Of a stretch of 64,000 bases of DNA, positions 1-64,000 are shown one piece after another (position 1 is the first letter of the stretch; the number at the start of each line of letters is the position of its first letter). The notes beneath the pieces were generated by a model that was not told where the DNA came from, ran no database searches, and was given only the letters and a program-made list of their open reading frames with translations. Origin of the DNA: Pigmentiphaga sp. NML030171 (lineage in GTDB: Bacteria > Pseudomonadota > Gammaproteobacteria > Burkholderiales > Burkholderiaceae_B); the NCBI RefSeq assembly GCF_002188635.1, contig NZ_NINX01000024.1, forward strand, positions 186,001 to 250,000, given 5' to 3'. Made by a program: the position numbers and the translations under genes.

Positions 1-656
1 GACGCTACATCCGGTTGCTGGCGCAACCCAGCCCCGATGCGGAGATCCGCGACTTCCTGCAGGATCTGCGTGCCTGCACCGAAGGAGCGCTGAGCGGCTC
101 GGAAGACGAACAGTATTCCGAGACCAAATTTCTGCAGGTCAAAGCCATCATCGACCGCTTCCGGGGGCGCGAGGGACTGGCCGAGATCGACCGGCGCTGG
201 ATGCAGAAGGTGACCGACGTGCGCAACGGCTTCCTGTTTTCCGCCAGCGAGCGCTGGCGCGAGGACGATGCCGAGCACGAACACTACTCCGACTCCGGCG
301 GCAAATCCGGCGGGCAGAAGGAGAAGCTGGCCTATACCGTGCTGGCCGCCAGCCTGGCCTACCAGTTCGGCCTGGAATGGGGGGCGGTGCGCTCGCGCTC
401 GTTCCGTTTTGTCGTGATCGACGAAGCCTTCGGGCGCGGCTCGGATGAATCGGCCCAGTATGGGCTGGAACTGTTCCGCCAGCTCAACCTGCAACTGCTG
501 ATCATTACGCCGCTGCAAAAGATCCACATCATCGAGCCCTACGTGTCCAGCGTCGGCTTCGTGCACAACGAAGGCGGCCGCGAGTCGCGGCTGCGCAACC
601 TGAGCATTGAAGAGTATCGTGCGCAGAAGGCTGCTGCCACGGGAGCCGCCCCATGA
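1..656 (+). CDS. jetC: Wadjet defence protein JetC, C-terminal fragment
   Basis: C-terminal part of an SMC/SbcC-like ATPase; the reading frame is open from the window edge, so the real start lies upstream. An ABC signature (GGKSGGQKEK) is followed by a Walker B and D-loop stretch (VVIDEAFGRG), as in the head domain of SMC-type proteins. The end overlaps jetD by 4 bases (ATGA), indicating translational coupling. In Wadjet systems JetA, JetB and JetC form a condensin-like loop extruder that delivers closed circular plasmid DNA to the nuclease JetD. jetA and jetB would be expected just left of the window. The identification rests on the motifs and on the jetD neighbour. Confidence 0.85.
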   Translation, partial: RYIRLLAQPSPDAEIRDFLQDLRACTEGALSGSEDEQYSETKFLQVKAIIDRFRGREGLAEIDRRWMQKVTDVRNGFLFSASERWREDDAEHEHYSDSGGKSGGQKEKLAYTVLAASLAYQFGLEWGAVRSRSFRFVVIDEAFGRGSDESAQYGLELFRQLNLQLLIITPLQKIHIIEPYVSSVGFVHNEGGRESRLRNLSIEEYRAQKAAATGAAP

Positions 657-1858
657 CCTGGAGCCAGCCCACCGATCTGCGCACGCAGGTCGAACGGCTG
701 TGGCAGCGCGGCGAACTGCTGCGTACCGTGGTCGGCGGTGACACACTGAATTGGCCATTGCGGCTGTCGCTGAAGTCGCCGTCCGCCGCCGATCTCAGCA
801 ACCGTTTCGATGCCGTGCGCGGCTGGGTGCGGGAGATCAGCGCCATGCCGCGCGTGCGCATCGAATGGCGCGAGTGGATGCACCGGGTGCAGGGCCGGCA
901 GCGCCTGCCGGACACGCTGTGGATCGATACGTTGGACGATGCACTGGCGATGATCGGCAAGACCGGCGATGCCCGCCGGTTCCAGGCGCTCTGGCAGCAA
1001 ACTGCCGAAGCGCAACCCACACTGCTGGCATGGCTGCAAAGATCGCCGTTGCAGACTTTGGCGCTGGCCGAACACTGGCCACGCCTGCTGGCCGTGGTGG
1101 CCTGGGTGCAAGCCCATCCGCGCCCAGGCGTCTATCTTCGGCAGGTTGACGCGCCGGGCGTGGACAGCAAATTCATCGAAGCCCATCGCGGTACGCTGGC
1201 TCAGTGGCTGGATCTGGCTTTGCCGACGGAAGCCATCGACCACGCTGCTACCGGGATGGCCGGGTTTGCCCGTCGCTACGGTTTTCTGGAGAAGCCCGTT
1301 CGCATCCGCCTGCGCTTGCTCGATCCGCAACTGCCCCAGCTTCCCGGCTGCACCGGACTGACCGACATCACCCTGGATGAGGATAGCTTCGCCACGCTCA
1401 CCTTGCCTGCGCAGCGTGTGTTCATCACCGAAAACGAGGTGAACTTCCTAGCGTTCCCACCGGTCTCCAGTGCCATCGTCGTGTTCGGTGCCGGCTATGG
1501 CTGGGGAGCGCTCGCCCGAGCCAACTGGCTGCATCGCGCCTCTCTGCACTACTGGGGAGACATCGATACCCATGGCTTTGCCATTCTGGACAGCCTGCGC
1601 AAGTATTTCCCGCTAGCCGCTTCGTTCCTCATGGACCGCTCCACCCTGATGGCCCACGCACTTCAATGGGGTGACGAGCCCCTCGACAAACGCCATACGT
1701 TGCCCTTGTCCCGACTGGTCGATGAGGAGGCCGCTCTCTACGACGACTTGCGTCATGACCGAATCCGGCCACAGCTGCGGCTGGAACAGGAACGCATCAG
1801 CTATCGCTGGCTATGCGCGGCGTTGGCGACAACAGTCCAGGACGATTCTCGGCCGTAG
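653..1858 (+). CDS. jetD: Wadjet defence nuclease subunit JetD (DUF3322/DUF2220)
   Basis: 401-residue protein that matches JetD in length and architecture: an N-terminal DUF3322-like arm and a C-terminal Toprim-like DUF2220 domain. The acidic residues expected for topoisomerase VI-type metal binding are visible: ITENEVN near residue 258 and GDIDTHG near 302. JetD cleaves plasmid DNA after extrusion by JetABC. The ATG overlaps the jetC stop, and the gene appears full length. It runs convergently into the hipA-like gene 22 bases downstream. Its place at the outer end of an ICE, before the alpA-parA block, fits a defence-cargo slot. Confidence 0.88.
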   Translation: MTWSQPTDLRTQVERLWQRGELLRTVVGGDTLNWPLRLSLKSPSAADLSNRFDAVRGWVREISAMPRVRIEWREWMHRVQGRQRLPDTLWIDTLDDALAMIGKTGDARRFQALWQQTAEAQPTLLAWLQRSPLQTLALAEHWPRLLAVVAWVQAHPRPGVYLRQVDAPGVDSKFIEAHRGTLAQWLDLALPTEAIDHAATGMAGFARRYGFLEKPVRIRLRLLDPQLPQLPGCTGLTDITLDEDSFATLTLPAQRVFITENEVNFLAFPPVSSAIVVFGAGYGWGALARANWLHRASLHYWGDIDTHGFAILDSLRKYFPLAASFLMDRSTLMAHALQWGDEPLDKRHTLPLSRLVDEEAALYDDLRHDRIRPQLRLEQERISYRWLCAALATTVQDDSRP

Positions 1859-1879
1859 CGGTATGTCCTGCCGATGTCG

Positions 1880-3124
1880 TCAGGGCGTGGTCGATTCGAC
1901 GAACGCCGGCTCGAAATCCAGCAGGTCGGTACCGCGCATGCCCAATCCCCGGGCCACTGCACGCCAGCCCGCCACGGCCTGGGCCACTTCGTTCCAGATC
2001 GCCTGCGCTTGCGCAGCATCCAGCCTGAAATACGACGCGGCGGCCATCAGCATGTCACGGCTGTCGATGACGCCGGTGTCCTCGGTCAGCCAGGTCTTGC
2101 TCTCGCGACGGTCGCCCGGCATCGGGTTCAGGTCGAAGGCCGGCGACAGGCGCCAGCCGCGCCGGCGCGCGTCGTAGAGGAAGCCGGTGTTGCGCAGGTG
2201 GTCGTCGGTATTGCAGATCAGGAAATTGAGGACCAGCCGCCGCCACAGCTCATGGATGTCGGCGATCGGATCGGCGCCCGACTGAAGCAGCACATCCACC
2301 AGTTCGGTGTAGGCATGCGTCGCATCGCGGCCATCGGACTGGAGCATCGTCGCGGCCGACACGTAGGGGATGCGAGCGCCGTCGTCGGTGCGGTCGAAAC
2401 GCCGGATGACGGCGACCGCCGTGCCGCCGATCATTTCCACGCGGGCCGGCGCCGCGCGGATGCCGGCCCTGGCCGCCAGTTGCATGGCCAGCACTTCGCC
2501 CCGGATCACGTCGCGCCGGTCCGCCTGGCTGGGAAACTTGCCGACCGCCAGGCGTCCGTCAGCGTCCCGCACCGTGGACTTCGGCCGGGCACCACCCAGC
2601 GACGTGCCTTGCCCCAGCAGGTAGCGCAGGTCCTGCGCACTTTCCGTTCCGTCTTCCAGGGCGCGGGCCGCGTGGAGCACCTTCTCCAGTTCCACCAGTG
2701 GCGGTACGTGCCGGTTCGCTCCTCCGGCGCGCAGGTAGGCGCCAGAGTGCGGATCGAACAGGCGCAGCGCGCCGATGCGCGCCTCGTCGTCCACCCACAT
2801 CACGAAGTCCACCGGGTCCAATGCAGGCGTGTCGCGGTCCTCCTGCCGCAGCTTCGCATGGGCGCGCCGGATCACGCGCTCGCCCCAGGCGTCGGGCGCG
2901 GTGTCCTCCAGCGCGAGGAAGAACACCTGCCGGGGATGTTGCACGCCGGCCACCGGCTGGAGGTCGGGCGACAGCGTGAAGAACCGGGCATCCCGCAGCC
3001 AGCCTTCGTCATAGCTGAACGCGCTGCGCCGGCCGCTGCCAAGATGCAGGCGCCCCACGACCAAGCCGCTCGCCCCCAGGTGGACTTCGAGGTCCGGACG
3101 TCGTGCGGGCCGAGGCGTTGCCAT
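1880..3124 (-). CDS. hipA: HipA-family serine/threonine kinase (type II toxin)
   Basis: 414-residue HipA-like protein. The kinase features are visible: a glycine-rich loop (GQGTSLGGARPK), a catalytic loop NTDDHLRN near residues 304-311 and a metal-binding segment SPAFDLNPMPG near 328-338. HipA kinases phosphorylate aminoacyl-tRNA synthetases or related targets and cause growth arrest unless bound by the HipB partner. Its ATG overlaps the stop of the upstream antitoxin gene by one base (TGATG), so the two are co-translated. No truncation is visible. The target is unknown; longer HipA proteins act on GltX in E. coli, but that cannot be assumed here. Confidence 0.88.
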   Translation of the reverse strand: MATPRPARRPDLEVHLGASGLVVGRLHLGSGRRSAFSYDEGWLRDARFFTLSPDLQPVAGVQHPRQVFFLALEDTAPDAWGERVIRRAHAKLRQEDRDTPALDPVDFVMWVDDEARIGALRLFDPHSGAYLRAGGANRHVPPLVELEKVLHAARALEDGTESAQDLRYLLGQGTSLGGARPKSTVRDADGRLAVGKFPSQADRRDVIRGEVLAMQLAARAGIRAAPARVEMIGGTAVAVIRRFDRTDDGARIPYVSAATMLQSDGRDATHAYTELVDVLLQSGADPIADIHELWRRLVLNFLICNTDDHLRNTGFLYDARRRGWRLSPAFDLNPMPGDRRESKTWLTEDTGVIDSRDMLMAAASYFRLDAAQAQAIWNEVAQAVAGWRAVARGLGMRGTDLLDFEPAFVESTTP

Positions 3125-3534
3125 CAGAAGCCCTCCAGGTCATCGGCAGGCGCGGGCGCATCGCCCTTGTCGACGACGGGCGCTGCCTGCCGCTTCCTGC
3201 CGGCAGAGGTGCGTACCCGCTGCGGCAACTGCGCCCGCACCAGTTCCATGCCGAGCGCATCGTTCTCCAGGGTCATCGCCTGGGCCAGGTCATCGAGCCG
3301 GCCCAGCACGTGCAGCGCGCGCAGGAAGGTGTGCAGCGCGGTGCCGGGATAGCCATCTTCCATGCGCCGGACGGTGCTCAGGGACGTGCCGATGCGCTGA
3401 GCAAGGTCTTCCTGGCTGAGGCGGCGCATGCGCCGCGCCGCCGAGATGTCCTGCCCCAGGCGGCGCAGCGCGCGCGCGACAGGCTGCGGCATCGCCACCT
3501 GCGCACCGGAGCGCTTTTGCTCGGAAGAAGACAT
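3124..3534 (-). CDS. hipB: HipB-like antitoxin, XRE helix-turn-helix regulator
   Basis: 136-residue DNA-binding protein with an XRE helix-turn-helix at about residues 25-75 (SQEDLAQRIGTSLSTVRRMEDG) and an extended basic, proline-rich C-terminal tail. It lies directly upstream of the hipA-like kinase with a one-base overlap, the usual HipB-HipA order. It probably neutralises the kinase and represses its own promoter through the palindromes at 3545-3590. It is longer than E. coli HipB (88 residues); the extra C-terminus may contact the kinase. Confidence 0.85.
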   Translation of the reverse strand: MSSSEQKRSGAQVAMPQPVARALRRLGQDISAARRMRRLSQEDLAQRIGTSLSTVRRMEDGYPGTALHTFLRALHVLGRLDDLAQAMTLENDALGMELVRAQLPQRVRTSAGRKRQAAPVVDKGDAPAPADDLEGF

Positions 3535-3544
3535 CTTTTAGGGC

Positions 3545-3590
3545 CTCAAATATGAAGTTATTTTCGAAATAAGCATTCATATTTGAATGC
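3545..3590 (-). promoter_or_regulatory. hipBA promoter with three inverted repeats (candidate HipB operators)
   Basis: Just upstream of the hipB start are two perfect inverted repeats: TTATTT-TCG-AAATAA (3558-3572) and GCATTCA-TATT-TGAATGC (3573-3590). TCAAATATGA (3545-3554) is also the inverse of TCATATTTGA (3577-3586). The stretch is AT-rich compared with its surroundings. Position and symmetry fit autoregulatory binding sites; binding is inferred. Confidence 0.6.
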
Positions 3591-4238
3591 AAAAATGGGG
3601 GTCAGTCAACCCAGTCCATGTCTGCCCTTGCAGTTCTGGTGACCGCGCTGCGCCATTGCCAGCCGTCCTGTTCGTGAGAGGTATCACCGGGCTGCCAACT
3701 CCCGATGAAATCCGGCAGGTGATCTCACCTCGTCACCGCTCGATTGTTCGCAGGAGCCACCAAACGGCTCCTACGCACGTGAGAGAAACGGGGCGTCATG
3801 CTTTGTCGATCTGGGGGAAGACCCCTCGCGTCTTGCCCCAAATCTCGCCGCACCCCGTCGAGGCGGCATCGCCACACCTGTTTCCGCCTGCACTGCGTCT
3901 GCTGATAGACCGTCGCTGTCTTGCACGCCGGTATCGCCCTGGCTCGAACGCGAGAAGACCGAATCCGTCTTTCGCCGCGATGGCGTCTGTAGCAAAACCT
4001 CGTTATCGAGCCATCCTGCCATGTGCAGTCAACCGCTTGAAGCATACCGCCACGCAGAGGCTCGGTGCTGGTGGACAAGCGCCATATCGACAGGCGGCTG
4101 CTCTGGTGAACATCCGTCATCCTGGCCTTTCCCACAAGCCAAGCCGCCACCGTCTCGCGCCGTGAAGGCGCGTCCCGGCAGCGATTCCAATCAACGAGAG
4201 GAAACAGATGTCCTGAATCCTGTTACCAGGGAGCAGCC
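3591..4238. other. 650-base stretch without a convincing gene
   Basis: No frame here has convincing codon use or recognisable similarity. A hairpin with 10-base arms (GGGGGAAGAC / GTCTTGCCCC, one mismatch) lies at 3813-3839. A GC-rich hairpin (CGCGCC-GTGAA-GGCGCG) lies near 4156-4172, about 70 bases before the next gene. The stretch separates the Wadjet/HipBA cargo from the ICE control block. It probably holds the promoter and leader of the latter. Confidence 0.5.
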
Positions 4239-4997
4239 ATGCGAAAGCCTTCATCCGGCCCCCAAGCCAAGGTCTTCTACCGTCCGATCGAGGCAGCCAT
4301 CCAGTGGGCGGGGCTGTCGCGTTTCGAACGCCGCATCCTCGATGTCGCCAAGGGGATGAACCGCTTGCCCGAGCACCCCGAACTGGCGCGCTGGCCACAG
4401 CTTCGCCTGAACGCGGAACGGATCTACGACGCACTGGTGCATCTCGACCTTCCCTACGGCAAGGATGGCCTCACGAGCAACGATCCCGCCTTGCTCGATG
4501 ACCCTGGCCTCACGATCCGCCACGTCGATCTGAAGGCATGGATGATCCGTTTCTATCCCGACCAGCGACCGGCCTTCCTGTTCGATGCCTTCGAGCGTCA
4601 CCTGCACCCGGCCGTCAGTGTCGATGCGGTGCAGGCACTGGTCATGGATCGCGAGGCGTTGAAGCTCCAGCTTGCCGACAGGGTGCAAGCCTGGGATGCG
4701 CTCTATGCCCAGTTCCAGGCGCTCAGCCAGGAGCACCAGGCGCGCACGGAGCGCGAGAAGCGTTCCGGGGTGCCGGGCGCCCGCAGTGAGTCCACCTACC
4801 TGAACATCGTTGGCGGTCTTCTGACCCTGCTGCTGGGCAAGTCGCCCAATGGCGTTCCCTATTCGTCCTTCGAGACGCTGGAATCGGTCATCAGTGCGCT
4901 GGTTGCCCATTACGGCGACAAGTCCGGGATCAGCGAGCGAACGCTGTGGGCGAAGTTTTCGGCAGCCAGGCGTCATCTCGCCACCCAGGACCGCTGA
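4239..4997 (+). CDS. ICE-associated protein of unknown function upstream of alpA
   Basis: 252-residue soluble, mostly helical protein; I do not recognise a family. It starts with MRKPSSGPQAK and has a mid-protein helical stretch with heptad character (residues about 145-185, LADRVQAWDALYAQF). It ends in a conserved-looking block (GLLTLLLGKSPNGVPYSSFET). It lies 110 bases upstream of alpA on the same strand and may belong to that transcription unit. Proteins like this are typically found at this end of PAGI-2/ICEclc-type elements without an assigned role. The codon use and uninterrupted frame support a real gene. Confidence 0.75.
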   Translation: MRKPSSGPQAKVFYRPIEAAIQWAGLSRFERRILDVAKGMNRLPEHPELARWPQLRLNAERIYDALVHLDLPYGKDGLTSNDPALLDDPGLTIRHVDLKAWMIRFYPDQRPAFLFDAFERHLHPAVSVDAVQALVMDREALKLQLADRVQAWDALYAQFQALSQEHQARTEREKRSGVPGARSESTYLNIVGGLLTLLLGKSPNGVPYSSFETLESVISALVAHYGDKSGISERTLWAKFSAARRHLATQDR

Positions 4998-5107
4998 CTG
5001 CAAGTGCAGACGCCGAGCCTGCACTTGCGGTGACTGCGCGGGAACCGCGCTATCGAATACGGGGCACGTCCATCACCGCCGCTACACAGCGCCAAGGAGT
5101 GCCCCTC

Positions 5108-5326
5108 GTGACTGCCCAGACCATCGCCACCGCGACGCCGAACGAACACCGCATCCTGCGCCGCGCGGAAGTCGAGGCCAAGACCGGCTTCAAGCGCGCC
5201 CACATTTACAACCTGATCAAGGAGGGCAAGTTTCCCAAGCCCCTGCGCCTCGGGGTACGCGCCATCGGCTGGGATTCGGTGGAGATCGATCAGTGGATCA
5301 CCGATCGACTCAGGGAACGGGCGTGA
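5108..5326 (+). CDS. alpA: AlpA-family DNA-binding regulator
   Basis: 72-residue MerR-superfamily winged-helix protein: ILRRAEVEAKTGFKRAHIYNLIKEGKFPKP, then a WDSVEIDQWI tail, the AlpA/phage P4 Vis pattern. I place the start at GTG 5108 because AAGGAG lies about 9 bases upstream. The longer open frame, back to 4946, overlaps the previous gene and lacks family similarity. In ICEclc-type elements alpA heads the alpA-parA-shi-parB-bisDC operon. It probably works as a transcription regulator of element activation. Confidence 0.82.
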   Translation: MTAQTIATATPNEHRILRRAEVEAKTGFKRAHIYNLIKEGKFPKPLRLGVRAIGWDSVEIDQWITDRLRERA

Positions 5327-5367
5327 GCCCGCGCTCCGTCGGAATCCCTTCCACGAGGAGTCGCGCC

Positions 5368-6234
5368 ATGCAGGTGGTATCCATCATTTCGACCAAGGGT
5401 GGCGTCGGCAAGACGACCACCGCGGCGAACCTGGGCGGCTTCATCGCCGATGCAGGGCTGCGCGTGCTGCTGCTGGACCTGGACGTACAGCCCACCTTGT
5501 CGAGCTACTTCACGCTCGGCACGCATGCGCCTGCCGGTATCTACGAGATGCTGGCCTTCAACGAGCAGCGTATCGAGCAATTGGCTTCGCAGACCGCTGT
5601 GGCAGGTCTCGACCTGGTGGTGTCGAACGACCACCGCGGCGAACTGAACACACTGCTGCTGCATGCACCCGACGGGCGCCTGCGCCTGCGTCACCTGCTT
5701 CCCTCGCTGGCGTCGCACTACGACCTGCTGCTGATCGATACCCAGGGAGCGCGCAGTGTGCTGCTGGAGATGGCGGTACTGGCCTCCAGCCTGGCGCTGT
5801 CGCCGGTGACACCGGAAATCCTGGCGGCGCGTGAGCTGAGGCGCGGCACGCTGCAACTGATCGAGGACATCGCTCCGTATCGGCACCTCGGCATCGAGCC
5901 ACCGCCGCTGCGCTTGCTCATCAACCGCGTGCATCCGGTTTCGTCGAACGCCCGACTGATCCAGCAGGCCCTGCGACAAGTGTTCCAGGCGCACGCTGGC
6001 ATACAGGTCCTGAACACCGACATCCCGGCCATCGAAGCCTACCCACGTGCCGCAACACGAGGACTGCCGGTGCATCGCGTCGAGTACCGGCAACCAGTGG
6101 GCCGTACTGCGCCTGCGGCGTTGGAGACGATGCGTGCGCTGGCTGGCGAGTTGTTCCCGGCATGGCGGGAGCGCTTCGCGTGCGTTACCGGCAGAGGCCG
6201 CGCAGGGGGAACCAGTCATGCCGAACGCGCATGA
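5368..6234 (+). CDS. parA: ParA-family partition ATPase of the ICE
   Basis: 288-residue ParA/Soj-type ATPase. A deviant Walker A (STKGGVGKTTTAAN) lies at residues 8-21, followed by LLLDLDVQPTLS (A'-like motif) and LLLIDTQGA (Walker B). The start is the ATG after ACGAGGAG. It lies 41 bases after alpA and overlaps the next small gene by 17 bases, consistent with an operon. The role is partition or maintenance of the excised, replicating element together with the ParB-family protein downstream. Confidence 0.9.
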   Translation: MQVVSIISTKGGVGKTTTAANLGGFIADAGLRVLLLDLDVQPTLSSYFTLGTHAPAGIYEMLAFNEQRIEQLASQTAVAGLDLVVSNDHRGELNTLLLHAPDGRLRLRHLLPSLASHYDLLLIDTQGARSVLLEMAVLASSLALSPVTPEILAARELRRGTLQLIEDIAPYRHLGIEPPPLRLLINRVHPVSSNARLIQQALRQVFQAHAGIQVLNTDIPAIEAYPRAATRGLPVHRVEYRQPVGRTAPAALETMRALAGELFPAWRERFACVTGRGRAGGTSHAERA

Positions 6235-6466
6235 ACTGGCCCGCGGCCATGCGCGGCTGCGCGCGCTGATCGAGTTCGCGCTGGGCGAAGGCTGGCACGT
6301 GAAACGCACGCGCGGCGGGCACCTGATGTTCACCAAGCCCGGCTGCGCCGCGATCTACACCAGTTCGACTGCGAGCGATCACCGTGCCAGCCGCAACGCA
6401 CGCGCGCAGCTTCGCCGCGCCGATCGACAGGCACCGGCGGCATCTCGGGAGAGCAGCGATGGCTGA
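6218..6466 (+). CDS. small HicA-like protein between parA and parB
   Basis: 82-residue basic protein whose core (LIEFALGEGWHVKRTRGGHLMFTKPG, broken here as EGWHVKRTRGGHL and MFTKPG) resembles HicA mRNA interferases. Those have a dsRNA-binding-like fold with a G-x-H active-site strand; the His in GGHLMF would be the catalytic residue. No HicB antitoxin gene is adjacent. The start overlaps parA by 17 bases and the end overlaps parB by 8, so it is translationally embedded in the partition operon. It sits where I recall the short gene shi in ICEclc; that name is from memory. It may be a regulatory RNA-binding protein rather than a toxin. Confidence 0.75.
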   Translation: MPNAHELARGHARLRALIEFALGEGWHVKRTRGGHLMFTKPGCAAIYTSSTASDHRASRNARAQLRRADRQAPAASRESSDG

Positions 6467-8117
6467 GCCGACGCCGCAGGACATGGCCGTCAAGCTGCTG
6501 GCCAAGGGCTTCGAACGCAGCGGTCCTTCGGCCGCAGTCTTGACCGACCCCATTGCCGACACACCGATGGTGGTGACGCTGGACGAGTTGCGCCCCTATG
6601 AACATGACCCACGCGTGACGCGCAACCCGGCCTACGAGGAAATCAAGACCTCGATCCGCGAGCGCGGGCTGGATGCACCGCCCGCAATCACGCGCCGGCC
6701 GGGCGAGGCGCACTACATCATCAGGAACGGTGGCAATACGCGGCTGGCGATCCTGCGCGAACTGTGGAGCGAAACCAGGGAAGACCGCTTCTTCCGGATC
6801 GCGTGCCTGTTCCGCCCGTGGCCGGCGCGCGGCGAAATCGTGGCGCTGACCGGGCATCTGGCCGAGAACGAGCTGCGTGGCGGGCTGACCTTCATCGAGC
6901 GGGCGTTGGCCATCGAGAAGGCGCGCGAGTTCTACGAGCAGGAAAGCGGCCAGGCGCTGTCACAGAGCGAACTCGCGCGGCGGCTGACGGCCGACGGCTA
7001 TCCGGTGCCGCAGTCACACATCAGCCGCATGAACGATGCGGTGCGCTACCTGCTGCCGGCGATACCGAACCTGCTCTACGGCGGCCTGGGACGACATCAG
7101 GTGGAACGGATCGCGGTACTGCGCAAGGCGTGCGAGCGCACCTGGGAGCGGCGTGCGCTGGGCCGCACGGTGGCCGTGGACTTCGCCACGCTGTTTCAGG
7201 ATGTGCTGACGGGGTTCGACACGCAGCCGGATGACTTCTCGCCGCAGCGGGTGCAGGACGAACTGGCGGGCCAGATGGCCGAACTGCTGGAGGCGGACTA
7301 CGACACGCTAGCGCTGGAGATCGACGACAGCGAAAGCCGCCAGCGTGCGCTGACCAGCGATCCGGCGGCGCTGACGCCTCCGGCAGCGCCTGTCGTGCCT
7401 GCTGCTACTTCCGCACCGGTCTCCGAGCCTCAGCAGCCACCCGGGTCGTCCGTACCGCGCGACACCACGCCAGTCGCGCCTTCAGCGCCAGCAGCGACAC
7501 CGCCTGCATCGTCCGAAGCGCTGGAGGACCAGCACGGACCACGCGACGATCGCCTGCAAGGGCACATCGTGACACCGGCGCCGACCACCGAGCGCCTGCA
7601 ATCCATCCAACGGATGGTCGCGGATCAGCTCGGAGACAATTTGCCCGACTTCGAGACCGACGCGCTGCGTGCGATCCCCGTGCAGGCCGGGGGGCTCTTT
7701 CCCATCTCGGACGTCTGGTACATCGAGCCGGGGCTGGACGTGCCGGATCGCCTGCGCGTGCACATTGCGCAGTTCGCGCGCGAGATCGCCGAGGAAGCGG
7801 CCGTCGCCGACCACATCGAGGCCAGCATCGGTGGCATCGGCTTCGTCTGCGCGGCGCCGGCCGTGGGCCACGCGAAGGCGCTGCCAGCATTCGCAAGGGC
7901 GGTGCTGACCCTGCTGGATGCGCTGAGTTCGGCGCCACCCACCGCGAACGGCTTGGACCGTGCACTGCTGGCCGACGAGTTGGCGGCGCTGCTGCATGGC
8001 CACGGCGGCTCGGCCACACGCCTGAGCGATGCTGCGCTGGTGAAGCTGTTCCGCCTGCTGCGCCTGGCGCGCCGGCTGCTGGATCTGGAAGCCGGCGTAG
8101 CGAGCCAGGATTCCTGA
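6459..8117 (+). CDS. parB: ParB-family partition protein, PFGI-1 ICE class
   Basis: 552-residue protein. A ParB/Sulfiredoxin-like nuclease domain covers about residues 38-120 (LRPYEHDPRVTRN, then IIRNGGNTRLAIL, the ParB box). A helix-turn-helix follows near 160-200 (SQSELARRLTADGYPVPQSHISR). After a long Pro/Ala-rich linker comes a conserved C-terminal domain. Length and architecture match the large ParB proteins of PFGI-1-class ICEs. The ATG overlaps the previous stop (ATGGCTGA). It should bind centromere-like sites and partner with ParA. Confidence 0.9.
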   Translation: MAEPTPQDMAVKLLAKGFERSGPSAAVLTDPIADTPMVVTLDELRPYEHDPRVTRNPAYEEIKTSIRERGLDAPPAITRRPGEAHYIIRNGGNTRLAILRELWSETREDRFFRIACLFRPWPARGEIVALTGHLAENELRGGLTFIERALAIEKAREFYEQESGQALSQSELARRLTADGYPVPQSHISRMNDAVRYLLPAIPNLLYGGLGRHQVERIAVLRKACERTWERRALGRTVAVDFATLFQDVLTGFDTQPDDFSPQRVQDELAGQMAELLEADYDTLALEIDDSESRQRALTSDPAALTPPAAPVVPAATSAPVSEPQQPPGSSVPRDTTPVAPSAPAATPPASSEALEDQHGPRDDRLQGHIVTPAPTTERLQSIQRMVADQLGDNLPDFETDALRAIPVQAGGLFPISDVWYIEPGLDVPDRLRVHIAQFAREIAEEAAVADHIEASIGGIGFVCAAPAVGHAKALPAFARAVLTLLDALSSAPPTANGLDRALLADELAALLHGHGGSATRLSDAALVKLFRLLRLARRLLDLEAGVASQDS

Positions 8118-8134
8118 GCGCAGGAGGCTCCCGC

Positions 8135-8695
8135 ATGTCGGCACCGCACCCACTCAACCAGGCCGTGATCGCCCAGGCCCTGCATGACCTGCGCAACGGC
8201 CAGTTGCGCCGCTGCAAGGCCATGGGCTTCGGCGAGGAGGAACTGGACGCGCTGAAGCACCCCGAACTCGTGAGCATGCTGGTGAATGCCACGGTGTCGT
8301 GGTGTTCGGTGTCGGTGAACCGGGAAGTGTTGAAGCGGCTGCTGAGCCAGGTGCACGACGTGGAGCGGGAGATCGCTACGGTGGACCGCATGCTGCGCCT
8401 GGGGGCGAGCACGGAGATGGTCAGCAAGTTCTACGGCCTCACGCATCAGGAAGTGGCGCTGCGCCGCGACATCCTCGGGCTGCCCAAGCGCAAGGGCCGG
8501 CATCCGGTGCTCGACGAGGCGCAGGACGTAGCTTTGTGGGAACGCTGGAAGGCCGGCATCACGGAGCGACACATCGCACTGAACGACGACATGGCGATGC
8601 TGGCGCTGACCATGGACTTGGCCGAGGCCATGAGCCTGCCGATGTCGGTGATCTGGTCGGCGATACGGAACTGGGTCGACCAGGGGCTGGTGTAG
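8135..8695 (+). CDS. DUF2857 protein, BisD-like positional homologue
   Basis: 186-residue helical protein of the DUF2857 family, always found between parB and the STY4528 gene in these ICEs. The block MLRLGASTEMVSKFYGLTHQ looks like the helix-turn-helix region of FlhC-type activators. In ICEclc, as I recall, the gene in this position (orf97571) was named bisD. Its product forms the master activator complex BisDC together with the next gene's product. The role here is inferred from position. AGGAGG lies 6-11 bases before the ATG. Confidence 0.8.
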   Translation: MSAPHPLNQAVIAQALHDLRNGQLRRCKAMGFGEEELDALKHPELVSMLVNATVSWCSVSVNREVLKRLLSQVHDVEREIATVDRMLRLGASTEMVSKFYGLTHQEVALRRDILGLPKRKGRHPVLDEAQDVALWERWKAGITERHIALNDDMAMLALTMDLAEAMSLPMSVIWSAIRNWVDQGLV

Positions 8696-8697
8696 CC

Positions 8698-9891
8698 ATG
8701 ACCACGGGCGGCGCACCACGGCGCGAAGGCCCCGTTGCGCTGTCGGCGGTGTTCGACGAGGCGCTGCGGCACCTTGGGCCGCAGGAACCGGCACAGGGCA
8801 CCGCGCCGGCCGCCGACGGATTCCTCTATAGCGGCAACCGCCATGAGAGCGTGCCGCGCAGGCTGCTTTTCGACCGGCGCCTGACACCGCTGGAGCGCAA
8901 CGCCTGGCAGGTGTTCCGCCTGCAGATCAACGACGACGGCGTGACCGCCTTTCCCACCTACGACCAATTGCGCCCTTACTTGGCCTCGATGCCCTGCGTG
9001 GCACAAGCCTCGCACGAGACTGTGGCGCGCGCCCTGACGCTGCTGCGGCTGACGCGCTGGCTGAGCCTGGTGCGACGACGGCGCGACCCGAAGACCGGCC
9101 GCATCCAAGGCAACCTCTACGTGCTGCACGACGAACCGCTGTCGCCCTTCGAGGCGATGCAACTCGATGCCGACTACCTCGGACTGGTCAGCCAGGCGCT
9201 GACCCATGCCGCCAAGGCGGTACAGATCGTGGGCATGAACACACTCAAGGAGATTGCCGAAGACCCACTGCTCAGCGGCCGCACGCTGCCGACCCGATTG
9301 CAGGTGCTGGCGCAGCGCATGGCGCAGCATGGCTGGACGACGCCAGGTTATCCACAGGAGGGTGCGGACCACGAATCCGAAGAAGGCCAGGAAGCCCTTC
9401 TTCGGAATGCTGCGCGCCCGTCTTCGGAATCCGAAGCAGGGCCGAAACCCGCGCCGGATAGCTCTCTTCGGATTCCGAAGGAGGACCGTACAGTACGTAA
9501 TGATCGTATAAATGAAGTACGTACAGTACCGCGCGCGAGGGCCTTGCAGAACCTGCGGCTGCCAGACCGCTTCCAGCGTTTGAAGCACGAGCAGCAGTCC
9601 GGCGCGCTGGTGGCCTTGCGGCAGGTGGACGAAGCCCAGCGGCAGGCGGTGCTGGACGAATGGGAGGCGCGCTGCTGCAACAGCTCGGTGCGCAACCCGG
9701 CTGGCTACCTGTTCGGCATCATCCAGAAGGCGATCCGTGGGGAGTTCAAGGCCTGGGCGGGCGACAGCGCCACGGTGCCGCCTGCTTCCCGTCCACCCGC
9801 GCCGGCACCGGCGCCATCGGCACCGCCGGTATCCCCCGAAGTGGCGCGCGCCCACCTGGCGCGGCTGCGGGCGGCCCTGCGCGACCCGTGA
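8698..9891 (+). CDS. STY4528-family ICE protein, BisC-like positional homologue
   Basis: 397-residue protein starting at the ATG two bases after the DUF2857 stop. The N-terminal half contains a winged-helix-like region (AWQVFRLQINDDGVTAFPTY, then SHETVARALTLLRLTRWLSL). A variable linker is encoded by palindrome-rich DNA (9372-9529), and a conserved C-terminal helical block follows (RLPDRFQRLKHEQQSGALV). The family is labelled a pathogenicity-island replication protein. In ICEclc the matching gene (orf96323, from memory) is bisC, half of the BisDC activator. Both labels are inference here. Confidence 0.8.
   Translation: MTTGGAPRREGPVALSAVFDEALRHLGPQEPAQGTAPAADGFLYSGNRHESVPRRLLFDRRLTPLERNAWQVFRLQINDDGVTAFPTYDQLRPYLASMPCVAQASHETVARALTLLRLTRWLSLVRRRRDPKTGRIQGNLYVLHDEPLSPFEAMQLDADYLGLVSQALTHAAKAVQIVGMNTLKEIAEDPLLSGRTLPTRLQVLAQRMAQHGWTTPGYPQEGADHESEEGQEALLRNAARPSSESEAGPKPAPDSSLRIPKEDRTVRNDRINEVRTVPRARALQNLRLPDRFQRLKHEQQSGALVALRQVDEAQRQAVLDEWEARCCNSSVRNPAGYLFGIIQKAIRGEFKAWAGDSATVPPASRPPAPAPAPSAPPVSPEVARAHLARLRAALRDP
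9372..9529. repeat. cluster of short palindromes inside the STY4528-family gene
   Basis: Four related sites read CGAATCCGA (9372), CTTCGGAAT (9399), CTTCGGAATCCGAAG (9422-9436) and CTTCGGATTCCGAAG (9466-9480); the last two are perfect or near-perfect palindromes. Directly after come GTACAGTACGTA (9488-9499) and GTACGTACAGTAC (9517-9529), which share GTACAGTAC. The region codes for a low-complexity linker. The repeats could therefore be regulatory or replication sites tolerated inside the gene. Confidence 0.6.
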
Positions 9892-9898
9892 CCGGCCG

Positions 9899-9919
9899 AG
9901 CTATCCCCAGGGGATAGCT
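9899..9919. repeat. ICE palindrome, copy 1
   Basis: Perfect inverted repeat with 10-base arms (AGCTATCCCC and GGGGATAGCT) around one A, starting 7 bases after the STY4528-family stop. The following bases CTGGGACAG..AGCCTTC are also shared with copy 2. Copies 1 and 2 bracket the toxin-antitoxin cassette. Confidence 0.8.
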
Positions 9920-9968
9920 GGGACAGGGAGCCTTCTGGCGGGTCAATCCGGCTACACCCTTGCCAAGG

Positions 9969-9980
9969 TCTCAATTGAGA
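9969..9980 (+). promoter_or_regulatory. candidate operator of the RelBE-type module
   Basis: Perfect 12-base palindrome TCTCAATTGAGA, 38 bases before the antitoxin start. It lies between a possible -35 (TTGCCA, 9960) and AT-rich bases (TACAAAATA) that could act as -10. This is the usual place for autorepression by RelB/DinJ-type antitoxins. Binding is inferred. Confidence 0.55.
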
Positions 9981-10018
9981 TACAAAATAGGGGCTAATGC
10001 ATAACAGGAGAAGTAACG

Positions 10019-10318
10019 ATGGCCGCACAGACTTCGATGCTGCACATCCGTGTGGACGATAAGCTCAAGGCCGATGCCGCCGAGAAGCTCGCCGGGGTCG
10101 GCCTCACCGTTTCGGACGCCGTGCGCATCCTGCTGACCCGTGTGGTCAAGGAAGGCGCGCTGCCGGCTGGCCTCACGGCCGACCCGGAGGCCTACGATGC
10201 CTGGTTCCGGGCGAAGGTTCAGGAGGCGCTGGCCGACACACGGCCGCCGGTGCCGCACCAGCAGGTCATGGACGAGGCGCAGGCCCTGATCGACAGGAAG
10301 CGGCGTGCGCGTACTTGA
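10019..10318 (+). CDS. RelB/DinJ-family antitoxin
   Basis: 99-residue protein with an N-terminal ribbon-helix-helix (MLHIRVDDKLKADAAEKLAG, then LTVSDAVRILLTRV), as in DinJ/RelB antitoxins, and a C-terminal toxin-binding tail. It is preceded by an AGGAG ribosome site and a 12-base palindrome. Its end overlaps the toxin gene by 14 bases, which couples their translation. It should neutralise the RelE/ParE toxin and repress the operon. Confidence 0.88.
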   Translation: MAAQTSMLHIRVDDKLKADAAEKLAGVGLTVSDAVRILLTRVVKEGALPAGLTADPEAYDAWFRAKVQEALADTRPPVPHQQVMDEAQALIDRKRRART

Positions 10319-10592
10319 GTGGCGGCAAGCTGCCCGCGCCGACCTGCTGGCGATTGTTGACTACATCTCGGACGACAACCCCGATGCCGCGCAGCGGTTG
10401 AAGGACGACATCGAGGCCAAGGCCGCGAAGCTGCCGGAGCGCCCGAAGCTCTACCGGCCTGGCCGCGTGGCCGGCACGCGGGAGATGGTCGTGCGTGCGA
10501 ACTACGTCGTGGTCTACATGGAGGACACCCGCGCGGTGTCCATCCTGCGCGTGTTGCACGCCGCGCAGCAGTGGCCGCCGGCACGGGAGTGA
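10305..10592 (+). CDS. RelE/ParE-superfamily toxin
   Basis: 95-residue toxin starting at GTG inside the antitoxin gene. It has the ParE/RelE pattern: an N-terminal strand and long helix (LEWRQAARADLLAIVDYISDD, cited only in part), KLYRPGRVAGTREMVV, then YVVVYMEDTRAVSILRVLHA. ParE-type members poison gyrase and RelE-type members cut mRNA on the ribosome. The REMVVRANYVV context is commoner in ParE/YoeB-like members, so the target is not settled. The gene appears intact. Confidence 0.87.
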   Translation: MRVLEWRQAARADLLAIVDYISDDNPDAAQRLKDDIEAKAAKLPERPKLYRPGRVAGTREMVVRANYVVVYMEDTRAVSILRVLHAAQQWPPARE

Positions 10593-10620
10593 AGGCGGTT
10601 TTCCTCACTGGAGATTCACC

Positions 10621-10812
10621 ATGAATGCCAAGGAGCCTGAAGCAGCCAAACTCAAGGCGCTGCAGGAAGCAGCTTGCATGGGCTGGGCCGACATCGCCGC
10701 CGGCCGCCATGCCGGTGTCGCCGACGGCCAACTCGAAGGTTTCATTGCACAGTTGGGACAGCAGACGGCGCTTGCCGTCGCTACCCGCCGCGAGGCTATC
10801 CCCAGGGGATAG
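10621..10812 (+). CDS. small unknown protein ending inside palindrome copy 2
   Basis: 63-residue acidic, helical protein with no clear family. The ATG follows GGAGATTCACC. The stretch GWADIAAGRHAGVADGQLEGF resembles short toxin-neutralising proteins near RelE/ParE genes, but this is weak. The last codons and the TAG stop are supplied by ICE palindrome copy 2. The original 3' end may therefore have been replaced when the palindrome arrived. Confidence 0.5.
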   Translation: MNAKEPEAAKLKALQEAACMGWADIAAGRHAGVADGQLEGFIAQLGQQTALAVATRREAIPRG

Positions 10813-10813
10813 C
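10795..10813. repeat. ICE palindrome, copy 2
   Basis: Same palindrome as copy 1 (GCTATCCCC-A-GGGGATAGC), followed by CTGGGACAG..AGCCTTC as at 9920. It provides the stop codon of the preceding small gene. Confidence 0.8.
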
Positions 10814-10935
10814 TGGGACAGCCAGCCTTCCCGGCACGGACAAACCAGGCGCACGCCGATTGCGGTTTGTTGACTGACGGCCTTCCGGTCGGTGCCGATG
10901 CTGGCGACTCGTTCCGTTAATGCGAGTCGTCACCC

Positions 10936-11712
10936 ATGGCCAATGAACCCCTGCAATTGAATCTCGGGTCGCTGCGTAGCGCGATGTCGCTGACGCTGCA
11001 CACTCATCACGCTTCGCGCATCTGGCACGGCCGTGCGCCGACCGAGGGACGCGCCGGCATCATCGGTCTCAACGGCTTCATCAGCGCCATGAACAAGATG
11101 AAGCGCGGCGCCGAGCAGGACGATCCGTACTCCGATTTCTGGATGCTGCGTATCGAAGACAAGCTGGAGCAGACCAAGAGCACGCTGCAGGCGCTGCGCG
11201 AGCAGGTGGACCAGGCGCTGGCTGATGTACCCCCGGCGCTGTCGTTGGGCGATAACATGAACGTGCAGCCGGTGAAGCTGCCGCTGTTCGTGAATGCCCA
11301 ACTCGGCTTCATGGCGGTGTACCTGCTGGCCGACTACGACGACCTGGCGCGCAAACTCATCCTGGCGCACCACACGGCGCTGATCGACCGCAGCACCTTG
11401 GAGCGCTGGCTCAATGATGGTGCGCACGCGCTGCGCAGCCTGTTCTCGCTGGCCCAGCAGTACCGCTACTCGGGTACGACGCGCGACGACTTCGCGGCGA
11501 AGAACGCGGCGGCGCGAGCTGCGTTGGAGAAGTTCGGCGAGCTGCCGCAGGACGTGCTGGAAGGCACGCGGCGCTCGCGCTTTGCGCCACCCATCGCACG
11601 GCGGGCGAACCGGCCCGGTGCGCCGGCTGCGGCGCCTGCCGCCGATGCGGTGAAGCTGGCACCGAAAGATGGCGCAGCCGATGGGGCACCAGACGAGGAT
11701 GCCGCGGCATGA
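10936..11712 (+). CDS. ICE protein, PFL_4669 family (TIGR03761)
   Basis: 258-residue soluble protein matching the PFL_4669 family: LNLGSLRSAMSLTLHTHHASRIWHGR at the N-terminus (shown here as one motif region, residues 9-34), GRAGIIGLNGFI, then a helical core and a basic Ala/Pro-rich tail. The function is unknown. The stop overlaps the next start (ATGA), so it is coupled to the DUF3158 and ssb genes. In ICEclc the equivalent three-gene unit (orf95213-inrR-ssb) is expressed from PinR in transfer-competent cells. Confidence 0.85.
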   Translation: MANEPLQLNLGSLRSAMSLTLHTHHASRIWHGRAPTEGRAGIIGLNGFISAMNKMKRGAEQDDPYSDFWMLRIEDKLEQTKSTLQALREQVDQALADVPPALSLGDNMNVQPVKLPLFVNAQLGFMAVYLLADYDDLARKLILAHHTALIDRSTLERWLNDGAHALRSLFSLAQQYRYSGTTRDDFAAKNAAARAALEKFGELPQDVLEGTRRSRFAPPIARRANRPGAPAAAPAADAVKLAPKDGAADGAPDEDAAA

Positions 11713-12248
11713 CGGCATTGCCCCCTTCCGCGCGCTTCGTTCCGCTGGAACAGACGGACTTCCGGCGGCTGGAACATGCGGCCTACCTAAAAGGCCTTTT
11801 ACAGCCTTTTAAGGGTAAGGGGCGTCTGGAGACCTGGGCCAGCCAGTGCGCAGCGCTGCGCGACGACCTGATTGGCCTGGCGCAGCGGCGTGTGCTGCCC
11901 CAGGCACGCGCCTACCCCTTCAGCCTGCTCGACGTGCAACTGGCCCAGCAGGCCACTGGCGCAGGGACGACCTTCCTGCGTTGGCGCAACCTCGACCGTT
12001 CCTCCATGGGCGTGGCGTTGTGGGAGGCCCTGCTGGCCAACCCCGCAACGCCGGGCTCGCTGATCGACGAGCTGTACGCGATCGAACTGCAGCGCATCGT
12101 ACTGAACATGCAGATCAGCCTGACCCACAGCATCGCTCGCCAAGCCCTGGAATGCGCCAACAAGGCCGCGCAGGCCGAAGCGGTTTACCTGCGGCGCGTC
12201 CACGGGCGTATCGCGTCCGTTCCACCCACCACCAAGGAGTCACCATGA
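11709..12248 (+). CDS. inrR: DUF3158 protein, InrR-like
   Basis: 179-residue DUF3158-family protein with an N-terminal segment FVPLEQTDFRRLEHAAYLKG and a helical core (TFLRWRNLDRSSMGVALWEA). It lies between the PFL_4669 gene and ssb with overlaps on both sides, as inrR does in ICEclc. There InrR raises integrase expression in the activated subpopulation. The assignment relies on family and gene order; the symbol is positional. Confidence 0.75.
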   Translation: MTALPPSARFVPLEQTDFRRLEHAAYLKGLLQPFKGKGRLETWASQCAALRDDLIGLAQRRVLPQARAYPFSLLDVQLAQQATGAGTTFLRWRNLDRSSMGVALWEALLANPATPGSLIDELYAIELQRIVLNMQISLTHSIARQALECANKAAQAEAVYLRRVHGRIASVPPTTKESP

Positions 12249-12628
12249 GCACGCACTTCGTCGGCGAGGGCAACATCGGTTCTGCGCCGGACTACCGCGA
12301 ATTCCCGAACGGCAACGACGAGCCGCGCCGGCTGCTTCGCCTGAACGTCTATTTCGACAACCCGATCCCGAAGAAGGACGGCGAGTACGAAGATCGCGGC
12401 GGCTTCTGGGCGCCGGTGGAGCTGTGGCACCGCGACGCCGATCATTGGAAGACGCTGTATCAGAAGGGTATGCGGGTGCTGGTCGAGGGCCGCACCGTGC
12501 GCGACGAATGGGAGGACGCCGACGAGAACGAACGGGTGACCTTCAAGGTTGAGGCCCGGCGCGTGGGCATCCTGCCGTACCGCATCGAGTCGGTGGCGCT
12601 CAGCGCCAAGCCGGCCGGCGGACAGTAG
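12245..12628 (+). CDS. ssb: single-stranded DNA-binding protein of the ICE
   Basis: 127-residue OB-fold protein: MSTHFVGEGNIGSAPDYREF, a loop EPRRLLRLNVYFDN, then FWAPVELWHRDADHWKTLYQ and VLVEGRTVRDEWED, the conserved SSB pattern. It lacks the acidic C-terminal tip of housekeeping Ssb, as ICE-borne SSBs often do. It is coupled by ATGA to the DUF3158 gene. It coats single-stranded element DNA during transfer or rolling-circle replication. Confidence 0.88.
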   Translation: MSTHFVGEGNIGSAPDYREFPNGNDEPRRLLRLNVYFDNPIPKKDGEYEDRGGFWAPVELWHRDADHWKTLYQKGMRVLVEGRTVRDEWEDADENERVTFKVEARRVGILPYRIESVALSAKPAGGQ

Positions 12629-12692
12629 TTCGCCCATCGCCGTTCCCCCGAGGGCGGTTGTAGCAACCGTCATACGCCCGCGATGCACCAGC

Positions 12693-12713
12693 AGCTATCC
12701 CCAGGGGATAGCT
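12693..12713. repeat. ICE palindrome, copy 3
   Basis: Third exact copy of the inverted repeat (arms AGCTATCCCC / GGGGATAGCT around one A), in the 280-base gap between ssb and topB. The downstream flank (CCAAGGTCG) differs from copies 1 and 2. A small hairpin CGGTTG-TAG-CAACCG at 12655-12669 just before it could end the ssb transcript. Confidence 0.8.
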
Positions 12714-12908
12714 CCAAGGTCGTCCACGGAGTTCCAGCCGCCCTCCCGAAACGACGCTCTTGCTGTGCCAGCACCTGCGGCTGCGCCAACGGACCGCCTG
12801 CCGATCACAAAGCGGTGTCTGCATCAATCGGCTTCCTTGCTGCCGGCATCTCCCGGTCCCGCCAAGCTGACGCCCATCCGATGACCCGCACATTTCCAAG
12901 GAGGCTTC

Positions 12909-14927
12909 ATGCGCGTGTTCCTGTGCGAGAAGCCGTCCCAGGGCAAGGACATCGCCCGTGTGCTGGGTGCCGGTCAACGCGGCAACGGCTGCTACAGCGG
13001 CGCCGGTGTCGTCGTGACCTGGTGCATCGGTCATCTGGTGGAGGCGGTTCCGCCCGAAGGTTACGGCGAGCACTACAAGCGCTGGGCCATCGAGCAACTG
13101 CCCATTCTTCCTGAGCGTTGGCGTGTCGAGCCCAAGGCGGCGACCGCAGCGCAATTCAAGGTCGTGCAGCAGTTCGTCGCCAAGGCGAGCGAGTTGGTGA
13201 TTGCGACCGACGCCGACCGCGAGGGCGAGATGATCGCCCGCGAGATCATCGACCTATGCGGCTACCGCGGGCCGATTCAGCGCCTGTGGCTGTCGGCGCT
13301 CAACGATGCGTCGATCCGCAAGGCGCTGGGCGCGCTCAAGCCGTCCGCCGAGACGCTGCCGCTGTATTTCTCCGCACTCGCCCGATCGCGCGCCGACTGG
13401 CTGATCGGGATGAACCTGAGCCGCCTGTTCACGCTGCTGGGCCGCCAGGCCGGCTACAACGGCGTGCTATCGGTCGGGCGCGTGCAGACGCCGACGCTCA
13501 AGCTGGTCGTGGACCGTGATCGCGAGATCGCGCGCTTCGTCTCGGTGCCGTTCTGGGCCATCGAGGTCGCACTGTCGCATGCTGGCCAGACCTTTGTCGC
13601 AAGCTGGACACCGCCGCAGGGTAGCACCGACGAAGCCGGCCGTTGCCTGCAGCAGCCGGTGGCGCAGCAGTCCGCCGAACGCCTGCGCGCGGCCGGCACC
13701 GCCCAGGTGCTGTCGGTGGAGACCGAGCGCGTGCGCGAAGGCCCGCCGCTGCCGTTCGACCTGGGCACCTTGCAGGAAGTGTGTTCCAAGCAGTTGGGCC
13801 TCGACGTGCAGGAGACGCTGGACATTGCACAGGCGCTGTACGAGACGCACAAGGCGACGACGTATCCGCGCTCGGATTCGGGCTACCTGCCCGAGAGCAT
13901 GCTGGCCGGGGTGCCGGCCGTGCTCGACAGCCTGGTCAAGACCGATCCCAGCCTGCGGCCGTTGATCGACCGCCTGGACCGCCAGCAGCGTTCGCGAGCG
14001 TGGAACGACGGCAAGGTCACGGCGCATCACGGCATCATCCCCACGCTGGAGCCGGCCAATCTCTCGGCGATGAGCGACAAGGAGTTGGCCGTCTACCGGC
14101 TGATCCGCGCCCACTACCTCGCGCAGTTCCTGCCGCATCACGAGTTTGACCGGACGGTGGCGCAGCTCACGTGCGGCGGGCAGTCGCTGGTGGCGGTGGG
14201 CAAGCAGATCGCGACGGCCGGATGGCGCCAGGTGCTGGCGGCGCCGGCCCTTGACGACACGGACGGAGAGGATGCACGGTGCGGCCAAGTATTGCCAGCG
14301 TTGAAGGCTGGCGATGCCTGTCAAGTCGGTCAGGTCGAGCTGAAGGCATTGAAGACGCTGCCGCCCAAGCCCTACACGCAGGGCGAGCTGGTCAAGGCCA
14401 TGAAGGGCGTCGCCAAGCTCGTGACCGACCCGCGCCTGAAGCAGAAGCTGAAGGACACCACGGGCATCGGCACCGAGGCGACGCGCGCCAACATCATCAG
14501 CGGGCTGCTGGCCCGCGGCTATCTCTTGAAGAAAGGCCGTGCCATCCGCGCGTCGGATGCGGCCTTCACGTTGATCGACGCCGTGCCGGCGGCCATCGCC
14601 GACCCGGGGACCACAGCGGCGTGGGAGCAGGCACTGGACATGATCGAGGCCGGCCAGATGACGCTGGACACCTTCATCGCCAAGCAATCGAGCTGGGTCG
14701 CCCAACTCGTGCAGCAGTACCGCGGCGCCACGCTAGACCTCAAGCTGCCGCCCGCGCCGGACTGCCCGCAGTGCGGCGCCCCGATGCGCCAGCGTAGCGG
14801 CAAGAGCGGCGCGTTCTGGTCGTGCAGCCGCTACCCGGACTGCAAGGGTACGCAGCCGGTCGAAGATGCCGCGGCAGGCAAGCACGGCGCACCCAGCCCG
14901 CGGCGTCGGCGCCCCAAGGCGAACTGA
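12909..14927 (+). CDS. topB: DNA topoisomerase III, ICE-type
   Basis: 672-residue type IA topoisomerase. A Toprim domain lies at the N-terminus (FLCEKPSQGKDIARVLGAG; acidic TDADREGE near residue 100). The catalytic tyrosine is in TTYPRSDSGYLP near residue 319. One C-terminal Cys4 zinc ribbon is visible (CPQCGAPM...FWSCSRYPDC, near 620-650). It unlinks replicating or transferring DNA. The start follows AAGGAGG. It stands alone after the ssb operon, as in most PFGI-1 class ICEs. Full length. Confidence 0.93.
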   Translation: MRVFLCEKPSQGKDIARVLGAGQRGNGCYSGAGVVVTWCIGHLVEAVPPEGYGEHYKRWAIEQLPILPERWRVEPKAATAAQFKVVQQFVAKASELVIATDADREGEMIAREIIDLCGYRGPIQRLWLSALNDASIRKALGALKPSAETLPLYFSALARSRADWLIGMNLSRLFTLLGRQAGYNGVLSVGRVQTPTLKLVVDRDREIARFVSVPFWAIEVALSHAGQTFVASWTPPQGSTDEAGRCLQQPVAQQSAERLRAAGTAQVLSVETERVREGPPLPFDLGTLQEVCSKQLGLDVQETLDIAQALYETHKATTYPRSDSGYLPESMLAGVPAVLDSLVKTDPSLRPLIDRLDRQQRSRAWNDGKVTAHHGIIPTLEPANLSAMSDKELAVYRLIRAHYLAQFLPHHEFDRTVAQLTCGGQSLVAVGKQIATAGWRQVLAAPALDDTDGEDARCGQVLPALKAGDACQVGQVELKALKTLPPKPYTQGELVKAMKGVAKLVTDPRLKQKLKDTTGIGTEATRANIISGLLARGYLLKKGRAIRASDAAFTLIDAVPAAIADPGTTAAWEQALDMIEAGQMTLDTFIAKQSSWVAQLVQQYRGATLDLKLPPAPDCPQCGAPMRQRSGKSGAFWSCSRYPDCKGTQPVEDAAAGKHGAPSPRRRRPKAN

Positions 14928-15734
14928 CGCCCACGTCTCCCTCTGCCACGCCGGCTCTTGCGGACGGCGGGGCAAACCTCCCGCGCCCCGCGGGACTCCC
15001 CAGCGCGCGTTCCCTTCTGCAACGGTGTGCGCGTCCTGCACAGACCAATCACGGCTTGCAGGGCGAGAAGGTCATTGCTTCGTCGAATCGCGCTCGCCGC
15101 GATTCCGCTGATTGACGTGCTTCCGTCCATCCGCGAGCGGTCTCCTGACGCCTTGGCCCGCAAGGCTGCGAGGTGCCAGGAGACCGCTTGCGGTCGACGG
15201 TATTCGGTGCCGGTGCCCGCCGGCGGAACAACGGGTTCCCTTTGTGTGTGGATGCACGCCAGAGGATGCCGGCCCCAGCCACGAAACGGGCCGGGTGAGA
15301 TTGCTGACGCAGCGAATGGCTTTGACGACGGCCTGGCCTGCTTGCAGCCCACAGGTGGATTGATTCTTCTCCAGCCGAAGCCCTACGGGGCTTCGGCGCC
15401 TTTGTCGTGGGCGGACAGATCGTGCACTGCTGCTGCCGGCAGTGCTCGGGCCAAACCGGACGGCGGGCGGTTCCGTTTGATCGGCGACGGTGCGCCGCCG
15501 CGCTTCCATCCTTCCCGCATGTGTCGCTGACGGTCGTCAGCACCATGCCCTGGCAGCTCCGGTCTTCAAGGCTGCAACGCGCCTCGCCGCGTTGACCGAT
15601 CCAGTCCGCCTCGCACCGACCACCGCGGACGCGCGTCGCCACGACGCGGGTGTTTTCGATGTTCAACCTTTCGGGAGGTCTCCGCTCCCGACAGGGCGTG
15701 GTGCTCCCGGTCTTCAACCACCAGGAGAAACCAT
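14928..15734. other. 800-base non-coding stretch with hairpin and long leader
   Basis: No convincing coding frame. It holds a strong inverted repeat at 15132-15192: 16-base arms, 15 matching, around GCGGTCTCCTG / CAGGAGACCGC with a 29-base loop. It also holds the conserved two-hairpin leader at 15526-15594 and a long untranslated stretch up to the next gene. Ribosome-site bases (CCAGGAG) occur only at 15720. The long leader fits a transcript controlled after initiation. Confidence 0.6.
15526..15594 (+). ncRNA. conserved two-hairpin leader, copy A
   Basis: Hairpin 1, GCTGAC-GGTC-GTCAGC (15526-15541), is followed 33 bases later by hairpin 2, CAACGCG-CCTCGC-CGCGTTG (15575-15594). A homologous unit with the same 33-base spacing lies upstream of the DUF3577 gene (44171-44241). 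The stems are kept while the loops differ. Shared linker bases include CATGCCC and TCAAGGCT. It may be a structured 5' leader or a protein-bound operator. Confidence 0.55.
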
Positions 15735-15986
15735 ATGTCCCTCGCGTTCGCATCGGCACCTTTGAGTGCTGAACAGGCCCGCGCCGAATCCATCGGCTAC
15801 CAGGCCCTGGCCTACGTTGGCAAGCGCCTGCCCCTGCAGGTGCTCTGCAGCGCAGCCGGCCACTACATCGGCACCGCCGATGCGGATGGTCCCGTCTCGC
15901 GCGAGTCGGTCAGCTTCTTCCGCTCGCACCACGCTGCCGAGCACGCCCTGCAAACGGGCCGCTGGCAGCAGCGCCTCCACCCGTGA
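15735..15986 (+). CDS. small ICE protein of unknown function
   Basis: 83-residue protein with SIGYQALAYVGKRLPLQVLC and SFFRSHHAAEHALQTGRW motifs; I cannot name a family. It follows a good ribosome site (CAGGAG) and a long structured leader. It lies 24 bases before the next gene, with which it is probably co-transcribed up to the terminator at 16444. Small proteins like this are typical of the post-topB region in these ICEs. Confidence 0.7.
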   Translation: MSLAFASAPLSAEQARAESIGYQALAYVGKRLPLQVLCSAAGHYIGTADADGPVSRESVSFFRSHHAAEHALQTGRWQQRLHP

Positions 15987-16010
15987 ATCCCATCATCAGG
16001 AGCCCCCGTC

Positions 16011-16403
16011 ATGAACCGTGCTCTGCCTCAAGAGGTACTTGATCAGATCAAGCTGGAAAACCAGCACTTCGCCGCCGCGCCCCAAGCCTTCTTCGAGGCG
16101 TGGAAACGCGGCGTCAACATCGCCGGTGCCGAATGGTTCGGCGACGGCACACGCGAAGGTCTGCAGCGTGCCACCACCAAGTGGGACCTGCGGCCCAACA
16201 TGCTGATGCTCAACGACGCCCTGGGCGTGCTGAGCAGCGGTCAACGCATGTTCCTCTCCGCGATGGTGAGCTTCTACAACGCCCGCGAGGGCGGCGCGAT
16301 GCTCAAGCGTTGCGGCTTCGAGGGGCTGTCCGACTTCGGCGGCCTCGATCTGGAACGGCGCCAGGTCATCGCTGACCTCACGCTGCACTACAACGGCTGG
16401 TGA
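16011..16403 (+). CDS. ICE protein of unknown function
   Basis: 130-residue soluble protein: LPQEVLDQIKLENQHFAAAP, then ATTKWDLRPNMLMLNDALG and LSSGQRMFLSAMVSFYNA, ending in LTLHYNGW. No family is recognised. The start is supported by the AGGAG sequence 10 bases upstream. It shares a transcription unit with the 83-residue gene before it. A strong intrinsic terminator follows 40 bases after the stop. Confidence 0.72.
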   Translation: MNRALPQEVLDQIKLENQHFAAAPQAFFEAWKRGVNIAGAEWFGDGTREGLQRATTKWDLRPNMLMLNDALGVLSSGQRMFLSAMVSFYNAREGGAMLKRCGFEGLSDFGGLDLERRQVIADLTLHYNGW

Positions 16404-16443
16404 GCCGCGCCTGGCAACCCACCGTCTTTTCATCCCACCCCAC

Positions 16444-16488
16444 GAGGGACATGCGTCCCCGTTCGGGGCCATGTCCCTCCTTCTTTTC
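16444..16488 (+). terminator. intrinsic terminator
   Basis: Long stem with outer arms GAGGGACATG / CATGTCCCTC and inner arms CCCC / GGGG around GTTC, followed by CTTCTTTTC. It ends the transcript of the two small ICE genes upstream. Confidence 0.85.
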
Positions 16489-16500
16489 GCAGGAGCGGCC

Positions 16501-16624
16501 ATGTCCCGAGTCAGCATCTTCCACTGACCTGCACCGCCCGCCACCAAGGCGGCCCGACGCCGCGGCCGGCTGACCGGTTGCCACTTCATCCACTCGCTGG
16601 GGTTCAATCCCCGGCAGGGGATTG
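16501..16624 (+). promoter_or_regulatory. leader with a possible 8-codon peptide and hairpins
   Basis: An 8-codon frame (MSRVSIFH, 16501-16527) has its own ribosome site (CAGGAG) and sits at the start of the leader of the next gene. A hairpin CAATCCCC-GGCA-GGGGATTG (16605-16624) lies shortly before the true ribosome site. The layout resembles a translated leader, but there is no codon bias that would explain attenuation. Confidence 0.35.
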
Positions 16625-16653
16625 CCGCGGCCATCCTCTGCTGGAGGAATCCC

Positions 16654-17370
16654 ATGTCCCATTCCAACAATCCCTTCGTCCGCGGCTACGATGGCCTGTC
16701 CGTGCAACGGCTGCTGGCGATTTCCTACGACGACGACTGCCCGCTGAGCTATCTGCCGCTGCACGTCTCGCAGTCGCACCTGCCGGACAGCCAGGTTGAG
16801 CGCCATGCCTGCGTCTTCTGCGACGACTTCGCGCTGATCACCGAGGGCCAGAACGTGCCGCCCGAGCTGGACGCGCAGTGCCCCAGCCACGGCATCGCCC
16901 GAAACCTCGTCTACGCCGTCATGGCCGAAGAAGCCGGCCAGCCGCTGCACGTCGGCGATACCTACTCCGAGGAAGCCGCGCGCGGGGTGTTACGCCGCCT
17001 GCGCTTCGAGACCGGGTTCTACAGCCGTGCCTGGGAAATCAGTTCGGCGCACATCACCGAGGAGGCCAGCCGCTATCTGGCCAACCTGGCCGACATCGCC
17101 ACGCCGAGCGGCTTTCTGTTCGTCGCCTTCCGCATCCCGTACAGACCCGCGATCGGCGTGAAGTTGATTGCCACCCCCTGGACGGATGCGAACCTGCAGC
17201 ATGTCGAGGGCATCACAGCCGAAGAACTGCGGCAGGAGCACCGGGCCAAGGGCATGCCGGAGTCCCTCGTGGAAGTGTTGCACCTGGCTGCGCTCGCCGA
17301 CGTTCGCATGTTGGTGTTCGATGCCGACGCGCCCGTGCTGGACGGACTGACGCTCTACGACGACGAGTAA
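16654..17370 (+). CDS. ICE protein of unknown function with Cys-x2-Cys motif
   Basis: 238-residue acidic soluble protein, possibly of the DUF5983-type ICE proteins, though I am unsure. A CVFC motif near residue 52 and a later Cys could bind metal. The conserved-looking block is EEASRYLANLADIATPSGFLF, cited only in part. The C-terminal half has strands typical of a small alpha/beta fold (ADVRMLVFDADAPVLDGL). The start follows TGGAGGAAT. It is a single-gene unit between a terminator and a terminator. Confidence 0.72.
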   Translation: MSHSNNPFVRGYDGLSVQRLLAISYDDDCPLSYLPLHVSQSHLPDSQVERHACVFCDDFALITEGQNVPPELDAQCPSHGIARNLVYAVMAEEAGQPLHVGDTYSEEAARGVLRRLRFETGFYSRAWEISSAHITEEASRYLANLADIATPSGFLFVAFRIPYRPAIGVKLIATPWTDANLQHVEGITAEELRQEHRAKGMPESLVEVLHLAALADVRMLVFDADAPVLDGLTLYDDE

Positions 17371-17385
17371 CCCGCAACCCATTCG

Positions 17386-17414
17386 ACCCCCATGTCGGGG
17401 CTCTTTCTTCTTCA
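17386..17414 (+). terminator. intrinsic terminator
   Basis: Short stem CCCC-ATGTC-GGGG followed by CTCTTTCTTCTT, 16 bases after the stop of the preceding gene. Confidence 0.7.
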
Positions 17415-17569
17415 TCGAACTCGGTGGCGGCTGCCGTTTTCAGAAGACGATTTCCGGAGACATCCGACGCTCATGGCGCTTCCCTGATGCCCAGGCCAAA
17501 CCATGACCTCTAGAGGGTGCTTCGACCCTTGAATGACGCCCCTTCTCATCGCAACAGTCTATTGCTGGA

Positions 17570-18721
<1,152 letters not shown>

Positions 18722-18740
18722 AAATATCTCCGGTTGAAAA

Positions 18741-19703
18741 TCAGCGCCACAGACCACCCGGCCGCCAACGCGGAGAGCGCGGCGAAACAGTGGAGTTTGG
18801 CAAGAAGTGAGGCGAATGAAGTGGCGTCGGATGAACCGGCGCCGACAGCTCCCGCAAACGTTCGATTCGCGCAGCGGTTGCAGGGTGTGTTCGCAGCCAA
18901 GAAGGCTCAGGATTGCCCCAGCCCGGCAGCAGCCAGGCACGCCAGGATCGGCTGACCCGCTCGATTCTCGCCAACGCAAGGGCGAGCCCCTGCGGATCGC
19001 CCGTCAGCTCGGCCGCCAGCCGATCGGCGTCGAACTCGCGCACCCACGATAAGCCGAGCTGGGCCAGCAGCGCCAGTTGCGGCGCGATCGCCAGCAACAG
19101 TAACGCGGGCCAATTGACATCCACCGCACCCAACAGCAACGCCGGCAAACTGAACAGGATGGCAACTTGTCCGAGCACAGCCATGAAATATGTCAGCCGG
19201 CTGATGGAGTCCGCCAGCCCCATCACGCGCAGGTCCTCGTTGGCGATGTGGGCCACCTCATGGGCAACGACGCCGGTGAGCTCGCGCGGCGTGAGGCTAC
19301 GCAGTAGTCCATCGGTGAGCACGATGGCGGAGCGATGGGCCGAACCGGTGGCGAACGCATTGACCATGGCACTGGGGGCGTAGTGCGGCACCGGCACGGC
19401 AGGCAAACCGGCCCGTGCCGCCAGCTCGCGCACCAAGGCCCACAGATCGGGCGCTTCGCTCGGGTGCAAGGCACGCGCACGATAGAGTCGCAGGGTCAGA
19501 CTCGACCCAGCGGTAGGCTCGACGAGCAGCGCAAGGCCCCCTGCTGCCAGTGCCAGCCATAGCCCCATATCGCCGAAAAGCAGGCTGCCGGCCATGGCGG
19601 CGATGCCGAGAAGGGTCACCACGAGTAGCGCTGTTTGCAAGCGGTTGAGCCAGTGATGCCGCGACCAGGCCTCTCCGGTGTCGCCAAATTCATGACGGTT
19701 CAC
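18741..19703 (-). CDS. M48-family zinc metalloprotease, HtpX-like
   Basis: 320-residue membrane protease. Two N-terminal transmembrane helices (residues about 22-65) come first. The HEVAH zinc motif lies near residues 147-151, with a third ligand expected in the REFDADRLA stretch near 220. Further hydrophobic helices sit near 175-205. It corresponds to the Zn-protease gene of the heat-resistance locus. It overlaps psiE by 14 bases and lies 19 bases before degP, so one operon is likely. The C-terminal 25 residues look unconserved. Confidence 0.88.
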   Translation of the reverse strand: MNRHEFGDTGEAWSRHHWLNRLQTALLVVTLLGIAAMAGSLLFGDMGLWLALAAGGLALLVEPTAGSSLTLRLYRARALHPSEAPDLWALVRELAARAGLPAVPVPHYAPSAMVNAFATGSAHRSAIVLTDGLLRSLTPRELTGVVAHEVAHIANEDLRVMGLADSISRLTYFMAVLGQVAILFSLPALLLGAVDVNWPALLLLAIAPQLALLAQLGLSWVREFDADRLAAELTGDPQGLALALARIERVSRSWRAWLLPGWGNPEPSWLRTHPATAARIERLRELSAPVHPTPLHSPHFLPNSTVSPRSPRWRPGGLWR

Positions 19704-20178
19704 GCGGGGCTTCCTCGGTCACTCTGTCATCGCGCTCGCGCAGCAGCCAGTAAGTAGCCCCCAGGGCCAGGGTCGCCCCCGCCAAGGCGGCCACTTTGCC
19801 CGGGCTGACATCAGGGTCGAGAATCACGAATTTGCGCGCCAGCGCGATCAGCGCGATCAGGATCACCGTCTTGACCTGGATGATGCTGTCATGGCGCAAT
19901 GCCACGCGCACGATCGAGTGCTTGAACTCCATCGCGATCAACAGCGTCATGATCATGCCGAACACGCTCTGGAACACCTTGTGATCGAGCGGATTGAAGG
20001 CATTGATGATGAGCAGGGTGAAGACGATGGAGATCAGCTGAATCAGCGACACGACGACGATCACGGCAATCACCGCCGACAGGAGCAGCGCCACGACCTG
20101 CTCGAAGCGTTCATAGAAGCTCATGACGGCCCACTGGTCGCGAAAAAGCCGAAATGGGTTGAGACGTTCTGATTTCAT
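19690..20178 (-). CDS. psiE: PsiE-family membrane protein of the stress-tolerance locus
   Basis: 162-residue PsiE (phosphate-starvation-inducible E) family protein with four predicted membrane helices (LLLSAVIAVIVVVSLIQLI, then LIINAF, ILIALIALARKFVIL and LAGATLALGATYWLL). I chose the internal ATG at 20178 (MKSERLNPF). The frame upstream of it overlaps the broken kef gene. In the transmissible locus of stress tolerance it lies between kefB/C and the protease genes. Its biochemical role is unknown. Confidence 0.85.
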   Translation of the reverse strand: MKSERLNPFRLFRDQWAVMSFYERFEQVVALLLSAVIAVIVVVSLIQLISIVFTLLIINAFNPLDHKVFQSVFGMIMTLLIAMEFKHSIVRVALRHDSIIQVKTVILIALIALARKFVILDPDVSPGKVAALAGATLALGATYWLLRERDDRVTEEAPREPS

Positions 20179-20200
20179 AAGAAACTTGCACCCGTGTAGT

Positions 20201-20740
20201 TCATAAAGTAGTGGCATTGCGCATTGAGGACAGTGCGCCATTGGCAGCGGTGACTGGAATACCGCCGAGCTGCATCACTTGTTCTGCCAGCCCCAGCGCC
20301 GGGGCAATGGCTGCCTTGTACACGTGAACGTTCGGCAGTTCCTTCAAAACAAGGGCTTCGCTCTCACGCCAGCACACAACCACGACGGGCAAAGCCGGGT
20401 GGTGCTGACGCACCGCCCGCACAATGCGGGACGCCGATTGCGGATGGGGGAGCAGTGGCACGCTGGCCAGATCCTGAAACACCAGCACAGCAATGGCGCT
20501 GCGGCCATGTCGTGTCGTCAACTCGCCTTGATCGGCCAGTTTCCTGCTGACGAGTGCCGTGGACGACATCGCCGCAGCCGCGCCCAGCAGCGTAGCTGCG
20601 TTGGGCTCAAGCGGGAGGTGATCGAGCTGAAGACTGGCCACGATCCCATGGTCAGCATGCCGGACGAGCTGGCGCGGGCGCTGATGGCATAAAGGCCATC
20701 GAGCGGCAAGCGAGCGGGCACGAAGGCCGCAATCACGCAT
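20201..20740 (-). pseudogene. internally deleted KefB/KefC-type K+/H+ antiporter
   Basis: A conserved antiporter helix pair survives (LGAAAAMSSTALVSRKLADQ, then HGRSAIAVLVFQDLASVPLL). It runs directly into the end of a TrkA-type regulatory domain (VVVVCWRESEALVLKELPNV). The membrane helices and most of the nucleotide-binding domain that normally lie between, some 300 residues or more, are missing. The first 35 residues show no Kef similarity. It marks where the stress-tolerance locus was cut: clpK, hsp20, ftsH, hdeD and trx, expected further upstream in that locus, are absent. Confidence 0.8.
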
Positions 20741-20783
20741 ACCCGTTACACTCGTCCTTTGCCAATCTCACCAGCTCGTCACC

Positions 20784-20954
20784 ATGATCGTCTCACGCTC
20801 CGTCTACGACGCAGTACTCCACATCCAGCAGGAGCCGGCCGACTTCGACCCGGCCAACCCCTTGCACCAGACTGCGCTCGACGCCGGCGTCGCCGAAGTG
20901 CATGGCGACCGCATCGAACTGACGCACAAAGGCGAGCTGGTGCTGGGCCTGTAG
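20784..20954 (+). CDS. small unknown ORF
   Basis: 56-codon frame (MIVSRSVYDAVLHIQQEPAD...ELTHKGELVLGL) ending in TAG. It has good high-GC codon use but no recognisable family and a weak ribosome site. It sits in the gap between the broken kef gene and the TAXI operon. It may be a relic of a longer gene. Confidence 0.35.
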   Translation: MIVSRSVYDAVLHIQQEPADFDPANPLHQTALDAGVAEVHGDRIELTHKGELVLGL

Positions 20955-21272
20955 CAGGACACGACCGGACCGCACGAACACCCGGCCCCGCGCTACGCGT
21001 TCGAACGCGCTAAGCTTTCGCCCTCCCATTTCTCCCCCGGTGCGCCGAGAGCGCGGCCTTGCTGGAGGCGGCACGTTTGCCAGGATCGTGAAATATCACC
21101 AAAGATGATGATTTAGATGATAAAAAATTATTTGTTCTGATATTTGTCTCTTCATATACTCGACCTGTCATTCCGACGGCGGCCCCTTTTCAGCGCTGCC
21201 AGGCTTCCTGCGCTCGTGAAAGCCTCAGGCCTTGTGACGGGTGCCCCAACCACGTTACCAGAACAAGGAGAC
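20955..21272. other. AT-rich upstream region of the TAXI-TRAP operon
   Basis: No gene seen. A markedly AT-rich block at about 21090-21165, with long A/T runs (GATAAAAAATTATTTG), stands out from the GC-rich surroundings. It probably contains the promoter of the TAXI-TRAP genes. AAGGAG lies 7 bases before the ATG at 21273. Confidence 0.5.
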
Positions 21273-22325
21273 ATGATGAAAACCGGCCTGCCAAAGACCA
21301 CCCAGACTACCCGCCGTGCGCTGAGCAAGGGCATCGCAAGCATTGCCGTCGCAGCAAGCGTCGGCCTCCTGGGCGCTGCCGCGCCCCTCACCGCTTCCGC
21401 ACAGGCGGTGAATTGGACCATCGGCTCATTCTCGGAAGGGTCGAGCTGGTATGTGTACTCGGTGAACCTGGGCGAAGTGCTGCGCGAGGCATTGCCGCCG
21501 GGCTCGACCGTCGACACCCCGCCCATCGCCGGCGGCATGGCCAACCCGCTGCTGGTAGCTGCCAACAAGGCCCAGATGGGTTTCGGTATGGCCGTGGTCA
21601 ACAAGTGAGCCTACGAAGGCACCGCAGGCTTCAAGAAGCCGCAGAAGGAATTGCGCGCACTGGTCGGCGGCTGGGATGACTACTTCCTGGTTCCGCTGGC
21701 ACGGGGCACCGGTTTCGCCAACGATCTGTCCGGCTTCTTCACGCAGGTACGTCCGAAGTCGCGCGTGACCCTGCTGCAGCGCGGCAGCGCCGGCGCCTTC
21801 GGCGGCCAGCAACTGCTGGATATCGCAGGCGCAGGCGAAAGCACGCTGGCCAAGCAGGGCGGCGCCTATGAATACGGCTCCTTCGACATGGTCAAGACGC
21901 GCTTTTCCGGCGGTACCGGCGACGTGTTCGTCCAGGTCGCCACGGCCGGCCATCCGGGCATCAGCGAAATCGCCCAGACCAACAAGGTCACCTTCCTGCA
22001 GCCCTCGAAGGCGGTCCTGGACGGCATGACCCAGCGCTATGGCTGGGGCACCAACGTCCTGCCGAAGGGCACCTTCCCCGGACAGGACCAGGACATCACG
22101 CTGCCGTCCACGACCACCGCGCTGTTTGCCAGCACCGCCATGTCGGACGATCACGCCTACCTGGTGGTAAAGACGATCTGCGAAAAGACCGACCGCCTGC
22201 GCTCCGCGCACAAGGCGCTGTCCCAGTTCGACTGCGCCAACGGCGTCTGGAAGGATGAGGTGAACGGATTGCCGCTGCATCCGGGCGCCGTGCGGTACTA
22301 CAAAGAACGTGGCTGGATGAAGTGA
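21273..22325 (+). pseudogene. TAXI-family TRAP substrate-binding protein with in-frame stop
   Basis: About 350 codons in one frame, with a secretion signal at the start (KGIASIAVAASVGLLGAAAP). The mature part has TAXI features (INW-like VNWTIGSFSEGSSWY, GFGMAVVNK). A TGA at 21606-21608 interrupts the frame between VNK and AYEG; TGG (Trp) would restore it. The remaining codons to 22325 are intact. The stop of this gene overlaps the start of the permease. The binding protein would be truncated to about 111 residues and inactive unless the stop is read through. Confidence 0.85.
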
Positions 22326-22327
22326 TC

Positions 22328-24271
22328 ATGCAGGCGACCGCACAAACCCAAACCAACGACAGCGAAGCAACCGAATCGAGCGATCTGACGCTGCAACGCT
22401 GGTCCCAGTTGCTCGAACCGGCGCTGCTGATCGCGCTGGCATGGACGCTGGCCCAGATCGCCTTCGTGATCTGGCCCTCCATCGATACGCTCCAGCAGCG
22501 CTCGCTGCATGTGGGCTTCGCGGTCGCGCTCGCGTTCGCGATGTTCGGCCGCAAGGAACAAGGACTCGGCAAGCGGGTGGCCTATTACCTCGCCGCCGCG
22601 ATCTCGTTCCTGCCGCCGCTCTACATCGCATTGAACGCAGATTTCCTGACGGCCGAGCGGATCCAGGGCCTGGACCCGGTCACGACCGTCGATTACGTGC
22701 TCGGCATCCTGCTGATCGTCGCGCTGCTGATCACCGGGCTCCGTCTGCTCGGCTGGGGTCTGACCCTGTTCGTGCTGATGTTCCTTGCGTACTTCTTCGT
22801 CGGCCCTTACCTGCCCGGCGAGCTGGCGCACCGCTACAGCGGCCTCGAACGTTTCATCGATACCGAGTTCCTGTCCATGCACGGCCTGTTCGGCGTGCCG
22901 GTCGCCGTCTCGGTCACCACCGTCTTCTACTTCGTCTTCTTCGCCGCCATCTACGACATCTATGGCGGCGGGCGCATGATCATCGATCTCGCGTTCGCGA
23001 TGGCCGGCCGTTCCGTCGGCGGTCCGGCCAAGGCGGCGGTGGTCTCGTCCGGCATGCTGGGAAGCGTGTCGGGCAGCGCGGTGGCTAACGTGATGAGTAC
23101 CGGCATTTTCACGATTCCGTTGATGCGCCGGGTCGGCTACTCGCCGGCCTTCGCCGGCGGCATCGAGGCGGCCGCCTCCACCGGCGGTCAGCTCGTGCCT
23201 CCGGTGATGGGCGCGGCCGCCTTCATCATGGCCGACTACCTGCAGGTGCCCTACCAGACGATCGCGCTGGCCGCCATCGTCCCGGCGATCCTGTACTACG
23301 TAGCCCTGATCTGGATGGTCGACCTGAAGGCACGTGCGTCCGGCTTCACGCGTCAGGAAGGCATGATCGGCAAATCGCTCGGCGAAGTCATGCGCACGCG
23401 CGGCCACATGATGCTCCCGCTGGGCTGGCTGGTGTATCGCATTGTCACCGGCTACCCGGTGCAGAACGCGGCACTGGAAGCTATCGTCGCCACCGTCGTG
23501 GTCGGCAGCCTGTTCCCGGGCACGCGCCGCACGCTGAAAACGGTGGTGGAATCGATGATCGTCTCGGCCGAACGCACGGTCACCGTGGCGCTGCCCTGTG
23601 CTCTCGCGGGTCTGGTGGTGGGCATCATTTCCTTCACCGGTCTCGGCACCAAGTTCTCGTCGCTGATGATCATGATCGCGGGCGGCTATGTTCCGCTGCT
23701 GCTGCTGACGATGTTCGCCAGCCTGGTGCTCGGCGCCGGCATGCCGACCACCTCGGCCTACATCATGGCTGCGGTGCTGCTCGGCCCGGCGCTGATCAGT
23801 GCAGGCGTGGAACCGCTGGTCGTGCACTTCTTCATCTTCTACTTCGCGATCCTGTCGATGGTCACCCCGCCGGTGGCGCTGGCAGCCTACGCGGCGGCAT
23901 CGATCAGCGGCGGCTCGCCGAACCAGACGAGCATCTCGGCATTCATGCTGTCCGTGCCCGGCTTCCTGATCCCGTTCGCCGCCGTGCTGCATCCGGGACT
24001 GCTGCTGATCGGCGACTTCGGCGGCACCGCCTGGGGCATCGCGAACGTGCTGCTCGGCTTCCTCTCGCTCGGCGTGGCACTGGTCGGCTGGCTGTTCCGC
24101 CCACTGCCGGCGGGATGGCGGCTGTTCTTCGCCATCAGCGGGATGATGACCTTGCTGCCCGATCCGATGCTGACGGCAGTAAACGTGACGGTGCTGGCTG
24201 CGGCCATCGCCTGGCTCTGGCGCGGCGCACGGCTGCAGTGCGAGCGCGCCGCGGCACGCACGCCTGGATAG
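22328..24271 (+). CDS. TRAP transporter fused permease (DctQ-DctM, TAXI type)
   Basis: About 647-residue integral membrane protein with well over twelve hydrophobic helices. It is the fused small and large permease typical of TAXI-TRAP systems. The DctM-like part carries SGSAVANVMSTGIFTIPLM and GAGMPTTSAYIMAAVLLGPA. TAXI-TRAP systems import carboxylates using an ion gradient. An alternative GTG start at 22322 overlaps the previous stop. The gene is intact although its binding protein is broken. A hairpin at 24298 follows. Confidence 0.88.
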   Translation: MQATAQTQTNDSEATESSDLTLQRWSQLLEPALLIALAWTLAQIAFVIWPSIDTLQQRSLHVGFAVALAFAMFGRKEQGLGKRVAYYLAAAISFLPPLYIALNADFLTAERIQGLDPVTTVDYVLGILLIVALLITGLRLLGWGLTLFVLMFLAYFFVGPYLPGELAHRYSGLERFIDTEFLSMHGLFGVPVAVSVTTVFYFVFFAAIYDIYGGGRMIIDLAFAMAGRSVGGPAKAAVVSSGMLGSVSGSAVANVMSTGIFTIPLMRRVGYSPAFAGGIEAAASTGGQLVPPVMGAAAFIMADYLQVPYQTIALAAIVPAILYYVALIWMVDLKARASGFTRQEGMIGKSLGEVMRTRGHMMLPLGWLVYRIVTGYPVQNAALEAIVATVVVGSLFPGTRRTLKTVVESMIVSAERTVTVALPCALAGLVVGIISFTGLGTKFSSLMIMIAGGYVPLLLLTMFASLVLGAGMPTTSAYIMAAVLLGPALISAGVEPLVVHFFIFYFAILSMVTPPVALAAYAAASISGGSPNQTSISAFMLSVPGFLIPFAAVLHPGLLLIGDFGGTAWGIANVLLGFLSLGVALVGWLFRPLPAGWRLFFAISGMMTLLPDPMLTAVNVTVLAAAIAWLWRGARLQCERAAARTPG

Positions 24272-24297
24272 CGCACAATAGCGGCGACGCGGGTCCC

Positions 24298-24329
24298 GGA
24301 AGTCATGCCTGTGCGCAGGCATGACTTCC
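24298..24329. terminator. strong inverted repeat after the TRAP permease
   Basis: Perfect 14-base arms (GGAAGTCATGCCTG / CAGGCATGACTTCC) around TGCG. It has no following T-run. It may be a Rho-independent-like transcript end or an mRNA 3' stabiliser, or a regulator site, since the LysR gene starts 80 bases on. Confidence 0.5.
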
Positions 24330-24408
24330 CGCAGTCTGCCCCCCGGTGTGAACAGGCGCTAAGATGACGTCTGCGATCCTCGCCGACACATCACGCCACC
24401 GGGTAGCC

Positions 24409-25356
24409 ATGGAATTCCGCCAGATCCAGTACTTCATCTGCCTGTTCGAAGAAGGCACGGTCACGCGCGCTGCGCGCCGGCTGAATATCGTGCAGCCGGC
24501 GCTGAGCATGCAGATCGCCAAGCTGGAAGACGATCTGGGCCAGCAATTGTTCGAACGCACGAAACAGGGCATGGTGCCGACGGCTGCCGCGCGCAACATG
24601 TACCGGCTGTTCCTGCCGATCATGCGTGAGTTCCTGAATGCGCGCACGCAGTTACTCAGCAGTGACGGCGAGATCAGCGGCCACGTCAACATCGGCATGA
24701 TCGCCTCGGTGACCGAAGGCGTACTGGCAGAGACGCTCAGCGTTTTTTCGGCGCGCTATCCCAAGGTCCAGGTGCGCGTCGCCGACGGCTATACCGCGAC
24801 TCTGAGCGACTGGGTGGCCGGCGGCCAGATCGACGCGGCCATCATCAACAAGCCGCGGCGCCAGCTGGCACTCAACGTCGAGCACATCGCCGACGAGGAA
24901 CTGCTGCTGGTGACGGGCACCATGGGACCGGTGCCGCTGCCGGCGCGCCTGACTTTGCACCAGATCGTCAACTCCAGCCTGAACCTGGTCCTGCCTACGC
25001 GCGAACATGGCCTGCGCGGCATTCTCGACAGCTTTGCGCAGCATGAAGACGTCGATCTGGCGCCGACCTTCGAGATCGATTCGCTGGCGACTTCGGTCAA
25101 ACTGGTCGAACAGACGCCGAACCTGGGCACCATCTTGCCGCACATCGCCGTCTACGGCGGCCTGCTCGCTGGGCGACTACGCGCTCACGCGATCGTGTCG
25201 CCGCGCCTGATCCGGCAGGTGGTCGCGGTGTCGCACCCGCGCCGCCCCCTGAATTCGGCGACCAATGCGTTCATCGCGCTGCTCAAGGAGCAGATGCGCA
25301 TACGGACGCACCAGCACGACGGCACCGGACCGGACGACGTGCTGGCCAACGTGTGA
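24409..25356 (+). CDS. LysR-family transcriptional regulator
   Basis: 315-residue LysR regulator with an N-terminal winged helix-turn-helix (MEFRQIQYFICLFEEGTVTR, then RLNIVQPALSMQIAKLEDDL) and a substrate-binding domain from about residue 90. I chose ATG 24409 because LysR proteins start just before the first helix; an upstream ATG at 24364 is possible. It probably controls the TAXI-TRAP genes before it, or the convergent dctPQM genes after it. Confidence 0.9.
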   Translation: MEFRQIQYFICLFEEGTVTRAARRLNIVQPALSMQIAKLEDDLGQQLFERTKQGMVPTAAARNMYRLFLPIMREFLNARTQLLSSDGEISGHVNIGMIASVTEGVLAETLSVFSARYPKVQVRVADGYTATLSDWVAGGQIDAAIINKPRRQLALNVEHIADEELLLVTGTMGPVPLPARLTLHQIVNSSLNLVLPTREHGLRGILDSFAQHEDVDLAPTFEIDSLATSVKLVEQTPNLGTILPHIAVYGGLLAGRLRAHAIVSPRLIRQVVAVSHPRRPLNSATNAFIALLKEQMRIRTHQHDGTGPDDVLANV

Positions 25357-25380
25357 GGCGGTAACGGGGCGCCAGGCTGC

Positions 25381-25404
25381 GGCTGCTTCCAGCCGGAAGC
25401 AGCC
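25381..25404. terminator. hairpin after the LysR gene
   Basis: Perfect 10-base arms GGCTGCTTCC / GGAAGCAGCC with loop AGCC, 25 bases after the LysR stop and at the border with the remnant of dctM. It may act in both directions. No T-run is seen. Confidence 0.5.
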
Positions 25405-25490
25405 TGGATCAGGCAGGAGAAGACAGGGGATGGGAACAAGTCTGGCAACTGCAGCTGGCGGCCCTCCTCACACGCAGGCCCGGGGACCAC

Positions 25491-26386
25491 GGCGATCTGC
25501 TGCGGCACCTTCTCGAACACGATGACCCAGCCGAACACGCCGGCTGCGGCCACCAGGATCAGCACCACGCCGGTATTGATCGCCACGCGCATGAGCATGC
25601 CGCCGAAACGGTCTTGATTTCACCGTGCGCGAACCTTCCGACCACGATGGACATCAATGCGCCCACGGCGGCCGCCTCGGTCGGCGTCGTCAAACCGCCC
25701 AGAATGCCGCCGATCATCACGGCCGGCACCAGCAGCGAGGGAATCGCGGCAAGAATGTTGCGGATCTTCTGCTTGCCGCTCAAGCGCTCGCCCGGCGGGT
25801 AGTTGTAGCGCATGCCGAGCAGCGCGATCACCACGATGAAGGCGAAACCCATCAGAAGCCCGGGAATGATCCCGGCAATGAACATGTCGCCGATCGATAC
25901 CTGCGCCAGCACGCCGAAGATCACGAACAGCATCGAGGGCGGGATGATCGGCGCCATCAGCGCCCCGGCGCAGGTGGTGGCCGTGGCGAATCCGCGCGAG
26001 AAGCCCTTCTTCTCCATCTCGGGCACCATCACCTGCGCCATCACCGCGGTCTGCGCATTGGCCGAACCGATGATGGATGCCAGGAACATGTTGGCCATGA
26101 TGTTGATGTAGGCCAACCCTCCGCGCACATGGCCGACGAACACCGAGGCCAGCGCGATCAGGCGGCGCGTGATGCCGCCTTCGTTCATCAGCTCGCCCAC
26201 CAGCATGAACAGCGGAATGGCGATCAGGCCGTAGTTTTCGAGACTGCCGTACAACTGCTGCGGAAACGACAGATACAGCACCGTATTGCCGCTCAGGTAG
26301 ATATAGGCCAGGGCGGTCACTGCCAGCACCAGCGCGATCGGCAGGCCGACGGCGAGCAGGACGGCGAAAATGGCTGCGATGGACAT
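25491..26386 (-). pseudogene. dctM: TRAP transporter large permease DctM, frameshifted and truncated
   Basis: About 255 residues of a DctM permease are intact (LLAVGLPIALVLAVTALAYI, GSANAQTAVMAQVMVPEM, GLTTPTEAAAVGALMS). Around 25600-25625 the frame shifts. Recognisable DctM sequence goes on in another frame (RVAINTGVVLILVAAAGVFG, then FEKVPQQIA) and stops near 25491. A normal DctM has about 426 residues, so the last 120 or so are also lost. The start overlaps dctQ by one base. The transporter should be inactive. Confidence 0.85.
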
Positions 26387-26970
26387 CAGTCAAGCCCCCT
26401 CGCGCCCGAGGACGCGCTCAATTCTTTTAGTGTGCCGGCCGGTGTGGCGACGGTTTTCATCAGGTTCGATATGCCATGCACGCAAGTGGTGAGCGCAACG
26501 GTCGGCACGATCAGCCAGAACCAGAATTTCTTCATGCCCAGCGTGGCCGTGATGTCCTCGTACATGAAATTGAAGGTCTGGCCGGAAAACTCGTGCAGAT
26601 CGAATCCGACCTGCACCAGCGTGACCGGATCGAACCAGCGGATGCACAGATAGAGCAGCGTGCCGGCGAAGCCGAGAATCATCAGATCGACGAGCACTTT
26701 CATGCCCTTCATCAGACCCGGCGGAACCGCGTCGACCAGCATCGTGACGGACACCGCGGCACGGGTTTTCAAGGTCAGCGACATGCCGATCATGGCAAGC
26801 CACACCATGCAATGAATGGCAAGTTCGTCCATCCAGTAGATGGGAGAACGGAATGCCCTGCCGACGGTGTTGGCGATGATCATCACGGGCAATGCGAACG
26901 CAAGCGCACGGAGGGCGGCGCGCTCGACACGCTCGATGCCATCGCTCAAGCAATGAATGACTTGAACCAC
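26386..26970 (-). CDS. dctQ: TRAP transporter small permease DctQ
   Basis: 194-residue DctQ family protein with four hydrophobic helices (ALRALAFALPVMIIANTVGR, YWMDELAIHCMVWLAMIGMS, VLVDLMILGFAGTLLYLCIR, FWFWLIVPTVALTT). DctQ links the DctP-loaded ligand system to DctM. It lies 76 bases after dctP and touches dctM. It is intact, but its partner dctM is broken. Confidence 0.88.
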   Translation of the reverse strand: MVQVIHCLSDGIERVERAALRALAFALPVMIIANTVGRAFRSPIYWMDELAIHCMVWLAMIGMSLTLKTRAAVSVTMLVDAVPPGLMKGMKVLVDLMILGFAGTLLYLCIRWFDPVTLVQVGFDLHEFSGQTFNFMYEDITATLGMKKFWFWLIVPTVALTTCVHGISNLMKTVATPAGTLKELSASSGARGLD

Positions 26971-27046
26971 GAAATCTCCAGGAGCGAGGAAATCGAATGT
27001 GAGCGTTCCGCTCGGGAACGCTCAACACACAAGGGAGTGGGCAGCC

Positions 27047-28027
27047 TTACTTCTTGATGGCGGCGGCTTCTTTGCGCAGATCGGCCAGGATCGGGGTGCG
27101 CTTGATCCAGATTTCTTCCCACTTCTGGGGCACATCGCCGAAGAATTCCGGTCCGGCCTTGACGACCTTGACCTTCTTCGTGTCTTCGATGTTCTTGAGC
27201 ATCTCGCCTTCGACCGTGGCGTAGGTGGTGAACAGGCTGTTCAGGTGCTTGCGCGCGGTGGTGGCGATCAGCTCGCGGTCGGCCGGCGGCAGTTGCTGCC
27301 ACACGCGACCCGACATCAGGCCCACGACCGGGAACATCATGTGGTTCGAGTGCACCAGCGTATTGCCGCGCTCGTAGAACTTCATCCGCCACACCAGCTC
27401 GAGGTCCGCATCCACGCCGTCGACCTGGCCGTTGGCCAGCGAGTCGTAGACGTCGGTCGGCATCGGGGTCGAAGCCGCGCCCAGCAACTGATAGAAGTCG
27501 CGCACCGGCGGGAACGGCGTGATGCGCATCTTGCGGCCCTTCAGGTCGGCGCCGCTGTTGGTCGGGAAGGCATTGAGCATCAGGCGCATCGCCGCCACGC
27601 CATAGCCGAGGCCGACGGCGCCGATTTCACGGGGCAGGCGTTGCAGCATCTTTTGCGCGGTCGGACCGTTGAGCAGGACTTCGGCCTGTTGCGGGCTGTT
27701 GACCAGGAACGGAGCGAACAGCGCGCTCATGTCCGGCACGCGGTTGGTCACTTCGGCGGCGGTCATGAAAGCCATGTCGAGTGCGCCGGTCTGCAGTTGC
27801 TGCATCATCTGCGCTTCGTTGCCCAACTGGCCGGCCGGGAAGGTGCTGACCGAATACTTGCCGTTGGATTTCTGCTTGAGCTCCTCGCCCATCGCGTTGG
27901 CGGCCTTGGTCCACTCGTGGGTGGCCGGCACGATCAGGCCCAGGCGCAGTTCCTTCGCCCCGGCAGCGGCGCTCAGGGTCGCGCCGGCGGCCACGGCAAG
28001 AATGGTTAACAGTTTTTTGAATTGCAT
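27047..28027 (-). CDS. dctP: TRAP transporter substrate-binding protein DctP
   Basis: 326-residue periplasmic DctP-family protein with a clear signal peptide (LLTILAVAAGATLSAAAGAKE). Characteristic parts are GLIVPATHEWTKAANAMGEE, FPAGQLGNEAQMMQQLQTGA and LKGRKMRI, which carries the conserved Arg for carboxylate binding. It is first in the dctPQM operon with AGGAG before the start. The ligand is probably an organic acid, not determined further. Confidence 0.9.
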   Translation of the reverse strand: MQFKKLLTILAVAAGATLSAAAGAKELRLGLIVPATHEWTKAANAMGEELKQKSNGKYSVSTFPAGQLGNEAQMMQQLQTGALDMAFMTAAEVTNRVPDMSALFAPFLVNSPQQAEVLLNGPTAQKMLQRLPREIGAVGLGYGVAAMRLMLNAFPTNSGADLKGRKMRITPFPPVRDFYQLLGAASTPMPTDVYDSLANGQVDGVDADLELVWRMKFYERGNTLVHSNHMMFPVVGLMSGRVWQQLPPADRELIATTARKHLNSLFTTYATVEGEMLKNIEDTKKVKVVKAGPEFFGDVPQKWEEIWIKRTPILADLRKEAAAIKK

Positions 28028-28048
28028 CGTCTTCTCCTAGGAATTGAC

Positions 28049-28069
28049 GAGCGCTCGGGCGCTCTTTTT
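28049..28069 (+). terminator. hairpin with T-run upstream of dctP
   Basis: GAGCGC-TCGG-GCGCTC followed by TTTTT on the plus strand, within the upstream region of the minus-strand dctP. It could stop plus-strand transcription into dctP or be a relic of a displaced gene. Confidence 0.4.
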
Positions 28070-28169
28070 GTTTCGCTTCTTGTGTCGGCCGGATGCTGCG
28101 AAGCGCACCTCGTCCATTTATGTGCAATGCACTTTACAGGTGCATCCGTTTGAGGGCATTGCCCCAGGC

Positions 28170-29350
28170 TCTGCATTTTTGCCATAGAGTCTGGATCGAT
28201 GTGCGACTGCAGCATCGGCATTGCCTCGGCTGCAACGCCGAAAAGCCGCGCACTCGACTGAGCTCAAGCTCATCAAGCCGCAGGAGCTCAGTCGAGTCAT
28301 CGTGGACAGCACGGTGCAGGAGAAGGCCATCGCCCACCCGACGGACAGCCGGCTGCTGGAGATCGCACGGATCAAGCTGGTGGGAGCAGCCAAGGATGCC
28401 GGCATTGCGCTCAAGCAGACCTTTGCCAAGGAAGGCGAGCAACTGAGCCGCCAGGCCGGGCGCTTCGCCCATGCACGGCAGTTCAAGCGGATGCGCCGGG
28501 CAATCAAACGTCAGCGAACCATCGTCGGGCGGCTGGCCCGCGAGATCGACCGCAAAGCCAGTGTGATCGGTCAGGCGGTGCGCGAGGCACTGGACGAGGT
28601 GTTGGGCAAGGCCCAACGTATTGGGGCTCAGAGCGCCCAGCGCAAGGCCGTCAACAGCCAGCCCAAGCTGTACGCCTGGCACGCTCCGGAGGTGGACTGC
28701 ATCAGCAAGGGCAAGGCGCGCCGGCCTTACGAGTTTGGCGTGAAGGTGGGCATTGCCAGCACCTTCAACGGCAACCTGATTGTGGGGGCTCGGGCGTTTC
28801 ATCGCAATCCGTATGATGGCCACACGCTGAGTTCCCAACTGGAGCAGGCGACCATTCTCATGCAGGACTGTGCCGCAGCGCCTGAAACGGTCTTTGTTGA
28901 TCTGGGCTACCGGGGCGTCGATGCCGACAATCCTGGCGTACGTGTGGTGCACCGGGGCAAGCCCAAGCGCTTGACGGCACAGGAAAGACGGCAGCTCAAG
29001 CGACGCCAGGCCATCGAACCGATCATCGGACACCTGAAGGCAGATCACAGGATGGACCGCTGTCACTTGAAGGGCGAATACGGCGACCGGCTGCACGCGG
29101 TGCTTTGCGCGGCGGGCTACAACATCAAGTGGCTGCTGCGCATGATCGCCAAGAAGGGCGTGCCCTTCCTGAGGGCGCTTTTTTTGCGCCTCGTGAAAGG
29201 CACGATGCCACGCTGGTTCTGGCTAGCCTTCGCCGCGAGTCGGCCTGTCGAGCGCTTGAATGACAGTCTCGGCGTTCGAAAGAAGTGGCTATTGGCGGCG
29301 TGAAAAGGGGCGCTGAGCGCTCAAATGAATATTTCAGGGACGACTATTTA
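28170..29350 (+). mobile_element. IS5-family element, 5' truncated
   Basis: Contains the C-terminal three quarters of an IS5-type transposase. The right side carries CAAATGAATATTTCAGGGACGAC near 29322-29344 (cited as position), which may be the inverted-repeat end. No matching left end is seen, and the transposase start is missing, so only the right end survives. It separates the TRAP genes from the catabolic cluster. Confidence 0.65.
28197..29303 (+). pseudogene. IS5-family transposase lacking its N-terminus
   Basis: About 369 codons with DDE-transposase blocks: IVDSTVQEKAIAHPTDSRLL (first Asp), TVFVDLGYRGVDADNPGVRV (second Asp) and IEPIIGHLKADHRMDRCHLK (Glu). IS5 transposases normally start about 100 residues earlier, with the DUF772 domain, which is absent here. 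A TTG at 28221 could start translation of a shortened protein. Confidence 0.78.
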
Positions 29351-29390
29351 TCGTAGCTCTGGGCAACCATCGCGAGCCGTGTTGCGCGGG

Positions 29391-30371
29391 TTAGTCCAGC
29401 GAAATGTTGAGACGTTTTAGCGTTGCCCCGATGCGATCGGTGTCGGTCTTGAGCAGTTGATGGAACTGCGCTGAGTTCAGAGCATAAGGCTCGTAGAACA
29501 TTGTGGCGTAGCGCTCGCGGACCTCGGGGTCTTGCATGATGTCAGCAACGTCTTTCTGGATTTTCTCGACGACTGCCTTTGGCGTTCCTTTCGGTGCCAC
29601 CAGGCTGACCCAGGACGACAATTCGAAACCGGCGGGGCCGCCCGATTCGGCAACCGTGGGCACGTCTGGGAAAGCTGCGTCGCGCACTGGTGCAGAAACG
29701 GCAAGGTATCGAACGCGACCGGCACGGTACATAGGGCCGGCACTGCCCGCGCTGCCAAAAGCCCAGTCGACTTCGTTGTTACCGACCGCGACGTAGAGTC
29801 CTCCAATATCCTTGTACGGTATGTGTGTCATTTTGGCGCCGGTAGCGTCTTCAAGCATGGCGGTGCCGTAGTGTGCGGGACTGCCCACCATCCACGAGCC
29901 ATAATTGATGGAGTCGGGCTTGGCTTTCGCTGCATTGACCAGGTCGCCGACATTTTTGTACGGGCTGGCAGTGGGCACGACGATGAAGAAGTAGTTGCGA
30001 AAAATGGGGGTTACCGGTTCGAAGTCGGTGAGCAAGTCGTACGGCAGGTTTTTGAACAGGAACGGTTGGGTCACCATTTGCGCGGCGTCCATCTGGACGA
30101 GCTCGTAGCCATCCGGACGCGCTCGCTTGCCGGCCTCAACGGCGATGAAGCCGTTAGCGCCGGGTTTGTTCTCGACGATGACGGGCTGGTTCCACTTCTT
30201 TGAAAGCTTGTCGGCCACGAGACGAAGTGCGACATCGGGACCAGCGCCGACGGAAAAGGATGAGGTGATCTTTACGGGTCGGGTCGGGAATTCCTGTGCT
30301 TGTGCGCCAATGGTCATGGTGGCGGCCAGGCACGCGCCTGCGAGTGTGTAAATGTTAAAGCGGGACGTCAC
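29391..30371 (-). CDS. Bug-family tripartite tricarboxylate transporter binding protein
   Basis: 326-residue periplasmic TctC/Bug protein with a signal peptide (LAGACLAATMTIGAQAQEFP). It has the typical PTRPVKITSSFSVGAGPDV, NQPVIVENKPGANGFIA and GVPTVAES-like (DVPTVAESG) motifs. Bug proteins are very numerous in Bordetella and relatives and bind organic acids. No TctA/TctB permease lies nearby, which is usual for Bug genes. It is last in the minus-strand catabolic cluster and may capture the substrate of that pathway. Confidence 0.9.
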   Translation of the reverse strand: MTSRFNIYTLAGACLAATMTIGAQAQEFPTRPVKITSSFSVGAGPDVALRLVADKLSKKWNQPVIVENKPGANGFIAVEAGKRARPDGYELVQMDAAQMVTQPFLFKNLPYDLLTDFEPVTPIFRNYFFIVVPTASPYKNVGDLVNAAKAKPDSINYGSWMVGSPAHYGTAMLEDATGAKMTHIPYKDIGGLYVAVGNNEVDWAFGSAGSAGPMYRAGRVRYLAVSAPVRDAAFPDVPTVAESGGPAGFELSSWVSLVAPKGTPKAVVEKIQKDVADIMQDPEVRERYATMFYEPYALNSAQFHQLLKTDTDRIGATLKRLNISLD

Positions 30372-30487
30372 GATCTGCTCTCCTGATTATTAGAAGTTCG
30401 TTGCGGTTCTACAAGAAATTGATCCGCGGTTGATAAAGCTGTTGACCTGCTGCGGGGTTACAGCGGTATGGTTGAAGAAGGCATCTT

Positions 30488-31237
30488 CTACAAAAGGATG
30501 TCGAACCGGCCTCGGTAAGTAACCTGGTCGGCTACGCTTGCATCACGTTCCAGGGCGACGGTCAAGTCATCACTGACCGCTCCTTCGACATAGTCGGTTT
30601 TCAGCGACTTTGACGTCGACATGAAAATTTGTGTGGTCAAACGCAACGTGTCTCCGGTTCGTACCTTCAAGTGGATGTGTGCGGCGCGGATATTGGTTCG
30701 CCCCATGGCTCTGAACAGTTCGCCGATAGGGTCGTGGTCATGTTCGGAATAGTCGTGGGGCAATATTGTCTGAATACAATAGTCGCCATTTTCGTCAGCC
30801 CGTACCACGCCGCGCAGATGAGTGCCTTCCAGGTCGTATATCCCGTTGTGATCAGCGTGCCAGGCATCGATCTCGGCGTTCGATATCGCTTTTCCGGTTA
30901 CCGCGTCTTTAACGGTTCCGGTAAGAATAAGCAAAGGTGCGTCAGGCGGAATATCCGTTTCGGCCAGCTTGCCGTCCGGCTTCATCGGGTGCTCGCGGTG
31001 ATAAGGCCCAGTAAGATTGGCGCGTGTTCCGGTCTCTCGCTTCGCATGGACATCAATGCTGGTCATGGCAAGGCCGACGTCCAGGAGGCTTCGACACATG
31101 CCGGAGGCGCCGAGACGGTTCAGAAAATCGCCTGCCAAATGAAGCTCGTCCTCGGTAACTTCATACTCTCGAACGACTTCTTTAAGTTTTTCGACGGTGG
31201 CGGACCAAATTGCGGATAAACGTTCTCTTTGTTCCAT
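30488..31237 (-). CDS. intradiol ring-cleavage dioxygenase (catechol/hydroxyquinol type)
   Basis: 249-residue non-heme Fe(III) dioxygenase. It has an N-terminal helical dimerisation domain (residues about 1-75) and a beta-sandwich catalytic domain. Ligand and substrate motifs seen are GPYHRE near 79, AEIDAWHADHNGIYDLEG with the first Tyr ligand, DYSEHDHDPIG, and AAHIHLKVRTG with the two His ligands. Such enzymes open catechol or hydroxyquinol between the hydroxyls. It is shorter than typical catechol 1,2-dioxygenases (about 300). I chose the second ATG because GAGAG precedes it. The exact substrate is unknown. Confidence 0.87.
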   Translation of the reverse strand: MEQRERLSAIWSATVEKLKEVVREYEVTEDELHLAGDFLNRLGASGMCRSLLDVGLAMTSIDVHAKRETGTRANLTGPYHREHPMKPDGKLAETDIPPDAPLLILTGTVKDAVTGKAISNAEIDAWHADHNGIYDLEGTHLRGVVRADENGDYCIQTILPHDYSEHDHDPIGELFRAMGRTNIRAAHIHLKVRTGDTLRLTTQIFMSTSKSLKTDYVEGAVSDDLTVALERDASVADQVTYRGRFDILL

Positions 31238-31281
31238 GGTTGCTCTCATTGGTTGGTCGGTTAGTGCAGGCTTTCAGGTGA

Positions 31282-31980
31282 TCAGGGCATCGCGCCGATT
31301 CGCTTTCTTCGGGGCCTTATCGTCGGCACGAAGGTATCGCTCGATAACTCGTTCAGCGGTAACGACATTTGCTGTATCAGCATTCGTCTGCGCGCAATCC
31401 AGTCATTGATGCGGTTGGCGTCGAAGTGCGTAAAGCTGTAAAGCTCGAGCAGCTCGGTTTGCGGCGGTGCAGCGTCTTCGTTGACGATGCGAAACTGGTT
31501 GGGCACCGCTTGGTAAATCTGCGCGGCGCGAGCATCGGGTTGTTCGAGCGAGTCGCGCAGCAAGTCGTCGTACCCGGATTCATAATCTTGCAGGCTGTCA
31601 ACGCTCGAGCGAATCATCAGGATGGCGGCTTCGCTTTCGATCGGATGCTTTTCAACTTCGCAGAGGCATCGATAATTGGTTCTGCGGCGCATTTGGTAAA
31701 GCGTTCTGAGGTAGCGAGACCACGGCGTGGGTGCGTCGACAATGGCTTGGAATTCGGCGCTAAGCTGCACGTTTTCGTCGGCCATTTCGTAAAAAACGAG
31801 ATAACGCAATTGGTCGGGCGTATACGGTTTAGTCGATTTGAAGCGGCGCGACCCGACGACGCCGGGTACACCCAGCACAATGTCGGTATGTTCGTAGTCG
31901 TACCATGCATCGAGGGCTTCTTCGTAAACAGGGTCAAGATGAAGCCATAGCGTCAACAACGCTTTACTGCTTGCGGTCAT
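31282..31980 (-). CDS. unknown protein, possible ferredoxin-like (DABB) repeat
   Basis: 232-residue soluble protein. The N-terminal 100 residues (LTLWLHLDPVYEEALDAWYD, then PGVVGSRRFKSTKPYTP and LRYLVFYEMAD) look like a dimeric alpha/beta-barrel domain of the EthD/DUF4286 kind. A second, less clear repeat starts near residue 115. Such domains occur next to aromatic-degradation enzymes. It sits between the dioxygenase and the Ldh-like gene with short gaps, implying one operon. The function is not known. Confidence 0.7.
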   Translation of the reverse strand: MTASSKALLTLWLHLDPVYEEALDAWYDYEHTDIVLGVPGVVGSRRFKSTKPYTPDQLRYLVFYEMADENVQLSAEFQAIVDAPTPWSRYLRTLYQMRRRTNYRCLCEVEKHPIESEAAILMIRSSVDSLQDYESGYDDLLRDSLEQPDARAAQIYQAVPNQFRIVNEDAAPPQTELLELYSFTHFDANRINDWIARRRMLIQQMSLPLNELSSDTFVPTIRPRRKRIGAMP

Positions 31981-31997
31981 GAGTGTTCCTTCTTAGC

Positions 31998-33038
31998 TTA
32001 TATCAGGCTGCGCGCGTGTTCGTTATTTCCCCGCGCCAGACGCTGCAGCGCGACCTGTACCTGCCTGTCGATGACAATGCCGGTTCGTTGGTTTCGTTCG
32101 CGTTCCTGTTGAGAACGTTCGGATGGAAGACGAATGGATTCGACACCGGGTTGTAGCGGGGTGGCCTTGATTCGAGCCAACGTTTCACTGAGTGTTCTGC
32201 GGTACTCGTTCAAGGGCACCATCAGGTCGGGTCTTATTGCAATAATGAGATAGCCCGCACGTTCTTCGTTATCGTCTCCTGACCCGGCCAGGATTCCCAA
32301 AGCCTGCATGGCCAGCCCCAAAGCAAAGCCTTTGTGACCACCGAACGGTAGAACGGCGCCCATGCTTGCGAGAATCGGGTCTTGGGTGGGTTCACCGTTG
32401 GCGTCTATAGCAACACCTTCCGGTAGCGTTTCTCCGCGGCGAGCACGTAGCGCCAAATCGGTGAACATCAGCGCGGAAGTGCCGAGGTCGATGACGAACG
32501 GCGCGCCTTCGGTAGGAAACCCGAACGAGATCGGGTTGGTGCCAATAGCGGCTCGAGCTCCGCCCGGCGGCGCTACCTGTGGCCTGGAACTGACTGTGTG
32601 AATGCCGATCAGTCCCGCATTTGCCAACATTTCGACGTAATAGCTGCCGCGGCCACTCATCCATGTGTGATTGACCCCGACAACGGCAAAGCCGCCGGCA
32701 ACAGCTTTCTCGATGGCGATTTCGCTTGCCCGATGCAGGGTAAGCATCCCGTTTTGACCTCCACCATGCAGGCGAGCCGATACTGGTGTTTCATGAATTA
32801 CGCGCATCGGTGTGGGTGCGGGCCGGCGTTCGAGTTGCTCGGCGACGTTCAGAATCTTGGGTAAGCCCGAGTACTCGTATCCGCAAAAGGCAGCGTCGAG
32901 CATGTGTTCGGCCAACACTTGGCTTTCGACCGGCGTGTATCCGAGTCCGGCCAGGCTTTGGCGTGACAGCTCGCGCGCTTCATCTGCAGTTAGCCTGACT
33001 CGTGCCGACGACATGTTTTCCATTTGAGATTTCGTCAT
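31998..33038 (-). CDS. Ldh-family NAD(P)-dependent oxidoreductase
   Basis: 346-residue member of the malate/L-lactate dehydrogenase family (type 2, YlbC/AllD/ComC-like). Typical segments are HTWMSGRGSYYVEMLANAGL, GTNPISFGFPTEGAPFVIDL and PFGGHKGFALGLAMQALGIL. These enzymes reduce or oxidise 2-oxo/2-hydroxy acids. The start overlaps the amidohydrolase stop (ATGA), so it is coupled to it. The C-terminal 60 residues (SERSQQERERNQRTG) are the usual family tail. The substrate is probably a ring-cleavage-derived acid; inferred from context. Confidence 0.88.
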   Translation of the reverse strand: MTKSQMENMSSARVRLTADEARELSRQSLAGLGYTPVESQVLAEHMLDAAFCGYEYSGLPKILNVAEQLERRPAPTPMRVIHETPVSARLHGGGQNGMLTLHRASEIAIEKAVAGGFAVVGVNHTWMSGRGSYYVEMLANAGLIGIHTVSSRPQVAPPGGARAAIGTNPISFGFPTEGAPFVIDLGTSALMFTDLALRARRGETLPEGVAIDANGEPTQDPILASMGAVLPFGGHKGFALGLAMQALGILAGSGDDNEERAGYLIIAIRPDLMVPLNEYRRTLSETLARIKATPLQPGVESIRLPSERSQQERERNQRTGIVIDRQVQVALQRLARGNNEHARSLI

Positions 33039-33874
33039 TTTTCAGTAAAACCGAAGTGGCGTTTGGGCGTTTCCCAGAGCACTTTGCGCCTATCGTTATC
33101 GTCAGGGATCCAGCGCTTGAGAAGACCTGAAGTCGGGCCGTAGTCCATGCGCTTCGGTATTCTCACGAAAGGCCAGTCGGAGCCCCAAACGCAGCGGTCG
33201 AGCGTGAATGCGTCGATCAGCGCCTCGATATAGGGTTCTGCATCGTGGTAAGGCCAAGCCTGTTGCGAGTATCGGAAGGCGCCCGAGAGCTTTATAAGGG
33301 CTTCGCCGCTGCGTCCCAATTCGAGCAAGGCCTGGAATTCCGATTGATCGAGACCGAGTGCTGGGTTGGGGCAGCCACAATGGTCTACCACGATCTTCAC
33401 GCCCGTTCTGCGCAGGATCGGCAGCAGTTGCTGCAACCCGTCGTGGTGGTAGTAAATTTGGGCGAACCAGCCGTGTTCGCGGATTTGTCGCAGCAAACGC
33501 TCACCCGCCTCGCCCTGAAGCGACGTCGAGCCAGTGAATAAGGTGTTGAACCTTGCTCCGATTACGCCGCCGTCGGTGAGTTGCCGCAACGTGGCGTCAT
33601 CGGTATCGTGACCGACCAAGGCAACGCCTTTAAAGCGGCCGCGTGAGTTCGCGATGGCATCGAGCATGCACCGGTTGTCGGTCGCGTAGCCGGCGAACGG
33701 GTTGACGAGGAGTGCGTGCGTCAGCTCGTGTGCATCGAGCGTCGTACGCAGATCGTAAGCTGTGCCGCACTCGTTGGGTTGCGGCACGTAACCTTCAGGG
33801 TTCGACAACGGAAAGCGTGCGGGGTCCAGCACATGTACGTGGCTGTCGACCGCGTAGGAAGTGGAGTTTGCCAT
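33035..33874 (-). CDS. amidohydrolase-family protein, PDC lactonase-like
   Basis: 279-residue TIM-barrel hydrolase of the amidohydrolase_2 group. VDSHVHVLDPARFPL at the N-terminus carries the H-x-H motif. Further ligands are likely in KIVVDHCGCPNP and CVWGSDWPFVRIP. Close relatives include 2-pyrone-4,6-dicarboxylate lactonase and related lactone hydrolases of lignin-derived aromatic catabolism. It is coupled to the Ldh-like gene. Hydrolysis of a lactone formed in this pathway is a fair guess, no more. Confidence 0.85.
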   Translation of the reverse strand: MANSTSYAVDSHVHVLDPARFPLSNPEGYVPQPNECGTAYDLRTTLDAHELTHALLVNPFAGYATDNRCMLDAIANSRGRFKGVALVGHDTDDATLRQLTDGGVIGARFNTLFTGSTSLQGEAGERLLRQIREHGWFAQIYYHHDGLQQLLPILRRTGVKIVVDHCGCPNPALGLDQSEFQALLELGRSGEALIKLSGAFRYSQQAWPYHDAEPYIEALIDAFTLDRCVWGSDWPFVRIPKRMDYGPTSGLLKRWIPDDNDRRKVLWETPKRHFGFTEK

Positions 33875-33903
33875 TATTGCGTGATGACCTGAGTGAACGG
33901 CCG

Positions 33904-34830
33904 TTATCGCGCGGCTGCTGCGCGGTTCGCAAGAAATGCGTCGTATTTGGCTTCGTATGCCGTGTACTTAAGTGCGTTATAGAGCGTGTCGCGGGTTTGC
34001 ATGATATCCAGCACGCTCTTTTGGCTTTCGTCACGCAAAATGGCTTCGTATACCCGGGTGGCAGCGTGCGCCATTGCGCGCGCCGCCGACAGCGGGTAAA
34101 GGGCTGCCGATACCCCGGCTTTGGCCAGCTCGCTCTGAGAGAAGTTCGGTGTCAGCGAAAACTCTGTGACGTTCGCCAATAGGGAGTGCGGCCGGTTAAG
34201 AGCCTTTGCAAAGGCTTGGTATTGCGATAATTCCGTGCATGCCTCGGCAAAGACCATGTCGGCACCCGCTTCAACATATGCGCACGCTCGGTCGATGCTG
34301 GCTTGTAAGCCCTCGGTCGCCAGCGCATCGGTGCGCGCCACGATGAAGAAAGACGGGTCGCTACGGGCGTCGACGCACGATTTCAGGCGATCGAGCATTT
34401 CCTGGGTGCTTACCAAAGCCTTGTTGGGGCGGTGTCCGCAGCGCTTGAATGTGTCCTGGTCTTCGATGTGCAGGGCGGCTGCGCCATCTTTGATCAGTCC
34501 TTTTACCAGTCGGGCAATATTGAATATGGCGCCAAAGCCGGTATCTACGTCGACCATGAGCGGCAGGTCGCAGGCATCGGTGATACGACGCACCTCGGTG
34601 AGCACCTCCGTCATGGTGGTCAGGGCCAGGTCGGGAAGCCCGTACGAATGGGTCGCCAGACCGCCGCCCGCCAGGTAAATCGCTTGATGGCCGGCGTGCT
34701 GCGCCAGGATTGCGCTGTAGGCGTTGATAGTGCCTACAATCGGCAAGATCCGATTCGCAGCGAGTGCAGCGCGCAGCCGGGCTCCCGGCGCTGGTGGGGC
34801 AGACGTATTGCTGAGTGAATCAATGAGCAT
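33904..34830 (-). CDS. isocitrate lyase/PEP mutase superfamily lyase
   Basis: 308-residue PrpB-like TIM-barrel enzyme. Mg-binding and substrate loop parts are visible: PLMVDVDTGFGAIFNIARLV, ALHIEDQDTFKRCGHRPNKA (the family's K-R-C-G-H loop with the catalytic Cys) and FFIVARTDALATEG. Members cleave 2-methylisocitrate, dimethylmalate or similar acids. I chose ATG 34830 because the longer frame is not conserved. It begins the minus-strand cluster, opposite the IclR gene, from which it is separated by a 131-base divergent promoter region. Confidence 0.88.
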   Translation of the reverse strand: MLIDSLSNTSAPPAPGARLRAALAANRILPIVGTINAYSAILAQHAGHQAIYLAGGGLATHSYGLPDLALTTMTEVLTEVRRITDACDLPLMVDVDTGFGAIFNIARLVKGLIKDGAAALHIEDQDTFKRCGHRPNKALVSTQEMLDRLKSCVDARSDPSFFIVARTDALATEGLQASIDRACAYVEAGADMVFAEACTELSQYQAFAKALNRPHSLLANVTEFSLTPNFSQSELAKAGVSAALYPLSAARAMAHAATRVYEAILRDESQKSVLDIMQTRDTLYNALKYTAYEAKYDAFLANRAAAAR

Positions 34831-34961
34831 CGTGTTCTCGTGAATGAAACGTAATGAAGAAGGATCAACCGGTCTTTTCCTCCCGGCCGGTTCGTCAATG
34901 AATGCATTGTGAACGGACGCGTGGCGCCGTACAATCGCGTTGCGCACTGCGGAACACCACT

Positions 34962-35714
34962 ATGAAAAACTCTCCGAGTTCCCCCAGACATTCTTCTTCC
35001 GGCATTCAGGAGCGTTCACGCGATACCGTCCACGCTGTGACCCGCGCTTTGGCCGTTCTTGATACGTTTCAAGTTGATGAGCAGCCCGTCTCGCTGTCCG
35101 AGCTGAGCCGCCGATTGGCGATGGGCAAGACAACTGTCTTGCGCACCGCCCGCACTCTTGCACTGGCCGGCTACCTTACCCAAACCGAAGACGGCCGTTG
35201 GCGGCTCGGCCCAGCGGCGGGTTGGTTGGGAGTGCGGTATCAAACCTCTTTTGACGTGGACAACGTTATCGACGTCCTTTTGCGACGTCTGCACGGCGTC
35301 ACGTCGGAAACTGCAGCGTTCTTTGTTCGAGAAGGTAACTGGCGCACATGCGTCGCAAGAGTCGATCGGCACACCATGACGCGCGTTCACTTGCGGGTCG
35401 GAGAGAAGCTGCCCTTGGATAAAGGGGCTTCGGGACGTGTTTTGTTGGCATTTTCGGGTCAGCGTGGTGAACTTTACGACCGGATTCGTCGCTCAGGGTT
35501 TTATATATCAACAGGTGAACGTGACCCGACGATGTCGAGCATTGCGATTCCGGTGTTTCGAGCAAGCCGCGAGCTCTTCGGCGCGTTATGCGTGTCAGGC
35601 CAGACCGATCGCCTGAACCATGAAACACTCACCCGGCATTTGAAGCCGCTGATCAACGCAGGGGCGGAATTATCGCGATCGCTTTCGGCTCACGGCAAGG
35701 CGCCTGCCTCGTAG
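34962..35714 (+). CDS. IclR-family regulator of the catabolic cluster
   Basis: 250-residue IclR protein. The N-terminal winged helix is at residues about 22-80 (HAVTRALAVLDTFQVDEQPV, then LSRRLAMGKTTVLRTARTLA). The effector domain runs to the end (VGEKLPLDKGASGRVLLAFS). The ATG at 34962 is preceded by a weak ribosome site. It is transcribed away from the lyase-Ldh-dioxygenase genes, the usual position of a pathway regulator that responds to the aromatic or acid substrate. Confidence 0.9.
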   Translation: MKNSPSSPRHSSSGIQERSRDTVHAVTRALAVLDTFQVDEQPVSLSELSRRLAMGKTTVLRTARTLALAGYLTQTEDGRWRLGPAAGWLGVRYQTSFDVDNVIDVLLRRLHGVTSETAAFFVREGNWRTCVARVDRHTMTRVHLRVGEKLPLDKGASGRVLLAFSGQRGELYDRIRRSGFYISTGERDPTMSSIAIPVFRASRELFGALCVSGQTDRLNHETLTRHLKPLINAGAELSRSLSAHGKAPAS

Positions 35715-35783
35715 GGGTGTGCGGCTACAACCCGGGGTTCCGTGATACAAACACCGAATCCCGACTCGTATTCCGACGTAATC

Positions 35784-36551
35784 ATGAGCACGATCCCAGC
35801 CACGCACGAAGTCATACATATTTCCGCCCCCGGCGATGCCGACGTTTTGAAGCTTGCTACCCGCGATGTCCCACGTTGCGGCGACGACGACTTGTTGGTG
35901 GCCGTCGCTGCTGCCGGTATCAACCGTCACGACGTCAATCAGCGGCGTCGCGGTCCAGAGCCGGGTGTGCCCGATGTTCCGGGCCTGGAGCTTGCCGGCA
36001 CCGTTGTACGCGTGGGCAGAGGTGTAAAGGGGTGGAACGTAGGGGATCAGGTTTGCGGCCTGGTGGATGGCGGGGCGTATGCCCGTTACGCCACGATGCC
36101 GGCGTCGCACGCTTTGCCGATTCCCGACGGCATGAGCCTGCTGGAAGCCGGAGCGCTTCCGGAAGCCTTGTTCACGATATGGCATAACTTCTTTAACGTG
36201 GCCGGCATGAGAGCCGGGGAGGTGGTGCTGATTCACGGCGGCACCAGCGGCGTCGGTACCATTGCCATTCAATTGCTCACGGCTTTGGGTCACCAGGTTT
36301 TCGTCACTTGCGGCACCGATGAAAAATGCACCGTTGCGCGCGAGCTTGGGGCTATCGAAGCCTTCAATTACACGCGCGATGATTGGGTTGCGGGTATACG
36401 GGCCGCGAGCACCGATGGCGCCGACGTCATTCTCGACATGGCTGCCGGGCGTTATGCCGAACAAAACCTGCAAGCGTTGGCCAGGCGAGGTCGCGTAGTG
36501 CATTTGTCCCCCGGGCAGGGTGCGTCAATTAGGGTCCACCCTGTTATGTAA
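35784..36551 (+). pseudogene. zinc-less quinone oxidoreductase (MDR/PIG3 type), 3' end cut by insertion
   Basis: About 245 residues of a medium-chain reductase: a GroES-like domain (GINRHDVNQRRRGPEPGVPD), a nucleotide-binding loop VLIHGGTSGVGTIAIQLL and GADVILDMAAGRYAEQNLQA. The family has about 325 residues. Similarity ends near 36525 (RGRVVHLSPGQGAS), and the frame then reads a few codons to TAA next to the IS66 end at 36548. The missing 3' end is not found beyond the insertion elements. It follows the IclR gene in the same direction. Confidence 0.82.
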
Positions 36552-36997
36552 GCGTCACGTGAAGGCCGCCTAGTCGGAGCAACCGGAAAGAGCCAAAGTG
36601 GTGTCCACCAAAAAGTAGTGGGGATCACTATGTCCACGAGTGAAGTGCGGCCCTCTAACCGCAAGGGACGGCTCAATTATCCGAAGGCCTACAAACGTGA
36701 GGTAGCTATGGCGGCATGCGAGCTGGATGTCTCGGTCGCTAAGGTGGCCTTGGCCCATGGATTGAACGCCAATATGGTGTTCAAGTGGCGCCGTGAGCTG
36801 CGGGCCGGGTTGTTCGGGCCCGAAGAAGGCTGCACGCTGGTGCCGGTGACGGTATCGGATGTCCGGACAAAGGCGACTCACACTGATCGGGCCGGGCCGT
36901 CGCCGGTTGAGACGACACTGGGTACGGACAGCCGCATTGAGATCGAATTGAACGGTAAGCGGTCATTCAACACCGCTCGATCAGTCTTTTCAGCGTA

Positions 36998-38551
36998 TCA
37001 GCACGGCGCGGTAGCCGACGCAATCTTCCAGGGCAGCAGCGCCTCGTAATCATCAACGGTTCGCGCATGCGGCAGCGCCTTGAACAGGACGAGGAGATAC
37101 TCGTACGGATCGATCCCATTGGCTTTTGCCGTTTCCACGAGCGAGTATAGATTCGCCGATGCCTTGGCCCCTGCCACCGTGTCGCAGAATAGCCAACTGC
37201 GGCGTCCGACGACGAACGGACGGATGGCGTTTTCGCACGGATTGTTCGAGATCGGCCAGGAGCCGTTATCGACGTAGCGAATGAGTTTGGGCCATTGCCC
37301 GTGCAGATAATGCAACGCCTTGCCGAACAGGCTTTGGGGCAATACGCTGTGCAGATGTTGCAGCAGCAGCGATTCGAGTTCAGCGAGGATAGGCCGGCTC
37401 TTTTCGTGGCGCAGTTTCTGCCGCTGTCCAGGCGTCATCGCTTTGCCCGCCGCTTCGACGGCGAACAACTTGCCAATGCGTTCGACGAATCCTGCAACCG
37501 GATGCGTCGCGCGTTGTGCTGCGGGCACCGCCTCTTGGGCCTCGATCAGATACCGCCGGGCGTGGGCCCAACACCCAAGGTGCACCAGCCCATAGCGATC
37601 AGCAATCGTGTCATATGGCGCGTAGCCATCGGTCATCAGCACCGCGTGCGGCCGGATACCGGCGTACAAGGCTGCCGCCTGTTCGGTGTTGCGCGTCGGG
37701 CTATAGGTGAACAATCGCACGGGTGGGTCCGAGCCGTTCATCTGCGCCCACAAGAAGCTCTTGCTCTGTGCCGCCCGACCAGGCTCTTTGAGCACCTGGA
37801 CGGTCGTTTCATCACCATACAGCACGTCGGCCTCTAACAGGTGATCACGCATCAAGTTGATCACCGGTTGCACGGCATGGCCGGCACGCACCGTGCTGGC
37901 AGCCAGCGTGGCACGCGACAAGTCTCCACCGAAGCGCTTGAGCAAGCCCGCGACCCGGTAAATCGGCAAGCCATCCTGGTATTTTGCGGTAATGCACCAC
38001 GCCAGTGCCGACTCGGTCAACAATCCCTTCGGGATGATGCGAGCCGCAGCCGGTGTAGTCTTGATGCTCTGATCGCAGCACGGGCAGGCGTACTTGACGC
38101 GCTGATGTTGCACAACGCGAACCTGCTGCGGCACGATATCCAACTGCTCGCTGATCTCGACGCCAATCTCGACCAGCGGCTGGCCATCGTGCGCACACAC
38201 CCGCTCGGACTCGGGCAGTTCGTGGCGGATCTCAATACGTGGCAGTGCGGGGTCCAGCGGCTTGCGTCCGCGCTTGGCTCGGGAGTGACAGGCAACGGCA
38301 ACGCTCGAGCCGATGTCATCCTCCTGCGCTGCAGCGATGGCTGCGGTCGGCGCCAGACATTCCGCCTCGTTAAAGAACAGGTCCTTTTGTTCCGACCCGC
38401 GAGCTTCGCTCTTGGCGGCAAACAGCTTGCGCTGGAAGGCCTTTAGCTGTTCCTTTAACAGATCCCGCTCGACCGTCACCACACGTAGCGCGGCCTGGCT
38501 GGCGCGCAGCGCTTCGTACTCCTCGGCAGTGATGGTGACAGTCTTCGGCAT
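36998..38551 (-). CDS. tnpC: IS66 transposase TnpC
   Basis: 517-residue IS66 DDE transposase. The N-terminal coiled coil and zinc-finger region (KYACPCCDQSIKTTPAAARI) precede the catalytic core (VLYGDETTVQVLKEPGRAAQ, LMTDGYAPYDTIADRYGLVH, NNPCENAIRPFVVGRRSWLF). The acidic residues of the DDE site are expected in these three segments. Full length for the family. It lies 31 bases downstream of tnpB. Confidence 0.92.
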   Translation of the reverse strand: MPKTVTITAEEYEALRASQAALRVVTVERDLLKEQLKAFQRKLFAAKSEARGSEQKDLFFNEAECLAPTAAIAAAQEDDIGSSVAVACHSRAKRGRKPLDPALPRIEIRHELPESERVCAHDGQPLVEIGVEISEQLDIVPQQVRVVQHQRVKYACPCCDQSIKTTPAAARIIPKGLLTESALAWCITAKYQDGLPIYRVAGLLKRFGGDLSRATLAASTVRAGHAVQPVINLMRDHLLEADVLYGDETTVQVLKEPGRAAQSKSFLWAQMNGSDPPVRLFTYSPTRNTEQAAALYAGIRPHAVLMTDGYAPYDTIADRYGLVHLGCWAHARRYLIEAQEAVPAAQRATHPVAGFVERIGKLFAVEAAGKAMTPGQRQKLRHEKSRPILAELESLLLQHLHSVLPQSLFGKALHYLHGQWPKLIRYVDNGSWPISNNPCENAIRPFVVGRRSWLFCDTVAGAKASANLYSLVETAKANGIDPYEYLLVLFKALPHARTVDDYEALLPWKIASATAPC

Positions 38552-38582
38552 AGGGGATTAGACCGCCGCCAGAGCACGGCGT

Positions 38583-38933
38583 TCACGAGGCTCGATGATA
38601 CGCGCGTTCGGGATGACGGCGCACCGCCTCCAGATCAATGCCATCGAGCAGCCAATGCAACTGCTCAACGCTGAGTGTGGCAACCGCTTCGCGGCGTGGC
38701 CAGGCAAAGCGGTCTTTCTCCAGGCGTTTGTACAGCAGCCAGAATCCGTTGCGTTCCCACAGCAACAGTTTGATGCGGTCTGCCCGCCGGTTGCGAAACA
38801 CATAAATCGCGGCCGAGAACGGATCCAACCCCAACGCCTGCTCGACCAAGGCCGCCAAGCCGTTGATGGATTGCCGAAAATCGACTGCCTCGCGATGCAA
38901 ATAGACCTTCAGCCCCGAATCGAAGCGAAGCAT
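38583..38933 (-). CDS. tnpB: IS66 accessory protein TnpB
   Basis: 116-residue IS66-type TnpB (IS66 Orf2 family; unrelated to the RNA-guided TnpB of IS200/IS605). Typical parts are LKVYLHREAVDFRQSINGLA, AIYVFRNRRADRIKLLLWER and GFWLLYKRLEKDRFAWP. Its start overlaps the tnpA stop. It is needed for transposition by an unknown mechanism. Confidence 0.92.
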   Translation of the reverse strand: MLRFDSGLKVYLHREAVDFRQSINGLAALVEQALGLDPFSAAIYVFRNRRADRIKLLLWERNGFWLLYKRLEKDRFAWPRREAVATLSVEQLHWLLDGIDLEAVRRHPERAYHRAS

Positions 38934-39319
38934 CAGCGCTGATTCCACAGCGTTTCGATCAGGGCCTTGAACAGGCCAGTATCGGCCGCCACGGCGCACG
39001 ATAATTCCAGTACCGCGCCATTGGGCAGCCTGGCACTGAGTGCCGCCACTGACGGCTGGTTCGGCATAGACGTTTGGACCGGCACAAAAGGCGTCAATGC
39101 CGAATCTGCGCCCGCTGACGATGGTTGGTACCGGTCAATCCACTTGCGTAGCTGATTGGCATTGACGCCAGCCTTCAACGCCATGCCCGAGACCGATATC
39201 GCGGACTCCAGACACATCTGCACCAGCCGGCGCTTGTCCTCGGGGTCAAAGTCTCGCCTGCCGTTACTGCGTACTCGCACAGGCCGTAGCGGTAACAGGT
39301 CTAAGGATTCTATCGTCAT
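38933..39319 (-). CDS. tnpA: IS66 accessory protein TnpA
   Basis: About 128-residue IS66 TnpA with a helix-turn-helix (DPEDKRRLVQMCLESAISVS, then KAGVNANQLRKWIDRYQ). I chose the internal ATG (MTIESLDLLP) as the most family-like start. It is the first gene of the inner IS66, near its end at 39403, and overlaps tnpB. Confidence 0.88.
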   Translation of the reverse strand: MTIESLDLLPLRPVRVRSNGRRDFDPEDKRRLVQMCLESAISVSGMALKAGVNANQLRKWIDRYQPSSAGADSALTPFVPVQTSMPNQPSVAALSARLPNGAVLELSCAVAADTGLFKALIETLWNQR

Positions 39320-39668
39320 GCTTGCGTCCGCAAAGTTCGTGGCGGACGCAAGCATCAAGCATTTTGCGCTAACTCGATAGGGCGTGGGTTATTGAGCGCT
39401 TACATTGAACGGCACATTTGTGCGGGTGCATGGCAAGGTCGATCCCATCCAGTTGCGTGTGGTTTTGCGCTGCCTGATGCCGGGCAAATCACTCTCCAGG
39501 ACTGCAGCGTTACTTTATACTGGCGAGCATGCCCGCCAACACTCTGCCTAACGATATCGATACGCTCCAGCGCATGTTAGTCTCGCGCGATGAGACCATT
39601 GCGAAATTGTTTGAACCGCCCCGGGTTTGAACTGACCCCCAAGAGTTGGACACAACCTTGGAGGGCAT

Positions 39669-40187
39669 ATGAGGAAATTCGACCTCAGGTTCAAACTGAA
39701 AGTGGTTCGTGACTACCTCGCGGGCAAAGGGGGATACAAAATCCTCGCAGCCAAATACGGCATCGCTAACAGCCTCGTCAGAAGTTGGGTGGCGGCATAC
39801 CAACACCATGGCAGTGCCGGTCTCGTGCGTCAGCGCGGCCGATACACACAAGAGTTCAAACTGGAAGTGCTGCACCGTAGGGCAGCTGAAAATCTGTCTT
39901 ACCGTGAGCTTGGCGCTATTTACAATATCGGTAACCCTCATAGCATCATGTTATGGCAGCAACAACATGAACGCGGCGAGCTTCGTGCGCCGCAGAGCCT
40001 TCCATCATTGGACCATTCGATGTCGACAAAGAAAAAGAGGTCGCCTCGGTCGCCAGGATCTGAGCTGTCAGCGGAAGACGGACTACTGCGCGAGAATCAA
40101 CGGTTACGCGCGGAGGTCGCGTACTTAAAAAAAGTCAGTGCCTTGGTTCTAGCGAAGAAATTGGGGCAGCGGAAAGGGCGCAAATAG
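39669..40187 (+). CDS. IS150-group transposase OrfA
   Basis: 172-residue protein with two helix-turn-helix units (FKLKVVRDYLAGKGGYKILA; FKLEVLHRRAAENLSYRELG) and a leucine zipper (NQRLRAEVAYLKKVSALVLA). A run of seven A followed by G at 40127-40134 is the expected slippery site for the -1 frameshift that makes the OrfAB transposase; orfB is in the -1 frame. Confidence 0.92.
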   Translation: MRKFDLRFKLKVVRDYLAGKGGYKILAAKYGIANSLVRSWVAAYQHHGSAGLVRQRGRYTQEFKLEVLHRRAAENLSYRELGAIYNIGNPHSIMLWQQQHERGELRAPQSLPSLDHSMSTKKKRSPRSPGSELSAEDGLLRENQRLRAEVAYLKKVSALVLAKKLGQRKGRK

Positions 40188-41023
40188 TGCTGGAACTGAG
40201 GCATGAATTTCCCTTGACAGACTTGCTGCATGTTGCGCAACTGCCCCGTAGCACGTTTTATTATCAGGCCAAGGTTTTGCGGTCGCCTGGTCGACATGAC
40301 GAGCTCAAAGCGAAAATTCAGGCCGTCTATGCGGAACATCGCGGCCTGTATGGTTATCGTCGCATCACGGCGACTATCCGTCGTGATGGCCATCTGGTCA
40401 ATCATAAGGCCGTACAGCGACTTATGAGTGAAATGGGCATGAAATCGCGCGTGCGCGCAAAGAAGTTCAGGTCTTATAGGGGCGAACTCGGTGAGGCTGC
40501 CCCCAACTCTCTGAACCGCGAATTTGCTGCATCGCAAGCAAACCAGAAATGGGTGACGGACGTGACCGAGTTTGCCGTGGCAGGCAAGAAGCTGTATCTG
40601 TCGCCGGTTATGGACCTATACAATGGTGAAATCGTGGCTTACCAGACCAGCAATCGACCCGATTTCTCACTGGTCATTAATATGCTCAAGAAAGCCGCAA
40701 GGAAATGCACAGGGACGGACGGTCCCCTACTTCATTCCGACCAAGGCTGGCACTACCGGATGCAGCCGTATAAAGCGGCCCTAGCCCGATACGGCATGAA
40801 GCAAAGTATGTCGAGAAAGGGGAATTGCTTTGATAATGCAGCTATGGAGAGCTTTTTCGCTACCTTGAAAGCCGAGTATTTCCATCTCTCCGATTTCGAC
40901 GATATCGAGCAACTGAATGCGGGCCTGAGGCGCTACATCGACTACTACAACCGGCACCGTATCAAACTCAAGCTTGGCGGAATGAGTCCAATGGAATATC
41001 GGCTACGGGCAGTATCCCATTAA
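40187..41023 (+). CDS. IS150-group transposase OrfB (DDE integrase)
   Basis: 278-residue integrase core. An HTH-like N-terminus (LTDLLHVAQLPRSTFYYQAK) is followed by the DDE core: VTDVTEFAVAGKKLYLSPVM, LLHSDQGWHYRMQPYKAALA and NAAMESFFATLKAEYFHLSD. It probably works as the OrfAB fusion made by frameshifting at 40127. Intact. Confidence 0.93.
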   Translation: MLELRHEFPLTDLLHVAQLPRSTFYYQAKVLRSPGRHDELKAKIQAVYAEHRGLYGYRRITATIRRDGHLVNHKAVQRLMSEMGMKSRVRAKKFRSYRGELGEAAPNSLNREFAASQANQKWVTDVTEFAVAGKKLYLSPVMDLYNGEIVAYQTSNRPDFSLVINMLKKAARKCTGTDGPLLHSDQGWHYRMQPYKAALARYGMKQSMSRKGNCFDNAAMESFFATLKAEYFHLSDFDDIEQLNAGLRRYIDYYNRHRIKLKLGGMSPMEYRLRAVSH

Positions 41024-41076
41024 AACTTAACCGTCCAACTCTTGGGGGTCAGTTCAGTTTCGCGGAGACTGTTTGG

Positions 41077-42724
<1,648 letters not shown>

Positions 42725-42762
42725 GTAACGCCGTCGACAGAGGGTTGTATGCGCGCCGGACT

Positions 42763-43266
42763 TCAGCCGCGTTTCAAGCTGACGAAGCCGGAGGCGTCTG
42801 CGGGAACTCCCATTGAAGCGCCACCGCCGCAACCTGCCGCAATGGCACTGGAGGTTGAAGACAGGTCTTCGATGATCGTACAGTCTCTGGTCGTCCCGCC
42901 GCAGCAGGCGCTGTCGCAACTTTCCACAAAGTCTTCAAGGCTTGCTTCCAGTTGCCGGAACTCGGCGATCTTCGCCCTGACCGCGTTCAGATGTTCCTGC
43001 GCTACGTCGCGCACTTCGACGCATGAGCGGTCTCCATTTTCAAACAGGCTAACCAGGTTGCGCACCTGCTCGATGGGAAACCCGAAATCCCGACAGCGCT
43101 TGATGAACAACAGGCGCTTGTAGTCGGCGTCGCCATAGTACCGGCGACCGTTGGCAGCACGCGTAGCGTGGGGCAGCAATCCGATCTCTTCGTAGTAGCG
43201 AATCGTCGGCACCGTGCACTGCACCTGCTTGGCCAAGGCACCAATCGACAAGTTGTCATTTTTCAT
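42763..43266 (-). CDS. MerR-family regulator with mercury-type cysteine pattern
   Basis: 167-residue MerR protein: a winged helix (LSIGALAKQVQCTVPTIRYY, then EEIGLLPHATRAANGRRYYG) and a long dimerisation helix. The metal loop has cysteines near residues 82, 117, 121, 122 and 129. Cys82 and Cys117 match Hg-binding positions of MerR of Tn501/Tn21 (82, 117, 126). The start is ATG 43266, divergent from a two-gene operon whose promoter has the 19-base spacer typical of MerR control. The inducer is likely a soft metal such as Hg(II), but Pb/Cd or others are possible. Confidence 0.85.
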   Translation of the reverse strand: MKNDNLSIGALAKQVQCTVPTIRYYEEIGLLPHATRAANGRRYYGDADYKRLLFIKRCRDFGFPIEQVRNLVSLFENGDRSCVEVRDVAQEHLNAVRAKIAEFRQLEASLEDFVESCDSACCGGTTRDCTIIEDLSSTSSAIAAGCGGGASMGVPADASGFVSLKRG

Positions 43267-43288
43267 CGGCTTTTTGCTCAAAAAGTAA

Positions 43289-43319
43289 TTGATCCTCAAG
43301 TTACATGAGGATCTACAGT
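43289..43319 (+). promoter_or_regulatory. MerR-type promoter and operator
   Basis: TTGATC (-35, 43289-43294) and TACAGT (-10, 43314-43319) are separated by 19 bases, longer than the usual 17, as in MerR-activated promoters. The spacer contains the dyad CCTCA-AGTTACA-TGAGG. It lies between the divergent merR-like gene and the small membrane-protein gene. Confidence 0.8.
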
Positions 43320-43362
43320 TAGCGCAAGTACCTATCAATGCGGGTGCGAAAAGGAGAAAACG

Positions 43363-43653
43363 ATGAAGAATGTTCTGAAGAAATACGGGCTGATAGGCGG
43401 CACTGCGGCGGCCTGCGCCGCCTGCTGCCCCGCGCCGCTTTTCATGGGCCCGCTGCTGGCCTGGACCGGGGCGACGACCCTTGGTCTGGTCTTTTCGCCG
43501 TGGTTCCTGCTTCTGTTGGCCGTCCCCGGGCTGCTGATGCTCGCTAGGAAGATCGGCAAGCATACTCCCCAGCCGAGCCCGGCCGCGCCGGGCGGTTGCG
43601 GATCCAGCGCGACTTCCGCTCCTGACGAAGGGAAAAAGCATGGATGCCAGTAA
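43363..43653 (+). CDS. small membrane protein, MerF-like
   Basis: 96-residue protein with two hydrophobic helices (residues about 9-31 and 40-60). A Cys-Cys pair lies in the first (AAACAACCPAPLFMGPLLAW), as in mercuric transporters MerF/MerT. Further Cys lie in the soluble tail (GGCGSS, KHGCQ). The topology and the adjacent MerR regulator suggest soft-metal uptake or sensing. It is not close enough to MerF to name it. The end overlaps the next gene by 14 bases. Confidence 0.75.
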   Translation: MKNVLKKYGLIGGTAAACAACCPAPLFMGPLLAWTGATTLGLVFSPWFLLLLAVPGLLMLARKIGKHTPQPSPAAPGGCGSSATSAPDEGKKHGCQ

Positions 43654-43996
43654 GCCTGCGCCTATTGCCTGCACACTCACGCCGAACGAGTTCAAAAGCC
43701 GTGCAGCGTGGATTTCCCAGCTGACCGAGACCTCGCTCGTGGCCCACCGGCTTGAAGGCGACACCGCACACTTCCTCTATCGCCTTGATGCAAAGAAGGA
43801 GGTCGAACAGTTGGTCCGGCAAGAGCAAGCGTGCTGCGCTTTCCTCAGTTTTGCGATGGCCGATACCGCACTTGGTATTTCGGTGACCATTACCGCCCCG
43901 GCCGAAGCTCGCAGCGGCGCCCATGCCTTGTTCGCGCACCTGCTCCCGTCTCATAGCGTGGCTACAGAGCCTCGAGCGTGTGGCTGCGGAAGCTGA
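43640..43996 (+). CDS. cysteine-containing small protein of the MerR operon, unknown
   Basis: 118-residue soluble protein with a Cys-Cys pair (VRQEQACCAFLSFAMAD) near residue 65 and a terminal ACGCGS motif. The tail C-G-C could hand metal ions over. It starts inside the upstream membrane-protein gene, so the two are co-translated under the MerR-type promoter. I recognise no family with certainty. No merA reductase or merP is present. Confidence 0.7.
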   Translation: MDASKPAPIACTLTPNEFKSRAAWISQLTETSLVAHRLEGDTAHFLYRLDAKKEVEQLVRQEQACCAFLSFAMADTALGISVTITAPAEARSGAHALFAHLLPSHSVATEPRACGCGS

Positions 43997-44395
43997 CATT
44001 GGACTGTTGGATGCACCGGACGGAGTTACCACCTCCCGTCACGAATGGCGACCGTATTTCGTCAACCCTCACTTTTCGAGGAAGCGATGGCGAGACGAAT
44101 CGGGTTGGACTTCGATGCTGATTTCCTCTCGCCCTTAACGCTGAAGAATGACAGGCTGATGCCGTGTTCCGCTGACCGCCGTCAGCAACATGCCCAGGTA
44201 GCCATGATCCTCAAGGCTACGACGCGGTTCCGACCGCGTTGATCACACCAGTTCGCACCGGCATCCATGCGCGAACGGCCATCGGTTCTCGATGGCGATG
44301 CCACCAAGCTGTTCCATCAACCCACGCGGGGGTTCCACACCTTCCCCGCCTTGGGTCGGGTGTGTCTCCGCCTCATTGTTCCCAGGAGATTCACC
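43997..44395. other. non-coding leader of the DUF3577 gene
   Basis: No gene seen. It contains the second copy of the two-hairpin leader (44171-44241) and more than 150 further untranslated bases before CCAGGAG and the ATG at 44396. The border between cargo and ICE core must lie between 43996 and 44165. Confidence 0.6.
44171..44241 (+). ncRNA. conserved two-hairpin leader, copy B
   Basis: Hairpin 1, GCTGAC-CGCC-GTCAGC (44171-44186), and hairpin 2, CGACGCGGT-TCCG-ACCGCGTTG (44220-44241), are 33 bases apart exactly as in copy A. Against copy A the loops change, one pair in stem 2 changes from A-U to G-U, and the stem is lengthened by matched changes. The neighbouring bases CATGCCC and TCAAGGCT are shared. 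Confidence 0.55.
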
Positions 44396-44947
44396 ATGAC
44401 CACTTCCACCGAAAAGTCCTACTTCGATCTGCACATCACCGGCCTCGGGTACCTCAATCGCATCCGCGAAGTGAAGCCCAAGAAAGGCGATGCGTTCCTA
44501 GCCTGCGACATCGCAGCCCTGAACGGTCCCAGCGATGACGTCTCGTATGTGCGTTTCGACACGCGCGTATCGGGATCGGAAGCGCAGCACCTGGTGCGCC
44601 GCTGCATTCAGGCGGTCGACGCCGAGAAGAAGGTGATGATCGGCTTCCGCCTGGGCGACCTGTGGACCGACACCTTCACCTACTCCAAGGGCAAGCGTGC
44701 CGGCGAGCAGGGGGTGAGCCTCAAGGCCCGCCTGCTGTTCGTCAGTTGGATCAAGGTCGACGGCAAGCTCGTCTACAAGGCCGAACCCAAGCCGACCGAG
44801 ACCGACGAGCGCGACCCGGAAGTCCCTGTGACGTCCGACGCGCCCGCTGCGCAGCAAGCCTCGGCACCGGAGCCTTCCGAGTCCGTCGCCGATGCTGCCG
44901 ACGACGCAGCCGATGCCCCCGCATCGGCCGCTGCCGAGTCGTTCTGA
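44396..44947 (+). CDS. DUF3577 (STY4534-family) ICE protein
   Basis: 183-residue protein of the STY4534/DUF3577 family. The conserved N-terminal domain (YFDLHITGLGYLNRIREVKP, then FLACDIAALNGPSDDVSYVR) resembles an OB-fold single-strand-binding protein. An Ala/Glu/Asp-rich acidic tail (about residues 140-183) follows. It may bind DNA during transfer. It is preceded by the structured leader and followed by a strong terminator. In ICEclc the equivalent promoter is activated in transfer-competent cells. Confidence 0.85.
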   Translation: MTTSTEKSYFDLHITGLGYLNRIREVKPKKGDAFLACDIAALNGPSDDVSYVRFDTRVSGSEAQHLVRRCIQAVDAEKKVMIGFRLGDLWTDTFTYSKGKRAGEQGVSLKARLLFVSWIKVDGKLVYKAEPKPTETDERDPEVPVTSDAPAAQQASAPEPSESVADAADDAADAPASAAAESF

Positions 44948-44951
44948 TCCG

Positions 44952-44984
44952 CAAGGCCCCATCCCCGGGGCCTTGTCTTCTCTT
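44952..44984 (+). terminator. intrinsic terminator
   Basis: CAAGGCCCC / GGGGCCTTG stem with a short loop, followed by TCTTCTCTT, directly after the DUF3577 stop. Confidence 0.85.
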
Positions 44985-45002
44985 CGTCAGCAGGAGACCT
45001 CA

Positions 45003-45265
45003 TGATCACCATCCCCGGCCAACTGGCCATCAAGACCATCCACGGCAGGAACGGCGACTTCAACGTCGGCCGCCTGGCGACCTCGATCGGCGAGTTCGTC
45101 GTGAAGAACGCCGAACTCGATCAGTACTGCGAGGGCAAGTACGACGGTGATTTCGTCATCGTCGAGATTCGCCCCGCCACGTACAACGCCAACGGCCGCA
45201 TGGTCATCGAGATCCGCGCCCATCTGGGCGGGATGACGCTGTCCAACATCGACGCCCTAACCTGA
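45003..45265 (+). pseudogene. DUF3275 ICE gene, 3' part removed by deletion
   Basis: 87 codons matching the start of DUF3275 proteins (MITIPGQLAIKTIHGRNGDF, then NVGRLATSIGEFVVKNAELD). The family is normally over 200 residues. After GMTLSNIDAL the sequence passes directly into a conjugation gene in another frame, and a TGA follows within two codons. The N-terminal domain may still be made. It marks the left side of a large deletion. Confidence 0.8.
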
Positions 45266-46416
45266 TCTGCGGCGACATGAGCATCACCACGACGCTGCAG
45301 AACCAGCTCAACGGCATCACCAACGGCTTCCAGACGATCATGAGCAACGTGATCCAGAACGCCACCAGCGCCGTGGCCTCGCTGCCGGCGCTGATCATCC
45401 AGCGCGCCGACCCGGGCCTGTACAACCTGCTCACCAACGGCATCCTGCAGGCGCGCCTGGATTTCGACCGCTCGAAGATGACCTGCCGGGCCATCGCCAA
45501 TCGCATGGCGGACATGGCCGGCGGCCAGGCCGGCTGGGACCAGCTCGCCGAGGGGATGGCGCTGCGGGATGCGGTCAGCAGCACCGATGCCGTCTCCGCC
45601 ATCGAGCAGGCCGAGTCCAACAAGGGGAACAACGGCGTGCCCTGGGTCGGCGGCGGCAACGCGGGCGGCTCCGGCCAGAGTTCGATCAAGGTGGTCGGCG
45701 ACGTGACGCGCGCGGGCTACAACCTGCTCAACGGGCGCAGCGCCACCGATACCTCGTCGATCGCGCGCAGCGCCTGCGGCAACCGCCTGACCTGCCAGAC
45801 CTGGTCGTCGCCTGGCGCGGCCGCGGCCTTTGCGAACCGCGTGCTGGGCGAACGCGAGCAACGCACCTGCGAAAACTGCACGAAGACCCAGACCACGCCT
45901 GGCGTCGGGCTGACGCCAATGATCCAGGAAGAGTACGAGACCAAGCTGCAGGCGCTGCAGGAACTGGTGACGGGCGCCCGGCCGACGACGCTGGCCAATC
46001 TCGACGCAGCCGGCAGCAGCTCGCTGCCAATCACCCGCGGCGTGATCGAGGCCCTGCGTGACGAACCCGACCAGGACGTGCTGGGCCGGCGCCTCGCGTC
46101 CGAGGCTGCGCTGTCCAGCGTGCTGGAGAAGGCCCTGCTGCTGCAACGCACGTTGCTGACCGGCAAGAAGGAGCCGAACGTCGCCGCCAACGAGCTGGCC
46201 GTGCGAGCGGTCGAGCAGGAGAACAGCGCGCTGGAGCAGGAGATCAACAACCTCAAGACCGAGCTGGAACTGCGCCGCACGCTGGCCGGTAACTCGGCGA
46301 TGGCGATCATCCAGCGCCACAGCACCCGCGCGGCCGGTTCGCGTGGCGTCTTCGAGGGCGACACTACACGCGACCGTCTGCGGGAGGTTCAGAAGCCGCG
46401 GAGCGGTACGCCATGA
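45255..46416 (+). pseudogene. ICE conjugation protein, PFL_4711 family (TIGR03755), N-terminus deleted
   Basis: The 379-residue frame from ATG 45277 matches PFL_4711 proteins (TTLQNQLNGITNGFQTIMSN, LPALIIQRADPGLYNLLTNG). Native sequence reaches just before this ATG (CGDMS in the same frame). The family's signal peptide and first 60-70 residues are missing. C-terminal coiled-coil stretches (ENSALEQEINNLKTELELRR) are present. Without a signal sequence it should not reach its periplasmic or envelope site. The last bases overlap the next gene. Confidence 0.85.
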
Positions 46417-46766
46417 GCCGGCTCGCCTGGCTGCGGCTGCCATGGCTGTTCAACCGCCGCGTCGGCGTGGCGCTGCTGTGGACCTTGCTGGTGGCCGCCG
46501 CCGCGGTGGCGGTGAACATCGCCGGCATCCACGTGGTCGGCGGCGTCGAGGGCTGGCACCACTGGCTGCAGGCGCACGCCGGCCACTTCTTCGTGTGGCG
46601 GCTGTGCCTCTACGGAGCGACGGCTTACGGCTGGTGGTGGATGCGTCGGCGCCTGTTGCGGCGGGAGCCGTCCCGCGAGACGCATCAGCGCCTGCTGCGC
46701 ACGGAGATCGCGGCCGTGATCGCCGTGGTCGCGCTGGAAGTCAGCCAACTGTTGCGGCACGGCTGA
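46413..46766 (+). CDS. small membrane protein of the conjugation region
   Basis: 117-residue protein with about three hydrophobic helices (VALLWTLLVAAAAVAVNIAG, HFFVWRLCLYGATAYGWWWM, EIAAVIAVVALEVSQLL). It lies between the PFL_4711 and traG-like genes, overlapping the former by 4 bases. In related ICEs a small hypothetical gene occupies this position. Presumably a mating-channel component; no direct evidence. Confidence 0.75.
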   Translation: MSRLAWLRLPWLFNRRVGVALLWTLLVAAAAVAVNIAGIHVVGGVEGWHHWLQAHAGHFFVWRLCLYGATAYGWWWMRRRLLRREPSRETHQRLLRTEIAAVIAVVALEVSQLLRHG

Positions 46767-46781
46767 GACCCGGAGGCAGGC

Positions 46782-48314
46782 ATGACGCTCTACACCACGG
46801 ACTACCTGGAGTATTACCTGACCCTGGTGGCTTGGGTGGTCAACAACGGCATCTGGAGCATTCTCGTGGCCAGCGGCGTGTTCGCGCTGCCGTTCGTGGC
46901 CATCGTGATCCAGGAGTGGCTCAATGCCCGCAGCGAAGGTGCGGACGAAGGCAACAAGGGCGTGCTGTCGTCGATGCGCATCGAGAACCGGGTGTGGGTG
47001 GCGATCGTGGTCATCATGTTCGCCGGCATCCCGTTCATCCCGGTGGATCTCGCCACGATCAAGTTCGACACCACGCGCTCCGCGCAATGCCAGGTCAGTG
47101 TCCCGCTGCCCAACGACACGGGCTGGTCCAACGTCTACACGGCGCTCAACGACCAGAGCGCGCTGGTGCCGGTGTGGTGGTTCTTCATGCACGCGCTGTC
47201 GAAAGCCGTGACGGCCTCCGCGGTGGCGGCGATTCCCTGCGGCACGGACCTGCGTCAGATTCGCATGGATGTGGATGCCACGCGCATCGACGATCCGGTG
47301 CTGGCACAGGAGGTCGCCGACTTCACGCACGACTGCTACGGGCCGTCGCGCGCCAAGCTGTTCATGAACCGGCCGACGCTCTCCGACGAGCAGATGAACG
47401 ACGTCACCTGGATCGGGTCGAGTTACTTCCTCGACATGCCCGGCTTCTATGACACCTATCGCGCCAAGGCCCCACGCACGGCCTGGCCCTACGACGCGAC
47501 CCGCGATGCGGGGCTGGCACAGGTGGACAGCGGCGGCGGCTATCCGTCCTGCCGGCAGTGGTGGGCCGATGGCGGCCAGGGACTGCGCAGCCGGCTGCTG
47601 GCACAGGTCGACCCGGACCTGCTGACCCGCATCGGGCGCTGGGTGGGCTTCCTGTCGCAGAGCGAGGTCAATGACTCGGTGATCCGCGCCGTGGTCTCGC
47701 CGAGGCAGCAGAAGATGAACCAGGGCACCGTCTACACCGACTACGGCGGCCAGATCGACAAGACGCTGCCGAACATCGTCACGCGCGGCGCGAGCGACCT
47801 GGGGCTGACCGTCGGCTCGCTGGGCTTTTTTCCGGCGATGGACGTGGTGCGCCAGGCGCTGCCGATGGTGCTGACCATGCTCAAGATGGCGCTGGTCATC
47901 TGCATCCCGCTGGTGCTGCTGATCGGCACCTACGACCTGAAGACGGTGGTGACGGTGAGCTGCGTCCAGTTCGCGCTGTTCTTCGTGGACTTCTGGTTCC
48001 AGCTCGCGCGCTGGATCGACAGCACGATCCTGGACGCGCTCTACGGCTGGGGGTTTGGCGCGGACAGGCCGCATACGAACTTCGATCCGTTGATCGGTTT
48101 GAACAACGCCTTTGGCGACATGCTGCTCAACTTCGTCATGGCGATGATGTTCATCGTGCTGCCGACGTTCTGGGTCATGGCACTCGGATGGGCAGGAGTT
48201 CGCGCTGGAAACTTCCTGGGCGGTCTCATCACTGGCACGTCCGATGCGAAGTCGGCTGGAGGTAGTGGCTCTCGCCTTGCGATGACGGCCGTATCGAAAG
48301 GTGCGGCGAAGTAA
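46782..48314 (+). CDS. TraG N-terminal-domain conjugation protein
   Basis: 510-residue inner-membrane protein of the TraG_N group: N-terminal helices (VNNGIWSILVASGVFALPFV, WVAIVVIMFAGIPFIPVDL) and a large periplasmic part with several Cys. A second helix group lies near 370-480 (MVLTMLKMALVICIPLVLLI). TraG_N proteins take part in mating-pair stabilisation and pilus assembly. It is intact and keeps the usual position after PFL_4711. RBS GGAGG precedes the ATG. Confidence 0.88.
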   Translation: MTLYTTDYLEYYLTLVAWVVNNGIWSILVASGVFALPFVAIVIQEWLNARSEGADEGNKGVLSSMRIENRVWVAIVVIMFAGIPFIPVDLATIKFDTTRSAQCQVSVPLPNDTGWSNVYTALNDQSALVPVWWFFMHALSKAVTASAVAAIPCGTDLRQIRMDVDATRIDDPVLAQEVADFTHDCYGPSRAKLFMNRPTLSDEQMNDVTWIGSSYFLDMPGFYDTYRAKAPRTAWPYDATRDAGLAQVDSGGGYPSCRQWWADGGQGLRSRLLAQVDPDLLTRIGRWVGFLSQSEVNDSVIRAVVSPRQQKMNQGTVYTDYGGQIDKTLPNIVTRGASDLGLTVGSLGFFPAMDVVRQALPMVLTMLKMALVICIPLVLLIGTYDLKTVVTVSCVQFALFFVDFWFQLARWIDSTILDALYGWGFGADRPHTNFDPLIGLNNAFGDMLLNFVMAMMFIVLPTFWVMALGWAGVRAGNFLGGLITGTSDAKSAGGSGSRLAMTAVSKGAAK

Positions 48315-48342
48315 GGAGCACGTTCTCGCGTTGATGCGACAG

Positions 48343-48711
48343 CTACGGCTCGTCGGGATCGCCCATGTCGATCCGCCAGTCATCTTTGTCGTACAGGCCG
48401 ACGCCCGAGTGTCCGTCTCTAAGTTCCGGCTGCTTCTCGTCGTCCTCATCGGCATTCCGCGCGAGCCATGCGGCGACCACCGCAAAGGCCAGCAGCAGGG
48501 CGAGCCAGGATACGGTGTAGAGCAGCACACCAAGCACGGCCAGCTTGACGATCCAGAGCACCGCCGTCGCCGCGCCTGCGGGCATCCCGCGCGTCACCAG
48601 CCAGCCGGTGACACGCTGCTCGCGGCGCAGGTATCCACGCCAGACACGGCCAGCCCCCCGGCCCAGCCGGTGGCTCCAGCGCCCGTTGTGCGTGTTGGTG
48701 GTCATGCTCAT
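48343..48711 (-). CDS. DUF3742 membrane protein of the ICE
   Basis: 122-residue DUF3742 protein, encoded opposite to traG as in related ICEs. The N-terminus is basic and cytoplasmic (GRWSHRLGRGAGRVWRGYLR). Two close helices follow (AATAVLWIVKLAVLGVLLYT, WLALLLAFAVVAAWLA) and the tail is acidic. The function is unknown. Confidence 0.85.
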   Translation of the reverse strand: MSMTTNTHNGRWSHRLGRGAGRVWRGYLRREQRVTGWLVTRGMPAGAATAVLWIVKLAVLGVLLYTVSWLALLLAFAVVAAWLARNADEDDEKQPELRDGHSGVGLYDKDDWRIDMGDPDEP

Positions 48712-48832
48712 ATGCCTCGGCTTCAGTGGTGCCTCACCTCGCGGAGCGGCCGGTCGTGGCCTGCCCTCCAGCATAGACCGCGATCAGGAGGGCGGGTTGC
48801 GGCCGGCAGAGCCGGGTTGGCTCGGGTCGCAG

Positions 48833-48919
48833 GTCGATTAGATTCTGCACGATAAATCAAACCTTATACTACTTTCCATGCACGTTCTTGCAATGGCTCT
48901 AGGGGTCGATTTGATTCTG
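48833..48919. repeat. 15-base direct repeats upstream of abiE
   Basis: GTCGATTAGATTCTG (48833-48847) and GTCGATTTGATTCTG (48905-48919) differ at one base and are 72 bases apart. They flank an AT-rich stretch. They lie just upstream of abiEi and are candidates for AbiEi-binding sites. A -10-like TTTATA lies at 48927. Confidence 0.6.
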
Positions 48920-48934
48920 TGTTATTTTTATAAC

Positions 48935-49693
48935 ATGGATGGAAATTCTAGGCACCAGGTAATCAAGCGGCTGCAGGCGGGACTCCCCCGCGGGGCGCCG
49001 TTCGACCTTGCCACCCTGAGCCAGTTCGGGGTGTCGCCCCAGCTCGCCGCCCACTATGCCGACGGCGGGTGGCTCGTGCGCCTGGCCCACGGCGTCTATG
49101 CCTTCCCGAACGATGAATTCGGGGTCTACGGTGCGCTGAAGTTCCTGCAACAGCGCGTGCCCGGCCTGCACGTTGGCGGCAAGAGCGCCCTGGCCCTGCA
49201 GGGCGTGCGGCACAACCTGGGCAGCCGGGAGACGCTGGTGCTGTGGGGCGACGGTCGTTTCGCGTTGCCGGCCTGGTTCACCTCGCGCTTTCCGGCCCGC
49301 TACGTCCACGCCCGCCTGTTCGACTGGCCGGACACGGCGCTGGCCAGCAAGACCCTGACCACGCCGCCTGGCCTGCCCGAGGATCTGCGGGTGGCTGCCT
49401 CCGAGCGAGCCGTTCTGGAGCTGCTGTACGAAGCCGGCGTCAAGCAGAGCCTCGAAGAGGCCCGCAACATCTTTGATGGACTGCGTTCCCCCCGCAAGGA
49501 CTTGCTCGGGCAACTGCTGTCCTGCTGCGCCAGCGTGAAGGCCGTGCGCCTGTTCCTCACCTGGGCGCGCGAGACCAGCCTCGTGGATGTCGATGCCCTG
49601 CTGGAGCAGTACCCGGTTCGCACCGGCAGCAACACGCGCTGGATGAGCCGGCTCGATGACGGCACCTTGCTGAGCCTGAGACCTCATGGATAA
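48935..49693 (+). CDS. abiEi: AbiEi-type antitoxin (type IV toxin-antitoxin)
   Basis: 252-residue AbiEi-like protein. An N-terminal winged helix-turn-helix (PFDLATLSQFGVSPQLAAHY, then GWLVRLAHGVYAFPNDEFGV) is followed by the antitoxin domain (SALALQGVRHNLGSRETLVL). I chose ATG 48935; the longer frame starts in AT-rich promoter DNA. AbiEi represses the operon and antagonises AbiEii without direct binding. It overlaps abiEii by 8 bases. Confidence 0.88.
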   Translation: MDGNSRHQVIKRLQAGLPRGAPFDLATLSQFGVSPQLAAHYADGGWLVRLAHGVYAFPNDEFGVYGALKFLQQRVPGLHVGGKSALALQGVRHNLGSRETLVLWGDGRFALPAWFTSRFPARYVHARLFDWPDTALASKTLTTPPGLPEDLRVAASERAVLELLYEAGVKQSLEEARNIFDGLRSPRKDLLGQLLSCCASVKAVRLFLTWARETSLVDVDALLEQYPVRTGSNTRWMSRLDDGTLLSLRPHG

Positions 49694-50606
49694 GACCTAC
49701 GCGGACACCGTTCGCCTGCTGCTGGCCGTCGCGCCCGATGTGTTCGCCAACGACATCTTCGCCATGAAGGGCGGCACGGCCATCAACCTCTTCGTGCGGG
49801 ACATGCCGCGCCTGTCGGTGGACATCGACGTGGTGTACCTCCCGTGGCAGACGCCGCGCGACGAAGCGCTGCAAGCCATCAACCAGGAGCTGGCCGCCAT
49901 CGCCACGCGCGTTGCGCCACTGGGCGTGCAGACACGCCTGGTTCGCGCCAAGGACCTGGGAGACACCAAGCTGATCGTCGAGAACGACGCCAGCCAGGTG
50001 AAGATCGAGGTCAATGTCGTGTTCCGCGGCAGCGTGCTGCCCGTCGAGCGGCGGCCGCTGAGCGCCAAGACCAGCGATCTGTTCGGCGTCGAGTTCGAGC
50101 TGCCGGTTCTGGCACCGGACGAGCTGTACGCCAGCAAGCTGGTGGCCGCGCTGGATCGACAGCACCCCCGCGACCTGTTCGACGTGTGGCAGCTCTACGA
50201 ATCGGGCGACATCAGCGACGGCATGGTCGAGTGCTTCGTGGTCTATTTGGCGGGTCACAACCGGCCACCCCACGAAGTGCTGTTCGGCAACGACAAGGAC
50301 ATCGCCGGCGAGTACGAGCGGGCCTTTGTCGGCATGACCGAAGTGGACTGCTCCCTGGAGACACTGCTCGACGCTCGCGCCACGCTGCGGCGCGAGCTGC
50401 CACGGCGACTGAGCACCGCGCACAAGCAGTTTCTGAGCGGGCTGGCGCGCGCAGAACCGGACTGGTCGCTGGTGCAGTGCCAGCACGCCGCGCAACTGCC
50501 GGCACTGCGCTGGAAGCTCGCCAATCTCGAAACCTTCCGCAAGCGCCGTCCCGACGACTTCGCAGCGCAATCCGCCGCCCTCGACACCGGCTTGGGCCAG
50601 AGCTGA
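49686..50606 (+). CDS. abiEii: AbiEii nucleotidyltransferase toxin
   Basis: 306-residue nucleotidyltransferase-fold protein. The signature GGTAINLF near residue 28 and the acidic SVDIDVVY near 40 match the GG(T)-x9-D-x-D catalytic motif of MNT/AbiEii toxins. The middle (ASKLVAALDRQHPRDLFDVW) carries the conserved K-x-x-A-x-x-x-R-x-x-x-R-D-x-x-D pattern. Toxins of this family modify tRNA and cause abortive infection. It is placed between DUF3742 and the relaxase, a known cargo site. Confidence 0.9.
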   Translation: MDKTYADTVRLLLAVAPDVFANDIFAMKGGTAINLFVRDMPRLSVDIDVVYLPWQTPRDEALQAINQELAAIATRVAPLGVQTRLVRAKDLGDTKLIVENDASQVKIEVNVVFRGSVLPVERRPLSAKTSDLFGVEFELPVLAPDELYASKLVAALDRQHPRDLFDVWQLYESGDISDGMVECFVVYLAGHNRPPHEVLFGNDKDIAGEYERAFVGMTEVDCSLETLLDARATLRRELPRRLSTAHKQFLSGLARAEPDWSLVQCQHAAQLPALRWKLANLETFRKRRPDDFAAQSAALDTGLGQS

Positions 50607-50677
50607 CGAACATCCCGCAGCGCCCCACTTGCCGGGATTGCCCCATGCCGCATTCATCGTGGCACCCGCGAAGCAGC

Positions 50678-50800
50678 GGCCCTATACCCAAAGGCTTCCG
50701 ACAAAGGCCAAAGGGCTGGGAAGGGGCAAAGGAAGGGTGCCAAGGGGAAAGGCCCTATCCTGAAAAGGCCAAAAGGCGCCCCGAGCAGCCCGTCATCCGG
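50678..50800. other. purine-rich repeat region upstream of the relaxase, candidate oriT
   Basis: A 120-base stretch immediately before the relaxase gene contains two direct repeats of GGCCCTAT (50678-50685 and 50751-50758). It also has many AAAGG/AAGGG units on one strand, with strong strand asymmetry. No gene is present. Origins of transfer often lie beside the relaxase gene and contain such repeats. Nothing here proves nicking. Confidence 0.35.
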
Positions 50801-50808
50801 GGTTCGCC

Positions 50809-52660
50809 ATGCTCTCGCTGTTCCAGCGCAAACGGGTGCCACCCACCACCGGCACACCGCCCACCTCCGCCATCGAAACTCCGAAAGGGTTGATGCGGCC
50901 GGAGTCGGCCGCATCGCTGCTGGCCACGCCGCGTCGGCAGAAACTGCTGGAGCACATCTGGCAGCGCACATCGCTCTCGCGCCGACAGTTCGCCACGCTC
51001 TACCTCGCCCCACTGGAACGCTACGCCGAGCTGGTCCAGCAGTTCCCGGCCTCCGAGAGCCACCACCACGCCTATCCGGGCGGCATGCTGGACCACGGCC
51101 TGGAGATCGTCGCCTATGCGCTGAAATTGCGGCAGTCATACCTGCTGCCTGCGGGCGTCACGCCGGAGGCACAGGCGGCCCAGGCCGAGGCCTGGACCGC
51201 AGGCACGGCCTACGCGGCCCTGCTGCACGACATCGGCAAGATTGCGGTCGATCTGCACGTCGAGCATGCCGACGGCAGCGTTTGGCATCCCTGGCACGGC
51301 CCGCTGCGAAAGCCCTACCGCTTCCGTTACCGAAAGGAGCGTGAGTACCGCCTGCACAGCGCCGCCACCGGGCTGCTCTACGCGCGCCTTCTCGATCGGG
51401 ACATCTTCGACTGGCTCAGCGGCTATCCCGACCTCTGGGCCGCGCTGCTGTACGTGCTGGCCGGCCAGTACGAGCATGCCGGCACGCTCGGCGAACTGGT
51501 CGTGCAGGCCGACCAGGCATCGGTCGCCCAGGAACTCGGCGGCGATCCCAGCAAGGCGCTGGCGGCGCCCAAACATGCGCTGCAACGCAAATTGCTCGAC
51601 GGCTTGCGCTACCTGCTCAAGGAAGCGTTCAAGTTGAACCAGGCCGGACCGGCGGACGGTTGGCTGACACAAGACGCCTTGTGGCTGGTGAGCAAGACCG
51701 TCTCCGACAAGCTGCGCGCCCATCTGCTGTCGCAGGGCATCGACGGCATCCCGGCGAGCAACACGGCGGTGTTCAACGTGCTGCAGGATCACGGCATCGT
51801 GCAACCGACGCCGGATGGCAAGGCGATCTGGCGGGCGACCATTACGAGCGAAACCGGCTGGTCGCACGCCTTCACCTTCCTGAAACTCTCGCCGGCGATG
51901 ATCTGGGATGCCGCCGACCGGCCGGCGCCGTTCGCAGGCCGTGTGCAGGTCGAAGAGGAACAGGCGGAGCCGCCGCCGCTAGCGCCGGCGGTGGCCGATG
52001 GGCCGCGCGTGGAAGGTACCGAAGCTGCACCCGCGAGCACGGCGCCGATCGCATCCATAGCCACGGACACCGGCGTGGCCGCGCTGCTCGATCTGCTCGG
52101 CGACACCGCTCCGCCCACAACACCGGAGACCCCGAGTTGTCCTGTCGCCGAGCCCGAGCCGGCCCCTTCGACCGTGCCCCACGCCACAGATGAGCCTCGC
52201 GCCTTCCCAGGATCGCACGGAGCCCTCCGGGGCGCACTTCATGGCCTGGCTGCGCCAGAGCATCCAGACGCGCAAGCTCATCATCAACGACGCCAAGGCC
52301 CTGGTGCATACCGTCGCCGGCACGACCTATCTCGTCAGCCCCGGCGTGTTCCAGCGCTACGCGCAGGAGTACCTTCAAGTCGCCGCGCTGGCCAAGCAGG
52401 AGAAGCTGGAGGGGTGGCAGTGGGTACAGAAGCGCTTCGAGAAGCTGGGACAGCACCGCAAGCAGCCGAGCGGGCTGAACATCTGGACCTGCGAAGTCAC
52501 GGGGCCGCGCAAGTCGCGCCGGCTGCACGGCTACCTGCTCGTCAGCCCGGATACGCTGTTCCAGGAGACGCCGCCAGACAACCCATACCTGCGGCTCCTC
52601 AACGAGGCCGCAAAGCGCGAAGATTCAGCCCTTGGGGGCAAGGACGACGATCAGGCGTAG
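50809..52660 (+). pseudogene. traI: MobH-family relaxase TraI with one frameshift
   Basis: The N-terminal 450 residues contain the MOB-H relaxase domain: the three-His motif SHHHAYPGGMLDHGLEIVAY near 84-103 and the HD motif AALLHDIGK near 137-145. After VPHATDEP the frame changes. The conserved C-terminal domain (FMAWLRQSIQTRKLIINDAK, YLVSPGVFQRYAQEYLQVAA) is in the +1 frame from about 52180 to 52660. One base fewer in the CCCC run at 52177-52180 restores a continuous protein of about 616 residues. It may be inactivated, or the extra base may be a sequencing error. Confidence 0.85.
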
Positions 52661-52686
52661 GCATGCGACCGCTGTGCGGGCCGGCT

Positions 52687-52986
52687 TCAATCTGCGGATG
52701 GGGCCGACTCCGCCAGCTTGGCTTCGGTCAGAGTCATCAAGTGGGCGGAACTGCATTTCAGCGCACGGGCAATCTTGAGGATGAGAGGGAGCGTGGGGAC
52801 ATGCTCGCCGCGCTCGATCTTGCCCATGTGCGACCGTTCGATGCCGGCCATGTGGGCCAGCGTTTCCTGAGCTATACCCTGGTTGGTTCTTTCTTCCCGC
52901 ACGGCAGCCCCAAACGCGATGGCTGGTTCCGCTTCGTAGGTAGTGGTGCCGGTGGGGCGGCCCCTTTGGATCGAACGCTTTGGCAT
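52687..52986 (-). CDS. XRE-family regulator near the integrase
   Basis: 99-residue protein with an XRE helix-turn-helix at about 28-80 (VREERTNQGIAQETLAHMAG, then IERSHMGKIERGEHVPTLPL). The ATG at 52986 is inside the palindrome TTGGCA-T-TGCCAA (52980-52992), a likely self-binding site. It is divergent from the LysR-like gene. It may control integrase or transfer functions in the manner of a phage repressor. Confidence 0.82.
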   Translation of the reverse strand: MPKRSIQRGRPTGTTTYEAEPAIAFGAAVREERTNQGIAQETLAHMAGIERSHMGKIERGEHVPTLPLILKIARALKCSSAHLMTLTEAKLAESAPSAD

Positions 52987-53092
52987 TGCCAAGAGCGTCG
53001 AACACGGTCACGATTTAAACCACGTTAAACTTAACTCATTCAACGGCTTCGAGATCAGTTGCCACGAGTTCACCGCCTTGGGGGAGCTGGAC
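52980..53092. promoter_or_regulatory. divergent control region of XRE and LysR-like genes
   Basis: Contains the palindrome TTGGCATTGCCAA (52980-52992) over the XRE start and TTTAA-ACCACG-TTAAA near 53014-53029, both candidate operators. AT-rich bases at 53025-53040 may hold promoters in both directions. Confidence 0.45.
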
Positions 53093-53719
53093 GTGGAATC
53101 GAGTGACATCACCGCCGAAATTCGCATGGCCGTCCTCGGCGAATGGGTGCCTCCCCAGCTCGCCGACGTGCTCGCCCTGCAGCGTGCCGAAGAGCCGGAG
53201 ACCCATGCCGTCCTGGCCGGATGGACAGATCCCGTTCGAGGCGCGGAGCTGCCGGGCGACGGCTTCGACTTCGCCTTGTCTGCGGTTGCCCGGCAGTGGC
53301 CTGGCTGGGTATGCGAGCCGCTGTGGCATGACACGCTGGCGGTCGCCGTGGCCAAGCGCTCCCACCTGCTGGCCTACCGTGAAGTGCCGTGCGAGGAAGT
53401 GCTCAAGCAGCCCTTGATCTGCTCGCAGTCCACGGCCGATGAACCATGGCGCATGACCGTGCAGCGCGTGTTCGAGAACGCGCTGCAGGAGCGGGAGCAA
53501 ACGGTGGAGACATTCGATGTGGCGATGACGCTGGTTGCCGCCGGGTACGGGATCGCCATTGCGCCTGCCGCGAGACTGGCGAGCTACCTACGCCGAGGCA
53601 TCGCCGTGCGGCCGCTGGCCGGCGCACCAACGATCGTGATGGCTTACCTGCTGCGCCGCAACGCTTCCTTGTCGGACACCCAGGCAAGATTCGCCCGCCG
53701 CGCGCGCTTGGTGTCCTGA
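53093..53719 (+). CDS. LysR-type effector-binding domain without DNA-binding domain
   Basis: 208-residue protein equivalent to the C-terminal effector domain of a LysR regulator (WVPPQLADVLALQRAEEPET, VAVAKRSHLLAYREVPCEEV, TFDVAMTLVAAGYGIAIAPA). No winged helix-turn-helix precedes it. The frame upstream to 52943 has no LysR similarity. GTG 53093 with GGGGAG about 8 bases before is the best start. Stand-alone proteins of this type recur beside ICE integrases. It may modulate another regulator or bind a ligand. Confidence 0.72.
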   Translation: MESSDITAEIRMAVLGEWVPPQLADVLALQRAEEPETHAVLAGWTDPVRGAELPGDGFDFALSAVARQWPGWVCEPLWHDTLAVAVAKRSHLLAYREVPCEEVLKQPLICSQSTADEPWRMTVQRVFENALQEREQTVETFDVAMTLVAAGYGIAIAPAARLASYLRRGIAVRPLAGAPTIVMAYLLRRNASLSDTQARFARRARLVS

Positions 53720-53766
53720 CAGACGCGCGGGAATCGCGGTTTCGCCACGATCCCGCATTCCTGCTG

Positions 53767-55620
53767 CTATGCGACCCCGACTCGCGGCGGGGTCCATTCG
53801 CTTTCCTTCACGGCTGTGCTCACTGCCATGACGAGCTTGTCGAGATTGCTGGCCGTCACGCCCTCCAGTGCCGAATGCCCCCGCAGCATCGAGCGCGGTT
53901 GCAGCAGTGCATGGTAGATCTGCCAAGGGTCCGCACCCCTGGTCAACTTCAGGACGGACTGGATCAGCTCGTGCTTGAGTGGGTCGAGGTGCCAGTCCGG
54001 CACGCGCTGGCCGCGGTTGCCTACGTTCAACGCCAGCAAGTTGCCCGCCTTGATCTCGTAGCTGATCCACCTGCGGGATTTGCCCGCCATCTTGGCAAAC
54101 GCCGCGACGGGAAGGTTGTGCGGCGCCTCGAAGACATCGAACAGCTCCATCCTCTCGCGCTGAATGTCCGAAGGCACCAGCGGCGCGGCCGATCGAGGGG
54201 GCGGAACCGCCGGCAGCCGATGTGCGGCGGCAGAAACCAACGGCATGGCGTCGCCCGGCTTCGTCACGAGCAGGATTGGCGAAGCGGCAACCGGCGTAGA
54301 GGGGGCGCTTGCGGTTTGCTCACTCGGGAATGCGGGCACGCCTTCCAGATGCACGGTGAGCGGCATGCTGGCCGCCTCGACCTGGTTCTGCTCGAAGAGG
54401 TCGAGCCGATCGGCCCAGTCCTGCATCATGCGGCGACGCTGCTCCACGTACTCGGCATGGTTGTAGGTCGCGCTGACCTTGTTGGGATCGACATGCGAGA
54501 GCTGTGCATCCACCCAGACCTTCGGGTAGCCGATCTCGTTGAGCGCAGTGGACATCGTGCCGCGAATACCGTGTCCCGTCAGGCGTTCCTGATAGCCCAT
54601 GCGCTTGAGCGCACCATTGAGCGTGTTCTCGCTGATGCGCTTCTTCAAGTCGCTGTCGTGCCGGAACAGGTGGCGCTGGGCCGGCTTGAACTCATCCAGC
54701 AGGTGCCGGACGATCTCCATGGCCTGAATCGACAGCGGCACGATGTAGGGCGGGATGTCCTTTGGCTGTTGCCGCTTCTTGCGCATATCCAACTGGAGTT
54801 GCTTCACGACGTCGGGCGGGATGATCCACAGCCCACGGTCCAGATCGAATTGATCCGGCGTCGCCTGTCGCAGCTCTCCGGTTCGCACGCCGGTCAGCAG
54901 CAATAGCCGCAGCCCGAGCTGGGTCTGCCGCCTGCCGCGATAGCTGCGTAGCCGCTGCAACAGCTTCGGCAGCTCGGCCATGCGCAGGAACGGGTTGTGA
55001 TTGACGGGTGGCAGTGGCAGCGCCACCACATCGAGATCGGAGGCGGGGTTCTGTTCCAGGCCCGGCACGATCACCAGCGCGTAGCGGAACAGTTGGTTGA
55101 ACCACGTCCTGACTTTCTCGGCGACGGAGAGCGCCTTGCGCTTCTCGATCTTGGCGATCACCTCCAAGAGGTCGGGACGCTTGATCTCATAGACCGACCG
55201 CTTGCCCAAGGCGGGCAGCACATCCTTGTCGAAGATGCGCGGAAGTATCGAGAGGGTCGTCTGCCGGCCTTCCTTGAGGCTGAGCCCGCGATGCTTGAGC
55301 CACTTGCGATACACCGCCTCGAAGGTGTTTTCGTCGGCGAGCCGGACAGCAGTGCGCTTCTGCTTGCGGTGAACGCGAGGATTGGTGCCTTTGGCTAGCA
55401 GGGCGCGCGCTTCGTCGCGTAGGCTGCGGGCCTCGCGAAGCGTCACCTCCGGGTAGGTGCCGAGCGACATCCGCTTCTGCTTGCCCGCCCAGTAGTAGCG
55501 GAAGTGCCAAGTCCTGCCCCCTGCAGCCGTGACGGCCAGGGAGAGGCCATCCAAGTCAGGGAGGGTGTATGCCTTGCCTGTTGCCTTGGCCTGTCGAACG
55601 GCCAGGTCTGAGAGTGCCAT
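53767..55620 (-). CDS. int: ICE tyrosine integrase with extra C-terminal domain
   Basis: 617-residue P4-type tyrosine recombinase: an N-terminal DUF4102-like arm (LDGLSLAVTAAGGRTWHFRY) and core-binding and catalytic domains. The catalytic residues are in LLTGVRTGELRQA (Arg near 243), LTGHGIRGTMSTALNEIG (His-x-x-Arg near 347-350), LSHVDPNKV and YNHAEYVEQRR (Tyr near 385). Residues about 490-617 form an added domain (RWISYEIKAGNLLAL; HALLQPRSMLRGHSALEGVT) resembling Xre/MbcA/ParS toxin-binding domains. ATG 55620 has AGGAG 7 bases upstream. It is transcribed inward from the tRNA end. Confidence 0.92.
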   Translation of the reverse strand: MALSDLAVRQAKATGKAYTLPDLDGLSLAVTAAGGRTWHFRYYWAGKQKRMSLGTYPEVTLREARSLRDEARALLAKGTNPRVHRKQKRTAVRLADENTFEAVYRKWLKHRGLSLKEGRQTTLSILPRIFDKDVLPALGKRSVYEIKRPDLLEVIAKIEKRKALSVAEKVRTWFNQLFRYALVIVPGLEQNPASDLDVVALPLPPVNHNPFLRMAELPKLLQRLRSYRGRRQTQLGLRLLLLTGVRTGELRQATPDQFDLDRGLWIIPPDVVKQLQLDMRKKRQQPKDIPPYIVPLSIQAMEIVRHLLDEFKPAQRHLFRHDSDLKKRISENTLNGALKRMGYQERLTGHGIRGTMSTALNEIGYPKVWVDAQLSHVDPNKVSATYNHAEYVEQRRRMMQDWADRLDLFEQNQVEAASMPLTVHLEGVPAFPSEQTASAPSTPVAASPILLVTKPGDAMPLVSAAAHRLPAVPPPRSAAPLVPSDIQRERMELFDVFEAPHNLPVAAFAKMAGKSRRWISYEIKAGNLLALNVGNRGQRVPDWHLDPLKHELIQSVLKLTRGADPWQIYHALLQPRSMLRGHSALEGVTASNLDKLVMAVSTAVKESEWTPPRVGVA

Positions 55621-55858
55621 GCTCTTGCTCCTGAACATGAGTCAGGAACCAGATGCTGGTCACGTCGACCTCGCCCCTCCATCAACAATCCGGAACCAGC
55701 TGCGCCCGCAAAAATGGACTTGTTTGTGGACTTAAAAGTCCCGACTGTAGGCGGATCGCAGTGGACCACGGCAGAACGTCAAAGAGAGGAAAAGTCCTTG
55801 TGCGGCAACGACTTGCAGACTCTCTTGGACTTCTGCGGAAGTCCGCAGAATGATGCAG
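55621..55858. promoter_or_regulatory. integrase promoter and att-side region with GGACTT repeats
   Basis: GGACTT occurs at 55716, 55728 and 55827. The last two each form inverted repeats with AAGTCC (GGACTT-AA-AAGTCC, 55728-55741; GGACTT-CTGCGG-AAGTCC, 55827-55844). The first two are exactly 12 bases apart. A second palindrome, TTCTGCGGA-AG-TCCGCAGAA, covers 55831-55850, just outside the tRNA 3' end. Integrase arm sites or activator sites are likely; inference only. Confidence 0.55.
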
Positions 55859-55932
55859 TGGAGCGGGTGAAGGGAATCGAACCCTCGTATGAAGCTTGGG
55901 AAGCTGCCGTTCTACCATTGAACTACACCCGC
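55859..55932 (-). tRNA. tRNA-Gly (anticodon CCC), ICE attachment gene
   Basis: 74-base cloverleaf on the minus strand: acceptor GCGGGTG pairs with CACCCGC, followed by T and an encoded CCA. The D arm is GTTC...GAAC, the anticodon loop TTCCCAA (CCC) and the T arm GAGGGTTCGATTCCCTT. It is close to E. coli glyU. One mismatch lies in the anticodon stem (C28-T42). The 3' end points to the integrase gene 239 bases away, so the 3' end of this gene is the attachment site of the element. Confidence 0.95.
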
Positions 55933-56119
55933 CTTGGATGCCCGGGCTGACCGCCTGGACGGAAGGCACTACCGCCAGACGCGGCAGGACTGCAATTCTA
56001 AGCCCGAATTCGAAGGCCGGCAAATAAGGGGCAAGCCCTCATATTGTAGATTGTAGTTATTCTCACTTGCCTGGACGCCCCACCACGCGGCATCCCCTGC
56101 CTGCGCCCTATCCATCCCG

Positions 56120-57040
56120 ATGACCGCCCCGCCCTCCCCCGTCAACACCTCCACCGGCGTCCTGCTCAACGTCGCCTCCTCGGCGCTGTTCGCGCTGATG
56201 TCCGCGTACACCACCTTGCTGCGCCCCCTGGACGGTGCGGCCATCTACGGCTGGCGCATGTTGCTGACCGTTCCGGCGCTGACGCTGCTCGTCCTGGCCA
56301 TGGGGCGCTGGCATGAGATCCGCCAGCTTGCCGCGCGCGTGCGCCGCGAGCGGTTCTTCTGGGCGCAGCGCGTGCTGTCGGCGACCCTGCTCGGCGCGCA
56401 GCTCTGGCTGTTCATGTGGGCGCCGGTCAACGGCCACGGGCTCGACGTGTCGCTGGGGTATTTCCTGCTGCCGATCGCGATGGTCGCGCTGGGACGGCTT
56501 GTCTTCAAGGAGCGCATCAGCCGGATGCAACTGCTGGCCGGGGGACTGGCGCTCGCGGGCATCGTCTATCAGTTGGCGATCGTCGGTACCGTTTCCTGGC
56601 CCGCGCTGCTGGTGTGCCTGGGCTACCCGGGCTATTTCTGGCTGCGCCGCGCCACCCATACCAATACCCTGGGGTCGCTGTGGCTGGACATGACGCTGGG
56701 CCTTCCCGTCAGCGTGTTCTTCGTCCTGCAGGGCGGCTATGCGCTGCCGGCGGACGCGCCGCCCGGCCTGCCATGGCTCATCCTGGGCCTGGGCATCATC
56801 AGTGCCTCGGCGCTGGGATTGCAGGCGCTGTCGGCGCCCAAGCTGAACGTGACGCTGTTCGGCCTGTTGATCTATGTGGAGCCGGTCCTGCTGGTCGTCG
56901 TCGCCGCGGGAGTGCTGGGCGAATCCATTGCTCCCGCGCAGTGGCCGACCTATCTGGCTATCTGGATGGCGGTGCTGGTCCTGGTGGCCGAGGGAGGGAT
57001 CGCCTTGGCACGTCATCATCCGTCGTCTCGACTGTCCTGA
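56120..57040 (+). CDS. rarD: RarD/EamA-type drug-metabolite transporter
   Basis: 306-residue inner-membrane protein with about ten helices and the RarD pattern (LLNVASSALFALMSAYTTLL, MLLTVPALTLLVLAMGRW, SLGYFLLPIAMVALGRLVFK). RarD proteins are exporters or permeases of unknown substrate (chloramphenicol-sensitivity protein). First gene of the chromosomal side after the tRNA. The start codon ATG 56120 has only a weak ribosome site. Confidence 0.87.
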   Translation: MTAPPSPVNTSTGVLLNVASSALFALMSAYTTLLRPLDGAAIYGWRMLLTVPALTLLVLAMGRWHEIRQLAARVRRERFFWAQRVLSATLLGAQLWLFMWAPVNGHGLDVSLGYFLLPIAMVALGRLVFKERISRMQLLAGGLALAGIVYQLAIVGTVSWPALLVCLGYPGYFWLRRATHTNTLGSLWLDMTLGLPVSVFFVLQGGYALPADAPPGLPWLILGLGIISASALGLQALSAPKLNVTLFGLLIYVEPVLLVVVAAGVLGESIAPAQWPTYLAIWMAVLVLVAEGGIALARHHPSSRLS

Positions 57041-57181
57041 ACAATCGATCAATTCATGTAAATTTTCGGATTCCCAAATGAAATCTCCTGGCATAGAGTG
57101 CGGCGGACAAGAAGGCTCCGCACCATTTCGCCGCACGCACAAGATCGACAACGAGCGCGGCGCCACACCAAAGGAGAAGTC

Positions 57182-58807
57182 ATGGGATACCCCCTTCCCG
57201 CACGCGCCGCATTGCCTCTCGCGCTTGCCCTGGCCGCCTCGCTCGCGGCCTGCGGTGGCGGCGACGGTGACAGCGGCGGCGGCGGAACGCCGCCCGCCCC
57301 GCCGGGGCCCGCTGCCCGCGCCTGCCAGCTGGAAAGCTTCGCCGATGTCAGGATCCCCGCGGCGCGCATCACGGCGGTATCGTCCGTTCCCGCCGGCACC
57401 TATCGCCCCTCCGACAGTCGCCAGGACCTGAATGATGTTCCCGCGTTCTGCCGCATCGACGCCGTGGCCACGCCCACGGCCAGTTCGCGGATCAATTTCC
57501 AGCTCTGGGTGCCCGAAGGCGCATCCTGGAACGGCAAGCTGGTCGCGACCGGCAATGGCGGCTACAGCCCGGCGCTGAGCTACGGCGACATGGCCTACGC
57601 CATGCGGCAAGGCTATGCCGTCCTGGGCGGCGATACCGGCCATCAGACCGAAGACATGCTGTGGGGTGTGAGCAATCCCGAGAAAATCATCGATTGGGGC
57701 TCACGGTCGATCAACGCGATCACGGTCGCCGGCAAGCAGTTGCTGACCGAGCTGCGCGGCACGGCGGCCCGTCGGGCCTATTACCTGGGATGCTCCACGG
57801 GCGGCCACCAGGGATTCGCCGAGGCGCAGCGCTACCCCGAGGATTTCGACGGCATCATCGCCGGCGCGCCGGGCAATAACCGCACGGCCCTGAACATCGA
57901 GTTCATGTGGCGCTTCCGCTCCAACCGTCCGGCCAACGACAACCTCACGCAGTTCCTGACGCCGGCCAAACTGCGGCTCATCACGGATCGCGCCGTCGCG
58001 GCGTGCGACACGCTGGATGGCGTGGCGGACGGCGTCATCGACGATCCTCGCGCGTGCACCGCGGACAAGTTCGACGTCGCCAGCCTGCTGTGCACCGCCG
58101 GCGATGCCGCGGACTGCCTGACGTCCGACCAGCTTGGCGCCGCTCGGAATATCTACCAGGGTCCGCGCAACCCCCGTACGAAGGCCCAGCTCTATCCCGG
58201 CTGGCCGGTAGGCAGCGAGTCGGGCTGGTCGGGCTACATGGGATCGACCGAACCGGTGCGGGCCGATTTCTGGCGCTACTGGGTTTTCGACGATCCGCAG
58301 TGGAACTGGTGGACATTCGATTTCGACCGCGACGTTTCGTACGCGTATGCGAAGATCGCGCCACTGGTCGACCAGACCAGCGCCGACCTGTCGGCATTCA
58401 AGTCCAGGGGCGGCAAGCTGATGGTCTACCACGGCTGGAGCGACCCGGTGGTCAGTGCCTACGACAGCATCGGCTACTACGATCGCGTACTCGCCGCGCA
58501 AGGAACCCAGGCCGCGCTCGATGAGTTCTACCGGCTCTTCCTGGTTCCCGGCATGGGCCACTGCAGCGGCGGCCCCGGCGCCACCACCTTGCGCGCGGAT
58601 GGAGATGCGGCTCCGGATCCGAGCCGCGACATTCTGGCTCTCATGGACCGGTGGGTGGAACAAGGCAAGCCGCCGGACGACTTCGTCGCCTCGCGCATGG
58701 CGGAAGGATCGGTACGAAGAACCCGTCCGCTGTGCGCCTATCCCAAACAGGCGGCCTATCGGGGAACGGGCGACCCGGATGATGCGGCGAGCTACATCTG
58801 CCGCTAA
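57182..58807 (+). CDS. tannase/feruloyl esterase-family lipoprotein
   Basis: 541-residue alpha/beta-hydrolase of the tannase family. A lipoprotein signal (LALALAASLAACGGG, cleavage before Cys) is followed by a Gly-rich linker. The nucleophile is Ser in LGCSTGGHQGF near residue 205. Asp in GWSDPVVS and His in PGMGHCSGG complete the triad. The paired Cys next to Ser and His, typical of the family, are visible. Likely an envelope enzyme that hydrolyses aromatic esters (gallate or ferulate type). RBS AAGGAGAAG precedes the ATG. Confidence 0.9.
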   Translation: MGYPLPARAALPLALALAASLAACGGGDGDSGGGGTPPAPPGPAARACQLESFADVRIPAARITAVSSVPAGTYRPSDSRQDLNDVPAFCRIDAVATPTASSRINFQLWVPEGASWNGKLVATGNGGYSPALSYGDMAYAMRQGYAVLGGDTGHQTEDMLWGVSNPEKIIDWGSRSINAITVAGKQLLTELRGTAARRAYYLGCSTGGHQGFAEAQRYPEDFDGIIAGAPGNNRTALNIEFMWRFRSNRPANDNLTQFLTPAKLRLITDRAVAACDTLDGVADGVIDDPRACTADKFDVASLLCTAGDAADCLTSDQLGAARNIYQGPRNPRTKAQLYPGWPVGSESGWSGYMGSTEPVRADFWRYWVFDDPQWNWWTFDFDRDVSYAYAKIAPLVDQTSADLSAFKSRGGKLMVYHGWSDPVVSAYDSIGYYDRVLAAQGTQAALDEFYRLFLVPGMGHCSGGPGATTLRADGDAAPDPSRDILALMDRWVEQGKPPDDFVASRMAEGSVRRTRPLCAYPKQAAYRGTGDPDDAASYICR

Positions 58808-58851
58808 GGGCCGCGCGGGGCCGCGGCCCCGGCCCCGGCCTTCGGAGCCCG

Positions 58852-60159
58852 CTAGGCGGGAACGGGTTCCGCCCGCTCCCGCCGGCGCATGAACAACACG
58901 GCCAATCCGAAGCTCAGCGCCAGCGTGGGAAGGGCCGACCCCAGCGCGGTGCTGGCGAGCGGCAGCAGATGATAGAACGCAATGCCGCCGATCCAGATCA
59001 GCACGGCCTTGACCCTTACCGCGGGCGCCTGCCGCAGCAGCCGGTTGGCGTCGGCGCCCAGGCCCAGGGTGCCCAGCATGACGCCGAACAAGGGCACGAA
59101 GCAGGAACTTAGCAGGAGCAGGAACGGCTCCAGGCTGTGCATGGGCAGCACCATCGCCAACAGGCAGCAGGCTGAAGCGATCAGCAGCCCCCAGCGGCGG
59201 ATGCTCCAGCGAGGCGCGATGCCGTGCGCCGACACGGAAGCCGAATAAGTGTCGCCATAGGCGTTGTCGACTTCGTCGATCAGCACCAGGGACAGCGCGA
59301 TCAGGCCGCCCTGGGCCTGCAGCAGGGCCATGATCAGGTCCTGGCTGGGCAGCGTCAGCGCGACCAGCACGCCCAGGCCGTAGCACCAGATGTTGGCCAC
59401 GGCATAGCCGGTCCAGGCGCCCGTCAGCGCCGAACGGCCGCTCTTGCCGTGGCGCGCGTAGTCGGCCACCAGGGGCAGCCAGCTGATGGGCATGGCGATC
59501 ACGAGATCCAGGGCGGACAGCGCGCTCATGCCGCCCGAACCGCTTCGGTTCCAGAAGGCAGCCAGGCCCTGGCCGTGCGCCATGGACAGGAACTGCCAGC
59601 TCAGCCACAGCAGCGAAAGCACCACCAGCGGCAGGGCCACCCGCGAGACGATGCGGCGCACCAGGCGCACCATGGAGCCGCCGATGAGCAGCAGGATCAC
59701 CGCGCCCCAGAGCAGCGTGGCCAGGTAGGGCCAGTAACCGGCGGTCATGGCGCCGCCATGGCGGCCCACGGCGACCGTGGCATCGCGCATCACCACCAGC
59801 TCGAACGCACCCCAGCCCAGCAGTTGCACGATATTCAGAAGGATGGGCAGGCGCGCGAAGCTGCGCCCGTACACAGCCACCATCAGCCCGGCGCTGGACA
59901 GGCCGCTGCGGCAGCCGATCTGCGCAACCCAGCCAAGCAGTCCCGCGCCCAGCACGGAACCCAGCACGATGGCCAGCAAGGCTTGCGAAGGGCTCAGGGC
60001 CGGCAGCAGGTACGAGCCCATCTGCATGACCAGCAGCCCCACGCCCAGGCTGAACCAGAGGGAGGCATGGTCATGCCATTGGAAGACACGCAGTTCGCCG
60101 GGCACGGCGGCAAGCGCTTCGTTGCCGTTGCCGGCGGAGGAGGGTGACGCGTCAGTCAT
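58852..60159 (-). CDS. NCS1-family permease, CytX/CodB-like
   Basis: 435-residue permease with about twelve helices of the purine-cytosine/NCS1 family (LWFSLGVGLLVMQMGSYLLP, LLNIVQLLGWGAFELVVMRD, DLVIAMPISWLPLVADYARH). It resembles CytX, a proposed hydroxymethylpyrimidine carrier. The ABC importer of the same region would fit thiamin-precursor uptake. ATG 60159 was chosen because the longer frame lacks similarity. Cytosine or allantoin transport is an alternative. Confidence 0.8.
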   Translation of the reverse strand: MTDASPSSAGNGNEALAAVPGELRVFQWHDHASLWFSLGVGLLVMQMGSYLLPALSPSQALLAIVLGSVLGAGLLGWVAQIGCRSGLSSAGLMVAVYGRSFARLPILLNIVQLLGWGAFELVVMRDATVAVGRHGGAMTAGYWPYLATLLWGAVILLLIGGSMVRLVRRIVSRVALPLVVLSLLWLSWQFLSMAHGQGLAAFWNRSGSGGMSALSALDLVIAMPISWLPLVADYARHGKSGRSALTGAWTGYAVANIWCYGLGVLVALTLPSQDLIMALLQAQGGLIALSLVLIDEVDNAYGDTYSASVSAHGIAPRWSIRRWGLLIASACCLLAMVLPMHSLEPFLLLLSSCFVPLFGVMLGTLGLGADANRLLRQAPAVRVKAVLIWIGGIAFYHLLPLASTALGSALPTLALSFGLAVLFMRRRERAEPVPA

Positions 60160-60272
60160 GAATGTTCGCTCGAATCCAGGCCACTCCGGCCATGATAGCG
60201 AACAAGCCGCTTTCCCCCTACCTGCGCCTGCGCACAGTGCTCGGGGCAGGCAACTCCTCCTTCCGGCAGGCG

Positions 60273-61751
60273 CTATAGTCGCGCCACCAGCATCGACGGC
60301 GGCGCGGCTGGCGCCGGCCGCCGCGCCCAAGACGCCGGGGCGTGCGGCTGGCCGTCTCCCGCCACCACCTTCCCCGGATTCATGATCCCCAGCGGATCCA
60401 GCGCGGCCTTGATCGTGCGCATCAGCGCGATTTCGGTGGCGGAGCGGGAATAATGCAGGAACGGCCGCTTGTGCAGCCCGACCCCGTGCTCGGCAGCGAT
60501 GGAACCGCCTCTTGCCTGCACGCAACCGTAGACCGTTTCCTCGATCTCATGCACCGGCAGCGGCCGGTCGTCCACCTGCACGATGAAGTGGACGTTGCCG
60601 TCGCCGGCATGGCCGAAGGCGATGTTGCGCAGAGATGGCCAGCGCGCGCGCAGCCGCTCGCGACAGGTCTGGACGAAGTCGCCGATCTGCCCGGTGGGCA
60701 CGCTGATGTCGAACCCCACGCGCGGCCCGAGCGCGGGCAGGAAGTCGCTGCCGGATTCACGCAGCTCCCAGAAGGCCTGGGTGTCGCGCAGCGACCGGGC
60801 CAGCGCGGCATCCTCGACCAGTCCTTCCTCGACGGCCGCCTCGATCAGGGCGGTGAACTGGTCGACGTCCTTGTCCGGCTCGAAGCCCGAGGACTCGACC
60901 AGCAGGTACAGCCCATGGCCCGGGGACAAGGGCACGGCCCCGCGCCCCTGGCGCGCGGCATGCGCCAGCGCCAGTTCGTAGAACTCCGGCCACATGACCT
61001 CGAACGCCGACAGCGCCGGACCAAGCCGCTCGCGGGCCAGGCGCAGCAGGCGGCTGGCCGCGGCGTAATCGGCCAGCGCGCACAGCGCGGTGTTCTGGCT
61101 GGCGGGCCGGGGCGCCAGGCGCAGCACCAGGCGGGTAATGACGCCCAGGGCGCCCTCGCTGCCGATGAACAGCTGCTTCAGGTCGAAGCCGGCATTGTTC
61201 TTCTGCATCTTGTTGAGCGAGGACACGACGCTACCGTCGGGCAGCACCGCCTCCAGCCCCAGGACCAGGTCGCGCATCATGCCGTAGCGCAGCACGCGGT
61301 TGCCGCCCGCGTTGGTGGCGGCGTTGCCGCCTATGCTGCACGAACCCCGCGCGCCGATGTCCAGCGGGAACAGCCAGCCGGCCGCATCGGCCGCTTCCTG
61401 CACGCGCTGCAATGGGGTGCCGGCCAGCACGGTCAGCGTGCCGGCCTGCGCATCGGTTTCCTCGATGCCCTGCATGCGCTGCAACGACAACAGCACGCAG
61501 CCGCGCACCGGCGTGGCGCCGCCGGACAGCCCGGTCAGGCCGCCCTGCGGCACGACGGGCACGCGCAGGCGGGAGCAGCAGGCCAGCAGGCGCGAGACCT
61601 CGTCGGTCGTACGCGGCAGGGCCAGCGCCAGCGGCTCGTCGCCGGCTCCCGCCGCCACGACCCAGTCGCGCAGATGGCGTTCGGGAATGTCGGCCGCGGC
61701 GCGGACGACTTCGTCGCCCAGCGCCGCCCGCAGTTCGTCCAGGGCCCGCAT
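60273..61751 (-). CDS. FAD-binding oxidase, GlcD/D-lactate dehydrogenase type
   Basis: 492-residue VAO-family flavoprotein. The FAD-binding PP-loop is clear (VPVVPQGGLTGLSGGATPVR, then GARGSCSIGGNAATNAGGNR). The C-terminal FAD-linked oxidase domain ends with HGVGLHKRPFLHY and MNPGKVV. Typical substrates are glycolate, D-lactate or D-2-hydroxyglutarate. It is 20 bases from the ABC permease stop, in the same direction and probably in one transcript. Confidence 0.9.
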   Translation of the reverse strand: MRALDELRAALGDEVVRAAADIPERHLRDWVVAAGAGDEPLALALPRTTDEVSRLLACCSRLRVPVVPQGGLTGLSGGATPVRGCVLLSLQRMQGIEETDAQAGTLTVLAGTPLQRVQEAADAAGWLFPLDIGARGSCSIGGNAATNAGGNRVLRYGMMRDLVLGLEAVLPDGSVVSSLNKMQKNNAGFDLKQLFIGSEGALGVITRLVLRLAPRPASQNTALCALADYAAASRLLRLARERLGPALSAFEVMWPEFYELALAHAARQGRGAVPLSPGHGLYLLVESSGFEPDKDVDQFTALIEAAVEEGLVEDAALARSLRDTQAFWELRESGSDFLPALGPRVGFDISVPTGQIGDFVQTCRERLRARWPSLRNIAFGHAGDGNVHFIVQVDDRPLPVHEIEETVYGCVQARGGSIAAEHGVGLHKRPFLHYSRSATEIALMRTIKAALDPLGIMNPGKVVAGDGQPHAPASWARRPAPAAPPSMLVARL

Positions 61752-61770
61752 CAGTGGCGATGTCCGGACA

Positions 61771-62535
61771 TCAGATGGCGACCTTGTTGGCGGACTCGTG
61801 CCAGGGGATCATCATCTTGCGCAGCGAACCGACGGCAAAATACAGCGAGAAGCCGATGGCCGCCAGCAGCAGCACCACCGCGAACAGCGTATCGACCTCC
61901 AGTTCCTGCAGCTTGATGGTGGCCAGGTAGCCCAGACCGCGCGTGCCGGCCACGAACTCGCCCACCACCGCGCCGATGATGGCCAGCACGATGGCCATTT
62001 CCATCCCGGTCAGGATATAGGGCAGCGAACTGGGAATGACCAGCAGGCGAAAGCGCCGCGATTGCCTAGCGCGGCCCACGGTGAACACCTCGGACAGCCC
62101 GCGGTCCACCGATTTCGCGCCCAGGTAGCTGTTGGCGAACACGGGGAAGAAGGCCAGCACCGCCGAGACGATGATCTTGGACTCCAGCCCGAAGCCGAAC
62201 CACAGGATGAACAGCGGGATCAGCGCGACCTTGGGCGTGACCTGCAAGGCGATCACGAAGGGCTTGAACACGGTGTCGAGAATGGCGACGCGGCCCAGGA
62301 GCTGTCCGACGATGGTGCCGAACACGATGGCGAACAGGAAGCCCCCCAGGCACTCGGTCAGCGTGATGCCCAGGTGGTAATAGGTGTCGGTGGAACCGAG
62401 CAGGCGGAACAGGGCCACCACCACCAGCTCGGGCGCCGGCAGCACCAGCGGCGAGACGTCGAAGAAATGCACGTATCCCTTCCAGATCAGGAAGAAGGCC
62501 ACGACGGCGGATACTTGTAGCGCGAGTCGTTTCAT
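61771..62535 (-). CDS. ABC transporter permease (SsuC/ThiX type)
   Basis: 254-residue permease with about six helices. The EAA loop toward the ATPase is FRLLVIPSSLPYILTGMEMA, as in BPD_transp_1 proteins of nitrate/sulfonate/taurine/pyrimidine importers. It lies 6 bases after the ATPase gene and forms an importer with the two flanking genes. Confidence 0.9.
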   Translation of the reverse strand: MKRLALQVSAVVAFFLIWKGYVHFFDVSPLVLPAPELVVVALFRLLGSTDTYYHLGITLTECLGGFLFAIVFGTIVGQLLGRVAILDTVFKPFVIALQVTPKVALIPLFILWFGFGLESKIIVSAVLAFFPVFANSYLGAKSVDRGLSEVFTVGRARQSRRFRLLVIPSSLPYILTGMEMAIVLAIIGAVVGEFVAGTRGLGYLATIKLQELEVDTLFAVVLLLAAIGFSLYFAVGSLRKMMIPWHESANKVAI

Positions 62536-62541
62536 GTCGGG

Positions 62542-63348
62542 TCAGAGCTCCAGCTTTTTCCGGATGTCGCTGCACAGCTTGCCGAACTCGGGCGAGCCCA
62601 GGGCTTCGGTGCGGGGACGCGGCAGGTCGATCTTGAATTCGGCCACCACGCGGCCGGGGCGGGCCGACATCACGATCACCCGGTCGGCCAGGTGCACCGC
62701 TTCGCTGATCGAATGGGTGATCAGCAGCGCGGCGAATCCCTGCTCGGTCCAGATGCGTTCGGTATCGGCGGTGATCTGCTCGCGCGTGAGCGCATCCAGC
62801 GCACCGAACGGCTCGTCCAGCAACAGCAGTTCGGGATCGGTGAACAGCGCGCGCGCCACCGAGGCACGCTGCTTCATGCCGCCCGACAGCTCGGACGGAC
62901 GGCGCTTCTCGAAACCGGTCAGGCCGACCAGCTTGCACAGCGCCAGCGCGCGATCGACGTCGGCGGCCGAGGCCCGGCCCTGCATGAGCCGCGGCAGCAT
63001 GATGTTCTGCTCGATGCTGAGCCAGGGCAGCAGGCGATGGTCCTGGAACGCCACGCCCATGCGCGGCGCCTGGCCGTCCCGGCCCCAGTCGATCCGGCCC
63101 TCGGTGGGCTCTTCCAGGCCGCACAGGATGCGCAGCAGGGTCGACTTGCCGCAGCCCGAAGGCCCGACGATGGCGACGAACTCGCCCGCGCCGATGGATT
63201 GGCGGATGCCCTCCAGGGCCTGGACGGTACCCGACTTGGTGTCGAAGCGCTTGGACACGCCGTCCACGCGGACCACCGGTCCGCGGCCGGCGTTCAGCGC
63301 GTGCACGTTACCGGCCGGCGGTACCGCGCGCACGATGTTGTCAGCCAT
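62542..63348 (-). CDS. ABC transporter ATP-binding protein (SsuB/TauB type)
   Basis: 268-residue ATPase. Walker A is GPSGCGKSTLLRILCG, the Q-loop GVAFQDHRLLPW, the signature SELSGGMKQRASVARAL, Walker B LLLLDEPFGALDALT, and the switch His in LLITHSISEAVHLAD. It belongs to the nitrate/sulfonate/taurine group and powers the permease encoded next. It overlaps the binding-protein gene by 8 bases. Confidence 0.92.
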   Translation of the reverse strand: MADNIVRAVPPAGNVHALNAGRGPVVRVDGVSKRFDTKSGTVQALEGIRQSIGAGEFVAIVGPSGCGKSTLLRILCGLEEPTEGRIDWGRDGQAPRMGVAFQDHRLLPWLSIEQNIMLPRLMQGRASAADVDRALALCKLVGLTGFEKRRPSELSGGMKQRASVARALFTDPELLLLDEPFGALDALTREQITADTERIWTEQGFAALLITHSISEAVHLADRVIVMSARPGRVVAEFKIDLPRPRTEALGSPEFGKLCSDIRKKLEL

Positions 63349-64000
63349 TGGCGGCCTCCCAGATGTCGTTGGTGTACAGCGGCTTGGTGGTCGGCTGCTT
63401 GAGCAGGCCGGCCTGGCGCAGCAGCGACTCGCCCTCGGTCCACTGCGCCTCGTTGCAGCGCAGGACCTGCTTGGGGTTCGCGGTCGCCCACAGCTCGCGG
63501 TTGGCGCGCATGTCGGCCAGCGCGATCGGCGTGTTGTCCGATCCGGGAATGTCGTACTTGCCGCGCATCAGGGCGACGGCCTTCTGCAGCGCCGCGTCGT
63601 CCATCGCGATCAGTTCCCGGGCCGAGCGATAGGCGGCGCGCAGGAAGGCGACGTAGGCGTCCTTGTTGGCGGCCAGTTCGGCTTCCTCGGCCACGTAGAC
63701 TTGCCCCGGCACGCCGTCGTCCATCTGCATGGTCGAGACCGGGAAGTTCTGGGCGGTCAGCCGGATGGCGGAACTGGCGTTGCCCAGGAAGCCCTGCACG
63801 CGCTTGGACTGAATCATGCCGAAGGACGCGGCCGAATCGGCAACGCGCTCGCGGCGCACCGACTTGGGATCGATCTTGGCACGCATCAGCATCAGGTCGA
63901 GCGTGGCCTCCATCGAGCCGCCCGCCGATTGCACGCCGATGACCTTGCCCGCCAGGTCCTGGGGCGTGCGGATCGGGGCGTCCTTGGACGAGATCACCGC
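63341..64000 (-). CDS. ABC transporter substrate-binding protein (NMT1/SsuA type), partial
   Basis: C-terminal 219 residues or more; the start lies beyond the window. NMT1/ThiY/SsuA-type features are DLAGKVIGVQSAGGSMEATL and RVQGFLGNASSAIRLTAQNF. The ligand class (sulfonate, pyrimidine, nitrate) cannot be told from the fragment. It forms the operon binding protein-ATPase-permease-FAD oxidase, transcribed leftwards. Confidence 0.85.
   Translation of the reverse strand, partial: AVISSKDAPIRTPQDLAGKVIGVQSAGGSMEATLDLMLMRAKIDPKSVRRERVADSAASFGMIQSKRVQGFLGNASSAIRLTAQNFPVSTMQMDDGVPGQVYVAEEAELAANKDAYVAFLRAAYRSARELIAMDDAALQKAVALMRGKYDIPGSDNTPIALADMRANRELWATANPKQVLRCNEAQWTEGESLLRQAGLLKQPTTKPLYTNDIWEAANG

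Follow-up and report, generated by a model that had tools for sequence, protein, structure and literature searches.

Two radC RNAs at predicted late transfer operons of an ICEclc-like element in Pigmentiphaga sp. NML030171

The window analysed here, that is the whole stretch of 64,000 nucleotides from contig NZ_NINX01000024.1 of Pigmentiphaga sp. NML030171, contains ICE genes that are preceded in two places, copies A and B, by a long untranslated leader (Table 1). When the window was scanned against Rfam, three matches exceeded the gathering scores, namely one tRNA and two radC RNAs (RF01754), both on the + strand. Copies A and B belong to this family: both exceed its gathering cut-off of 40 bits, both cover model positions 1-149 of 149, and their cmscan E-values exclude chance. 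The start codon of the first gene lies 227 nt (copy A) and 243 nt (copy B) past radC position 1.

Table 1. Positions in the window of the features discussed
Feature	Position	Strand	Evidence or remark
BisC homologue (DUF2857)	8135..8695	+	Pfam PF11198, 215.4 bits
Promoter-like element at PinR equivalent, without radC	10843..10876	+	PWM 9.0, weak score
Copy A bipartite promoter-like element (AAACCGG...TTCCGTTT)	15453..15486	+	PWM score 26.2
Copy A predicted transcription start	15519, +/- a few nt	+	motif start + 66, from PinR offset
Copy A radC RNA, RF01754	15508..15653	+	cmscan 106.8 bits, E 2.4e-19
Copy A hairpin 1 (H1)	15526..15541	+	enclosed by outer CAUG/CAUG pairs, first arm 15518-15521
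Copy A hairpin P2	15552..15575	+	within the 'linker' of the initial annotation
Copy A PK1	P2 loop CGGUC with GACCG 15594-15598	+	pseudoknot pairing
Copy A hairpin H3	15575..15594	+	stem 2 of the initial annotation
Copy A helix H4 (GUCCG/CGGAC)	15604..15630	+	
Copy A PK2	H4 loop GCACCG 15613-15618, may pair with 3' end	+	weak
Copy A hairpin H5, then GGTGTTTTCG	15632..15648	+	terminator-like by pattern
Copy A hairpin X	15672..15690	+	downstream leader
Copy A possible ribosome-site hairpin adjoining start codon	15700..15732	+	CUCC with GGAG; weak, z -1.06
83-aa gene, ICEclc ORF88400 homologue	15735..15986	+	tblastn 61.5% over 65 aa
130-aa gene, ICEclc ORF87986 homologue	16011..16403	+	tblastn 81.5% over 130 aa
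Copy B bipartite promoter-like element	44098..44131	+	PWM 29.5; copy was in training set
Copy B predicted transcription start	44164, +/- a few nt	+	from PinR offset
Copy B radC RNA, RF01754	44153..44301	+	cmscan 125.2 bits, E 1.5e-23
Copy B hairpin 1 (H1)	44171..44186	+	
Copy B hairpin P2	44197..44220	+	
Copy B PK1	P2 loop UGAUC 44205-44209 with GAUCA 44241-44245	+	
Copy B hairpin H3	44220..44241	+	
Copy B helix H4 (GUUCGC/GCGAAC)	44251..44276	+	loop GGCAUC 44260-44265
Copy B hairpin H5	44277..44296	+	
Copy B hairpin X	44326..44349	+	
Copy B ribosome-site hairpin (GGUG.GUCUCC/GGAGAU.CACC), adjoins AUG	44359..44395	+	
STY4534-family ICE replication protein, ICEclc ORF81655 homologue	44396..44947	+	NCBIfam NF040584, 202.8 bits; tblastn

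The initial annotation of this DNA had noticed two hairpins in each of two stretches almost 29 kb apart, each before a long untranslated leader of an ICE gene, and had proposed either an undescribed structured RNA or a common operator of the ICE activation programme. The two hairpins are H1 and H3 of radC RNA and lie where claimed; their spacing is 33 bases in both copies (15542-15574 and 44187-44219), the starts of the two stretches are 28,645 bases apart, and our alignments show both the replacement of A-U by G-U in stem 2 and its greater length in copy B. The two stretches take in only part of the element: a third hairpin sits inside what had been taken as a linker, and the 3' domain, two more leader hairpins and the promoter-like element lie outside it. 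The RNA is not undescribed, as RF01754 was already listed in 2010 by Weinberg et al., in a catalogue whose passages on this family give it no function (PMC2864571). In a 2020 paper radC is one of the families for which additional covarying pairs are reported, its lines on radC neither showing which pairs these are nor giving a function (PMC7657543), and none is stated in the portions of the literature that we found. Nor did we find, among the matches listed in the literature searched, an earlier statement linking radC RNA to ICEclc. What is new is the genetic system to which radC RNA belongs; the RNA family itself was already known.

Copies A and B are leader RNAs of about 130 nt with two proposed pseudoknot pairings, of which the first is supported and the second weak. 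Six helices, including the pseudoknot PK1, are backed by covariation, and a further pseudoknot (PK2) is backed weakly. In an alignment of 28 sequences made without structure, 25 of the 40 named pairs showed changes on both sides, as compared to a shuffled mean of 13.4; for H1, P2 and H3 together the figure was 13 of 19 (5/6, 3/6 and 5/7, respectively). Paired cells amounted to 89.7%, as against 31-42% (at most 41.9%) with the structures slid left and 24-37% slid right, a control that favours these structures because they were picked by eye from the same set. Among 90 distinct copies, aligned to a model without H3, H4 and PK1 and not independent of the 28, several of which come from five of the same genomes, 93.1% of cells were paired and 11 of 34 pairs were two-sided (shuffled mean 6.9), a number reached by 1 of 500 shuffles. 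The structure alignment comprised the best 150 of 170 matches (80 loci, with L069, L076, L083 and L094 left out), the 20 lower-scoring copies being absent from the pairing and the G-U and A-C counts of the 90 copies.

G-U cells exceeded A-C cells in both sets (57 vs. 17 in 28 sequences, 177 vs. 43 in 90), and more so when only the nested helices were counted (52 vs. 12 and 150 vs. 16), which indicates that the sense-strand RNA is what is conserved. H4 alone gave 3 vs. 3 in the first set, and PK1 alone was even in both (5 vs. 5 and 27 vs. 27). PK1 joins the P2 loop to the bases behind H3 and showed the matched changes GAUC/GAUC, GGUC/GACC and GACC/GGUC. For PK2, a pairing of at least 6 was present in 52 of 60 copies as compared to 40% of shuffles, these 60 being the copies out of 124 in which the H4 pattern was found. 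UUCG forms the loop of H3 in 92 of 178 rows, and loop lengths vary. Taken together, covariation, the G-U over A-C asymmetry, the UUCG loops and the pseudoknot pairing bear out a structured RNA. The consensus line of RF01754 draws no H4, PK1 or PK2, which are proposed here, and differs also in that the leader described here continues with hairpin X and a ribosome-site hairpin. H4 is replaced in the copies of ORF84835 type, which accounts for the figure of 77% at this helix. This class (L132 18665-18816 and its kin) carries CAAGGGA/UCCCUUG in place of H4 and the usual 3' domain.

ICEclc was located through the -35/-10 pattern of PinR, which matched 2 of 398 genomes, one of them (G174) twice; we infer that the latter is Pseudomonas knackmussii B13 with two copies of ICEclc. 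Published ORF names fit end coordinates 172-188 lower than those measured here for 30 of 30 names. The ICEclc core (60 kb of G174) contains five radC copies, directly before the ORF89247 region, ORF88400, ORF84835, ORF81655 and ORF58432. The 185-aa gene in the first of these places was considered as the published ORF89247 and rejected, since by ORF coordinates ORF89247 is a 58-aa frame inside that gene. By homology (tblastn), copy A corresponds to the ORF88400 copy and copy B to the ORF81655 copy, and both copies are thereby predicted to head late transfer operons. In PMC9286271, bimodal promoters are reported for ORF88400, ORF81655 and ORF58432, the last being weak or not independent, and the regions upstream of ORF84835 and ORF89247 gave more RNA in activated cultures and no bimodal reporter activity. 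For the ORF68241-81655 transcript PMC2892462 gives a calculated length of 14.3 kb, and it describes separate transcripts for the operons. As compared to that transcript, much seems to be missing behind copy B: the element is short at 45002-55932, where the DUF3275 gene matches only positions 1-85 of 201 and is followed by TraG_N, AbiEi/AbiEii, TraI_2 and an integrase next to a tRNA.

A 34-bp element (AAnGCGG...TGCCGATT) is common to 38 clusters of less than 75% identity, obtained from 161 upstream regions, and in 38 of 38 it ends 21 or 22 bp 5' of radC position 1. When 3.1 million positions were scanned with the corresponding PWM, a score above 13 was found before 163 of 166 radC copies, ending 21-23 bp upstream. 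A further 46 places, including 5 on the minus strand, also scored above 13. Because the PWM was trained on radC copies, its sensitivity is in part a product of the training; this does not apply to its specificity. Nine lower-scoring copies had been restored by hand for these counts and eleven left out. By arithmetic against the 190 matches of the radC model, 11 of the 46 sites precede copies dropped from the list; another 26 have at their end the sequence found at PinR or one that differs from it by a single base. In the window, the elements of copies A and B are the top two, followed by a score of 10.0; the sequence of the copy A element sat in the training set in identical form from locus L022.

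The ICEclc copies were absent from the training set. There the element scored 23.7 before the ORF84835 copy and 22.5 before the ORF88400 copy, and elsewhere 14.0 at PinR, 16.0 before ORF67231, 16.7 at the start of ORF73676 and 17.4 after ORF58432, with a maximum of 11.7 in the reversed-sequence control. The ORF81655 element scored 10.2, which is below this maximum, and no element was listed in the PWM scan for the two remaining copies, those of the ORF89247 region and ORF58432. The ORF84835 element has the highest score in ICEclc, although the reporter fragment of this ORF showed no bimodal activity (PMC9286271). The same source describes, for the transfer-competence regulon, a 27-bp motif in 8 of 9 bimodal promoters, and the radC-linked P88400, P81655 and P58432 are among those nine; likewise, our element finds PinR and the site before ORF67231. 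The distance to the PinR start, however, is 152 bp for the 27-bp motif (legend in PMC9286271) and 66 bp for the element described here, so that the two may differ. That radC itself is the ICEclc promoter motif was also considered, and was set aside in view of the separate element upstream.

The start of PinR was mapped by RACE, with the -35 and -10 boxes printed (PMC2892462), and lies 66 bases past the start of the element. When applied to copies A and B, this offset gives a start near radC position 12 (Table 1), and the outer CAUG helix starts at position 11. The predicted +1 is therefore at the base of hairpin 1 and the RNA is probably the 5' end of late transfer mRNAs. Positions 1-10 of the Rfam motif are probably promoter DNA, so that its published drawing may combine signals of the DNA with those of the RNA. 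In ICEclc, radC starts 235 bp before the ATG of ORF81655. This agrees roughly with the one radC start that has been measured, by a primer-extension product that was very weak and ended about 250 bp upstream of the start codon (PMC2892462). According to the same paper, RACE failed for ORF58432, ORF81655 and ORF88400, and also for ORF66202, ORF73676 and ORF89746; since further ORFs failed too, the failure at ORFs headed by radC says little. Transcripts beginning 3' of both hairpins, which the initial annotation had named as evidence against its proposal, are not what these data suggest: they point to a start at or just before hairpin 1, on the basis of the PinR offset and the approximate primer-extension end at ORF81655.

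A third radC copy was found in the same genome (contig C11, 100666-100813, 143.8 bits), and the gene behind it encodes a protein 83.5% identical to that of ICEclc ORF58432, which we take, from its motif, to be RadC-like, the eponymous protein. Within the genus, 4 of 11 genomes contain radC RNA, this one included. The named genomes were scanned for relatives of the PFL_4669 protein (356, of which the best 80 loci were kept), and a search model built from 28 radC copies gave 190 matches from 84 sources at E <= 0.001, every one of them on the same strand as the core genes. A match is present in 70 of the 80 ICE loci; in nine of the other ten the sequence ends within 5.6 kb of the query gene on its downstream side, and in the last (L019) it extends for 10 kb without a topB match. 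For six loci the copies were counted across the whole genome, giving 4 to 9 in each and, in three genomes, four on a single contig. radC RNA is found in Proteobacteria upstream of ICE and DNA-handling genes, as in copies A and B and the ICE loci.

BisC carries DUF2857 (PMC7423338), and a tie of radC to every DUF2857 element was considered and rejected: 22 of 232 genomes of the class contain DUF2857, and radC was found under strict filters in 1 of the 232, the genome studied here. A closer search of 36 genomes, 18 of them with DUF2857, found radC in none among at most 62 candidates scored per genome; it comprised all DUF2857 genomes except G000 (the genome studied here), G504, G522 and G613. 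The count of 0 in 18 indicates that the presence of DUF2857 does not by itself imply radC. On plasmids NZ_CP039632, NZ_AP015030 and CP021372, stretches of about 95 bp are 81-82% similar to the radC part of copy B and fall under features annotated as thioredoxin-domain or DsbA proteins; radC RNA may thus also occur outside ICE transfer operons. The Enterobacter ludwigii plasmid NZ_CP116348 (229872-230751) matches the copy B leader and the STY4534 gene over 94% of the query with 79.5% identity, and an unannotated faecal phage record (MT835540, 15037-15107) contains a 74-base radC-like match (81%).

In 117 of 157 copies where it was callable, the start codon lies 27-96 nt past radC (median 81). 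The main leader types have in common one more hairpin and then a hairpin able to hold the ribosome site beside AUG, whose arms differ by type (GGUG.GUCUCC/GGAGAU.CACC, GGGAAUC.CCUUG/CAAGG.GAUUCCC, GGU.CUCC/GGAG.ACC and GGCG.CCUCC/GGAGG.CGCC). Ribosome-site pairing was predicted in 4 of 5 types and is strong in two: the duplex z with respect to shuffled upstream sequence was -3.72 for the ORF81655 type, -2.81 for ORF84835, -1.49 for ORF58432 and -1.06 for ORF88400, the type of copy A, where the hairpin is only weak. In the fifth type (185-aa gene, ORF89247 region), no ribosome-site hairpin was found (z +0.79). Eleven of the 12 control rows fell between -0.71 and +1.49, with one gene entered twice among the controls (as 130aa and as ORF87986) and a single sequence in each of three rows; the other row, PFL_4669, gave -2.46, with an upstream arm that falls before the PinR start.

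Other measures were mixed. For the folding energy of the last 50 nt, the controls PFL_4669 (-2.85) and DUF3275 (-2.53) gave lower values than all radC types (-0.95 to -2.22), and the unpaired probability of the ribosome site failed to separate radC genes (0.00-0.26) from controls (0.09-0.75). With respect to shuffled linkers, the ribosome site was less accessible in 24 of 24 leaders of the STY4534 family, to which the window's gene behind copy B belongs, in 13 of 18 of the ORF84835 type and in 2 of 15 of the 83-aa-gene type. By eye and post hoc, we observed that the strand burying the ribosome site is repeated just 5' of it (CCCUUG and CUCCCG in the ORF84835 and ORF88400 types, respectively), an arrangement that would allow alternative pairings, as the expression platform of a riboswitch would require.

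On this basis we consider it somewhat probable that copies A and B are leader RNAs that gate the translation of late transfer operons after BisDC has switched their promoters on. BisDC, or a local equivalent, would activate the shared promoters, as the ICEclc papers and homology suggest; the mRNA would begin with the radC fold, if the PinR offset also holds here; the ribosome site of the first gene would be buried by the leader hairpin, as predicted from its sequence with mixed controls; and the state of radC, free or bound by a protein or a small molecule, might decide whether the site opens. A protein ligand from activated cells would be as likely as a small molecule. The exact transcription start and the dependence on BisDC in this genome are carried over from ICEclc and are to be taken as presumptive, and gating at the level of translation by the radC leader is put forward as a tentative component of the scheme. 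A still more speculative extension is that radC might be the post-transcriptional arm of the bistable transfer-competence programme, a leader in several copies that would keep the late operons from being translated until it is bound by a signal or a protein; if so, transcription by BisDC alone would be insufficient for a cell to become a donor. Its position at late-operon leaders of ICEclc makes radC RNA a candidate for the post-transcriptional layer suspected at ORF81655 (PMC9286271), and places it in a system for which reporters and single-cell assays exist and the activators are known.

The put RNA of phage HK022 is similar to radC in that a mobile element carries hairpins close to the 5' end of its long operons; compared by description, radC has more helices and pseudoknot pairing. 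A leader that acts on RNA polymerase in the manner of put, by readthrough of terminators, or on mRNA decay, as a 5' fold protecting long late mRNAs, would also account for an RNA whose predicted 5' end is the base of hairpin 1 and for its place at the head of long operons such as ORF68241-81655 (PMC2892462). We judge it rather unlikely, given the ribosome-site pairing in 4 of 5 leader types; as to readthrough, terminator-like sites lie just 5' of the radC copies before ORF88400 and ORF84835, and strong readthrough would blur the operons reported there as separate transcripts.

An attenuator, in which the 3' hairpin of radC and a U run would stop the polymerase unless the upstream fold prevents it, is improbable. 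In ICEclc (locus L132) two radC copies do end in a terminator-like pattern (14905 and 15793) and a third contains one (18731), as does copy A of the window (15632), and among 124 distinct copies 37 have TTTT close to their 3' end; the other 87, however, lack such a run, and the pattern counts exceed those of shuffled sequences by about 1-1.5 sd (10 vs. 6.9, sd 2.5, and 7 vs. 4.6, sd 2.2).

It is very improbable that the hairpins are a double-stranded BisDC operator that merely looks palindromic, which was the alternative offered in the initial annotation. The radC copies are indeed located at promoters of the ICEclc regulon described in the literature, and in this sense the link to an activation programme stands, but a separate DNA element, shared, promoter-like and in fixed register upstream, occurs at PinR without radC, and the G-U excess in nested helices, the UUCG loops of H3 and the variable loop lengths argue against an operator in the hairpins themselves. 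Folding of the strand as single-stranded DNA in transfer, as an entry promoter or protein site (Frpo- or STAXI-like), would suit the ICE DNA-handling genes among those behind radC and was raised for STAXI by Weinberg et al. (PMC2864571, in the section on that motif), but is equally far from likely, because the fixed distance to the promoter-like element, the UUCG loops and the G-U excess fit RNA better. STAXI resembles radC in its pseudoknots repeated near DNA-handling genes and its UUCG loops, and differs in being made of tandem pseudoknot repeats, a likeness drawn from the description in the same section.

Besides the leaders, the window contains a palindrome, CTATCCCCAGGGGATAG, at 9901-9917, 10796-10812 and 12695-12711 (six strand matches vs. 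0.09 expected by chance), and similar sites were found at matching places in ICE loci. It was considered as a shared motif and rejected, since none of its sites (9901, 10796 and 12695) is at copies A or B. A ParB-like BisD with a loading site, bisS, has been described (PMC13393423), and our guess is that the palindrome could be a candidate bisS box. A RelB-type antitoxin gene (10019-10318) lies between two of its copies (9901-10812), with a short reading frame behind it on the same strand. At 653-1858 the window encodes a JetD-type protein (DUF3322 and JetD_C), a Wadjet-like defence gene.
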